Source: an uncultured Candidatus Poseidoniales archaeon (lineage in GTDB: Archaea; Thermoplasmatota; Poseidoniia; Poseidoniales; Poseidoniaceae). From it: a DNA stretch of 39,607 nt. The stretch spans positions 1 through 39,607 of the forward strand of contig CAJJCM010000014.1 of the NCBI GenBank assembly GCA_905182635.1, in the 5' to 3' direction. Shown in pieces: positions 1-39,607 of the stretch. A program made the translations under genes and the position numbers. How positions within the stretch are numbered: position 1 is the first letter of the stretch; every line of letters begins with the position of its first letter. The notes below the pieces were generated by a model. That model was not told where the DNA came from. It saw only the letters and a program-made list of their open reading frames with translations, and did no database searches.

Positions 1-459
1 TCGAACCGTAACATGAGCATTTTTCTCGAGCCTGTGTAAGCCTTCTTCGGCAATGGTTGCACGGGTTTCTTGAACATCAAAAGGTAAAGCAGCAACCGCC
101 ACGACAATCGCACCGGACTGGCGTGCTTGGCGTGCAAATTCATGAGCTGCCCCCGTCCCTGTCCCGCCACCAAGACCGACCAATAAGAGTACCAATTCGA
201 CTGGCTCGAGTACCGTACGGGCAAGAGCAGAATAACCGCGCATTCGTTGTTCCGCCAAAGGTGGCAAAGCAGCACAGCCCATCGAATCAAGTGCATGCCC
301 TAGGCGAAGAATATGGGCTGAGTCACTGTTTTCAAAACTTGAATCGTCAGCATCAACCAAACACATGTCAGCAAAGCCTTCACAGCGTGCGTGGGCGCCT
401 TTCGCCCAAGAACACCCCAGTCCCCCAACACCGGCGATGAGGATGTGAGACGCTTCCAT
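1..459 (-). CDS. FtsZ/tubulin-superfamily GTPase, N-terminal part (runs off window)
   Basis: Partial gene: the first 153 codons are present and the reading frame continues past the left edge. The N-terminus carries a glycine-rich loop (ILIAGVGGLG, residues 6-15). The diagnostic tubulin T4 signature GGGTGTG lies at residues 97-103, followed by an FtsZ-like strand and loop (VVAVAALPFD, about 119-128) and an Arg at 133. These support nucleotide binding in the FtsZ/CetZ superfamily. Between the two motifs the sequence is divergent: the first loop reads GVGGLG where FtsZ usually has GVGGAG. It may therefore be a secondary paralogue and not the main division FtsZ. The ATG at 459 is the only plausible start, because an in-frame TGA lies about 25 bases upstream. 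It sits 50 bases downstream of the TPR gene on the same strand, so the two are probably co-transcribed. Confidence 0.85.
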   Translation of the reverse strand, partial: MEASHILIAGVGGLGCSWAKGAHARCEGFADMCLVDADDSSFENSDSAHILRLGHALDSMGCAALPPLAEQRMRGYSALARTVLEPVELVLLLVGLGGGTGTGAAHEFARQARQSGAIVVAVAALPFDVQETRATIAEEGLHRLEKNAHVTVR

Positions 460-509
460 GGTGGGTCTTTGAGTCGAACATCAATGAACTTTGGCAGTGT
501 TCAAACTCG

Positions 510-803
510 TCATACAAAGCGTAAATATCGTCGCCGAGCGTCTCTTGCCCAAGCGTTATCCGGCTCAAGTGCAAGCACTCGGTCATAGTATTCAATCGAG
601 GTTTCAAATTCCGAAAGATGTCGGCCATACAAATGGCCAAGGTTCGAGAGTACTGGGATACATTCCGCATCATCCTCTAGCATCGAAAGGAGCAACCGTT
701 CTGCAGCACCCAGATCGTTTCGCAGCATCATTTCTTCTGCTTCGTCAAGTTGCTCAAGTTGCTTTGGCGTCAACTCGTATGTGTTCTCAAAATGGGCTGC
801 CAT
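510..803 (-). CDS. Small tetratricopeptide-repeat (TPR) protein
   Basis: A 97-residue, mostly helical protein. An N-terminal helix (about residues 12-45, rich in E, L and A) is followed by a canonical TPR-like segment with a small-residue pattern (PVLSNLGHLYGR, then FETSIEYYDRVLALEPDNAWAR, about 50-90). TPR units act as protein-protein interaction scaffolds. The ATG at 803 is preferred over an in-frame ATG at 836 because GGAG lies 8 bases before it. It is directly upstream of the FtsZ-like gene on the same strand, so an accessory role for that GTPase is possible, but this is inferred only from position. No signal peptide or membrane segment is visible. Confidence 0.75.
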   Translation of the reverse strand: MAAHFENTYELTPKQLEQLDEAEEMMLRNDLGAAERLLLSMLEDDAECIPVLSNLGHLYGRHLSEFETSIEYYDRVLALEPDNAWARDARRRYLRFV

Positions 804-978
804 AGGAATTCTCCATCCGATGCTCGAAGCAGTCATTCAAGAAGTCTCCCCTCAAAGTGTTGGTTTTGGAGAGAAATTCAAGAAAAGTTGCAGATGAAAC
901 TGCTGACCACTTAAAAACCCATTCATGTGTTGAAAAAACGGCGCACTGCGACGGTTTTTTTGATGGTATTTGCTGGGA

Positions 979-986
979 ATGTTTAA
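979..986 (+). promoter_or_regulatory. Possible TATA element for the respiratory operon
   Basis: The 222-base divergent gap between the TPR gene and the respiratory operon holds two AT-rich elements. GTTTAAGG at 979-986 would place transcription start near 1006-1010, a short leader before the ATG at 1026. A second candidate, CTTAAAAA near 907-914, reads as TTTTTAAG on the minus strand and could serve the TPR/FtsZ-like genes. Both calls rest on spacing and base content only. Confidence 0.3.
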
Positions 987-1025
987 GGTGCACTTACCAG
1001 TGGCTCCAATCACTTGGGTGGGGCT

Positions 1026-1853
1026 ATGCGAAGGAGCACATTTTCCGTACGTTCCGGAGTGGTGCTCGTACTTACGATATTGCTGTTTGTCCCCGGTTTT
1101 ACTTCTTCGCTCCACACGGGCGTTGGAGGAGCACAAGACAATGCTGGCGAAACAATAGATGACGTCGCCAAAGAAGGCTGTCTTTGCCACAATGGCGCAG
1201 CGGATAATTCCGTCCAAATCATTCTTGATGACGTGCCTTATGGCTGGATTGGTGGAGAATCCTACTCCTTGAAACTCCAAATCATTGGCGGACCTGCAGC
1301 CACAGGAACCTACACCGCAGGATTCGCGATGCGCACATCAGCCGGCATCCTTTCCGGTGATGGTTTGCAAAATTGGGAGGACGATGTTACGACCCTCACG
1401 CACACTGCTGCAACTGCAGATGAGCCTGAACGTATGTGGACGTTCACATGGCAAGCACCTGAATCGGACTCCGGCACTGTAAATTTCTGGATTACCGGCA
1501 ACTCGGTCAACGGCGACCAACTCAACAACGGCGGCGGTGAAGAAGACAAGTGGAATCAATTGCTGTTCTCTTTGCAAGAAGGAAGCGATACGACTTCTGC
1601 ACTTGGAACTCGAACATTGTTTGCTGGCGATGGTAATGTAAGCCCTCCACAACCTGAATCCCATGGCGTTGACCTTGAGCACATGGGTGCAGAACTTCGC
1701 GCTCATTGGCTTGGATTACTTGGCTTTGGTGCAGTTATTTTAGTCATCGTATTTGCAGGACTCATGCTCCGATACAGTTTCTCAACTTCATATTCCGGTC
1801 GAACAAATCAATTGCGACTGCGCTACAAACTGATGCGACGAGGTGACCAGTGA
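1026..1853 (+). CDS. Secreted, C-terminally anchored protein with C-x-C-H motif (choice-of-anchor-V/reelin-like)
   Basis: A 275-residue protein. Residues 1-30 form a signal peptide (basic start, then GVVLVLTILLFVPGF). A Gly-Cys-x-Cys-His motif (C52, C54, H55) follows at once. The body is a beta-rich extracytoplasmic domain, and one membrane helix (about 228-249) precedes a short basic tail. The cysteine motif and architecture resemble choice-of-anchor-V/reelin-like surface proteins. The motif is C-x-C-H and not the C-x-x-C-H of covalent haem c, so cytochrome function is not established. The ATG at 1026 is chosen over the TTG at 1014 because GGTGGGG lies just upstream. It is the first gene of the Rieske/cytochrome b operon and its stop codon overlaps the next start. 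That position suggests an outer subunit or electron-carrier docking role, which is inference. Confidence 0.8.
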   Translation: MRRSTFSVRSGVVLVLTILLFVPGFTSSLHTGVGGAQDNAGETIDDVAKEGCLCHNGAADNSVQIILDDVPYGWIGGESYSLKLQIIGGPAATGTYTAGFAMRTSAGILSGDGLQNWEDDVTTLTHTAATADEPERMWTFTWQAPESDSGTVNFWITGNSVNGDQLNNGGGEEDKWNQLLFSLQEGSDTTSALGTRTLFAGDGNVSPPQPESHGVDLEHMGAELRAHWLGLLGFGAVILVIVFAGLMLRYSFSTSYSGRTNQLRLRYKLMRRGDQ

Positions 1854-2296
1854 TGGACGATACAATCACCACCCTGCTGCGTAAGGTCGCAAGTGGAAAA
1901 GTCAGCGTTGAAGATGCAAGGGTTGCCCTTGAAGATGCTTCGTTAACCGAAGACCAGATGCAATCAGCCATCGACCATGGCGTATTCAACCTTGCAGAAT
2001 CTGGAACCATTGTCAATGCTTCACTCGCTCCTTCTGGTGCTTCCAACCTCATTATGATCTTCTTCGCATGGGGCCTTTTCTGGTCATTCTATTGGGTCTT
2101 CTCGATGATTTATGGTCTTGCAAAGGGCTGGGACCAACAACAACTCTCCTACCATCTTGCAATGATGCTGATCACCCTTTGTTTAATGGGAATGGCTTAC
2201 CTTAAGTTCGTCTTACCCGACACGATTATTGTTAAGCATGGAATGAATAAGTTCGTTCCTGAGCATCCAAAAGATTGGAAGGAATACAAGTGGTGA
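1853..2296 (+). CDS. Small two-helix membrane protein of the Rieske/cytochrome b operon
   Basis: A 147-residue protein. About 60 residues of soluble N-terminus (helical, acidic, with an EDARVALEDASLTEDQM stretch) precede two membrane helices (about 65-90, very rich in W and F, and 103-123). A short charged tail rich in K, W and E follows. The start ATG overlaps the upstream stop (TGATG), and GAGGTGA lies 7-13 bases upstream. I do not recognise a family. Because it sits between the surface protein and the Rieske gene with a 6-base gap, it is probably an accessory subunit or assembly factor of this complex. That role rests on position alone. Confidence 0.75.
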   Translation: MDDTITTLLRKVASGKVSVEDARVALEDASLTEDQMQSAIDHGVFNLAESGTIVNASLAPSGASNLIMIFFAWGLFWSFYWVFSMIYGLAKGWDQQQLSYHLAMMLITLCLMGMAYLKFVLPDTIIVKHGMNKFVPEHPKDWKEYKW

Positions 2297-2302
2297 TGAA
2301 CT

Positions 2303-3151
2303 ATGGCACGTGATTACGACCTCAAACCAGCGCCTTCGTCAGAGGGGAGTTCGGACGTGAACCCAGGCTCATCCATCAACCGCCGGCAATTTTTGCACTA
2401 TGGATTTAATACTGCCACCGGCGTTTTGGCCGCATCCTTAGGCGTGCTGGGTTTTGCATCGATTCTCTTGCCACCTGGTGGCTCAGTCGAGGGTGAACTC
2501 AGTGTCAAATACTGGGCCAAAGGCCGGGAAGATACCGCTTGGTATGGAGCAAAACATGAACAATTGATGACACATCAAGATTTTGTTGATGAAGCTGCAA
2601 AATCCAACACTGAAACTTCCGGTGCATCTGGCATTTGGAACGGAGTCCCTGTTGTGGTCGCCTATGTCAACCACTCCAAATACGCCAACACCCCGTTATC
2701 AAACGGCAAAGCACGATTCCAATTCACCGAAGGCGTAGATGAAACTGGAAAAACCATCGGTCACTTTGAAGACTTGAGTGACACAGACCCTCGGCTTCTA
2801 CCTTCGAAAAATTTGGTCATGATTTTTGCTCGTTGCACACACTTGTGCTGTATTCCGGGTTGGCAATTGGTCTCGAACTCCTTTACTGAAGATTCGTGGA
2901 CCCCCGGTGGTGGAGACGACGGTGGCACCAAACTGTTCTGTATTTGCCACTCATCTCGTTTCGACCCTACGGTTCTTGAAATGAATACCAACCGAAACCG
3001 TTCAAACGGTACGACCTTCAAATACGCAGGTGTTCGGCGAGCAGGTGGCCCTGCTCCAGTCGGACTTCCAATCATTCCAATTGAATTGAATGCTGAGGGT
3101 GTTATCGAGGGCCTTGTAGACTATCTTGATTGGTACACATATTGTGACTGA
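2303..3151 (+). CDS. Rieske [2Fe-2S] protein
   Basis: A 282-residue Rieske subunit that would take electrons from quinol at the outer site of the cytochrome b complex. A twin-arginine-like segment (NRRQFLHYGF, 26-35) precedes one membrane helix (about 38-56), typical of Tat-inserted Rieske proteins. Cluster box 1 is C178-T-H180 with disulfide Cys at 183. Box 2 is C213-I-C215-H216. All four cluster ligands and both disulfide cysteines are present. The residue between the box 1 Leu and the disulfide Cys is normally Gly but here is Cys (C182), giving an unusual CTHLCC. A long insertion rich in Gly and Asp separates the boxes (about 190-210). It lies 6 bases after the small membrane protein and 11 before cytochrome b. 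Confidence 0.96.
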   Translation: MARDYDLKPAPSSEGSSDVNPGSSINRRQFLHYGFNTATGVLAASLGVLGFASILLPPGGSVEGELSVKYWAKGREDTAWYGAKHEQLMTHQDFVDEAAKSNTETSGASGIWNGVPVVVAYVNHSKYANTPLSNGKARFQFTEGVDETGKTIGHFEDLSDTDPRLLPSKNLVMIFARCTHLCCIPGWQLVSNSFTEDSWTPGGGDDGGTKLFCICHSSRFDPTVLEMNTNRNRSNGTTFKYAGVRRAGGPAPVGLPIIPIELNAEGVIEGLVDYLDWYTYCD

Positions 3152-3162
3152 GGTGATTATGT

Positions 3163-4029
3163 ATGACGACAATGTTCTGGATTCTTTGGTTTTTCATAGC
3201 CTTTGTAGTGGTGCTCGTCGCCCTGACACTTCGTCAAGAAAGCAGCGATATGCCTCGACGAGAAATTCTTCGAGCAGTTGAGTCAACTGGCAAAATGGGC
3301 TTTGCCGAACGTTTGTTCTTGTGGGTATTCTCTTGGCTTGATACTCGTTTCCGCCTTCAAGACTATTGGAATATGTCAAAAGGTTCCTATTACAACATGC
3401 ATCGACAGATGCCTTTGTCTCACGCTGAAAAATACAAACTTAGAATCATTTGGTATTGGTACCCCTTGTATTGTTTGGGCGGTATCTCCTTCCTTTCGTT
3501 CATTATCTTGATTCTCACTGGAACAGTCCTCGGAATCTACTATGTCCCTGGTGGAGAAGGTGACCCTTCTCCTGCTTACGCAAGTATGCAATTCATCATG
3601 ACTGAACTCCCCTTCGGCTACATTATTCGTGCCGTTCACCATTGGGCGACTCACTTCATGGTCGCCAGTGTATTCCTCCATATGTGTCGCGTCTATTTCA
3701 CCGGGGCATACCGCAACCCCCGTGAACTGAACTGGCTCATTGGTGTGGCATTGATGGCCTTAACCATCGTCTTTGGTTATTCAGGCTACCTCTTGCCATG
3801 GGATTCATTAGCTTACGGTGCCGCCGTTATTGGAATCAACTTGGCAAATTCAAGCCCATTGATAGGGAAGTACGCTGCCACTTTACTCTTCGGCGGTTCA
3901 TCTTTGACTGCGCAAACGGTGACTCGGATGTATTTCATACACGTCTTTATCCTCCCTGTGATTGTAACGACATTGATCATTATTCACTTATTTATTGTCT
4001 GGGTACAAGGCATTGCAGAACCACATTGA
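3163..4029 (+). CDS. Cytochrome b, N-terminal half (b6-type)
   Basis: A 288-residue diheme cytochrome b. The paired haem ligands are visible: H159 and H173 (14 apart, in a RAVHHW...FLHMCRVYFTGAY context) and H260 and H275 (15 apart). This is the b6-type spacing. The PRELNW motif follows the second helix, and a GYSGYLLPWD stretch (about 205-214) matches the quinol-site region. It corresponds to the b6 half of a split cytochrome b; the C-terminal half is in the next gene. It has an extra N-terminal membrane helix (about 4-22) and an approximately 70-residue lead before the amphipathic segment, absent from plain b6. The start at 3163 is backed by GAGGTGATT immediately upstream. Confidence 0.96.
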   Translation: MTTMFWILWFFIAFVVVLVALTLRQESSDMPRREILRAVESTGKMGFAERLFLWVFSWLDTRFRLQDYWNMSKGSYYNMHRQMPLSHAEKYKLRIIWYWYPLYCLGGISFLSFIILILTGTVLGIYYVPGGEGDPSPAYASMQFIMTELPFGYIIRAVHHWATHFMVASVFLHMCRVYFTGAYRNPRELNWLIGVALMALTIVFGYSGYLLPWDSLAYGAAVIGINLANSSPLIGKYAATLLFGGSSLTAQTVTRMYFIHVFILPVIVTTLIIIHLFIVWVQGIAEPH

Positions 4030-4046
4030 TATTCGGAGGATAATAC

Positions 4047-6875
4047 ATGGGACTAATTGAGAATTTCGGACGTGTGGCTTCTTCCTATATGGAAGAAAAA
4101 GAGCAATTGCAAACGGTAGAAGGAAAGCGAACCCGTACTCGCACAGGACATGGTTTCTGGCCACACGAAGTTCTTCGTGACACGATACTGCTTTCATTCA
4201 TGACTGCTGTACTTCTGTTCTATGCATGGTTGATACCACCACCACTTCACGGTGCCGCTGACCCCTATGCGCAAGCAGGATTCGTGTTCCCAGATTGGTA
4301 TGTGTTGTTCTCGTATGGATACTTGCGTTGGGGCGAATATCTCCCTCAATTTACAGTTCCAACTGGATTCATTGGCGAAATTGTTGGCCAACCAGTCTTC
4401 CCTTGGAACGCAGCATGGTGGGGAGCAGCACTCACTGGTATTCCAGTCAGTATCCTTGCTCTACCGCCGTTCCTTGGAGGACGTGAAAGGCGGCCTGTTG
4501 AAGACCCCTGGTTTGCTTCTGCCGGTGCAGTATATTTAGCACACATCTGGTTTATTTCTGTCTTTTCGATCAATATTTTCCTCGAACTCTATGCCAAAAA
4601 TCGTTCAGACTATTGTAAACTCGATAGCCATGGCGATTTGTTATGTGGTACTCGTGAACCTTGGGTCGCTGACGCCTTCAATACGATACCGTGGGTCATG
4701 ACCGGCGTACTCGTTTGGATATGCATCTATTTCTTGGCTCGTGGCTTGATCGTCAAAGCATGGGGTGCTGGATTCAAACCAAGTCATGCAAAGCAAATCC
4801 TCATTGGAACACTCTTGATATCCACTGCTGGAACTGTTGCTACATGGGATACCTATAATGATGGCTTTTGGGACCAAGGCGGATTGCTTACAATCAAGGG
4901 GTTAACACATGATTACTACCCCGAATTGGAAGCAATGCGTACACAACCAACCGATGTACATGTACATGAAACTAACGAATTCACCGATGACCGAGGCTGG
5001 AGCGATTTAGAAACCGTACCAACGACTGCTTGGATGGATTGGGTGATATATCAGCCGGCTCGTTACATTATCATAGACTTTAATGATGACAATGGACATC
5101 AAGATGCTGCCAACGGAATCAATGCTGCAGCAGATGCGACTGTATTCAATGGCGGTGAAGGATGGGCCACAACTGGTTCGTTTACTGTAACTGAAGATTT
5201 GTCCTTATTCCCTGATGGTCATCATGAAAGTGTAGAGACCCTTACGACTGACCTCAAATGTGAATACCGTTCTTCAGAGCGAAAAATCAACGATGTCGCA
5301 ACGGCAAGTATGGTCACCTCGACCTTGACTGTGACCAACAGCAACGGTGCTATTGTTTCTTCACTCGACAATTGCCTCAGTGCTACCGTCGAATTAGCGG
5401 TTGGAACCTACGATTACACCTATTCAGTTATCGCCAGTGGCGCTCTTGCGCTCAACAACAGTATCCAAACTGAAACTTCTTTCGCTATCGCTTCTTTCCA
5501 GCCACTCTTGGTCTGGAATGAAGATGCACCGGCCTCACTTGCAGGCATGACTGTCAATCTTTCAAATACTGAAGAAATGGCAATGGGTGGAACACAATTC
5601 GCTGCAATTGAAAATCCAACCTATCACACCAATCCAAAGGCACTTGATGCCAAACTCACTTATGCAATGTTCATTCCTTGTTTGACATTCGGTGCAATGG
5701 TCTTCGTCTTCCTACGTTCAATGGGTCGTGGCTATGAGTTCGAAATGAACAAGTGCTATGGCTGTGACTTGTGTGACGATGCTTGTCCTGTTCGATTGTT
5801 TAACGGTGGAGACAAACTCAATATCATTTACAACTCCTGGAACAATGAAGATGATGGTGTACCTTTGTATTCCTGTTTGACCTGTACAGCGTGTACCAAT
5901 GCTTGCCCACAACTGGTTGATTACGACTCATATGTTGATATTCGCCGTTCACTGATTGTCGGTGGACCACAAGCAGAAATCGCACACACAGTATTACAGG
6001 CAGTACTCGCTGCTGAAGCAGAAGAATCTGCAAATGAAGACTTCGTGGCTATCAAAGACTATCCATTGTCTTCAAACATTGGATACTACCCTGGATGTGT
6101 CGATTATCTCGACCAAGAGATGGTATTCTCGCACGTCAATGAAGGTGAGATGAACCTCGGCGATGCGACAACTTCAGCATTCACCCTCTTCGACGAAATG
6201 GAAATGGATGTATCTTACCTCGGACGTGACTTCTTGAAGTGCTGTGGTCACGACCAAAAGTGGCAAGGACTCGATGAAGTGTTTGACAAACTCAAGGCCT
6301 ACAACCAAAAGAAGATCGTCGAATCCGGTATTGACACACTTGTGTCATCATGTGCTGAATGTTTCCGAACCTTTGCTCGTGACTACGAACTTGAAGGCGT
6401 TAAGGTCATGCATACAACTGAGTTCTTGATTGAAAACGGATTTGACATGAACCTCAAAGCCGAAGAAGAAACAACCGTCACCTACCACGACCCATGTCGT
6501 CTTGGGCGCCAAATGGGAGTCTATGATGAACCAAGACAACTTATTGCTGATGTCGAAGGTGTAAAAATCGTCGAGATGGAACACCATGGTGAAGATGCAA
6601 TGTGCTGTGGTGTCTCAAGTATGATGTCATGCAATGAAAACGCTCGTTCCCTCCGTGTAACTCGCATGGAAGAAATTCGTGCCACAGGTGCTGACACAAT
6701 GTTGACTTCTTGCCCGAAATGTGTAGCACACTTTGAGTGTCTCAAGTTTGAAGGTGATGAGCGTTACGAAGATATTGAAATTCTCGATGTCGTCTCGTTC
6801 CTTGCCCGTCAAGTCGAAGCAAAGAAAGCAAGAGCGACCCCTGAATCAAGTTCAGTTCTTGAAATCGAAGCTTAA
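4047..6875 (+). CDS. Fusion: cytochrome b C-terminal half + outer domain + two [4Fe-4S] motifs + two CCG domains (HdrD/GlpC-like)
   Basis: A 942-residue multidomain protein. Residues 1-270 resemble b6f subunit IV/cytochrome b C-terminus, with PDWY at 82-85 (the quinol-site PEWY equivalent) and about five membrane helices. Residues 270-535 are a soluble, beta-rich insertion predicted outside the cell. A membrane helix (about 537-557) with a basic flank returns the chain to the cytoplasm. Two ferredoxin-type motifs begin at C570 and C610 (CxxCxxCxxxCP). Two complete CCG domains follow: C684-x47-C732-C733-x35-C769-x2-C772 and C817-x35-C853-C854-x34-C889-x2-C892. Such domains occur in HdrB/HdrD, GlpC, LldE and SdhE and can hold non-cubane clusters. 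The chain could pass electrons between a cytoplasmic donor or disulfide and the quinone pool inside the cytochrome b core. The direction is unknown. It is the last gene of the operon, 17 bases after cytochrome b. Confidence 0.92.
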   Translation: MGLIENFGRVASSYMEEKEQLQTVEGKRTRTRTGHGFWPHEVLRDTILLSFMTAVLLFYAWLIPPPLHGAADPYAQAGFVFPDWYVLFSYGYLRWGEYLPQFTVPTGFIGEIVGQPVFPWNAAWWGAALTGIPVSILALPPFLGGRERRPVEDPWFASAGAVYLAHIWFISVFSINIFLELYAKNRSDYCKLDSHGDLLCGTREPWVADAFNTIPWVMTGVLVWICIYFLARGLIVKAWGAGFKPSHAKQILIGTLLISTAGTVATWDTYNDGFWDQGGLLTIKGLTHDYYPELEAMRTQPTDVHVHETNEFTDDRGWSDLETVPTTAWMDWVIYQPARYIIIDFNDDNGHQDAANGINAAADATVFNGGEGWATTGSFTVTEDLSLFPDGHHESVETLTTDLKCEYRSSERKINDVATASMVTSTLTVTNSNGAIVSSLDNCLSATVELAVGTYDYTYSVIASGALALNNSIQTETSFAIASFQPLLVWNEDAPASLAGMTVNLSNTEEMAMGGTQFAAIENPTYHTNPKALDAKLTYAMFIPCLTFGAMVFVFLRSMGRGYEFEMNKCYGCDLCDDACPVRLFNGGDKLNIIYNSWNNEDDGVPLYSCLTCTACTNACPQLVDYDSYVDIRRSLIVGGPQAEIAHTVLQAVLAAEAEESANEDFVAIKDYPLSSNIGYYPGCVDYLDQEMVFSHVNEGEMNLGDATTSAFTLFDEMEMDVSYLGRDFLKCCGHDQKWQGLDEVFDKLKAYNQKKIVESGIDTLVSSCAECFRTFARDYELEGVKVMHTTEFLIENGFDMNLKAEEETTVTYHDPCRLGRQMGVYDEPRQLIADVEGVKIVEMEHHGEDAMCCGVSSMMSCNENARSLRVTRMEEIRATGADTMLTSCPKCVAHFECLKFEGDERYEDIEILDVVSFLARQVEAKKARATPESSSVLEIEA

Positions 6876-6919
6876 TTTGACGGCTAAAACTTTATTATTC
6901 ATATAGACCTCCTTGAGTC

Positions 6920-7660
6920 ATGGATTACGACAGCATGACTGTTTTGGATCTCAAAAACTTATGCAAGAATCGTGGGATACGAATCTCCGGTAACAAAGCA
7001 GAAGTGGTCATCCGATTGATGGAAGATGATGAATCCTCAGCCCCACCACAACAATTTCAAATCCCTCAACAGTCAATTCCACAGCACGTCCAAGGTGGTT
7101 ATGCACCTGCACAAACAATCTATGTCAAGAAGGAAGATGAACTCGCATCTGGAATTGGGACATGTATCATAATTTATGCAATCTTTCGATTGTTTTGGGC
7201 GGTTATATTTTCAACTGGGGGCGGAGGAGCAGAGGCTTGGTTACTCTCTCCAGTAGCCTTCTTGTTAGGTATCGGTTTTTTAATTGGAGGCGTCATTACC
7301 TATTCTGGTTATCGGAATGGAGTCTATATCACACTTGCGGTCCTCGCACTCTCGGGCTTATTTAGTGTAGCATTTCACGGAGACGAACCAAACCCTGTAT
7401 CCATCGCTTGGGGTGAGGAAATGATCATGACTTCACTCATGTGCTCATTTACTTGTATGATTCTTGTAGCTTTGCCGTTAATGCTTTCGAAACTCAAAGG
7501 CGGATGGCCAATACCAATTGAAAATCTCTTGGACAGAAACCAGTCGACGGACGGTAAGAAAAAGATCAAGTGCCAATCATGTAAGGAGGAATTACAAATT
7601 CCAATCGGTTACTCTGGAAACATTGAATGTCCAACCTGCCACTCAAAGATGAATGTTTGA
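6920..7660 (+). CDS. SAP-domain membrane protein with C-terminal zinc ribbon
   Basis: A 246-residue protein. Residues 1-38 match a SAP helix-turn-helix (MTVLDLKNLCKNRGIRISG, then KAEVVIRLMEDD), a fold usually linked to nucleic-acid binding. A proline/glutamine-rich linker (about 39-70) leads to four predicted membrane helices (about 78-96, 105-130, 133-153, 168-190). The C-terminal 31 residues carry two CxxC pairs (CQSC at about 218 and CPTC at about 237), a zinc-ribbon pattern. The cellular role is unknown. It starts 44 bases after the respiratory fusion, and an AT-rich CTTTATTATTC in that gap may be its own promoter. It is convergent with the next gene, with stop codons one base apart. Confidence 0.85.
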   Translation: MDYDSMTVLDLKNLCKNRGIRISGNKAEVVIRLMEDDESSAPPQQFQIPQQSIPQHVQGGYAPAQTIYVKKEDELASGIGTCIIIYAIFRLFWAVIFSTGGGGAEAWLLSPVAFLLGIGFLIGGVITYSGYRNGVYITLAVLALSGLFSVAFHGDEPNPVSIAWGEEMIMTSLMCSFTCMILVALPLMLSKLKGGWPIPIENLLDRNQSTDGKKKIKCQSCKEELQIPIGYSGNIECPTCHSKMNV

Positions 7661-7661
7661 T

Positions 7662-7952
7662 TCAATCATCTTGCGGAGGAGAGTCTCCATCATCCATACC
7701 CATGATTTCGTAATTTGACGGGAACAAAGCAATGATGACTCCCAAAATCAAGGAAGCAAGGCCCCAACCAAACATTTGACGAACGAAAAGCATCTCAAGG
7801 GCAATAACCACCAAGATCATGCCTCCTATGTTTGAAGTCCAAACAAGCGTCTTGAAGGTTGAAAGAGATACACCTGGAGTTCCTTCTTTACGATAGGGTC
7901 CGAATTCTCCACCAAAACGTTGGGCTGTGTCTTGTTTCTCTTTCTTTGACAT
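7662..7952 (-). CDS. Small two-helix membrane protein
   Basis: A 96-residue protein with a charged, cytoplasmic-looking N-terminus (K, E and Q rich, about 1-25), two membrane helices (about 33-54 and 58-77) and an acidic Asp/Pro-rich tail. No family is recognised. It begins 9 bases after the ferredoxin stop on the same strand, so it is probably the last gene of the asnB-gshA operon. The ATG at 952 of the 7-kb block (position 7952) is preceded by GAGGTGAAA, a good ribosome-binding site. A role as a membrane partner for the ferredoxin is possible but inferred only from position. Confidence 0.75.
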   Translation of the reverse strand: MSKKEKQDTAQRFGGEFGPYRKEGTPGVSLSTFKTLVWTSNIGGMILVVIALEMLFVRQMFGWGLASLILGVIIALFPSNYEIMGMDDGDSPPQDD

Positions 7953-7961
7953 TGTTTCACC

Positions 7962-8294
7962 TCATCGATCAATCATTGTGATGGCATCAGTTGGGCATGC
8001 TAAAACACACAACCGACAGCCTGTACATTCAACACGTAGAATTTTGGCTTTTTGATTTGATTCGACTTTAATCAAAGGGCTTGCCATGGGAACTTTGTAC
8101 ATCTCGATGGCATCGTCATCACAAACAATGGTACATTGGTCACAACCAATGCATAAGCGTTCTTCAACAAAGGCAACAGTTGTCTCACCACCTTTGATGG
8201 AAGCGCGTTGTTCACCTCGTTGCCTGTTGAGTGAGGTACGAATGCGAACAGCCTCTTGTTCTCGACGCTTTCGCAACTCGTCGGAGGAGGTCAT
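7962..8294 (-). CDS. Ferredoxin with two [4Fe-4S] clusters
   Basis: A 110-residue iron-sulfur protein. A basic helical N-terminus (about 1-35) precedes two complete cluster motifs: C48-x2-C51-x2-C54-x3-C58 and C90-x2-C93-x2-C96-x3-C100. About 30 residues separate them, as in low-potential 2[4Fe-4S] ferredoxins and ferredoxin-like subunits. The first motif ends in CDDDA where CP is usual; the second has the usual ACPTDA. The ATG at 8294 overlaps the stop of the upstream membrane protein gene (ATGA), suggesting coupled translation. The electron partner is not visible. The N-terminal extension and its place between two membrane proteins suggest it may dock at the membrane, which is inference. 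Confidence 0.93.
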   Translation of the reverse strand: MTSSDELRKRREQEAVRIRTSLNRQRGEQRASIKGGETTVAFVEERLCIGCDQCTIVCDDDAIEMYKVPMASPLIKVESNQKAKILRVECTGCRLCVLACPTDAITMIDR

Positions 8295-8971
8295 ACAGTA
8301 ACCTCCAATGGGTCCTTCCCTTCAAACTTGACGACAGCCTTGTTGACCAAGAGGTCACCGAAACAATAGAACGAACCGACCAATAACGGTGGATTCCAAG
8401 CAGTTAATCCTGTCCAAGGCACTTGATTTGCCCAAGTCCAATTGGTCAGTGAAGTCCCCCATAATTCCATGGCCAATGCCGCCCAGGCCATTGCAGAATA
8501 CAGCCGTGGTTGTGGTCCCCACTTGGTGAATGCCAAAACAAGGGCTAAGAGGAATACCGCCGATGTATCTCCACCCGTCCATGCTCCATAAGCAACCAAC
8601 GGGACGAAAGGTAGAAGCAACGGTAAAGCCCAACTTTCTTTCATTTTGTCTGCAGCCATTCTTCCAAGGTCAAACAGAAAGTAATGACCTGCAGGAACAA
8701 ACAGTGGCATAAATTCACGTTGATACTCATAAATCAGCCAAACTTCACTAAAGAATAATTCCATTGGTGTGGCAATTGCAATCACAGTAATCATTTCAAT
8801 TCGCTGCTTTCGACTGCCACCTCGATAGAACCAAGCAAAAAGCCCCCAACACCAGAGGTTGACGGGCCATTCAGCATATTCATCGGGAATAAAACCATTA
8901 CAAGCAGTGGCAGAAAACCAAAGCCCCAAAGCAATGGTGCCAATGTAGACCCACGCTCTGTTCATATTCAT
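8291..8971 (-). CDS. Polytopic membrane protein, unknown function
   Basis: About 226 residues with some six to seven predicted membrane helices and many Trp residues. Conserved-looking polar positions occur inside or near helices: PMELFFSEVW, VPAGHYFLFDLGR, MELWGTSLTNWTW and NPPLLVGSFYCFGD. Paired Glu, Asn and Asp residues in helices hint at an enzyme or transporter. There is a faint likeness to carotenoid-type membrane enzymes, too weak to name. The ATG at 8971 is preferred over a TTG at 8995 because GGAGG lies 10 bases before it. The stop overlaps the ferredoxin start, and gshA ends 33 bases upstream, so it belongs to the same transcription unit. Confidence 0.75.
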   Translation of the reverse strand: MNMNRAWVYIGTIALGLWFSATACNGFIPDEYAEWPVNLWCWGLFAWFYRGGSRKQRIEMITVIAIATPMELFFSEVWLIYEYQREFMPLFVPAGHYFLFDLGRMAADKMKESWALPLLLPFVPLVAYGAWTGGDTSAVFLLALVLAFTKWGPQPRLYSAMAWAALAMELWGTSLTNWTWANQVPWTGLTAWNPPLLVGSFYCFGDLLVNKAVVKFEGKDPLEVTV

Positions 8972-9004
8972 GCGAGGAGGTCCTCCTCTTAGCAAGAACG
9001 GGTG

Positions 9005-10222
9005 TTACTGGTCACCGTATGAAAGTAATTCCTTACCCATTGCCAGCATCGAAAGTTCTGCGACTAAGGCATGCCAACCATGAGCATGTTCTCCGTATTG
9101 GCCACCCGATTGTGAAAAGGATTCAAACTGAGCACTCGGTGAATTCAAATTATCAATGTCAGATTTCTTTGAATTGATTCTATAGAACCATGAAGCAGCC
9201 TGCCCATCGACGAGATAGACAACCGGTTCGACCGGAGCGCCCTCTTCGTTTTCTAAAATAGTAGGTATTCCTTCTTGAATGAGGAAATTCTCGACATCAA
9301 CGCCTCCTTTCGAATACATCAATTTGTTCATTTTACGATTCGAGAGTTCTAACAATTCACCACCACTCCGGACGGTCATGATTCCAAGACCATACGTACC
9401 TCGGTCATTTTTGATAAAAACAACTGGTTCACGTTCAATACCGAGGGTCTGGTATTTTTCACGGAGTTTATCGAGGAAGGAGTCGACTTCTACAGCGAGT
9501 TCTATTCTGCATGCTTCTTTCTCCAAGCACTTGTTTTTCGAGACGAACCAATCTGCCATGAGGTGCCACGGTTCAATACCGAGCATCTGAGCAATTTCCT
9601 CAACGTACCCACGAAGAACTTCGTAATGTTGAGATTTCCTTCTTCGATGCCAACCCATCGAAGGTGGTGGAGATACGACTTGACTGCCCAGCCCCTCTAC
9701 AAGCCCATCAGTCAAGTCATTATTGAGTAAGATGAGGTCTGGCTTATGACCACCGATCAGAAGGATTTCCTCACCGTCCTTCTGGCTCGACTCGACTTGG
9801 TCCAATTTCAAAGCCCCGGAAAGTCCAATGAGATGACCCAAATCTTCAAACTTCACTGAACCTACTGTACACCTGAATCCACCGATTTCAAGGAGTTCTT
9901 TCAAGGCGATGAGGTTTTCGACATAGCCTTTGTTCCGAGTATGGGATTCGGGATAAAGGTGGACCCATTCACATTGCTTGAATTCCCGTTGGATATGCGT
10001 TTTCAAAAGCCCCGCAATCGAAGGTTTGTCTTCAGGAGAGAGATTATTGAAACCTGCCGGAAAGTGATTGGCATCGACAACACTAATTTTCCAGCCTGCA
10101 TCACGAATGTCAACACTACCATAGATTGGAATAGGGACTTCACTCCTCTTTTCAGACATCCATGCAGTGATTTCAGGTCGTTTGCTTTCAAGTAGCGTAG
10201 TAAGTTCGTGTACAAAAGTCAT
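9005..10222 (-). CDS. gshA: Glutamate-cysteine ligase, proteobacterial GshA type (PF08886-like)
   Basis: A 405-residue protein resembling the GshA family found in some proteobacteria, which joins Glu and Cys to gamma-glutamylcysteine using ATP. Supporting segments are a basic RRRKSQHYEVL stretch (about 193-203), an ADWFVSKNKC segment (about 224) and a glycine-rich KNDRGTYGLGIM loop (about 269-280) typical of the family's nucleotide-binding part. Full length matches the family (around 400-430). The ATG at 10222 overlaps the asnB stop in ATGA, so the two are translationally coupled. This GshA type is unexpected in a euryarchaeon and suggests transfer from bacteria. No glutathione synthetase is visible in the window, so the end product may be gamma-glutamylcysteine or a derivative. 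The assignment comes from sequence recall; a profile search would settle it. Confidence 0.8.
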   Translation of the reverse strand: MTFVHELTTLLESKRPEITAWMSEKRSEVPIPIYGSVDIRDAGWKISVVDANHFPAGFNNLSPEDKPSIAGLLKTHIQREFKQCEWVHLYPESHTRNKGYVENLIALKELLEIGGFRCTVGSVKFEDLGHLIGLSGALKLDQVESSQKDGEEILLIGGHKPDLILLNNDLTDGLVEGLGSQVVSPPPSMGWHRRRKSQHYEVLRGYVEEIAQMLGIEPWHLMADWFVSKNKCLEKEACRIELAVEVDSFLDKLREKYQTLGIEREPVVFIKNDRGTYGLGIMTVRSGGELLELSNRKMNKLMYSKGGVDVENFLIQEGIPTILENEEGAPVEPVVYLVDGQAASWFYRINSKKSDIDNLNSPSAQFESFSQSGGQYGEHAHGWHALVAELSMLAMGKELLSYGDQ

Positions 10223-12003
10223 CCAATCACCTCGTCGAGTAAATCAAATGCTGAACCAGTAGGCTTTTGCACTCCTCTGTCTAAAATGTGCACCGCCTCA
10301 AACAATCCTAAACCAAGGGCTATATCATCCTGTGTTTTTAAAGCACCAGAGAGTAAAGGGTGACGCTGGATGATAGCATCCGTTTGAGGCTTAAATTCAG
10401 TAAGAAGATTTTCAATCAATGTTGGCGAAGTTGCTCTGCCAGCAGGTAATTTAGGGCGATGTACGATATGCTTTGGCAACGAAGTAAGCGAAGCAGCCGC
10501 TCGTAAAGCAGCCTTTTCCTCACCGTTTGAAGGAAGTCGCCATTCCATCGGCAAGCGGTGGCTTGCTTGACGATGAGACGAAGAAAGGAAGGGTACCCGA
10601 ACTTCCAAGGAATGGGCCATCGAGTGACGGTCAACCAATCTTAGTTGGAAATTAGAGAGCTGCCCGTGGTCAAGTTCGAACTGAAGGAATTCCTCGAGTG
10701 AATCTGTGTGGCTAGCGCCTGAATGCCCCTCTACATACCAAGAATCGCCAACGGGTAATGTTTCATTCTCTATTTGACGGGCGAAGGGATGGGTCATTGA
10801 CGCTAAACGGGCATCAATAATTTCACCGTGCTGTTTGAGGTCTCTATACCGAGGGTAACCAGCGTGCAATTCATCTGCTCCTTGACCACATAAGCCGACG
10901 GTAACATGTTGTGACATCTTTTGAAAGAGAGGTTGAAAAAAGAGCACTGTTACATCGAGGTCTTCACCATGCCAGGCCAAATCGGGGAGCAAGTTATCAA
11001 ACGAATCCGCCTCAAGAATATGCTGATGGTGCACTAAATCGAACGATGAAGCAACCTCTTCTGCTGCAATCCAATCTGAATTCTCTTCACTTTCTGCAAC
11101 GGTCCAACAGGCAGGCACAGGTTGTTGTGCACGTTCAGCGGCCTCATGTGCAACCGCAGCAACCAAAGAGGAATCAAGTCCACCCGAAAGCACAATTCCG
11201 ACTGGGACTTCAGACATGAGTCGTTCTGAAACGCCTTCGACAAATGTTTCGAGAAGGTGTTTTGCATTCTTATCTGGATTCCATACCTGTGAAGGGTTAA
11301 CTTTTTGTTGTTCAATTGTAGCTCTGTCAACCATTTTTGCTTTTCCTTCAAGGTCCAATGACCATACCTCTACGGTTCCCGGGCGTATTTGGGTGACATC
11401 CTTGAGCAAAGTGGTCCCATCAAGTGGGTATTCCCAAGCAAGCCGTGCAACGAGTGCTTGCTCATCAAGTGCAGGAACATGTCCTTCATGTGCCCGTAAT
11501 GCCTTGCTTTCACTGGCAAAGAGAAGTGAGCCTTCTACTGATGTACGGACAAGTGGTTTGATTCCCAAAGGGTCCCGTGCCAGAAGTAAACAACCGGTCT
11601 CTGCATCCCAAAGAGCAAATGCATACATCCCATTCAGTTGAGCGATCCATTCCGCATGTTGTCGAGCACTTAACACCCCGGAGTGCTTGGACTTTGATGC
11701 GTGGTGAAGCGCTAATATCACCTCTGAGTCTCCTTGAGTCTTCCAAGGGAAACGAGGATGCTGTGAACGTATTTCTCGATAATTATAGATTTCACCATTC
11801 GCAACAAGAACTTCACGTGTCAAACCCAAAAGAGGTTGGTCGCTACCAACAAGGTCGACAATTGCTAATCGTGTATGGCCAAGTGAGATCTGCTCATCGG
11901 ACCAGACATCATTTCCATTTGGCCCTCGATGGTGAAGAAGTGAATTCATCTTTCGGACAACTGCAGGGTCGGGTTCTCCGAACATCCCACCAATGCCACA
12001 CAT
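10219..12003 (-). CDS. asnB: Glutamine-dependent asparagine synthetase-like amidotransferase (AsnB family)
   Basis: A 594-residue class II glutamine amidotransferase plus synthetase. The start is set at 12003 so that Cys2 is exposed after Met removal as the glutaminase nucleophile (MCGIGG). An in-frame ATG at 12036 would bury it. The glutaminase domain (about 1-190) has RGPNG (26-30), ANGEIYNY (68-75) and ARDPLGIKP (142-150). The synthetase domain has the ATP-pyrophosphatase loop SGGLDSS (273-279), a CGQGADELHAGYPRY segment and DRHSMAHSLEVRVPFL. Canonical activity is Asp + Gln + ATP to Asn + Glu. Because it is coupled by ATGA overlap to gshA, its substrate might instead be a gamma-glutamylcysteine-type carboxylate. 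That is inference; ordinary AsnB activity remains the default. Confidence 0.93.
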   Translation of the reverse strand: MCGIGGMFGEPDPAVVRKMNSLLHHRGPNGNDVWSDEQISLGHTRLAIVDLVGSDQPLLGLTREVLVANGEIYNYREIRSQHPRFPWKTQGDSEVILALHHASKSKHSGVLSARQHAEWIAQLNGMYAFALWDAETGCLLLARDPLGIKPLVRTSVEGSLLFASESKALRAHEGHVPALDEQALVARLAWEYPLDGTTLLKDVTQIRPGTVEVWSLDLEGKAKMVDRATIEQQKVNPSQVWNPDKNAKHLLETFVEGVSERLMSEVPVGIVLSGGLDSSLVAAVAHEAAERAQQPVPACWTVAESEENSDWIAAEEVASSFDLVHHQHILEADSFDNLLPDLAWHGEDLDVTVLFFQPLFQKMSQHVTVGLCGQGADELHAGYPRYRDLKQHGEIIDARLASMTHPFARQIENETLPVGDSWYVEGHSGASHTDSLEEFLQFELDHGQLSNFQLRLVDRHSMAHSLEVRVPFLSSSHRQASHRLPMEWRLPSNGEEKAALRAAASLTSLPKHIVHRPKLPAGRATSPTLIENLLTEFKPQTDAIIQRHPLLSGALKTQDDIALGLGLFEAVHILDRGVQKPTGSAFDLLDEVIG

Positions 12004-12045
12004 AAGCCGACCAAAACGGCGACCTTCTTCAATCATCCCTTGTAC

Positions 12046-12168
12046 TCAAAGGCCCCAAAGTGGGTATTTGAACATGGAAATGCCGAGAAAAATAACCGAC
12101 AATGAAAATACAACGAAATAGGCGATTTGTGGTGGTGCTGAATCCTTGGTCTCTTCACTCATACTCAT
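12046..12168 (-). CDS. 40-residue single-helix membrane peptide, first gene of the asnB-gshA operon
   Basis: A short gene: MSMSEETKDSAPPQ followed by one membrane helix (about 16-33, rich in F, V, I, L and S) and a short FKYPLWGL end. A second in-frame ATG at 12162 is an alternative start, and GAGGG lies 6-8 bases before it. A TATA-like box sits 33-40 bases upstream, and asnB begins 42 bases after the stop. Those flanks argue that the frame is real. A small helix with an acidic, Pro-containing cytoplasmic lead resembles many tiny membrane-complex subunits, but no family is recognised. Confidence 0.6.
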   Translation of the reverse strand: MSMSEETKDSAPPQIAYFVVFSLSVIFLGISMFKYPLWGL

Positions 12169-12200
12169 CCCTCATCCTTGCCAATACCAGCCATCATTTG

Positions 12201-12208
12201 AATATATT
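12201..12208 (-). promoter_or_regulatory. TATA-like promoter of the small peptide-asnB-gshA operon
   Basis: The perfect AT palindrome AATATATT lies 33-40 bases upstream of the ATG at 12168 on the minus strand. Archaeal spacing (TATA centre about 26 before the start site) would put transcription start near 12178, giving a leader of about 10 bases that still includes GGATGAGGG. This is one of the clearest promoter candidates in the window. Confidence 0.55.
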
Positions 12209-12234
12209 GAGTCGACTTCTACATATTCTTTTGA

Positions 12235-12858
12235 TTATATCAGTTGAAGAAAAGGCTCAAACAACAAAATTACCGCCAGTGGAATGAGTACCATCGTTGC
12301 ATTATCATCAATATAACGTAGACGAGGCCATTCAGCTGCAATACACAATGGTGCGAACAAAAAAGCCAGCCAAAATGGAGTGTCAAACCAGTACCAACAG
12401 GCGAGCCAAACAAAGAACAAGAACACAACAGATGTGACGATGACATCTCGTGAATTCATTCCACGCCGTCGTAATTCACCAAGTAAAGGGTCACCCAGAG
12501 ATAATGAAAGAATGAGTGGCCATGCGTATGCTTCAGTCGGAGCCATCAAAAAGACCATTCCAACACCAAATGCGCCCCAACCCAATGCCGAGATTTGTTT
12601 GGCTTCGTATTCTCTTTGCCCATAAATGGTAATACCGAATCCAAGTCGGAGACTTTCCAAAACGAAGAGAGTAAAAATTACAACTGATACAAATTGCGGT
12701 AGCGTCAATCCAATTTTCGCTGAGACTGATTCACCGTACTCGAAATAAATCCAAGGGAGGAGGGACATTCCGATATGGATTGTGCGACGAAAGATATGTC
12801 CACCCATTCCCCCGACTGATAACTCGACAGGGTTTGTTAATTCGACTTGTTCACTCAT
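12235..12858 (-). CDS. Dolichol/phytol-kinase-like membrane protein (SEC59/VTE5 family)
   Basis: A 207-residue polytopic protein with about six membrane helices. An FRRTIHIGMSLLPW segment (about 23-36) matches the KRKxxHI opening of polyprenol kinases. A GDPLLGELRRRG segment (about 141) is the likely nucleotide-proximal loop, and IDDNATMVLIPL near the end matches the family's conserved DDN motif. These enzymes phosphorylate polyprenols with CTP, for example for lipid-linked sugar carriers used in archaeal N-glycosylation. The ATG at 12858 overlaps the end of meaB (stop at 12851-12853), with GGTGA just upstream, so it is co-translated with meaB. A functional link to that GTPase is not evident. 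Substrate is uncertain. Confidence 0.72.
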   Translation of the reverse strand: MSEQVELTNPVELSVGGMGGHIFRRTIHIGMSLLPWIYFEYGESVSAKIGLTLPQFVSVVIFTLFVLESLRLGFGITIYGQREYEAKQISALGWGAFGVGMVFLMAPTEAYAWPLILSLSLGDPLLGELRRRGMNSRDVIVTSVVFLFFVWLACWYWFDTPFWLAFLFAPLCIAAEWPRLRYIDDNATMVLIPLAVILLFEPFLQLI

Positions 12859-13759
12859 CGTTTTCACCGCCAATAATCCTTAACGCTTCATCCAAGAGAA
12901 TTGAACCCTTCGCCAGTTTTTCGAGTAATTCATCGAGTTGTGGGGATTCGAGAATTTTTCGCTCATGGAAAGCCAACAGACGTTCTCTCCATCGTGCACG
13001 TGTTGAACGACCAGAGGAGGGGAGTGTGAGGAGGAGTTCTGCTGCTTGTGAAACTCCAGTACCTTGCAATGCCGAAGTCAAGTGAACTGGTGGCGTATGA
13101 CCGGTACCTAATTCCAGTGATTCTCGAATTTCATCTGCATGGAGTTCCGCTCCTGGTAAATCTGACTTGTTGACCAGAACTGCATCTGCCAGTTCGAGTA
13201 AACCTGCTTTTTCGGCTTGTATACCATCGCCGCGTGCTGGCCCTTCAACCACTACAATTCGGTCTGCTAATGCCGCACAACGGACTTCAGATTGCCCAGC
13301 CCCAACCGTCTCAATGACGACTCTCTGCCAACCTAATGCTAAGAGTACTTTCGTCATATCTTCGACAATGACGGGCACACTTCCAGATGCCTTACGAGTT
13401 GCAACTGAACGTAAATAAATCAAACTATTCAATTCTACATCATCGACCACTGTCATACGCACTCGGTCGCCAAGTAAAGCACCGCCCGTTCTTGGTGAAG
13501 AGGGGTCAACGGCAAGTACTGCAACTCGAAGTCCTCGTTGCGCCCAATGGCGAAGTAATCCATCAAGCAGGCAAGATTTACCGACACCCGGTGCACCGGT
13601 GATGGCTAAAGTTTGCCAATCACCGTCAATTGGAGTCGGCACTGGACCAAGTACGTCGATGGCTTGTTCAATGTCGAGCGAACCGTTTTCAAGTGCACTC
13701 AATGTTCGAGCGAGTGAACGCCGATCACCTGCTTTTGCTTGCTCAAGGAATTCGAACAT
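12851..13759 (-). CDS. meaB: MeaB/ArgK-type GTPase, methylmalonyl-CoA mutase chaperone
   Basis: A 302-residue P-loop GTPase. Family marks in order are Walker A GAPGVGKS (55-62), AVDPSSPRTGGALLGDRVRM (83-102), the switch segment ETVGAGQSE (150-158) and the guanine-specificity motif NKSD (197-200). A C-terminal helical part (about 255-302) is the usual dimerisation arm. MeaB loads and protects the B12 cofactor of methylmalonyl-CoA mutase using GTP. It starts 12 bases after the B12-binding mutase subunit on the same strand, the expected context. Length is close to the family norm of 310-330. Confidence 0.95.
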   Translation of the reverse strand: MFEFLEQAKAGDRRSLARTLSALENGSLDIEQAIDVLGPVPTPIDGDWQTLAITGAPGVGKSCLLDGLLRHWAQRGLRVAVLAVDPSSPRTGGALLGDRVRMTVVDDVELNSLIYLRSVATRKASGSVPVIVEDMTKVLLALGWQRVVIETVGAGQSEVRCAALADRIVVVEGPARGDGIQAEKAGLLELADAVLVNKSDLPGAELHADEIRESLELGTGHTPPVHLTSALQGTGVSQAAELLLTLPSSGRSTRARWRERLLAFHERKILESPQLDELLEKLAKGSILLDEALRIIGGENDE

Positions 13760-13771
13760 CTTTCCATCACC

Positions 13772-14218
13772 TCATGCCGATGAGGTCCAATACCAATCGC
13801 TTTCTTGACCAACACCGGTATTCTCGAGTTGTGTAGCCTGGTCGATAAATTCTAAAATCTCTGAAGTTGGTGTGCCAGGGCCAAAGATTGCGCGTATTCC
13901 ACAGGCATACAATGGCTCACGGTCACCGAGAGGGATAATACCGCCACCAAATACAATAACATCGTTGAGTCCTTGCTGTTTCAACAATTCACACACCTTT
14001 GGAAAAAGATGCTCGTGGGCACCAGAGAGTGAAGAAAGGCCAAGAAAACGAGCATCTTCGTCACGAACGGTATCGACAATTTGTTGGGCACTGCGTCGCA
14101 AACCAGTGTAAATGACTTCATTGCCTGCATCACGCAATGCTCTTGCGACGACTTTAGCACCTCGGTCATGCCCATCCAAACCGGGCTTCGCAACCACGAT
14201 TCGCCACGGTTCGCTCAT
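13772..14218 (-). CDS. Methylmalonyl-CoA mutase, B12-binding (small) subunit
   Basis: A 148-residue cobalamin-binding domain. The B12 signature D15-x-H17-x-x-G20 sits in KPGLDGHDRG, with H17 as the lower cobalt ligand. It is followed by LSSLSGAH (S-x-L) and VFGGGIIP. With the large subunit, encoded elsewhere, it converts (R)-methylmalonyl-CoA to succinyl-CoA. Two close starts are possible. The ATG at 14218 gives the family-typical N-terminus, while an ATG at 14233 adds five residues but lies only one base after GGAGGG. The upstream extension of the frame to 14386 has no family resemblance and is excluded. It is followed by meaB 12 bases downstream and divergent from the carboxylase operon. 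Confidence 0.93.
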   Translation of the reverse strand: MSEPWRIVVAKPGLDGHDRGAKVVARALRDAGNEVIYTGLRRSAQQIVDTVRDEDARFLGLSSLSGAHEHLFPKVCELLKQQGLNDVIVFGGGIIPLGDREPLYACGIRAIFGPGTPTSEILEFIDQATQLENTGVGQESDWYWTSSA

Positions 14219-14367
14219 GGTTGTTGGAGGCATTCCCTCCCTATCAACACACCCCTTGAGACTGATTCGAGGCCGGTAAAGTAGGCGTTCACGCGTCAGA
14301 ATGGAACTCGAGATGATAAAAGGGTCAAATGATGAGCAAAACGGTACAAATGAAGAGACGAAGACCC

Positions 14368-14406
14368 AGAAAGCGCTGAAATACAACGGTCTTGAGAACG
14401 CTTTCT
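14368..14406. promoter_or_regulatory. Inverted repeat in the divergent mutase/carboxylase control region
   Basis: The 249-base gap between the B12-binding subunit and the carboxyltransferase contains AGAAAGCG (14368-14375) and its exact reverse complement CGCTTTCT (14399-14406), with 23 bases between. It lies about 60-100 bases upstream of the plus-strand start. It could be a shared operator or part of a structured leader. Apart from a weak GCATAAGG near 14428-14436, at promoter distance from the ATG at 14468, I see nothing else in the gap. Confidence 0.35.
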
Positions 14407-14467
14407 ACCACCTCATCGAAAGGCAACGCATAAGGGCGGGTTTTTCATAGCCCCACTTGGGAAGCCT

Positions 14468-16021
14468 ATGGCATCATCTGAGGAACGACTCCAAGATTTA
14501 CGAAATCGTAAATCCCGTAGCGAAATGGGCGGAGGCCAAGACCGCATTGACAAACAACATCTCAAGGGCAAAATGACGGCTCGTGAACGAATCGAAGTCT
14601 TACTGGATGAAGGCTCATTCCAAGAGCTTGATGCATTGGTCGAACACCGTTGCCGAGATTTTGGTATGGACAAGGACATCATCCCCGGAGATGGAGTCGT
14701 TACTGGACACGGAACGATTAATGGTCGACAAGTGTTTACCTTTGCTCAAGACTTCACCGCTTATGGTGGCTCACTGGGTGAAATGCATGGTCTCAAAATC
14801 TGTAAAGTTCTCGACATGGCGCTCAAAACAGGCCGCCCAGTCATCGGTTTGAACGACTCAGGAGGCGCTCGGATTCAGGAAGGTGTAGCCTCTTTAGGAA
14901 GTTATGCTGAAATTTTCTTCCGCAACGTTCGTGCCTCTGGCGTTGTGCCTCAAATCTCAGTCATTATGGGACCATGTGCAGGTGGAGCAGTCTATTCTCC
15001 AGCAATTACAGATTTTGTCATCATGGTAGAGGAATCATCGTATATGTTCATCACAGGACCCGAGGTCATCAAAACGGTCACGAATGAAGAAGTCAACTTC
15101 GAAGATTTAGGCGGTGCATCAACCCACGGCACCAAATCAGGAGTCTCCCACTTCTCTGCACCGGATGATGAAGCAGCGATCCAATTAGCACGTGATTTAT
15201 GCGACCTCCTCCCACAAAATAACCTCGAACGGCCACCTGATAAGAAAACCAGTGACCCAATCGACCGTTCTTGTGATGCCCTTGATACCATCATGCCAGA
15301 CCAAGCGACCAAAGCATACGATGTCCTCGATGTCATCACAGAAATTCTCGACGATGGTGCTTTTCTTGAAGTTCAAGCGGATTGGGCACAAAACATCATC
15401 ATCGGCTTTGGTCACCTCGGCAGCCATACAGTCGGTGTAGTTGCAAATCAACCCAAAGTACTGGCAGGCTGTCTCGATATCGATGCAAGTGACAAAGCAG
15501 CGCGATTTATTCGATTCTGTGATGCATTTAACATACCAATCATCACCCTTGAAGATGTCCCAGGCTTCCTACCTGGTACGAGTCAAGAATGGGGTGGGAT
15601 TATTCGACATGGGGCGAAATTGCTCTATGCATATGCTGAAGCAACGGTCCCTAAACTCACTGTTATTCTTCGTAAGGCATATGGTGGTGCGTACGATGTT
15701 ATGTCCTCGAAGCACATTCGTGGAGATTACAATGTAGCATGGCCAACCGGTGAATTAGCCGTGATGGGTGCAGACGGTGCGGTAGAAATCATTCATCGGA
15801 AGCGGATTTCAAACGCTCGCAATCCCGAACAAGAACGTCAAAGACTTACCGAAGATTTCAATGAAAAATTCGCAAACCCATATACTGCTGCTGCTTTGGG
15901 ATATTTGGACGATGTGATCGAACCAAATCAAACTCGCAGCAAACTTTGCCGTACACTTGAAATGTTATTGGATAAAGAGGAATTGCGTCCTGCTCGAAAA
16001 CATGGAAACATCCCACTGTGA
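14468..16021 (+). CDS. pccB: Propionyl-CoA/acyl-CoA carboxylase carboxyltransferase (beta) subunit
   Basis: A 517-residue biotin-dependent carboxyltransferase, close to the usual 510-540. The N-terminal crotonase-like half has the acyl-CoA oxyanion region [15 protein letters not shown] (129-143) and [12 protein letters not shown] (about 168-179). The C-terminal half has [21 protein letters not shown] (about 359-379) and [19 protein letters not shown] (about 398-416). It transfers CO2 from carboxybiotin to propionyl-CoA, giving methylmalonyl-CoA, consistent with the divergent mutase genes. Acetyl-CoA as an added substrate cannot be excluded. It leads a three-gene operon with a 64-residue protein and the biotin carrier; the biotin carboxylase gene is not in the window. 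Confidence 0.95.
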
Positions 16022-16030
16022 GGCGGTTGT

Positions 16031-16225
16031 ATGACAAATCATGATGAAGAGATTCTACGAATGGCTGCCATTGCTGCAGTCTTTTCCATGCTCGCCCAAA
16101 GCGGAGATGACCCGAGCCAAATCGCTCGTAAACCAGGCCTTGCATGGTCTCAAGACCATCGCAGAATGAATATGGGCCTTTCCTCACTAATGCAGAAACG
16201 AGCAAGCCGCTCCCCTTGGAAGTGA
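16031..16225 (+). CDS. Small protein of the carboxylase operon, unknown (possible linker subunit)
   Basis: A 64-residue protein with an amphipathic or weakly hydrophobic helix near the start (ILRMAAIAAVFSMLAQ, about 8-23) and a basic, unstructured C-terminus. It starts 9 bases after pccB, with GAGGCGG upstream, and ends 4 bases before the biotin carrier, so it is clearly part of the operon. Other biotin-dependent enzymes carry small accessory subunits (OadG in decarboxylases, epsilon subunits in actinobacterial carboxylases) at this place. Position and the Ala-rich helix are compatible with such a role, but I see no recognisable homology. Confidence 0.75.
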   Translation: MTNHDEEILRMAAIAAVFSMLAQSGDDPSQIARKPGLAWSQDHRRMNMGLSSLMQKRASRSPWK

Positions 16226-16229
16226 AACT

Positions 16230-16631
16230 ATGACTGAGACAAGAAAAGTGATTGTTGACGGAACTGAATTTGAAGTCCTTATTGACGGTGAAGGTACCTC
16301 TTGGTCAGCCACCGTTGAAGGAAAAACATTCCAAATCGAAATACCTGATGCTGCTCCGATGGCAAAAAAGAAAAGAAGTGGAAGTGGAAAAAAGAAGAAA
16401 TCGGGGACTGTTTCAGCAAATATTCCCGGCAAAGTGGTCACCGTAGAAGTCAATGTTGGTGATGAAGTTGTTGAAGGGCAAGTCATTCTTATTCTTGAAG
16501 CAATGAAAATGCAGAACGAAATTCAAGCACCTGTTTCAGGAACCGTCGTCACAGTAAGTTGTGAAGAAGGACAAGCAATTGAGGCGAATATACCTTTGGT
16601 CGTTATCGAACCTATTCCAGAAGTGGAATGA
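16230..16631 (+). CDS. Biotin carboxyl carrier protein
   Basis: A 133-residue carrier. The N-terminal part (about 1-45) is a small beta-rich segment. A Lys/Ser/Gly-rich linker (about 45-60) leads to a biotinyl domain (61-130). The biotin attachment motif is EAMKMQNE with Lys93, in the expected ILILEAMKMQNEI context, and the matching glycines of the barrel are present. It carries carboxybiotin from a biotin carboxylase to the carboxyltransferase encoded upstream. It begins 4 bases after the 64-residue gene and ends the operon; direct repeats follow directly. Confidence 0.95.
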   Translation: MTETRKVIVDGTEFEVLIDGEGTSWSATVEGKTFQIEIPDAAPMAKKKRSGSGKKKKSGTVSANIPGKVVTVEVNVGDEVVEGQVILILEAMKMQNEIQAPVSGTVVTVSCEEGQAIEANIPLVVIEPIPEVE

Positions 16632-16634
16632 TCT

Positions 16635-16800
16635 TTCAATTTTTGAAGGAAAGTTTGATTCTTTTTCAATTTACGTAGGAGCGTTGGATTCTTTCAATTT
16701 GCGTAGGAGAGTTGGATTCTTTCAATTTCCGTAGGAGAGTTCAATTCTTTCAATTTTTAAAGGAAAGTTTGATTCTTTTTCAATTTTTCAAAGGATATTT
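16635..16800. repeat. Six direct repeats of 28 or 30 bp in an intergenic region
   Basis: Units start with TTCAATTT at 16635, 16665, 16693, 16721, 16749 and 16779. Spacing is 30, 28, 28, 28 and 30. A unit reads roughly TTCAATTT-4N-AGGAnAGTT, then nGATTCT; 30-base units carry two extra T in the T-tract. Units 1 and 5 are nearly identical (differing at one base or so), as are 3 and 4. The last unit decays. There is no reading frame, since the spacing is not a multiple of three. The block directly follows the biotin carrier stop and precedes the gene at 16849. It may be a termination region, a protein-binding array or a replication-slippage remnant. Confidence 0.85.
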
Positions 16801-16848
16801 CTTAGGTTGAATACGACCATTAAAGACCTGTAAGCCTCTGTCAGTGTC

Positions 16849-17088
16849 ATGGGCGGCTCAGCGGTATGTGATTTCCTCGGATGTGGGGAAGAAGGAACCA
16901 TTGTATCTCGTCTTTCACCTGAAGGTTTTCTTGTAGCAACAGGTAAGAAAGCCTATTCCTTTCGAGAGGCTTACCGCCGATTCCACTATTGCGGCAATCA
17001 CCATGATGAATTAATGAGCGGTGTATGGTCACGAGTGCGTAAACCAGAAGACAAAAAAGAAGGTCATGTTGCACCGACTGCGATTTGA
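16849..17088 (+). CDS. Small Cys/His protein, possible zinc binder
   Basis: A 79-residue protein. Cys7 and Cys12 (VCDFLGC) with Cys48 and His51/His52 (HYCGNHHDE) give a plausible four-ligand metal site. The region between is basic and aromatic (KKAYSFREAYRRFHYC). It may be a compact zinc-binding domain. I do not recognise a named family. The ATG at 16849 follows the repeat block with no obvious ribosome-binding site. It ends 44 bases before the preferred start of the large secreted protein on the same strand, so the two may be co-transcribed. Codon use looks normal for the window. Confidence 0.65.
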   Translation: MGGSAVCDFLGCGEEGTIVSRLSPEGFLVATGKKAYSFREAYRRFHYCGNHHDELMSGVWSRVRKPEDKKEGHVAPTAI

Positions 17089-17132
17089 TTTCAAGTAGAG
17101 AGTCTCTTAAACTACCACTTAATCGCTGGTTT

Positions 17133-20100
17133 ATGTCCTCTTTAGCGAGTTCAACGAACCCGAGTAAAATCACCACCCTCTTTTTGGCACTGATGCTTGT
17201 ATTTACCACCCTTACTTTGGTAGCTCCAACTGTATCTGCTGTAGGTGCAAATCAAAACGACCTCGGCTCGGGGATGGACCTTCCCGATAACTCAACCTCA
17301 ATCAACAGTTCAGGTGCCATGGTGAACTGGAATGGTATGTCTCCTTTGTCATCAGGGACCAGTTATGCAGAATTAGATGTAGGTGATGACGAGGATTGGA
17401 TTGGTTTTACCCTCAATGCAAATGAAGGTTTGACGGTTCAAATTTCTTACAATTCGTCTTTTACTTCATCCAACGGCTCCACCTTTACCAATGATTTCGA
17501 ATTGTGGATGTACGATTCATCCATGAATGCGATTGATTCTTCAATCAACAATAACCCTGAGATTGTCTCAACCAACGCTTCACAGTCGACGGCTGGCCAT
17601 GGTGGCACAATTTACATCAAGATCGTTCGATATTCGGGATATGGGTCCTATGCCTTTGACGCTTGGTCGTTCAGTACTTCATCGAGCAATGGTACAGGTG
17701 GAAATGGTACAACAACGCCAACCAATTGTTCTGGCGCCGGAACACTCGTCTCAGATATTCTTGAACCAAACGACTCTACTGCTACTGCATCCCAATCGTC
17801 AACATTGCCTGTCGTTTGTACTGGCCTTTCAATTCACACCTCCTCGGATCAAGATTACTTTGAAATCGACATGATAGCAGGAGTGACCTACTATGCAAAT
17901 ATTACATTTATTGGTTCCAATGGTGATATCGACACCAATTGGAATACTGCAGCAGGAAATTATCTTTCAAGTTCGGGCTCGACTGGGAGTGTCGAGTCGA
18001 TGACCGTCACTTCTACATCCAACCAAACCACTTATTTGCAAGTATTTGGGTACAGTGGAGCCACAAATATCTATGCTATTTCCATTACCACGAATTTACC
18101 TGGTGGAGGACAAAGTTTTCAGTCCGTTTCTGTCACCATGACCAATACAACACATTCGATGCTTGAATTTACAGGATTGACGGTTGGAGATTCATACCTC
18201 TATAATCATTCTTCAGTCCAATATTTCTTGAATGATACTGAAAGTTGGTCTGCATCAACCAATGGAACTGTCAATGCAACAGCGACAACAATGATGGCCA
18301 ATATAACTTCAGCGAGTCCAATGATGGTAGAATCTGATTTCTGTTCCACATCTGTACTAAAAGATTCAATGGGTTTAATGCTTGATGAAGATGATGATTG
18401 TATCTACATCGAACTACTCGAAGCCTCTGCTACATCTTCGACGACTGGTGTTATTGATGCAACCAATCTAAGCGCAAATACCGACTATAACCTTTGGTGG
18501 TTTGTCTTTGATACCAACGAATTCGATATGAATTATACCAACTCGATGAATATAGATATGGCTTTGGCAGCATCAATAATTGACCAAATGAACGTCACGT
18601 TCACCACCTCTACCTTGACCACAAAATCGTGGCAAGTGGCATGGAATGGACCTACAACGCTGTATGAGCATGTATTCGTGGCTTTACTTTCCTACAACAA
18701 TACTCCTGTTAACCTCACGGCATTTGATGGGTTTATCGGATTCCATGATGATGAATTCATTCCACAACTCCCGACCATGTTGATCGACTCCTATTCGACA
18801 AGTTCGACTTCTTCAACCAATGATGTGATGGTCAAAGGTAGTGACCTTGTAACTGGAGATCAATACAAATACCAAATCTCAGTCACCGATAGTTCAGGTG
18901 CTTCATTCGCAACTTCAGTTCTCACGAACTTTACTGCAACTGCTCAAAACATGAGCATGCCGACATTTACCTATGCGACACCAAACATGAGTGGCATTTA
19001 CTGCGCAGTAGTAAATCTCTACTCGGCTACAAGTGTTCAATTGATAGGCGACAGTGATTGTTTCTCATTGACCATCGATAATGATAATGATGGTGTTGCC
19101 AATGAATACGACCTTTGTGCTAACACAACTGCAGGCGCAATCGTCGACCAAGACGGCTGTGAACTTTCCCAAAAGGACTCTGATAATGATGGTTACAATG
19201 ACCTCATCGATGCATTCCCTTACGACAGTAGTCAATACTCCGATATGGATGGCGATGGCTATGGAGATGACCCAACGGGTAATTCACCCGATGCATTCCC
19301 ACTCGATAGTTCACAATGGGATGACCAAGACGCCGATGGCTACGGAGATAATCCAAACGGTAACTCATCCGATGCTTTCCCAACCGATTCAACCCAATGG
19401 GCTGACCAAGATGGTGATGGATACGGAGATAATGCTGCAGGAAATTACGCAGATGAATACCCTACAGACTCCACACAATGGATGGACTCGGATGGTGATG
19501 GATTCGGTGACAATTCAACAGGGACCAATGGCGATGCTTTCCCTTCCGATTCAACCCAATGGGCAGACCAAGATGGTGATGGCTACGGCGATAATCCTGC
19601 CGGAACATCACCTGATTCATTCCCAACTGATTCGACGCAATGGTCCGATTCAGATAGTGATGGCTACGGAGACAATCCAAACGGCAACAACGGTGATGCA
19701 TTCCCAACTGATTCAACCCAATGGACTGACCAAGATGACGACGGTTATGGCGACAATCAAGCAGGAAACGACCCTGATGCTTTCCCAATGGATGGAACTC
19801 AATGGGAAGATGCTGATGAAGACGGATATGGCGACAACCAAAATGGAAACGCTGCTGACCGATTCCCTGCTGAACCGACGCAATGGTTCGATGCAGATGG
19901 TGATGGCTACGGTGACAATTCAAACGGTGATACTCCTGACCATTGCCTCGATACACCTGCAGGTCAAGCAGTTGATTCAATGGGATGTTCCGAGCAACAG
20001 AAAGACGACGACCTCGATGGTATTAGCAACGATCTCGATGCTTGCCCAACCACACCACCGGGTGAGAGTGTCGATGAAACTGGATGTTCAGGCTCTCAAG

Positions 20101-21242
20101 AAGACAGTGATAACGATGGAGTCATGGATGCATTTGACGCTTGTCCAATGACATCACTCGGCTCTTCAGTGGACATTACTGGATGCGCTGATATGCAACT
20201 CGACACCGATGCAGATGAAATCAACGACCAATTGGATGAATGTCCAACAACTCCACCTGCAACAAAAGTCAATGGCGTTGGCTGTTCAGCCGCTGAACGT
20301 GATACTGATGACGATGGCGTCAATGATATGGATGACATTTGTCCAATGACAGGAAACGACGATGAAGCAGATAGCAATGGTTGTTCAGATGCTCAGCGTG
20401 ATGATGATAATGATGCAATCATGAACGATGATGATGACTGTGCAGATACTGATGTTGGCATCGTGACGAACTCGACCGGCTGTGCTGAATATCAAAAGGA
20501 CGATGATAAAGATATGATTGACAACACAATCGACACTTGCCCGGCAACACCTGCTGGAGAACAAGTCAACAACAGAGGGTGCGCTGAATCTCAACTTGAC
20601 CTCGACAACGATGCAATCAACAACCACAAAGATCTGTGTCCAAGTACCGATGAAGAACATGGAGTTGACCTCGATGGATGCTCTGAATATCAAAAAGACG
20701 ATGACGACGATGGCGTTAAAAATATCGACGATGATTGTCTCTTAACACCAACAGAAAGCATAGTTTTCGAAGATGGTTGTGCTTTAACGCAAATGGACAC
20801 GGACAAAGATGGCGTCAATGATGCTGAAGATGATTTCCCATTGGACCGTAATGAAACGTCAGACTTGGACGGAGACGGTGTCTCTGATACCTATGATTAC
20901 TATCCTGCAGATCCTGCCCGTTTTGAACAGGACGAGGAAGGGAGTGGGTTTGGACTTCTTTACGCCATTCTTGCCCTCTTGGCACTCTGTGCCCTTGGTG
21001 CCCTACTCATTGTTCGAAAGAACCAGGGAGCCATTGTAGACAGTTCCCCATTCGCTGCTCAAAATTATACTGATTCAGCGACTGATTCAAACATGGGATT
21101 CGAATCAACGAAGGAACTACCTTCGATTGCGCAAGAACCTCAACAATGGGAAGAAAATGGCGTGAATTGGTCCAAAGCTGCTGATGGAAGTTTGACGTAT
21201 TACGATACGACATCAGGCACTTGGATTGCTTACCAAGGCTGA
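17133..21242 (+). CDS. Large secreted, membrane-anchored protein with pre-peptidase-like domains and calcium-binding (TSP3-like) repeats
   Basis: A 1369-residue surface protein. A signal peptide (about 1-36, TLFLALMLVFTTLTLVAPTVSA) is followed by two domains like bacterial pre-peptidase C-terminal domains (about 70-195 and 205-325) with DEDWIGF and DQDYFEI cores. A Thr/Ser/Asn-rich beta region with many N-x-S/T sites follows. Nine repeats of 27 residues (about 703-945, core DGDGYGDN and AFPTDSTQW) come next, then about eight longer repeats with paired Cys (GC..., D-x-D-x-DG, CP.TP). All are Asp-rich loops of the TSP type-3 kind and should bind calcium. A membrane helix (about 1272-1292) precedes a cytoplasmic tail ending in a WW-like segment. 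The start at 17133 gives a proper signal peptide; the frame extends to a TTG at 17085. Confidence 0.88.
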   Translation: MSSLASSTNPSKITTLFLALMLVFTTLTLVAPTVSAVGANQNDLGSGMDLPDNSTSINSSGAMVNWNGMSPLSSGTSYAELDVGDDEDWIGFTLNANEGLTVQISYNSSFTSSNGSTFTNDFELWMYDSSMNAIDSSINNNPEIVSTNASQSTAGHGGTIYIKIVRYSGYGSYAFDAWSFSTSSSNGTGGNGTTTPTNCSGAGTLVSDILEPNDSTATASQSSTLPVVCTGLSIHTSSDQDYFEIDMIAGVTYYANITFIGSNGDIDTNWNTAAGNYLSSSGSTGSVESMTVTSTSNQTTYLQVFGYSGATNIYAISITTNLPGGGQSFQSVSVTMTNTTHSMLEFTGLTVGDSYLYNHSSVQYFLNDTESWSASTNGTVNATATTMMANITSASPMMVESDFCSTSVLKDSMGLMLDEDDDCIYIELLEASATSSTTGVIDATNLSANTDYNLWWFVFDTNEFDMNYTNSMNIDMALAASIIDQMNVTFTTSTLTTKSWQVAWNGPTTLYEHVFVALLSYNNTPVNLTAFDGFIGFHDDEFIPQLPTMLIDSYSTSSTSSTNDVMVKGSDLVTGDQYKYQISVTDSSGASFATSVLTNFTATAQNMSMPTFTYATPNMSGIYCAVVNLYSATSVQLIGDSDCFSLTIDNDNDGVANEYDLCANTTAGAIVDQDGCELSQKDSDNDGYNDLIDAFPYDSSQYSDMDGDGYGDDPTGNSPDAFPLDSSQWDDQDADGYGDNPNGNSSDAFPTDSTQWADQDGDGYGDNAAGNYADEYPTDSTQWMDSDGDGFGDNSTGTNGDAFPSDSTQWADQDGDGYGDNPAGTSPDSFPTDSTQWSDSDSDGYGDNPNGNNGDAFPTDSTQWTDQDDDGYGDNQAGNDPDAFPMDGTQWEDADEDGYGDNQNGNAADRFPAEPTQWFDADGDGYGDNSNGDTPDHCLDTPAGQAVDSMGCSEQQKDDDLDGISNDLDACPTTPPGESVDETGCSGSQEDSDNDGVMDAFDACPMTSLGSSVDITGCADMQLDTDADEINDQLDECPTTPPATKVNGVGCSAAERDTDDDGVNDMDDICPMTGNDDEADSNGCSDAQRDDDNDAIMNDDDDCADTDVGIVTNSTGCAEYQKDDDKDMIDNTIDTCPATPAGEQVNNRGCAESQLDLDNDAINNHKDLCPSTDEEHGVDLDGCSEYQKDDDDDGVKNIDDDCLLTPTESIVFEDGCALTQMDTDKDGVNDAEDDFPLDRNETSDLDGDGVSDTYDYYPADPARFEQDEEGSGFGLLYAILALLALCALGALLIVRKNQGAIVDSSPFAAQNYTDSATDSNMGFESTKELPSIAQEPQQWEENGVNWSKAADGSLTYYDTTSGTWIAYQG
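19239..19967 (+). repeat. Nine 81-bp tandem repeats inside the calcium-repeat protein gene
   Basis: The DNA encodes nine consecutive 27-residue units of the pattern D-x-D-x-DGYGDN-x3-N-x2-DAFPTDSTQW. Nucleotide identity between units is high in the GATGG.TACGG.GATAA core and lower in between, so copies have diverged while the Asp ligands are kept. The last unit changes to a Cys-containing ending (DHCLDTP) and leads into the second repeat family. Because every unit is 81 bases, long open frames also appear in the other frames and on the reverse strand here. Confidence 0.85.
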
Positions 21243-21306
21243 TTTTAACGTGTGAAGCACATCGATGCAGAGAAAAGTCTCATCAACGACGATTCAGTCC
21301 AGTTGT

Positions 21307-21768
21307 ATGATGCAACGGCGAGTTCTCCTCATGCGGCACGCCGAAAGCAGCAGTGATGGTGCTTCATCGGACCATCAAAGACCACTTAATCCAAGAGGAA
21401 CAAAAGATGCTCCTCGAATTGCACATACTTTGCAGCGTTTGAATTGGATTCCAACTCGGGTATTTGTCAGTGATTCAAAGCGAACGTTGGACACGCTTGA
21501 AGGCATGAAAACTGTCTTTGACCAGATGGACATCCAAACGATGGAATCTCTCTATCTTGCACCTGTAACCACACTTCTTGAATGCGTGCAAACTGCCAAC
21601 GAAGAAGAAGTCCTCCTCATTCTTTCACACAACCCAGGGACAGAACTTGCATTGTATGAACTCACAGGAGAATACCATGTCATGCCACCCGCAGCATGTG
21701 CTCTACTCGTCTACCAAGATGGTAAATGGCATTGCCAACGCATACTGCGACCAAAAGAACTTGATTAG
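21307..21768 (+). CDS. SixA-like phosphohistidine phosphatase (histidine phosphatase superfamily)
   Basis: A 153-residue phosphatase. The phosphate-binding motif RHA is in RRVLLMRHAESS (R10, H11), with a second catalytic His in LLILSHNPGTE (about 107-117). NPRG and SDSKRTLDT segments supply the usual Arg residues. Length and motifs fit the SixA branch, which removes phosphate from phosphohistidine proteins; the real substrate here is unknown. ATG at 21307 gives the family-type N-terminus; an in-frame ATG at 21265 would add 14 residues with no family resemblance. Its stop overlaps the stop of the convergent next gene within TTAG. Confidence 0.88.
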   Translation: MMQRRVLLMRHAESSSDGASSDHQRPLNPRGTKDAPRIAHTLQRLNWIPTRVFVSDSKRTLDTLEGMKTVFDQMDIQTMESLYLAPVTTLLECVQTANEEEVLLILSHNPGTELALYELTGEYHVMPPAACALLVYQDGKWHCQRILRPKELD

Positions 21769-21986
21769 TATGAATCAGAAATTGGGCATGTGCTGTAACC
21801 CAATGCCCGATAAATGTAGCAATTCCCTGAAATGGCATTGAACAAAAGAGCCCCTGCAGTAGCCAAAAGCACAACCCCTATCATGGAGGATATGTCTACA
21901 CTGATTGCTAGAATAATGAGAACGATACCAACGATAGCACGTATTTTTCGGTCTTTACCGCTTTGATTGGTTACAATAAGATCCAT
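21765..21986 (-). CDS. DUF2892/YgaP-type small membrane protein
   Basis: A 73-residue protein with a GKDRKIRAIVG start of the DUF2892 type, two membrane helices (about 17-33 and 35-52) and the family's closing pattern C..YRALGYSTCP. Members are often linked to rhodanese or sulfur handling, but the function of the stand-alone form is not established. It starts 12 bases after the glutamate dehydrogenase stop on the same strand, so it is probably co-transcribed with it. Confidence 0.8.
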   Translation of the reverse strand: MDLIVTNQSGKDRKIRAIVGIVLIILAISVDISSMIGVVLLATAGALLFNAISGNCYIYRALGYSTCPISDSY

Positions 21987-21998
21987 AGTATCACTAAT

Positions 21999-23354
21999 TC
22001 AAACGACGCCATGAGCCATCATGGCTTCAGCGACTTTCAAGAAACCAGCAACGTTTGCTCCAAATACATAGTCACCAGGGCGACCATACTTTTCGGCTGT
22101 TTCAGCAGCATTCTTGTGGATATTGACCATGATATTGTCGAGCTTTGCATCGACTTCTTCTCGAGACCATCCATAACGAAGGGAATTTTGTGACATTTCA
22201 AGACCGGAGGTAGCAACACCACCAGCATTACTTGCCTTACCTGGTGCAAACATGACACCACTGTGTTGGAACAATTCAACTGCTTCAGGGGTGCACGGCA
22301 TGTTGGCACCTTCTACAACAGCAATCACATTGTTATCAATAAGCATTTTCGCTTCTGCAACATTTATTTCGTTTTGTGTAGCGCATGGAAGAGCAACATC
22401 GACATTTACGCCCCAAATCTCGTTTGTAGAGGGCTCAGGTGCAGAGGCTGTGAAGGTTGCACTGCTGAATTCAGCAACATATTCCGAAATACGGCCGCGT
22501 CGGTTATTCTTAAGATCCATTATCCAAGCCAACTTCTCCCGGTTGATTCCTTCTGAGTCATGAATGAATCCACTTGAGTCCGACATGGTAACAGGTATTC
22601 CACCGAGGTCGAGAACCTTTTCGCAAGCGAATTGTGCAACGTTACCGGAACCGGAAATTGAAACGGTTATACCGTCGAAGGATTTCCCTTTTGTTGAGAG
22701 CATTTCACGAGCAAAGTAAACTAAACCGTAGCCAGTTGCTTCAGGTCGAATCAAGGAACCACCATATGAATGGCCCTTTCCAGTTAAGACACCTGCTTGG
22801 AATTCGTTTCGGAGTTTCTTATACATCCCAAACATGTATCCGATTTCACGTCCACCAACACCGATATCTCCGGCTGGAATGTCACAGTTGTGTCCAATGT
22901 GCCGCCAAAGTTCCATCATAAAGGACTGACAAAAGCGCATGACTTCTGAATCAGATTTTCCTTTCGGGTTGAAATCAGCACCACCTTTGCCGCCACCCAA
23001 TGGAAGGCCAGTCAACGAATTCTTGAAAATTTGCTCGAATGCAAGGAATTTCATGATTGAAGCATTGACGCTTGGGTGGAATCGAAGTCCGCCTTTGTAA
23101 GGGCCAATAGCACCGTTGAATTGGATTCGGTATCCACGATTTACTTGGACATGACCTGCATCGTCGACCCAAGGAACTCGGAAATGAATGAGGCGTTCAG
23201 GTTCAACAATTCGTTCAACAATTGAACGGTATTCAGGGTGTGCTTTGATTACAGGCTCAAGCGATTCTAAGACTTCCCAAACGGCTTGATGAAATTCAGG
23301 TTGGTCAGGGTCTCGGGCAACCACTAATTCATAGATTTCTTTTGTTACACTCAT
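21999..23354 (-). CDS. gdhA: Glutamate dehydrogenase, hexameric NADP-type
   Basis: A 451-residue enzyme, the usual length for the 450-residue bacterial-type hexameric GDH. It converts 2-oxoglutarate + NH4+ to glutamate, or the reverse. Substrate-site segments are PYKGGLRFHPSVN, the catalytic-Lys stretch GGGKGGADFNPKGKS and PAGDIGVGGREIGYMFG. The coenzyme-binding loop is SISGSGNVAQ, preceding a SDSSGF turn that is more NADP- than NAD-like. C-terminal SNAGGVATSGLEMSQN is conserved. ATG at 23354 is taken as the start because the 21 upstream in-frame codons lack family resemblance. A 115-base gap upstream holds a perfect palindrome near a TATA-like stretch, suggesting its own regulated promoter. 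Confidence 0.96.
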   Translation of the reverse strand: MSVTKEIYELVVARDPDQPEFHQAVWEVLESLEPVIKAHPEYRSIVERIVEPERLIHFRVPWVDDAGHVQVNRGYRIQFNGAIGPYKGGLRFHPSVNASIMKFLAFEQIFKNSLTGLPLGGGKGGADFNPKGKSDSEVMRFCQSFMMELWRHIGHNCDIPAGDIGVGGREIGYMFGMYKKLRNEFQAGVLTGKGHSYGGSLIRPEATGYGLVYFAREMLSTKGKSFDGITVSISGSGNVAQFACEKVLDLGGIPVTMSDSSGFIHDSEGINREKLAWIMDLKNNRRGRISEYVAEFSSATFTASAPEPSTNEIWGVNVDVALPCATQNEINVAEAKMLIDNNVIAVVEGANMPCTPEAVELFQHSGVMFAPGKASNAGGVATSGLEMSQNSLRYGWSREEVDAKLDNIMVNIHKNAAETAEKYGRPGDYVFGANVAGFLKVAEAMMAHGVV

Positions 23355-23390
23355 ATTAGCACCATTTACGTATTGTATGAGCCGTGCCAA

Positions 23391-23405
23391 AGAAAGGCCC
23401 TTTCT
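23391..23405 (-). promoter_or_regulatory. 15-base palindrome in the gdhA promoter region
   Basis: AGAAAGGCCCTTTCT is a 7-base perfect inverted repeat around one central base, 37-51 bases upstream of the gdhA ATG. On the minus strand it overlaps a TATA-like ACTTAGAAAG (about 23397-23408). A regulator bound here would compete with promoter recognition, so this is a reasonable operator candidate for nitrogen control. This is based on sequence symmetry and position only. Confidence 0.4.
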
Positions 23406-23469
23406 AAGTATTACCATTCAAAGTGCTCCTTACAACACTGGTTTGAGGGCGTTTGATATCCTGCAACAG

Positions 23470-23916
23470 TCAAAAAGGGCAAACTGTATTGAACCGCTTC
23501 AATCGTTCAAGTCGTCGAACACCGTTTGAATCAATCTCTGCCATGGCGTGGATTGCTTCTTCTATCATGGCATGCTGATCTTCTTGAATCCCAATAAAAG
23601 TTCGAAGTGCAGTGAGCATAGACCATTCATCTTCTGTGATGACTTCATCATCCAAAGCGGCGATGAGAGCTGATTGGTACGTCGTCGCATCACCAAGATG
23701 GTGTCCTGAATAATCAAATTCAGTTCCATCGAATGGGTTGGTTTCCTCTCCACGAACAACTGCAAGACAGAATGCGGTATCGCTCGGATGGATACCAAGA
23801 GCAACTGCAAGAACATGCAAGATGCTTGCTTCATCATCAGTTATGATCGAATCTTCCATCGCACTGGTGAGCGTTCGTAAGTAGAGATAGAGACCTCGGG
23901 ATGGTTCAAGAGCCAT
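23470..23916 (-). CDS. TerB-like helical protein with two internal repeats
   Basis: A 148-residue acidic, all-helical protein with two similar halves. One reads LTSAMEDSIITDDEASILHV (about 16-35) followed by ALGI. The other reads IAALDDEVITEDEWSMLTAL (about 84-103) followed by FIGI. The D-x-x-I-T-x-D-E pattern in each half recalls TerB-like or EF-hand-like folds that may bind metal. The function is unknown. It is upstream of gdhA on the same strand but 115 bases away, with a likely gdhA promoter between. Confidence 0.7.
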   Translation of the reverse strand: MALEPSRGLYLYLRTLTSAMEDSIITDDEASILHVLAVALGIHPSDTAFCLAVVRGEETNPFDGTEFDYSGHHLGDATTYQSALIAALDDEVITEDEWSMLTALRTFIGIQEDQHAMIEEAIHAMAEIDSNGVRRLERLKRFNTVCPF

Positions 23917-23993
23917 GAAGGATGCTGAAGTCGCCCGTATTAGAATGTTCTACTGCAAACTCAAGATTGTACTCAATACCAATATATCGTCAC

Positions 23994-24003
23994 TTGTATA
24001 CAA
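23994..24003. promoter_or_regulatory. Palindrome TTGTATACAA in divergent control region
   Basis: The perfect 10-base palindrome lies in the 231-base gap between the TerB-like gene and the RHH regulator. A second short symmetry, GGTGTAATCACC, occurs at 24061-24072. RHH proteins typically bind short palindromes near their own promoter, so these are candidate operators for the adjacent regulator. No other feature was seen in the first half of the gap. Confidence 0.35.
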
Positions 24004-24103
24004 AAATACCCAAGCCTCATGGTAAAAGTCCTTTGAATAGGGCACTGTAAACCATTTCACGGTGTAATCACCTGTTAGTCAAATCGTCATCAATAAGAAT
24101 ACA

Positions 24104-24112
24104 TTCATATAC
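24104..24112 (+). promoter_or_regulatory. TATA-like promoter of the RHH regulator gene
   Basis: TTCATATAC lies 36-44 bases upstream of the ATG at 24148. With archaeal spacing, transcription would start near 24133 and leave a short leader containing the strong ribosome-binding site GGAGGA (7 bases before the ATG). Confidence 0.5.
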
Positions 24113-24147
24113 CGTCCGGCCTACCCACTGGATACGGAGGAATCAAA

Positions 24148-24522
24148 ATGACAACCCAAAGCAATCTTGTCTCACTCAGAATAACTGAGGAGGACCTTGC
24201 ATTAATCGATGCTCGAGTTGGTCTTGAAGGCGCCCGTAATCGTTCCGATGTCATCCGATTAGCAATTCAACAACTCCTCCAGGGTCAACCTCTGCTTACA
24301 GGTATGGACTCCGTCCGAATCCCTCTCGGCTATGGTGACAAGATGGCCCTCGGCCAATTATACGAACTCCAGGGCACTACGCCTGAAACTGCTGCCCAAG
24401 AAGGGCTTTCACTTTACATAGAACGTGCCATTAAGGCTCGTTCTGAATTAACACAACAACTCGAAGATCTCCTGGCCAATGCCAAGAGTTCAACGATACG
24501 ACGCGAAGAATACCACGAATAG
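24148..24522 (+). CDS. Ribbon-helix-helix (CopG/MetJ-type) transcriptional regulator
   Basis: A 124-residue DNA-binding protein. Residues 6-47 form the RHH fold: a short strand (NLVSLRI), helix (TEEDLALIDARVGLEG), turn (RNRS) and helix (DVIRLAIQQLLQG). The C-terminal 75 residues are helical (LGQLYELQGTTPETAAQEGLSLYIERAIKAR), perhaps a dimerisation or ligand domain. It has a strong ribosome-binding site (GGAGGA) and leads a probable operon with a 62-residue protein and the XPD-like helicase. The target is unknown; palindromes upstream suggest it may control itself. Confidence 0.9.
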   Translation: MTTQSNLVSLRITEEDLALIDARVGLEGARNRSDVIRLAIQQLLQGQPLLTGMDSVRIPLGYGDKMALGQLYELQGTTPETAAQEGLSLYIERAIKARSELTQQLEDLLANAKSSTIRREEYHE

Positions 24523-24550
24523 TGGGTGAGAGTGCAGGAGGGGATGGAAA

Positions 24551-24739
24551 ATGAATTGGCAAAACGATGTTAGCGAGACTCGTGATGCCACCTTCAATGC
24601 CGTACGGGATTTGTCCAATTCGTACGGATTTGCCGCTTTGCGTCTGCGTGCCCGTCTTGCACGCGCTGGACTAAAAAACCCAACACACCTCCCCTCGGAA
24701 GACGGGCGGGGGGACTCAGATTCCAATCCGGTGAGTTAA
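24551..24739 (+). CDS. Small protein following the RHH regulator, unknown
   Basis: A 62-residue frame with a strong ribosome-binding site (AGGAGGGG, 7 bases before the ATG), 28 bases after the RHH stop. Residues 8-41 form a likely amphipathic, Arg-rich helix (ETRDATFNAVRDLSNSYG, then ALRLRARLARAGL). The last 20 residues are polar and disordered. The DNA is clearly more GC-rich than its neighbours. The frame ends at TAA inside the loop of a perfect 7-bp hairpin, then stays open in the same frame for 41 codons up to the helicase start. It may therefore be a complete small protein or the first half of an interrupted gene. No family is recognised. Confidence 0.55.
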   Translation: MNWQNDVSETRDATFNAVRDLSNSYGFAALRLRARLARAGLKNPTHLPSEDGRGDSDSNPVS

Positions 24740-24842
24740 ACCGGATGGTTCCCACGTGCTCAGGACCCCCACATGCCTGGGCACAATGATTCACTGCAGT
24801 GCAACCGCTGCAAACAAGAATTCCCCCAATCCTTTAGAGGGG
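24726..24842 (+). other. GC-rich segment with three consecutive hairpins
   Basis: Three inverted repeats follow each other. The first is ATCCGGT/ACCGGAT (24726-24732 and 24740-24746), perfect 7 bp with a 7-base loop that contains the TAA stop. The second is GTGCTCAGG/CCTGGGCAC (24756-24764 and 24776-24784), 9 bp with one G-T pair. The third is CCCC/GGGG (24824-24827 and 24839-24842). The segment lies between the 62-residue gene and the helicase. It may be a structured leader, a small RNA or simply GC-rich coding DNA. It does not match tRNA, SRP RNA or RNase P RNA as I know them. Confidence 0.45.
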
Positions 24843-24865
24843 TCGACACTGAACCATCATTATGA
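24773..24865 (+). CDS. Possible 30-residue CxxC peptide overlapping the helicase start
   Basis: A short frame in the same phase as the upstream 62-residue frame, separated by its TAA stop. It encodes a CNRCKQEFP half zinc-knuckle (Cys10 and Cys13) and ends in TGA, which overlaps the helicase ATG as ATGA. That overlap is typical of coupled genes in this window. The helicase itself has no visible ribosome-binding site. There is no convincing ribosome-binding site for this frame either, so the call is tentative. Confidence 0.3.
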   Translation: MPGHNDSLQCNRCKQEFPQSFRGVDTEPSL

Positions 24866-26964
24866 CAGAGGAGGGGAGTCACGAAAAGGGAGAAGTGTTT
24901 ACCTTTTTAGCCCATGAAAAGCCCCGACCCGGTCAAATAGAAATGATTCAAGAATCGACTGAAGCGCTCAGAAGTGGAGGGTATCATTTGGCAGCAGCAC
25001 CGACAGGTATTGGGAAAACTGCTGCTGCACTCGCAGCGGCCCTTGAAATTTCACAGAACTCTCCAAACAAAAAACATATTTTCTTCCTTACCTCTCGACA
25101 AAGCCAGCATCGTATCGTTGTTGATACGGTTCGGAGAATAAATCAACGCCGAGTTGGCAAAGCCCCAATTACATTGGTCGACATGATTGGGCAAGCCGGA
25201 ATGTGTGTTCAGCCCTTTGCCAAGGAATCACCACTTGTATTCTCAATGATGTGCAGTACTGCACGGAAAACTAAATCTTGCCGCCCATGGATCACCAGTG
25301 CACCTGGACTGACCAAGAGAATTCTTGACAGCCCACTTCATGTTGATGAATTAGTTGAATTGACCAAGATTCATCGCGTTGGGGGTGAAATTACCCAAAC
25401 TTGCCCGTGGAAGGCTGCCAGAGAAGCTGCTGGTCAGGCAGATGTTTTCGTTGGGGACTACAACCACATCTTCGATGAAGGTGTGCGTAAATCAAGTTTA
25501 GAAGCGATGGGCATCGCCCTTGAAAATATTATTGTCGTTGTCGATGAGGCACATAATCTTCCGAACCGAATTCGAATGACAATGGAACGAACGATTACAC
25601 CAACCATTGCTCGAAACACAACCATCGAATTAGAAGAATATGTTCAGGAACTTACCAAAAATTACCTCCAATCGAACTCGGTGCCAATCGCTCTTGAACT
25701 CGACGTTGCCACATGGGCATTTGAAATTATGAAAATTGCTCGCACCAAATTTGCTGATTTATTTCGCCAACTCCACTCCGATTTACCACGTGATTCCGAT
25801 GAATCACGGGTTGAAGTTTCTCGATTCTTAGACATTCTTCATCGGTCATGTGATGAATATGAAGGCTTGACAGGACAAAAGACATTGGCTGACAACCCTG
25901 ACCTGGCTGATTTATCGGTAGAAAGGAGCCACCGATTACCTCGGATTTCTGATGTACTCCTCCGGGTTGAAGTCGATTTGGAAACAGGAGATGATGAAGA
26001 TGCTATGGAGCCTGATGCTCATCGTATGGGGCACATCCTCAAATGCATTGAAGCGTTTGGAGAAACGACGGCATTGAGTTTAGTATTCAGTTCGAAAGGG
26101 AAGGAAGGGAAAATCACATCCCACCTCTTGGACCCTGGTCTTGTATCCGGCCCTGTATTTTCTTCAATAAACGGTGCAATTTTGATGTCAGGCACTTTGT
26201 ATCCCCCACAAATGTATTCAGATATCCTTGACCTTCCAAAAGAAAAAACTACGAAAACTGTGTACACCTCGCCTTTTGCTGGTGAACGTCGTCCGGTTTT
26301 GGTTGCAGGTGATGTCACGACCAAGTATAGCCAACGAACACCAATGATGTGGTCAAAGATTCGTAACCACATTCAGGCGCTCATCGATGGAACTCCGGGT
26401 CATATTGCAGTTTTTTCCCCCTCATACAAAATGATGGATGAGATTCTAGGAGATATTTCTTTCAAAGGCATTCGGATACTCATGGAAAGTCGAGATTGGA
26501 CGAAAAATGACATCGATTCAATCGTCGAAACGCTGCGTAGCGAGAAAGAAGCTGGCAAACGAATCTTGTTGTGCGGCGTGCATGGAGCGCGTTTATCTGA
26601 GGGTATCGATTACAACGGTGGCATATTAGATGCCGTAGCCTGTATTGGTATCCCGAATCCACCTCCATCGGTCCTATCGGATTCACTCAAAGCCTATGCT
26701 GGGGATCGTTTTGGGAAAAATAATGCTTGGCGTTATACAGTAACTCAACCAGCAGTTAATGCCATCTTGCAAGCAATGGGCCGGCCTATCCGTTCGGTAG
26801 GTGACCGTGCATTGATTCTCCTTCTTGACCAGCGACACACCGACAGAACCTACATCAGTTGTTATCCAAGTGATTTGCGGATGAATTCAACCAATGACCC
26901 GTTGACGACTGCCAGTTTTGCTCGTCGCTTCTTTTCCAAAGTTCACACACTTGAAGAAGTGTAA
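24862..26964 (+). CDS. XPD/Rad3-type iron-sulfur DNA helicase
   Basis: A 700-residue superfamily 2 helicase for DNA repair, unwinding 5' to 3'. Order of motifs: Q-like PRPGQIEMI (21-29), Walker A APTGIGKT (46-53), the four cluster cysteines C115, C131, C140 and C181, DEAH (228-231), SGTLYPP (about 443), VFSPSYKMM, the GVHGARLSEGIDYNGG segment and the arginine-finger motif QAMGRPIRS (about 635-643). The four-Cys [4Fe-4S] domain between Walker A and DEAH is the XPD/DinG hallmark. Length fits archaeal XPD, slightly long. The ATG lies inside the stop of a short upstream frame. The next gene starts 31 bases downstream. Confidence 0.95.
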   Translation: MTEEGSHEKGEVFTFLAHEKPRPGQIEMIQESTEALRSGGYHLAAAPTGIGKTAAALAAALEISQNSPNKKHIFFLTSRQSQHRIVVDTVRRINQRRVGKAPITLVDMIGQAGMCVQPFAKESPLVFSMMCSTARKTKSCRPWITSAPGLTKRILDSPLHVDELVELTKIHRVGGEITQTCPWKAAREAAGQADVFVGDYNHIFDEGVRKSSLEAMGIALENIIVVVDEAHNLPNRIRMTMERTITPTIARNTTIELEEYVQELTKNYLQSNSVPIALELDVATWAFEIMKIARTKFADLFRQLHSDLPRDSDESRVEVSRFLDILHRSCDEYEGLTGQKTLADNPDLADLSVERSHRLPRISDVLLRVEVDLETGDDEDAMEPDAHRMGHILKCIEAFGETTALSLVFSSKGKEGKITSHLLDPGLVSGPVFSSINGAILMSGTLYPPQMYSDILDLPKEKTTKTVYTSPFAGERRPVLVAGDVTTKYSQRTPMMWSKIRNHIQALIDGTPGHIAVFSPSYKMMDEILGDISFKGIRILMESRDWTKNDIDSIVETLRSEKEAGKRILLCGVHGARLSEGIDYNGGILDAVACIGIPNPPPSVLSDSLKAYAGDRFGKNNAWRYTVTQPAVNAILQAMGRPIRSVGDRALILLLDQRHTDRTYISCYPSDLRMNSTNDPLTTASFARRFFSKVHTLEEV

Positions 26965-26995
26965 ACAAAATACAAATGTTGGAGGACGAAGGTTC

Positions 26996-27496
26996 ATGGA
27001 CACCGCACGTAACCGAGATACCATGTCGACATGGGAAACGGTTCATCTGGAAACGGAAACGAGAGATGATGTGAGCGGAGAATCGATGGATGCAAGGACA
27101 TTGGGCCTTGAGGCTGAACCTCAACAACTCCATGCAGAATTTCATGTTCAGGCCGGACATTTATCAGAAGCCCAATTGAATCATCAACGCGTCCTCGTTG
27201 CATCAGGAATGATTCCTGAATCACATCTCGCAGAAATTGAACCCGAGCGCCGATTGGCTTGGATGGTCGACCAATTACACGGCACTGTCAATCCTGATGG
27301 CCTCACTATTCCCCTTCATGGAGCAGATAATACGGATATCGAAATTTCAACTCTTCACGATGAAACACAACGCCAATTGCGCATTGTCGTAAAAGAAGCG
27401 GGTCATGATGACCTTCTTCGCATTCTTCCAGTTCCGGCAGAAGCGGGTGAAATCCGAGCACACTTCATCAATGGCCGACTTCATCTACGATGGTGA
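26996..27496 (+). CDS. Protein with HSP20/alpha-crystallin-like C-terminal domain
   Basis: A 166-residue acidic protein. The ATG at 26996 is preferred because GGAGGA precedes it by about 10 bases; the frame stays open to 26918. The last 65 residues read like a divergent small heat-shock fold: GLTIPLHGADNTDIEISTL, then LRIVVKEAG, then LRILPVPAEAGEIRAHFINGRLHLRW. The ending is the strongest cue (LP.P......I.A.F.NG.L.L). The first 100 residues have no recognised domain but include a helical stretch (LSEAQLNHQRVLVASGMIPESHL). It could be a chaperone-like or adaptor protein. It lies 31 bases after the helicase, probably in the same operon, and is convergent with the giant surface protein gene. Confidence 0.65.
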   Translation: MDTARNRDTMSTWETVHLETETRDDVSGESMDARTLGLEAEPQQLHAEFHVQAGHLSEAQLNHQRVLVASGMIPESHLAEIEPERRLAWMVDQLHGTVNPDGLTIPLHGADNTDIEISTLHDETQRQLRIVVKEAGHDDLLRILPVPAEAGEIRAHFINGRLHLRW

Positions 27497-27502
27497 GTCG
27501 TG

Positions 27503-30500
27503 TCATCGAGAAGGAATCCCAGCAAGAGTTGAGATTTCTTGTGCCATTCGTTCTAAAGCATGTTGGGCAGCGACTTGATGTTGTTGACCCATTTCATCAC
27601 GACTGTAACGTGCCTGTTCAAACATGTTATCGAGAGCAAGTAACGCTTCCTCAGAAATTTGAGGCATTGCTTGACGAATCGCCATCTCGAATTCACGAAC
27701 TGTTTCGAAATCACGACGCAAGAATCCATGTTCTTGGAATGAAGCACAAAGATTCTGGTAACAGGTGAAGATTGCTTCACGAATCGAGTCACCAGCGGCT
27801 AACAACTCCGCAGTATAGGCAAATATCTCTGCTGCTTCTTTCATCAACTCAGAGGATTGGCGTCGGCGGTAGAGTACTGTACCTGCACCTGCTAATCCAA
27901 TGATGAGAAGGGTGAGAATGTAGGCCCATGCAGGGATTTCAGTCGCTGCTTCTTGATATTCATACGATGGTGCAAACGAGTCACTGGATTGCACAGCAAA
28001 ATCAGCCAACGTTTGTTCCGAGAGACGTGGATCATTGATGATAATCTCCATGTATAATTCGCCCCAAGCATCTGCATCACCGTATGGAGGGTCCGAATTG
28101 AAATCAAATTCTGCAACACCATCAATATTGGTTCCAGTGAGAGGTTGCTTTGGATCTGAGAGTTGAGTTCCATTCTTATCATAGAGATAAATCGTCACCG
28201 TAATGCCATTTACCTCTTGGAGGGTATCTTTTGCTGTGATTGTGATACTGCCTCCGATGTTCTCTTGCTCTCCTTCGATAATATCGTCGAGTGAGACTAA
28301 AATATCCGCATTTATCTTAACAAAGATAAGATGATAGACACTTGCAGTATTAAGGAAATGTGTATCATGCCGAGGTGTTTCCAAATGCAAGTATTGAGAA
28401 CCAGGATTCAGGAAAGCAGGCGCAGTCGTCGTGAGTGAAAAGTTTCCATTCGACCAATCAATAACAAGGTCTTCAAGACAGCGGGAACCATCCTTTTGAG
28501 CCATACAATTCGAGCCGTTTCCAAGATACAGCGTTACGTTGTCAAACACTTCACCCAGTCCGCCAATTTCAGAGACTGAACCCGTCAATACGATTGGAGC
28601 AAAGGTTGAATCGGAACGGACGACGATGTTCGAAGAGGTTGCATCGATGGTGATTTTGACATTTGCCCATACCGTTGCAGTACCCGTTGCTTGAGCCCCT
28701 AGATGTGCTTCAGTCCCTTCAAAGTAGATGGTAAAGATATGATTGCCACGAGCTAAATCCGAAGTAGCCGGCACAAGTGTTGACCAACTACCATCATCTC
28801 CTGTAATGAGTGTAGCAATCTCGACATCATCTAAGCGTAGGCTGAGGTCCATTCCACTCAAACCGTCGTTATTGACGGAGTCAATGTCAAACAGTCGACC
28901 AGACAGTGTCCAGAGGTTACCTCGAGTTGCGTCTTTGCCATCATCAAAGATGAACGTCACATCAGAACGATGAGCCAAGAAGAAAGATGTGTTACCCGAG
29001 TTCGAACGGTAGTATCCTTGAGCATCAGCGTTTGCAAATAAGGTATGGTTTCCAAAACCAAAGGTGTCAGGTACATTCCAGTCAAAGGTGAATCTACCTT
29101 CAGCGTCAGTCTCAATGGTAGCAATGATGAGTCCTTCTACTTCCAAGTCCACGATGTGGCCCGAAACTCCAGTGAGTTGGTTATCGACAACGCTACCAGT
29201 AATGGTCGTGTTTTGACCAACAGCAACTGGGCTTTCCATAGAGACGGTGATAAGAATTGGGCTGTATACAGTCCATGTCCCTGAAGCATTACTCGGCAGA
29301 TAGAATGTTGTGCCGGTGAAGCGAATCTCAAGGGTGAGAGGGCCAAGTTGTGCATCAGCAGGTACCGGATAGACTGCAGTAAAGAGACCTGTTTCATCGG
29401 TGCTGACGTTGGTCATCCACTGTCCATCAAGCCAAACTTCCACAGTGAGGTTTGTCAAAGGTGCGTCAACCAAATCCAGTAGACGACCTTGTAGGGTCAT
29501 CGTTGCTTCCCGGTCAACTGTACCACTTGGGGTCAAAAGAAGAATCTTGGTTGGAACGCTGACATTGAAGTCAACTTGGGCACCGCTTGGGAGATAGAAA
29601 TCTGGGTTTGCAGGGTCACCAACACCAACTGGGTCAACCCAATCGCGTCCACCAAGGAACCGAACTTCAATCAAGTGAGCTCCTGCAGAAGTTTCCTCAG
29701 GCAAAGTCCATCCAATCGAATAGTTCCCAGTCAATGCGTCAGTTTCAACACTGGATACTGGAATTCCATCGACAAGAAGATGGACAATGGCAAGCGAAGA
29801 GACGCCATCAATGGTCAGCGTTTGGTTGAGGTCATCCAACAATGTTCCTTGAACTGTGAATGAGTCGCCTGCTACAAGTGTCGAAGGAGATGCTGTAATC
29901 ACCATATTTGTTTGTGCGAGCACAACGAATTGTGTCGATGCATTCGAACCGATCAAACCTGTTGTGCCAGGCGTTCCCGCAAAGGTGACTTCAAGGTCGT
30001 TGAAGCCAATACTTTGGTTACTCGGAACGGTAAGAATACCAACTGCTGTTCCGTTGGCAAAGGTCGTGAGTGTGAGACTTACATCAGTTCCAATGAGTGT
30101 CACGACGACTTGTTGTGCTGCAACTGCAGACATGGTATTGTCGCGCAGTAGAATTTGAATCTGAACATCGTTACCACGTTCGGTTCGGTCATTCAAAGAC
30201 GGCGAACCAAGGCCATCGAGTGTCGGTTGAACAAATATGAGTGTTGTGAATCCTCGACTATCGAATGTCGTATTATTGGTCGAACCAATATAGTAATTGA
30301 CGTTTGGAACATAAGAGGCTTCGAGTGTATTGTTACCGGCTGCGAATCCTTCTCCAAGGAGAATTGTCGCTGACCAGAATCCACCTGCTACGACTGAACC
30401 GCCTGTTACAGAAAATCCGGTAGGTTGGCCATTAAGACTGAACAATATATTCGAGGGTAAAACGCTTCCATCGCGCTGTTCAAGTCCACTTCCATTATCG

Positions 30501-33500
30501 CTGAACACGCTACCTGTGACGTTGAATGAAGTTCCAGCAACTGGATTCGCTGCAAGAGGGTCAACAATCATGAACGTAATTGAGCGAATGGTAATCGATG
30601 AAAGGTTCACTTGAGTATTCAACAAGTCAGATGAACCATTGAAGACCAAAGAAACGACAATCAAACCAAGTGGATGTGTCATTGGAATTTGATGGCTAAA
30701 ATTTGCATATCCTTCGCCATCCGTCTGGGTGCCTGCCAACCATGTTTCATGGAATTGGATGTCAACATCAAATCCAGATAATGGTCCAAAGCGATTGGAG
30801 GATTCGAGTAAACGCCCCGTGAGGTTGATGGTATCTCCACGATTAACAGTCACTGGATTGAGTGGTTGAAGATTGTCAAACTGACTTACACCCATCACCA
30901 AAATTCCGTTCTGCGAAGATGCTGTAAGATAGAAGGGTGATGAACCTTCATTGACGCTCAATACCAGAATTTTGTTACCACGTTCAGTGCCGTTGCCGGA
31001 AGTGTCGGTTGGAATGCTTATGTTGAATGTACCATTCGAAGAGGTAAGATAGGATGTTACCAAAATTTCATCAGGGTTATTCAACCAGAATGCCGACATT
31101 TCAACCGGGGTTGTAAGAAGGCGTGAGGTATTATCTCCGTCGAGGACTTGACCCAACACATTGAAATTCAATCCTGCAGTTGTGACGGTTGGAATACTAT
31201 CGATTCGAATCTCACTTGGAACCTGAACGGTCACATTGACAAGAGATGAATTCCCTGTGCGGCGTGAGTTTCCTTGGCCAAGTCCGTCGGTCAAATCGTC
31301 ATACACGATCACCAATACATCATAATAGCCGGGTGCAATGCCAACTGCGTTCCATTGAAGAGTAGAATTTCCTTCAGCATCTGTGATATCAAGACCCAGT
31401 GACACATTGGTATTCCCCCAATCAAAGATGTATTGAACAGTGGCATCCGATACATTTGATTTATCGGCAACGTCGGTAACTTTGGTATTGAAGTCGAGTG
31501 TCTGATTGACTTCGACGATCAATGACTCTCGATCTGGTTCGACGACAAACTCCGACTCAATCCCAACAAGTGTAGAGGGGAGAGTTGGAGTTGCAGGTGG
31601 AACGGCATTGTCCACCATTCGGAAATATGCGCCACCAACAGGTGCCATTGTGTCAAAATCCATATTGAGAATAAATTCGTACGAATCAGAAGGACGGGTC
31701 GTTGGTATGGAGAAATTCAGAACAAAACTTCCTGTCGAGTTGTTCAATAATCCTTGGGAAAGGTCAATTGGCATACCATCGGGTGTCATCATAATAATAG
31801 AAAGCATAGTGATATTATCGCCAAGAACGCTAATATTTGTGTACTGGGCATCGAAAATATCTCCATACAGGTAACTCGAATTTCCTAAGTGCGTCCAATC
31901 TTGGCCGAGGCTCAAATTCCAAGCGACTTCTGCCGCAACGCGCAACATGCTGTTGCCGGTCGATGACTGATACAGTTCTGAACCGTTGAACGAAATCTCA
32001 AACAAATAATCACCGGCGAAGAGGGTCGAATCAATCAACCAGTTGATGTTCATTGTTTCACTCTGTGGGTCGGCGGTTGTATTGACCCAATTCCCGTTAA
32101 AGAAAAAGTCAAAGTCACCGGAGAGGAGGAGGTCTGTTGAAACGCCACGATGGTCGATTGCAGTGATTAATACACTTGAATCGGTGCCTCTTAATTGAGC
32201 AGAGGCTTGAACTTGGAAATCGAGGAAGCCGCGTAGGAGGTAAGGCCCACCAGCAGTGACATTCGCATCATCGGTCGCCTCGATAGCGTTCGGGAAAAAC
32301 CGAATCTGAATTTCGAGAATACCTGCCATGACTTGCGCATCAGCAGCAGTGAGTAAATATTGGATGCCAAATGGTCCGCTCACGCTGAGGTTAAACACTT
32401 GAACCCATTCCTGAGAAGTACCGTTTTCTCGAATCGAGAATGAAAGATTACCGGGCATGGCAACAGGAGATGCCCCTGTCGTCATTACTGAACCATTCAC
32501 CCAGAGATCATCGTTCAGAAGGATGATACTTTTGTTTGTCAGGGGCCCCTCAAGAGTGGCCGTCAGATTTGGCGCATCACGAACATCAATGACAATCGAG
32601 AGTGACGATGGCCTCAAATGGAATTGAGTTGGTGTAATTCCTGGGGCTTGCGTATCTTGCCACCCAGAGAAGCCGAGTGTTGCAGACAGATTTGTTTTGG
32701 TTTCAAGAGGGTCAAGATTCAAATCGAAACTCCATGTACCATCGATGTTGATGAAACTACTCAGGTTGGTAAAGCCGTTAACTGATGAAGTAAACGACAA
32801 CCAGACAGCTGGGGGAGTCAAATCATTGACGCCAATATTCTCAATATTATTCGTTGGGCCATTTTCCAAGGAGAGCACTCCTTCAATGATGGTCAAAGCA
32901 CCGGCACCAGCAATTGGAGCATTGATGGCATTCGGGCCAGTGTGGTTGAGTACAGAGTCCTCTGTAACGTTGATGTATCCCTCATAAATTATACCGGATT
33001 CAGCGACATATCCGGATTGAGTGAGTTTGATTACCACTCGATACATACCTGGACCATCCAGTTCCGGAGGAGTTCCGTTGAAACTAAAAGTCCCATTAGG
33101 AAGAGTGATGCCTGAACCAAAATCAAAGTTTGGAATTGCCCCTTGCCCAGGTACTTCATTTTGTAGAGCCATAGGGACGAGGTATCCTATAAGTGGGAGT
33201 TCTGAAATTGAAGTCAAGTTTTCTGAGTAACGCAAATGCCCAGTCACGTTGAGTAATGTGCTTCCATCTCGGTCAAATGTCAAGGAAGAAATGGTCTGGT
33301 TGACTATTTCAATTTCTTCAGCAGGTGGACAAGCATCGAACGCAATCCAGCCAAGGTCAGTGTCTCCATTGGCTGGGTTTTGTTGCAATCGCACTTCACC
33401 CCAAGTCGAACGATGAGTTGGATAAACTGAATAACCATCACCGTTCCAGATACCACCGGAATAACCAGTCACTTTTCGAGCAGGTAAACCTGCAAGGCGA

Positions 33501-36475
33501 GCCATGGTCACGAATACTGTGTTAAATTCAGAACAAGTACCTTCAAGCACTGCTTGAATCAATGTTACGCTCAAATCCTCCGAAGATGGAATTCCAGAGC
33601 CGTTATAATTCCGCTTGAAATCAGTGGTTGCATTTCCGTTCGTTAGGAATTCTTGCAGAGCCGTTGCACTGTCATATGCATTGGTTGTACCTGCTTCAGT
33701 AATAACGGCGGTCGTGACGTTGAGGAGGTAGGAATGTGGGTGGGTGGGGTCATAGAAGGTGGTCGGTAAAAGCAACTCATAAACGGAGTTTGCCCCAGGA
33801 ACCGAAGTTGATGCGAGTGTTGCCCAATCGAAGTAGTATTCAGGCTGTAGAACATACGCTTCTTGGATTGGTCCAGTGATCACTTTGACATTATGTGTGT
33901 CATTTGAGCGCTGTAACTCTCCTGCAAGGTCAACATAAAACGATAAGTTCGAGAATGAATCAGGAACGGGAAGGTTTCCCGAAATGGGCGGGTTCCGGTA
34001 AGTCATCATCCAGTCAAGTGTTTCATTTGAAAAGGTGATGTCCGCTAAGTGCGTCATATTGGATGATGGAAGTACCATCGTCTCGAAAGGATGAATATCT
34101 TCGAGGTGGGCATAAGTGGTACCGGTATAGAAATCGTTCGTAGTTTGGCGCCATCGGTGAACCAAATCAGTGTCGACGACACCAGAGGTGTTGTTTGCCC
34201 AAAATACGACTTCGGATGACATTACATCGTCGGTCGGGTCGAAAGGGTTGAAAGGAGAACCAATGCAACCGACAACCCAGAACTCGGGTAAGCATTCCAA
34301 ACCATCGATCATTCCGCCACCATCGGTATCGGGGTTGGTCCAATCGGTACCGGTTAAGTTTTCTATCGCGTCCGGTATTTCATCGCCATCAAAATCGGCT
34401 GGCAATAAGTCATCCAGTGGGTTATTTTCAGGATTGGTACCGTCAAAGTATTCATCTCGGTCTCCAACACCACCGGCATCGGTATCACTCAATATATCAT
34501 CGGTAACCCAAACATCTGTCGAGCCGTTAAGGATTCCAATCCACGAAAGGTCGCAACCTGTGGTCGTCTCAAAATAATTGTTTAAACCATCCAAATCATC
34601 GTCCAGGAGATTAACACAAGGTTCATTTGGATCGGTGTTATCGAAGACTTCATCGAAATCACTCACACCATCTGCATCGGTATCGGCAAGTGTAGGGTTC
34701 GAGAACCAACCGAATGTTCCGAGCAACTCTTGCCAATCTGCAAGGCCATCGGAATCGGAATCGGTATAATCATCATCACAATATTGTTGAGTGGTACCAA
34801 TCGTTCCACTGTTTGTTGCCGATGTATGGCAGAATGAACCGTTACGATTTGAGGCTTGCGTCACCCCACCCGTTGGGCCGGAAGATACACCTTGTATGGC
34901 ATTATTCACCACACCAGCATAAGCAAAAGCGACCCAAATACCCGAAGTATTGTACCATCCGACTCCACCACTTGGGTTGAAACCAGAACCATTTGCAACT
35001 TGGAGCTGATTGTTACCCGTACTCCAAGACACAATGGTCGTTTCGAAATTGATTAAGGAGTCACAAGGGTCTGTTCCGTGGGACACATTACGTTCATCAC
35101 CATCGCTGATTCCACCGAAGTCGGTATCTGCGATATCCCACGTGGTGCAAGATAAGTTTTCTTCCCAATTTTGAATCCCATCATTATCTTCATCACCAGA
35201 ATCTTCCATTCGAGTTGGGTCAGTTTCACCAGGATCCAGAACTCCGTTGAAGTTGATATCTTCCTCGCCATCATCAAATGCATCACCGTCTGTGTTGTTG
35301 TTTCGAGGGTTACTGGCTTGAGGGGGATTTCCGTAGGCTCCATTGACTTCAACACCGTCACTGATTCCGTCACCGTCTGTATCAGAAGCCGTTGGGTCGG
35401 TTAAGAGGGTCAATGCTTCATAGGAGTCGTTTAATCCGTCACCATCGGTATCTGCGCGCTGTGGATTTGTACTTGTGATTCCATCGACTTCAGCAGTAGA
35501 GGTAGCACAGCCACCTGGTCCAATTCCGGCAGCAGGATTGCACGGTGAGATCGTTTCGGTAACCGCTCCATCTGGGCCATTGCGGAAACAAGGTGATGTA
35601 CCACACATAGTGGTCCATGATGGATTGACGTATTCCATGAGGTTGATGAGACCATCACCGTCAGGGTCACCATTTGGCCCATCGGCATTGGAAGGTGAAG
35701 TTGCATTGAGACCGTTTGCTGCTTCCCAACCATCGTCCATTCCGTCGCCGTCAGTATCCCATCCAGCCACGTCTTCGTCGGCAATACCGTCGCCGTCATC
35801 GTCGTTTGAAGAACAATCAGCGTCGCCGTCATTATCTGAATCTGCAGAATCTACAAAACCATCTTTGTCATCATCAAAGCCGTTTGCACAGATGTTTCCA
35901 ACGGGATCTTCATCACAAAGAATCACACTGCCAGTTCCATCAGAGCCACTGTCGCCACAGCCAGGTCGGTTGTATTGCAGGGCGTTTTCTTCATCCCAGT
36001 CATTGACTGGCACTGTACCGTTCCACCAAACGCCGAGGTCAAGAACACCTGGAGTCGAGGAACTGTCCCAGTTTTGAGGTTGTAAGTAAGAATATTCTTG
36101 CAGGTTCGACATCCCATCTCCATCGGGGTCTCCAACTGCACCATCTCCACCGCTACTCGAAAGAGGGTCGAGTCCGTAGAGCCATTCCCAACCATCGGGC
36201 AATCCATCGTTATCAGAATCAGGGTCATTGGGAGCTGTATTCATGAGGTATTCCAAACCATACGTCAGACCATCTCCATCTTGGTCAGAAGCCGCTCTGA
36301 CATCAATCGAAATATACGGGATTGCGGCGAAGGTCGAGAGGAGCATCAAGGCTGCTAACAACAATGATTTAGAGGCGTTACGATGCTGCAGAATCTGCAA
36401 TTGGAAGCGCGGCTCGGAGGGAGAAACAGTCGTGCGCATAGGATTCACTGTTGTCGGGCTGGTTTGATGCCTCAT
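27503..36475 (-). CDS. Giant surface protein: calcium repeats, transglutaminase-like domain, Ig-like repeats, membrane anchor, DUF4129-like tail
   Basis: About 2990 residues. A signal peptide (core LLLAALMLLSTFAAIPYISI, about 31-50) is followed by many Asp-rich loops (DTDGDGLxDxxE) over about 58-765, expected to bind calcium. A transglutaminase/protease-like domain has Cys981 (GTCSEFNTVFV), GLPARKVTGYSGG and Asp1047 (GWIAFDAC). The usual His two before the Trp is Ser1023 here (S-T-W); the nearest His is 1021. About a dozen Ig-like units of some 90-100 residues fill about 1070-2830, rich in N-x-S/T. One membrane helix (about 2846-2868) precedes a cytoplasmic DUF4129-like domain (about 2870-2985, ending in a FEQARYS pattern). 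Transglutaminase and DUF4129 pair in TgpA-type proteins. The start is uncertain: 36475 or 36439 both give a signal peptide. Confidence 0.87.
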   Translation of the reverse strand: MRHQTSPTTVNPMRTTVSPSEPRFQLQILQHRNASKSLLLAALMLLSTFAAIPYISIDVRAASDQDGDGLTYGLEYLMNTAPNDPDSDNDGLPDGWEWLYGLDPLSSSGGDGAVGDPDGDGMSNLQEYSYLQPQNWDSSSTPGVLDLGVWWNGTVPVNDWDEENALQYNRPGCGDSGSDGTGSVILCDEDPVGNICANGFDDDKDGFVDSADSDNDGDADCSSNDDDGDGIADEDVAGWDTDGDGMDDGWEAANGLNATSPSNADGPNGDPDGDGLINLMEYVNPSWTTMCGTSPCFRNGPDGAVTETISPCNPAAGIGPGGCATSTAEVDGITSTNPQRADTDGDGLNDSYEALTLLTDPTASDTDGDGISDGVEVNGAYGNPPQASNPRNNNTDGDAFDDGEEDINFNGVLDPGETDPTRMEDSGDEDNDGIQNWEENLSCTTWDIADTDFGGISDGDERNVSHGTDPCDSLINFETTIVSWSTGNNQLQVANGSGFNPSGGVGWYNTSGIWVAFAYAGVVNNAIQGVSSGPTGGVTQASNRNGSFCHTSATNSGTIGTTQQYCDDDYTDSDSDGLADWQELLGTFGWFSNPTLADTDADGVSDFDEVFDNTDPNEPCVNLLDDDLDGLNNYFETTTGCDLSWIGILNGSTDVWVTDDILSDTDAGGVGDRDEYFDGTNPENNPLDDLLPADFDGDEIPDAIENLTGTDWTNPDTDGGGMIDGLECLPEFWVVGCIGSPFNPFDPTDDVMSSEVVFWANNTSGVVDTDLVHRWRQTTNDFYTGTTYAHLEDIHPFETMVLPSSNMTHLADITFSNETLDWMMTYRNPPISGNLPVPDSFSNLSFYVDLAGELQRSNDTHNVKVITGPIQEAYVLQPEYYFDWATLASTSVPGANSVYELLLPTTFYDPTHPHSYLLNVTTAVITEAGTTNAYDSATALQEFLTNGNATTDFKRNYNGSGIPSSEDLSVTLIQAVLEGTCSEFNTVFVTMARLAGLPARKVTGYSGGIWNGDGYSVYPTHRSTWGEVRLQQNPANGDTDLGWIAFDACPPAEEIEIVNQTISSLTFDRDGSTLLNVTGHLRYSENLTSISELPLIGYLVPMALQNEVPGQGAIPNFDFGSGITLPNGTFSFNGTPPELDGPGMYRVVIKLTQSGYVAESGIIYEGYINVTEDSVLNHTGPNAINAPIAGAGALTIIEGVLSLENGPTNNIENIGVNDLTPPAVWLSFTSSVNGFTNLSSFINIDGTWSFDLNLDPLETKTNLSATLGFSGWQDTQAPGITPTQFHLRPSSLSIVIDVRDAPNLTATLEGPLTNKSIILLNDDLWVNGSVMTTGASPVAMPGNLSFSIRENGTSQEWVQVFNLSVSGPFGIQYLLTAADAQVMAGILEIQIRFFPNAIEATDDANVTAGGPYLLRGFLDFQVQASAQLRGTDSSVLITAIDHRGVSTDLLLSGDFDFFFNGNWVNTTADPQSETMNINWLIDSTLFAGDYLFEISFNGSELYQSSTGNSMLRVAAEVAWNLSLGQDWTHLGNSSYLYGDIFDAQYTNISVLGDNITMLSIIMMTPDGMPIDLSQGLLNNSTGSFVLNFSIPTTRPSDSYEFILNMDFDTMAPVGGAYFRMVDNAVPPATPTLPSTLVGIESEFVVEPDRESLIVEVNQTLDFNTKVTDVADKSNVSDATVQYIFDWGNTNVSLGLDITDAEGNSTLQWNAVGIAPGYYDVLVIVYDDLTDGLGQGNSRRTGNSSLVNVTVQVPSEIRIDSIPTVTTAGLNFNVLGQVLDGDNTSRLLTTPVEMSAFWLNNPDEILVTSYLTSSNGTFNISIPTDTSGNGTERGNKILVLSVNEGSSPFYLTASSQNGILVMGVSQFDNLQPLNPVTVNRGDTINLTGRLLESSNRFGPLSGFDVDIQFHETWLAGTQTDGEGYANFSHQIPMTHPLGLIVVSLVFNGSSDLLNTQVNLSSITIRSITFMIVDPLAANPVAGTSFNVTGSVFSDNGSGLEQRDGSVLPSNILFSLNGQPTGFSVTGGSVVAGGFWSATILLGEGFAAGNNTLEASYVPNVNYYIGSTNNTTFDSRGFTTLIFVQPTLDGLGSPSLNDRTERGNDVQIQILLRDNTMSAVAAQQVVVTLIGTDVSLTLTTFANGTAVGILTVPSNQSIGFNDLEVTFAGTPGTTGLIGSNASTQFVVLAQTNMVITASPSTLVAGDSFTVQGTLLDDLNQTLTIDGVSSLAIVHLLVDGIPVSSVETDALTGNYSIGWTLPEETSAGAHLIEVRFLGGRDWVDPVGVGDPANPDFYLPSGAQVDFNVSVPTKILLLTPSGTVDREATMTLQGRLLDLVDAPLTNLTVEVWLDGQWMTNVSTDETGLFTAVYPVPADAQLGPLTLEIRFTGTTFYLPSNASGTWTVYSPILITVSMESPVAVGQNTTITGSVVDNQLTGVSGHIVDLEVEGLIIATIETDAEGRFTFDWNVPDTFGFGNHTLFANADAQGYYRSNSGNTSFFLAHRSDVTFIFDDGKDATRGNLWTLSGRLFDIDSVNNDGLSGMDLSLRLDDVEIATLITGDDGSWSTLVPATSDLARGNHIFTIYFEGTEAHLGAQATGTATVWANVKITIDATSSNIVVRSDSTFAPIVLTGSVSEIGGLGEVFDNVTLYLGNGSNCMAQKDGSRCLEDLVIDWSNGNFSLTTTAPAFLNPGSQYLHLETPRHDTHFLNTASVYHLIFVKINADILVSLDDIIEGEQENIGGSITITAKDTLQEVNGITVTIYLYDKNGTQLSDPKQPLTGTNIDGVAEFDFNSDPPYGDADAWGELYMEIIINDPRLSEQTLADFAVQSSDSFAPSYEYQEAATEIPAWAYILTLLIIGLAGAGTVLYRRRQSSELMKEAAEIFAYTAELLAAGDSIREAIFTCYQNLCASFQEHGFLRRDFETVREFEMAIRQAMPQISEEALLALDNMFEQARYSRDEMGQQHQVAAQHALERMAQEISTLAGIPSR

Positions 36476-36593
36476 AAGGGAAATGGTGCGATGTTCATAC
36501 AATGCTTCATTTCGAGGGGGGGTGATGCACGTGGAAATTGGGAACATGAGTCTTGCAGCATGTCGTTTCTGGAAAGAAGTTCGCACGAAACTG

Positions 36594-39551
36594 TCAGATA
36601 TCTTCAAGTTCATCTAAAAGTTCCAAGTCGTCGTCGACTTCGACCTCTTTTTCTTCAATGGCATCGACTGTTTCAATTGCCCAAGAGAGATCATCTTCAA
36701 TCCAGTTCTTATTCGTTTCATGCATCACACCAGCATTTTGCCCTCGCCGATATACCGCAAATACAAGAACAAATACAAGACCAATTCCGAGAGCGAACGT
36801 TTCCGGTTCGGGGTCCATAACCTCATTCAAAAGGCAAGTGAGCCCTGAGCATTTAGTTTGATATGAGAACGGCATGGATTGTTTAAAATCATTATGCATG
36901 GGGGAATTTTTGTCCATCGGTGTAACAGTGAGGGTGAGTTCAACTTTATCGTTGTTTTTCAAATACGATGGCGGCGTAACTACAACTGAAAAATCTCTAC
37001 TCGAGTAGGCAGGCAGAGTGAGGCTGAGGAAATCTCCACCAGCTTGGTCGGAGGAGGTTCGAATCATTGCATCCCAGCCATTTGGTTCATCGAAGGTGAT
37101 GTAAACATCAAGAGGGATATTGTTTTGATTATCAATTCTGAAGTTAATACTACGCTCTACATTTGATTCGAACTGGATGATCTCACTGCTTGCATCGGTG
37201 ATTTCAAGTTGTCCTGGTTGGACTTCTTCTCGAACTTCAACAGTAATTGGTAAGTCGAAGTAACGTGCCTCTTCGGAATCAACATTTTCTTCGATGACGC
37301 GGACATAAACAGTGTGAAATCCTGCCTCAACCTTGGGACTCAACTTCATGTCGAGTTTGATGTCTGCATGTTCATCTGCTTCTAAGTTTATGACAACGAT
37401 GTTGGATTCAGTGCCATTGGAAAGTTCGTAATCCCATGTGCCATAATTGGTATCATTCCCATCTGAAGTTTCGTAGTTTCGTTCCAAATCAGCAGGGTTG
37501 ATGATACGCCATCTGGTTTGGCCGAGTGTGTCACTGGAATCAGTGATTCGCATGTTATAATACATACTTGAATCGGGTGAAACTGGTCCGACTGTGCCAA
37601 GTGTACCTCCATCGGAATCTGCAATGACTTCAACTAATATGCCAAAGGTTCGATGAACTGTGAACGAAATTGATGTACTGAGTGCGGTATCGCTGGAACT
37701 TGAAACTGAAAATTCAACCAAACCAATATCTTGCGCATCTCGTTCACTGGGTGGGAATATATCCATACGAATTGTAAGAATTTGATTCGAGCCGATGTCT
37801 GGGGTAATTACATAGATTCCATCTTCATTCAATTCCATTCCCGTGTCGTTATCATAGAATTTGAATTGCCAAGCATCGGGTAAATCCGTCACTCGGAATC
37901 GGTATGAATCAGTAACGAATCCTGCATTAAAAACATCGACAAAGAATTCGCCTTTAGCGTCACCTGAATCGACATAGTGCGAAAGAGTCTCATCATACGC
38001 TTCAAGGCGTGTGGAGTCTGCGATTTGGATTTGATGTTCAAAATCTTCAAACACAGCGAGGCGAGGTGGTGCCAATACTTCGGATTCTTCAATGGACAAG
38101 ACAATCGTCTTGATCGCAACTTGTTCATCGTTGGCAATTTCAGTATCTGCTTCTGCTCGTGCTTCGATTTCAATACTGCTTGGAGCGTTGGTAAGGTCAC
38201 CATCGACGACGTCAAAGGTAAGAATCGGTCGTGCAAAGGTACCTCCGCCATTGAGAAGATATCCGTCGGGTTGGTCCCATACTGGGTCAGACCATGAAGA
38301 AGGGAAAGGTGAGCCAACCAAGCCAAACTTAACATTCATCGTTGAGGAAGTTGAGCCTGTATGTTCAATCAAAAATTCAATGCTGGAAGTTTGCCCCGGT
38401 GCGATAAGAACAATATCTGGTTGAGAAGAAGGAAGTGAGAGATATATATCATGCTCAATAAAAGTAATGTCTGAATGTTCAAAGACCAGTGTGTGACCTT
38501 GAACGTCATTAATTTCAAGTCGCAATGGGTAATCTCCTGCAACAATTCCGGAATCATAGGTCCATGTATAATTTCCAATCAAACCCTGATTATCCAACTT
38601 GAGGTCATTATCCTCGAATGATTTATCGAACACTGAATTTGCACCGTTTGGGGTACTCAGAATCAAATCAACACCTTGAATATCGTCACGACCGAAAGCG
38701 TCTCGGACGTCGACTGTGAATTGCATTGTTCGGAATTCTGGACGGTGATTTGGAGACCATTCAATGACTTCAGCGTCTGTAAAACTTGCACCTGGACGGT
38801 GGACACGGACGGACGAATCTGCTAATGCATTGGCTTTCAATTCAAGTTTAGAGGTTCCTGAAGTATCTTCGACATCGCCATAAGCCACATTGACTTCACA
38901 ACTACCGCCACCAATGCCACCAGTGCTGCCTTCGCAGGTCGCTTGGGCATCGATATTCAATTCAAGTTGTTCACCGTTTTCGACAGTGAATCCAGTTGAA
39001 GGGATGTCAAATTCAATCGTAGTAGTGACCCAAGGGCAACTGCCAGCACCACCGAAACCACCAGTGCAAGGGTCATCTCGAGTTTCTGACTGTGAATCAA
39101 TTTCACTGCCTCCGGATTCCAAAGAATAGGTGACGTCTGCGGTGGAACCTTCAGTTCCTCTGAATTGCATGAAAATTGTTAATGTCACCAAGTCAGTGTT
39201 ACCGCGGCCGTAGACTAAGAGGTCGGAAATCATTTCATTACTACGGAATTGAATCCCACCCAGCGCACTTATTTCTTGGTGAGAGCCTGATGGCTCCTCA
39301 GTGGTGATTGTACCATCGCCGCCAGCCTCCGATGTCATTTCATCGAGATACAGGTCGTAGGATTGACACGTATTACAATCGCTTCCTGCGGGTAACACAC
39401 TTGACTCATCCTCAAGAACAGAATCGACTGATGTCGAGGGTGATGAAGGTGCCGTCATAGGAAGAATTGAGCCGGCGAGTAAGATGACCAAAAGGACGGG
39501 TAAAAGGCGGTTGACGGAAGTTGCATGCGTTGAGGACACTCTGTTCACCAT
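36594..39551 (-). CDS. Large secreted, C-terminally anchored surface protein with Ig-like domains
   Basis: A 985-residue protein. A signal peptide (VNRLLPVLLVILLAGSIL, about 13-30) leads to a Ser/Thr-rich stretch with a CxxC (DCNTCQ, about 58). A beta-rich jelly-roll-like domain with two Gly-rich Cys pairs follows (about 90-240), then several Ig-like/CARDB-type repeats to about 900. One membrane helix (ALGIGLVFVLVFAVY, about 917-933) is followed by RRG and a very acidic cytoplasmic tail (EEKEVEVDDDLELLDELED). It resembles archaeal surface or S-layer-associated proteins, but no enzyme motif is seen. It is 118 bases upstream of the giant transglutaminase-like gene on the same strand; the gap has no obvious promoter, so co-expression is likely. 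The ATG at 39551 is the natural start. Confidence 0.85.
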   Translation of the reverse strand: MVNRVSSTHATSVNRLLPVLLVILLAGSILPMTAPSSPSTSVDSVLEDESSVLPAGSDCNTCQSYDLYLDEMTSEAGGDGTITTEEPSGSHQEISALGGIQFRSNEMISDLLVYGRGNTDLVTLTIFMQFRGTEGSTADVTYSLESGGSEIDSQSETRDDPCTGGFGGAGSCPWVTTTIEFDIPSTGFTVENGEQLELNIDAQATCEGSTGGIGGGSCEVNVAYGDVEDTSGTSKLELKANALADSSVRVHRPGASFTDAEVIEWSPNHRPEFRTMQFTVDVRDAFGRDDIQGVDLILSTPNGANSVFDKSFEDNDLKLDNQGLIGNYTWTYDSGIVAGDYPLRLEINDVQGHTLVFEHSDITFIEHDIYLSLPSSQPDIVLIAPGQTSSIEFLIEHTGSTSSTMNVKFGLVGSPFPSSWSDPVWDQPDGYLLNGGGTFARPILTFDVVDGDLTNAPSSIEIEARAEADTEIANDEQVAIKTIVLSIEESEVLAPPRLAVFEDFEHQIQIADSTRLEAYDETLSHYVDSGDAKGEFFVDVFNAGFVTDSYRFRVTDLPDAWQFKFYDNDTGMELNEDGIYVITPDIGSNQILTIRMDIFPPSERDAQDIGLVEFSVSSSSDTALSTSISFTVHRTFGILVEVIADSDGGTLGTVGPVSPDSSMYYNMRITDSSDTLGQTRWRIINPADLERNYETSDGNDTNYGTWDYELSNGTESNIVVINLEADEHADIKLDMKLSPKVEAGFHTVYVRVIEENVDSEEARYFDLPITVEVREEVQPGQLEITDASSEIIQFESNVERSINFRIDNQNNIPLDVYITFDEPNGWDAMIRTSSDQAGGDFLSLTLPAYSSRDFSVVVTPPSYLKNNDKVELTLTVTPMDKNSPMHNDFKQSMPFSYQTKCSGLTCLLNEVMDPEPETFALGIGLVFVLVFAVYRRGQNAGVMHETNKNWIEDDLSWAIETVDAIEEKEVEVDDDLELLDELEDI

Positions 39552-39607
39552 CGTGGCCTGTTCAACCGAGTGTTAAACGGTTTTGCATTGAATGTTCAAC
39601 AAAACCC

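Follow-up and report, generated by a model that had tools for sequence, protein, structure and literature searches.

A subunit IV-like complex III protein fused to ferredoxin and CCG motifs in Marine Group II archaea, a candidate port for ferredoxin or flavodoxin electrons

The window analyzed here, a 39,607-nucleotide stretch of DNA from an uncultured Candidatus Poseidoniales archaeon, encodes a Rieske/cytochrome b6-type complex III in which a single 942-residue protein joins a subunit IV-like membrane part to two 4Fe-4S motifs and two CCG sites. We think it probable that this complex III has a wired ferredoxin/flavodoxin port at its cytoplasmic quinone site and that the port serves mainly for electron entry. 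No description of a CCG module fused to the b subunit of complex III was found in the literature searched; hdrD- and rnfB-like genes close to a complex III have been reported. The features of the locus are listed below.

1014..1853, + strand: membrane-anchored outer protein that heads the operon, with a C-x-C-H motif and a choice-of-anchor V domain (NF041895, E 5.4e-22, above cut-off)
1850..2296, + strand: small protein predicted to cross the membrane twice, with a weak resemblance to DUF7318 (PF24002, below cut-off at E 7.8e-4; hydropathy)
2303..3151, + strand: Rieske iron-sulfur protein with the ligand motifs CTHLC and CICHS (TIGR01416, below cut-off at E 5.5e-10)
3163..4029, + strand: cytochrome b6-type subunit with four heme histidines and Cys104 at nt 3472-3474 (closest solved relatives are cytochrome b6 chains)
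4047..6875, + strand: fusion of 942 residues, subunit IV-like part, outer domain, 2[4Fe-4S], CCG, CCG (translation, Pfam, motifs, orthologue alignment)
4047..4847, + strand: subunit IV-like membrane part with PDWY at nt 4290-4301; putative helices E-H are joined by a fifth span (hydropathy, model, profile search)
4848..5648, + strand: outer domain, predicted on the p-side, mainly beta strands
5649..5720, + strand: sixth membrane helix, predicted to bring the chain back to the cytoplasmic side (hydropathy peak at residues 537-555; model helix 533-572, low confidence)
5739..5921, + strand: two 4Fe-4S motifs, HdrC/NuoI-like (Pfam, motif and profile searches)
6096..6362, + strand: CCG site 1, C684, C732, C733, C769 and C772, with Glu771 at the place of EtfD His583
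6495..6722, + strand: CCG site 2, C817, C853, C854, C889 and C892
7962..8294, - strand: RnfB-like 2[4Fe-4S] ferredoxin, usually found near the fusion as its partner (TIGR01944, below cut-off at E 1.1e-11)

Translation of 4047-6875(+) gave one frame without an internal stop, as a sequence-only reading of this DNA had claimed. A motif scan placed the 4Fe-4S cysteines at residues 570/573/576/580 and 610/613/616/620 and returned the same spacings as that reading for the two CxxCxxCxxxCP motifs and the two CCG signatures (C684-x47-C732C733-x35-C769xxC772 and C817-x35-C853C854-x34-C889xxC892). The Pfam models above their cut-offs were CCG, which matched twice (E 8.7e-22), and three Fer4 models. The loci collected held 117 full-length fusion open reading frames (ORFs), 89 of them distinct, and in these 89 all eight 4Fe-4S cysteines, nine of the ten CCG cysteines and Glu771 were invariant, the tenth CCG cysteine (C733) being present in 87. 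Two five-cysteine CCG motifs, a trait of HdrB/HdrD, were thus found in 87/89 Marine Group II proteins, compared with 0/19 in Marine Group III, and both sites also had five cysteines in loci L192 and L193.

The membrane part was harder to place. No Pfam cytochrome-b C-terminal model matched the fusion up to E 0.1, and residues 1-308 used as a single-sequence query gave no match; a profile search with the membrane part returned QcrB C-terminal halves (best E 0.001) and subunit 4 of b6f (2e74_B, E 0.0088). PDWY, the Qo motif, lies at residues 82-85 and was present in 89/89 fusions. These profile matches, together with PDWY and the gene order, suggest that the membrane part is subunit IV-like. The outer stretch spans ~267 residues (268-534, borders set in this analysis), close to the approximately 260 noted earlier, and has no counterpart in Marine Group III or in the L192 and L193 fusions. 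In a full-length structure model (pLDDT 56.6), the outer and CCG parts were better modeled than the membrane and 4Fe-4S parts, which were poor; the model showed mainly beta strands at ~360-490 (pLDDT mostly 62-89), and its helices fit six membrane spans, most at low pLDDT. A second model, of the split subunit described below, scored worse (pLDDT 53.7). Foldseek with the full-length model ranked EtfD first, with LutA and HdrB also on top, presumably via the CCG part; racemase, fibre, GOLD-domain and virus matches were set aside. Helix order and PDWY would put the Fe-S part on the heme bH/Qi side of the membrane.

The remaining operon is that of a Rieske/cytochrome b complex. The order Rieske, cytochrome b, fusion, with short gaps, was kept in f1 and f2 loci and, in split form, in f3, and in 16 further Poseidoniia loci an orthologue of the outer-protein gene headed the operon in all 16 and the small-protein gene was present in 15. 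Rieske cluster ligands (C.H.[CG]C and C.CH.S) were found in 78/78 distinct Rieske ORFs, and each of the heme bL/bH histidine pairs, with b6 spacing, in 62/64 distinct cytochrome b ORFs. The histidine-pair misses trace to two fragments from L167, in which some bases are unread, and to a frame shift at the end of the L138 sequence. Cys104 of cytochrome b aligns with the YCLGG cysteine of b6, which we take to be the heme cn ligand. This cysteine was present in 43/43 readable Marine Group II cytochromes b and in 5/18 from Marine Group III; since the position was serine in the other 13, heme cn cannot be a requirement across the family.

Of the 173 genomes of this Marine Group II-like order, 169 had matches to the fusion. 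Marine Group III encodes the CCG part as a gene of its own within the same operon. The frame break between the b and CCG parts that the sequence-only reading had named as a refutation does therefore occur in relatives, but the two pieces adjoin in one operon, and the break reads as a separate subunit versus a fusion. A scan of genome contigs retained 80 of 302 relatives, and 78 of these carried the fusion or the split form; these counts, and those for the RnfB-like gene below, are of loci, with a few genomes counted twice (such as L079/L112, L078/L119, L081/L117 and L080/L124). The remaining two were L130 and L129, the latter a Marine Group III fragment. In the 5.7-11 kb around subunit IV in eight other Thermoplasmatota genomes (L195-L202), taken for contrast, none had an ORF of at least 70 aa with a 4Fe-4S or CCG motif, and the module is therefore not general in the phylum.

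An RnfB-like gene lay downstream in 59/72 fusion loci and in 19/22 split loci. All 3 misses among the split loci, and 7 of the 13 among the fusion loci, had <4 kb of sequence; the gene was absent from the other six, which had at least 4 kb downstream (L132, L142, L151, L162, L175 and L177). Among the 59 fusion loci with the gene, 14 have it on the strand of the fusion and 45 on the opposite one, so that in most it lies outside the fusion's transcript. The Marine Group III loci fall into two groups by the N-terminal domain of the RnfB-like protein, flavodoxin or zinc-ferredoxin-like, and the C-terminal 2[4Fe-4S] domain is identical in kind across both forms. This alternation is a predicted swap of two equivalent low-potential carriers.

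Taken together, the predicted topology and the RnfB-like partner support the earlier proposal that this quinone-coupled Rieske/cytochrome b complex has an additional cytoplasmic redox port at the b core. Of the chemistries proposed with it, the ferredoxin-level one is favored, given the RnfB-like partner and the zinc-ferredoxin-like or flavodoxin domain of its counterparts in Marine Group III. On the membrane sidedness that we infer, subunit IV would bear an EtfD/HdrBC-like electron wire on the cytoplasmic side, in which putative clusters would be ordered from CCG site 1 through CCG site 2 and the two 4Fe-4S clusters to heme bH at the quinone-reducing Qi site, with heme cn presumably joining the end of the wire where the b6 cysteine is present. 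The RnfB-like protein would dock ferredoxin or flavodoxin as the low-potential carrier. The electrons that 2-oxoacid oxidoreductases pass to ferredoxin would then enter the quinone pool at Qi, entry being the probable, downhill direction, and the quinol would be reoxidized at Qo via the Rieske protein. In favor of this reading, besides the operon and the partner gene, are the b6 cysteine of Marine Group II and three observations detailed below: the matching module chain of EtfD, the separate clade of the complex III CCG modules and the HdrA-like next gene in L193. Among 40 Poseidoniia genomes, the gamma subunit of 2-oxoacid oxidoreductase (PF01558) was found in 35, the 49-kDa subunit of complex I (PF00346) in 39 and its NADH-binding 51-kDa subunit (PF01512) in 3. 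Since the NADH-binding subunit is so rare and 2-oxoacid oxidoreductases are so common, reduced ferredoxin probably needs a respiratory exit. Four of the eight f3 genomes and a single f1 genome lacked a PF01558 match, and in a fifth f3 genome the only match was below the cut-off.

A rather unlikely but possible elaboration is a complex with three redox ports, in which the Qi quinone would receive its two electrons by different routes, one by way of bH after recycling from Qo, the other from ferredoxin or flavodoxin via the fused wire. If this is true, ferredoxin oxidation would be built into the Q-cycle and would add to charge translocation, and the complex would be a hard-wired counterpart of the ferredoxin-quinone reductase that is still unsettled for b6f.

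The same anatomy could also run in reverse, as an electron exit, which we regard as improbable. Quinol at Qo would give one electron to the Rieske protein and the other via bL, bH and the Fe-S chain to flavodoxin, ferredoxin or another low-potential acceptor; respiration would then drive ferredoxin reduction, a Q-cycle bifurcation with a soluble acceptor. Both flavodoxin and ferredoxin occur as partner domains, and in L193 the next gene, which carries a ferredoxin motif, starts HdrA-like (below the model's cut-off, the contig ending inside the gene); HdrA is the bifurcating subunit of Hdr. However, ferredoxin reduction from bH is strongly uphill and opposed by the membrane potential, and the 2-oxoacid oxidoreductases can already supply reduced ferredoxin.

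Disulfide/thiol chemistry, which the sequence-only reading had also raised, likewise seems unlikely. Here the two CCG clusters would be a catalytic site, as in HdrD/HdrB, where a disulfide is reduced with electrons from quinol (or thiols are oxidized with electrons passing to it). The fusion shares its five-cysteine CCG motifs with HdrDE/HdrBC, HdrD also has the 4Fe-4S pair followed by the CCG pair, and HdrB chains were among the best Foldseek matches. Given that Marine Group II keeps the fifth, Hdr-like site-1 cysteine and that Glu771 replaces the capping histidine of EtfD, its CCG clusters may do more than relay electrons. In contrast to HdrDE/HdrBC, the complex has a Rieske-type cytochrome b core; the neighboring partner gene encodes a ferredoxin rather than a thiol enzyme, HdrB family models scored far under their cut-offs (21.4 bits against 345.15 for the curated TIGR03288), and all 19 distinct Marine Group III CCG proteins lack a site-1 ligand yet keep the operon and the partner. 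The disulfide proposal is thus not supported, even though the Marine Group II cysteines leave it some room.

We also give little weight to a port for flavin dehydrogenases, in which electrons would come from electron-transferring flavoprotein (ETF) or from a lactate, glycolate, glycerol-phosphate or fumarate-type dehydrogenase, as with EtfD, LdhH, GlcF, GlpC and TfrB. In NCBIfam, the Fe-S half came closest to CCG proteins that work with dehydrogenases, TfrB and LdhH among them, with no match reaching its cut-off, and the closest solved protein in sequence was EtfD. EtfD of mycobacteria likewise joins heme b in the membrane to two 4Fe-4S and two CCG domains, and feeds menaquinone (PMC13083937; 9ojn); passages of that report describe the same module chain ending at heme b and menaquinone, with spacings of about 8, 8, 9 and 7 Å, and a site-1 ligand missing there too (PMC13083937). 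Cys733 and Glu771 of the fusion correspond to Thr539 and His583 in EtfD (EtfD residues from PMC13083937). The membrane domain of EtfD is a five-helix heme-b domain, whereas the fusion's subunit IV-like part follows a separate cytochrome b gene. To our knowledge, EtfD has no Rieske partner.

A separate EtfD-like protein with the signs CSG and CPHC is encoded in the same genome (L075:5671-7716), and others occur in the f3 genomes behind L042, L043 and L053-L058 (signs checked in L075 and L053); at these positions the complex III modules show CCG (87/89 in Marine Group II) and CAE. In a tree of 27 rows, the CCG modules of complex III operons grouped in a single clade of 8 rows (100/100), with the EtfD-like proteins outside it; ten forks were weak, two rows were long, a long-branch warning applied among the outer rows, and L211 and L212, with no CCG ORF by motif, were left out. 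The signature residues, the separate clade and the EtfD-like gene elsewhere in the genome rule out the fusion being an EtfD orthologue, and inspection of the operon ORFs revealed no ETF or dehydrogenase gene. Finally, an assembly or frameshift artefact uniting two genes, which the two genes of Marine Group III might bring to mind, has next to no likelihood, being ruled out by the 89 distinct full-length orthologues and contradicted by a full-length match in G060, a one-contig genome.

Some known systems come close to the preferred reading, a port mainly for entry. In Ca. Angelarchaeales, which belong to the same phylum as Marine Group II, one sentence suggests ferredoxin entry through complex III, near whose cytochrome b lie hdrD- and rnfB-like genes (PMC9038741). 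Here too, CCG and RnfB-like proteins are encoded beside complex III, in agreement with that description. The relevant passages of the Angelarchaeales report concern two adjacent genes and mention no fusion, Marine Group II or III, split/fused comparison or ferredoxin/flavodoxin swap (PMC9038741). Methanoperedens complex III is described with cytochrome c additions (PMC4683180). Plant b6f, which like this complex has a b6-type cytochrome b with the YCLGG cysteine, has a proposed n-side ferredoxin entry, a ferredoxin-plastoquinone reductase activity at Qn whose pathway is described as unsettled; its donor (Fd or FNR) is a separate protein, whereas the archaeal wire is part of subunit IV (PMC11449013).

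The fusion fixes in a single polypeptide what is disputed for plant b6f, ferredoxin electron entry at the n-side quinone site (PMC11449013). The 2[4Fe-4S] partner resembles the Rnf subunit RnfB, with a model match below cut-off. An earlier account of Marine Group II called its complex III "MGII specific," reported the other Rnf subunits absent and left open the matter of an RnfB without the remaining Rnf (PMC6336850); the RnfB-like gene next to the complex offers an answer to both. The ferredoxin-to-flavodoxin swap on the partner suggests adaptation to iron supply. Uncultured Marine Group II archaea are abundant in the ocean, and the port probably lets electrons of ferredoxin or flavodoxin into their membrane directly.

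The 942 codons at positions 4047-6875 of the plus strand form a single unbroken frame, and all ten cysteines of two complete CCG signatures were found in the encoded fusion, as the sequence-only reading had proposed. The fusion is the fifth gene of a tight operon, following genes for a C-x-C-H outer protein, a small membrane protein, Rieske, and cytochrome b, on contig C14 of a 1.33-Mb genome that is 66.5% complete. Its parts, with the RnfB-like partner encoded 3' of it, are as follows.

Fusion residues 1-267: helices E-H and a fifth span, the latter weak in a hydropathy scan
Fusion residues 82-85: PDWY sequence motif
Fusion residues 268-534: outer domain
Fusion residues about 535-558: sixth span
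Fusion residues 570-620: two 4Fe-4S motifs
Fusion residues 684-772 and 817-892: CCG motifs
Positions 7962-8294, minus strand: RnfB-like 2[4Fe-4S] protein, 110 aa (RnfB is the best NCBIfam match, below cut-off)

A structure model of the fusion, in which most of the membrane part has low confidence, placed helices at residues 39-62, 122-143, 154-186, 205-239, 245-265, and 533-572; residues about 360-490 were modelled mainly as strands. In the standard bc topology, helix E crosses from the n side to the p side, where the PDWY loop lies. By that arrangement, the outer domain would face the p side and the Fe-S half the n side. Marine Group III's split subunit, without the outer domain and the two extra spans, would likewise have its C terminus at the n side, in agreement with this topology.

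Cytochrome b ORFs at L192:6586-8448 and L193:788-3613, two loci from outside class Poseidoniia, carry N-terminal bacterial Ig-like (Big_5) domains, and outer domains thus seem to move between subunits, being on subunit IV in Marine Group II. The subunit IV encoded at L195:3494-5233 (genome G226, 579 aa) lacks Fe-S motifs but has a large insert, perhaps another outer domain on this protein. The protein at the operon head (1014-1853) is a choice-of-anchor V protein with C-x-C-H in place of CxxCH; as a cytochrome c (Pfam Cytochrom_C) occupies its place in L130, this protein may itself carry electrons, though as a degenerate or unusual carrier. Elsewhere in the window, a 3,036-aa ORF (27503-36613) contains many repeats, and a transglutaminase-like stretch was recognized in it by eye; its product is likely a surface protein.

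When the fusion was used as a query at E 1e-40, matches were obtained in 186 of 194 genomes of class Poseidoniia: 169/173 in Marine Group II (window's genome counted) and 17/21 in Marine Group III. Both group names are assigned here from the titles of related records, which read Ca. Poseidoniales/Poseidoniaceae and Marine Group III. A repeat search of ten Marine Group III genomes placed the top matches from the complex III operon on the CCG part, with separate, weaker matches for the 4Fe-4S and subunit IV parts. The collected loci, two of which (L115 and L173) have records labelled bacteria and are probably mis-binned, contained 117 full-length fusion ORFs. Among the 89 distinct sequences, all eight 4Fe-4S cysteines and nine of the ten CCG cysteines were invariant, and C733 was present in 87. 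Mean column conservation was highest for the 4Fe-4S part (0.97), followed by CCG (0.89), the membrane part (0.85), and the outer domain (0.64). Predicted outer parts hold the cysteine pairs C190 and C200 (both 89/89) and C405 (89/89) and C443 (86/89).

In Marine Group III (L077-L081), the genes encode a C-x-C-H protein, a small protein (none detected in L079), Rieske, cytochrome b, subunit IV-2[4Fe-4S], a CCG-CCG protein, and an RnfB-like protein, so that the CCG-CCG part is a gene of its own. Subunit IV-2[4Fe-4S] and the CCG-CCG protein measure 351 and 295 aa in L078, 378 and 298 aa in L079, and 359 and 295 aa in L081. Beyond class Poseidoniia, the subunit IV of L130 (323 aa) carries 2[4Fe-4S], and the 8.1 kb of sequence at this locus showed no CCG gene. 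Fusions without the outer domain also occur beyond Poseidoniia, in L192 (G229, 789 aa) and L193 (G237, 606 aa); of five sampled genomes in the class to which G229 and G237 belong, three have the fusion, the third (G242) being cut by a contig end. Across 389 genomes of the phylum, 140 matched at E 1e-30, and of the 11 that were not Poseidoniia, three matches spanned subunit IV plus 4Fe-4S and eight subunit IV alone. A 27-row tree united the CCG modules of the window, L065, L070, L072, L077, L079, L192, and L193 in one clade (100/100), with EtfD-like proteins in a separate clade. Subunit IV C termini in other Thermoplasmatota (L195-L202) have a tail such as LN.NYY.VR, which aligns by eye with the 4Fe-4S start (LNRCYQC...CPVR); this may be the exact point at which the Fe-S module was gained or lost.

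We surveyed partners in 96 long loci (72 fusion, 22 split, and two without the core gene). An RnfB-like gene lies downstream in 59 of the 72 fusion loci (opposite strand in 45, same strand in 14); the 13 loci missing it comprise 7 with <4 kb of sequence and 6 with enough room. It is present, always on the same strand, in 19 of 22 split loci, the other three being without room. Marine Group III partners retain the C-terminal half whichever N-terminal domain is present: domain models identified a flavodoxin in L079 (PF00258, E 7.5e-27, above cut-off) and a zinc-ferredoxin-like half in L080 (NF041165, E 5.6e-18, 65.6 bits versus a cut-off of 280). The others, sorted by sequence pattern, were flavodoxin type on seven contigs (L112, L113, L114, L115, L116, L118, and L120; L114 and L129 are the same genome) and ferredoxin type on seven (L117, L119, L122, L124, L125, L126, and L127) plus L077. 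In L193, the gene next to the fusion, truncated by the contig end, matches HdrA2 (E 2.1e-17, far below cut-off). A SAP-domain membrane protein (6920-7660) sits between the fusion and RnfB-like genes in the window; a similar ORF occurs in 1 of 16 Poseidoniia loci (L076) and in 9 of 80 loci drawn from 302 relatives.

In mycobacterial EtfD, Thr539 replaces the second site 1 cysteine, where a linear [3Fe-4S] cluster is found, and His583 caps the site 2 cluster, according to PMC13083937. By alignment, these two positions are occupied in the fusion by Cys733 and Glu771. The window's genome also encodes a 681-aa EtfD-like protein (L075:5671-7716, contig C27) with a membrane part, two 4Fe-4S and two CCG domains, and the EtfD-like signs CSG and CPHC; eight Marine Group III genomes (L042, L043, and L053-L058) encode EtfD-like proteins, two as incomplete ORFs. 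Whereas Cys733 is kept in 87 of 89 Marine Group II fusions, 19 distinct CCG proteins of the Marine Group III complex III operon have CS (15) or CxxG (4). These residues predict differing clusters, with site 1 probably Hdr-like and noncubane in Marine Group II and probably EtfD-like or otherwise reduced in Marine Group III. Given that operon and partner stay constant despite this ligand change, the disulfide chemistry once suggested for the fusion is unlikely as a catalytic role of site 1 across the whole family.

Our literature search, which covered few subscription papers, found no description of subunit IV fused to 4Fe-4S/CCG domains. Term searches of the accessible text of three Marine Group II papers returned no complex III or heterodisulfide: PMC6461757 has one general electron transport chain line, PMC6741140 mentions a single cytochrome and a single ferredoxin, both unrelated, and PMC9723583 gave no hit. 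PMC6336850 lists RnfB but no RnfACDEG and calls complex III "MGII specific"; we infer that this RnfB is the gene beside the fusion.

Among 40 Poseidoniia genomes (the window's own, 66.5% complete, and 39 at least 85% complete), 39 encode the complex I 49-kDa subunit, 3 its NADH-binding 51-kDa subunit, and 35 a 2-oxoacid oxidoreductase gamma subunit. This gene content suggests that reduced ferredoxin is likely a main catabolic product and that complex I is probably not NADH fed; PMC6336850 refers to canonical NADH dehydrogenases. For the related Angelarchaeales, PMC9038741 describes hdrD-like and rnfB-like genes near complex III and suggests ferredoxin entry, so that entry via complex III is an already published idea for relatives. 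If complex III has a ferredoxin port, Poseidoniia would possess a second electron entry besides complex I.
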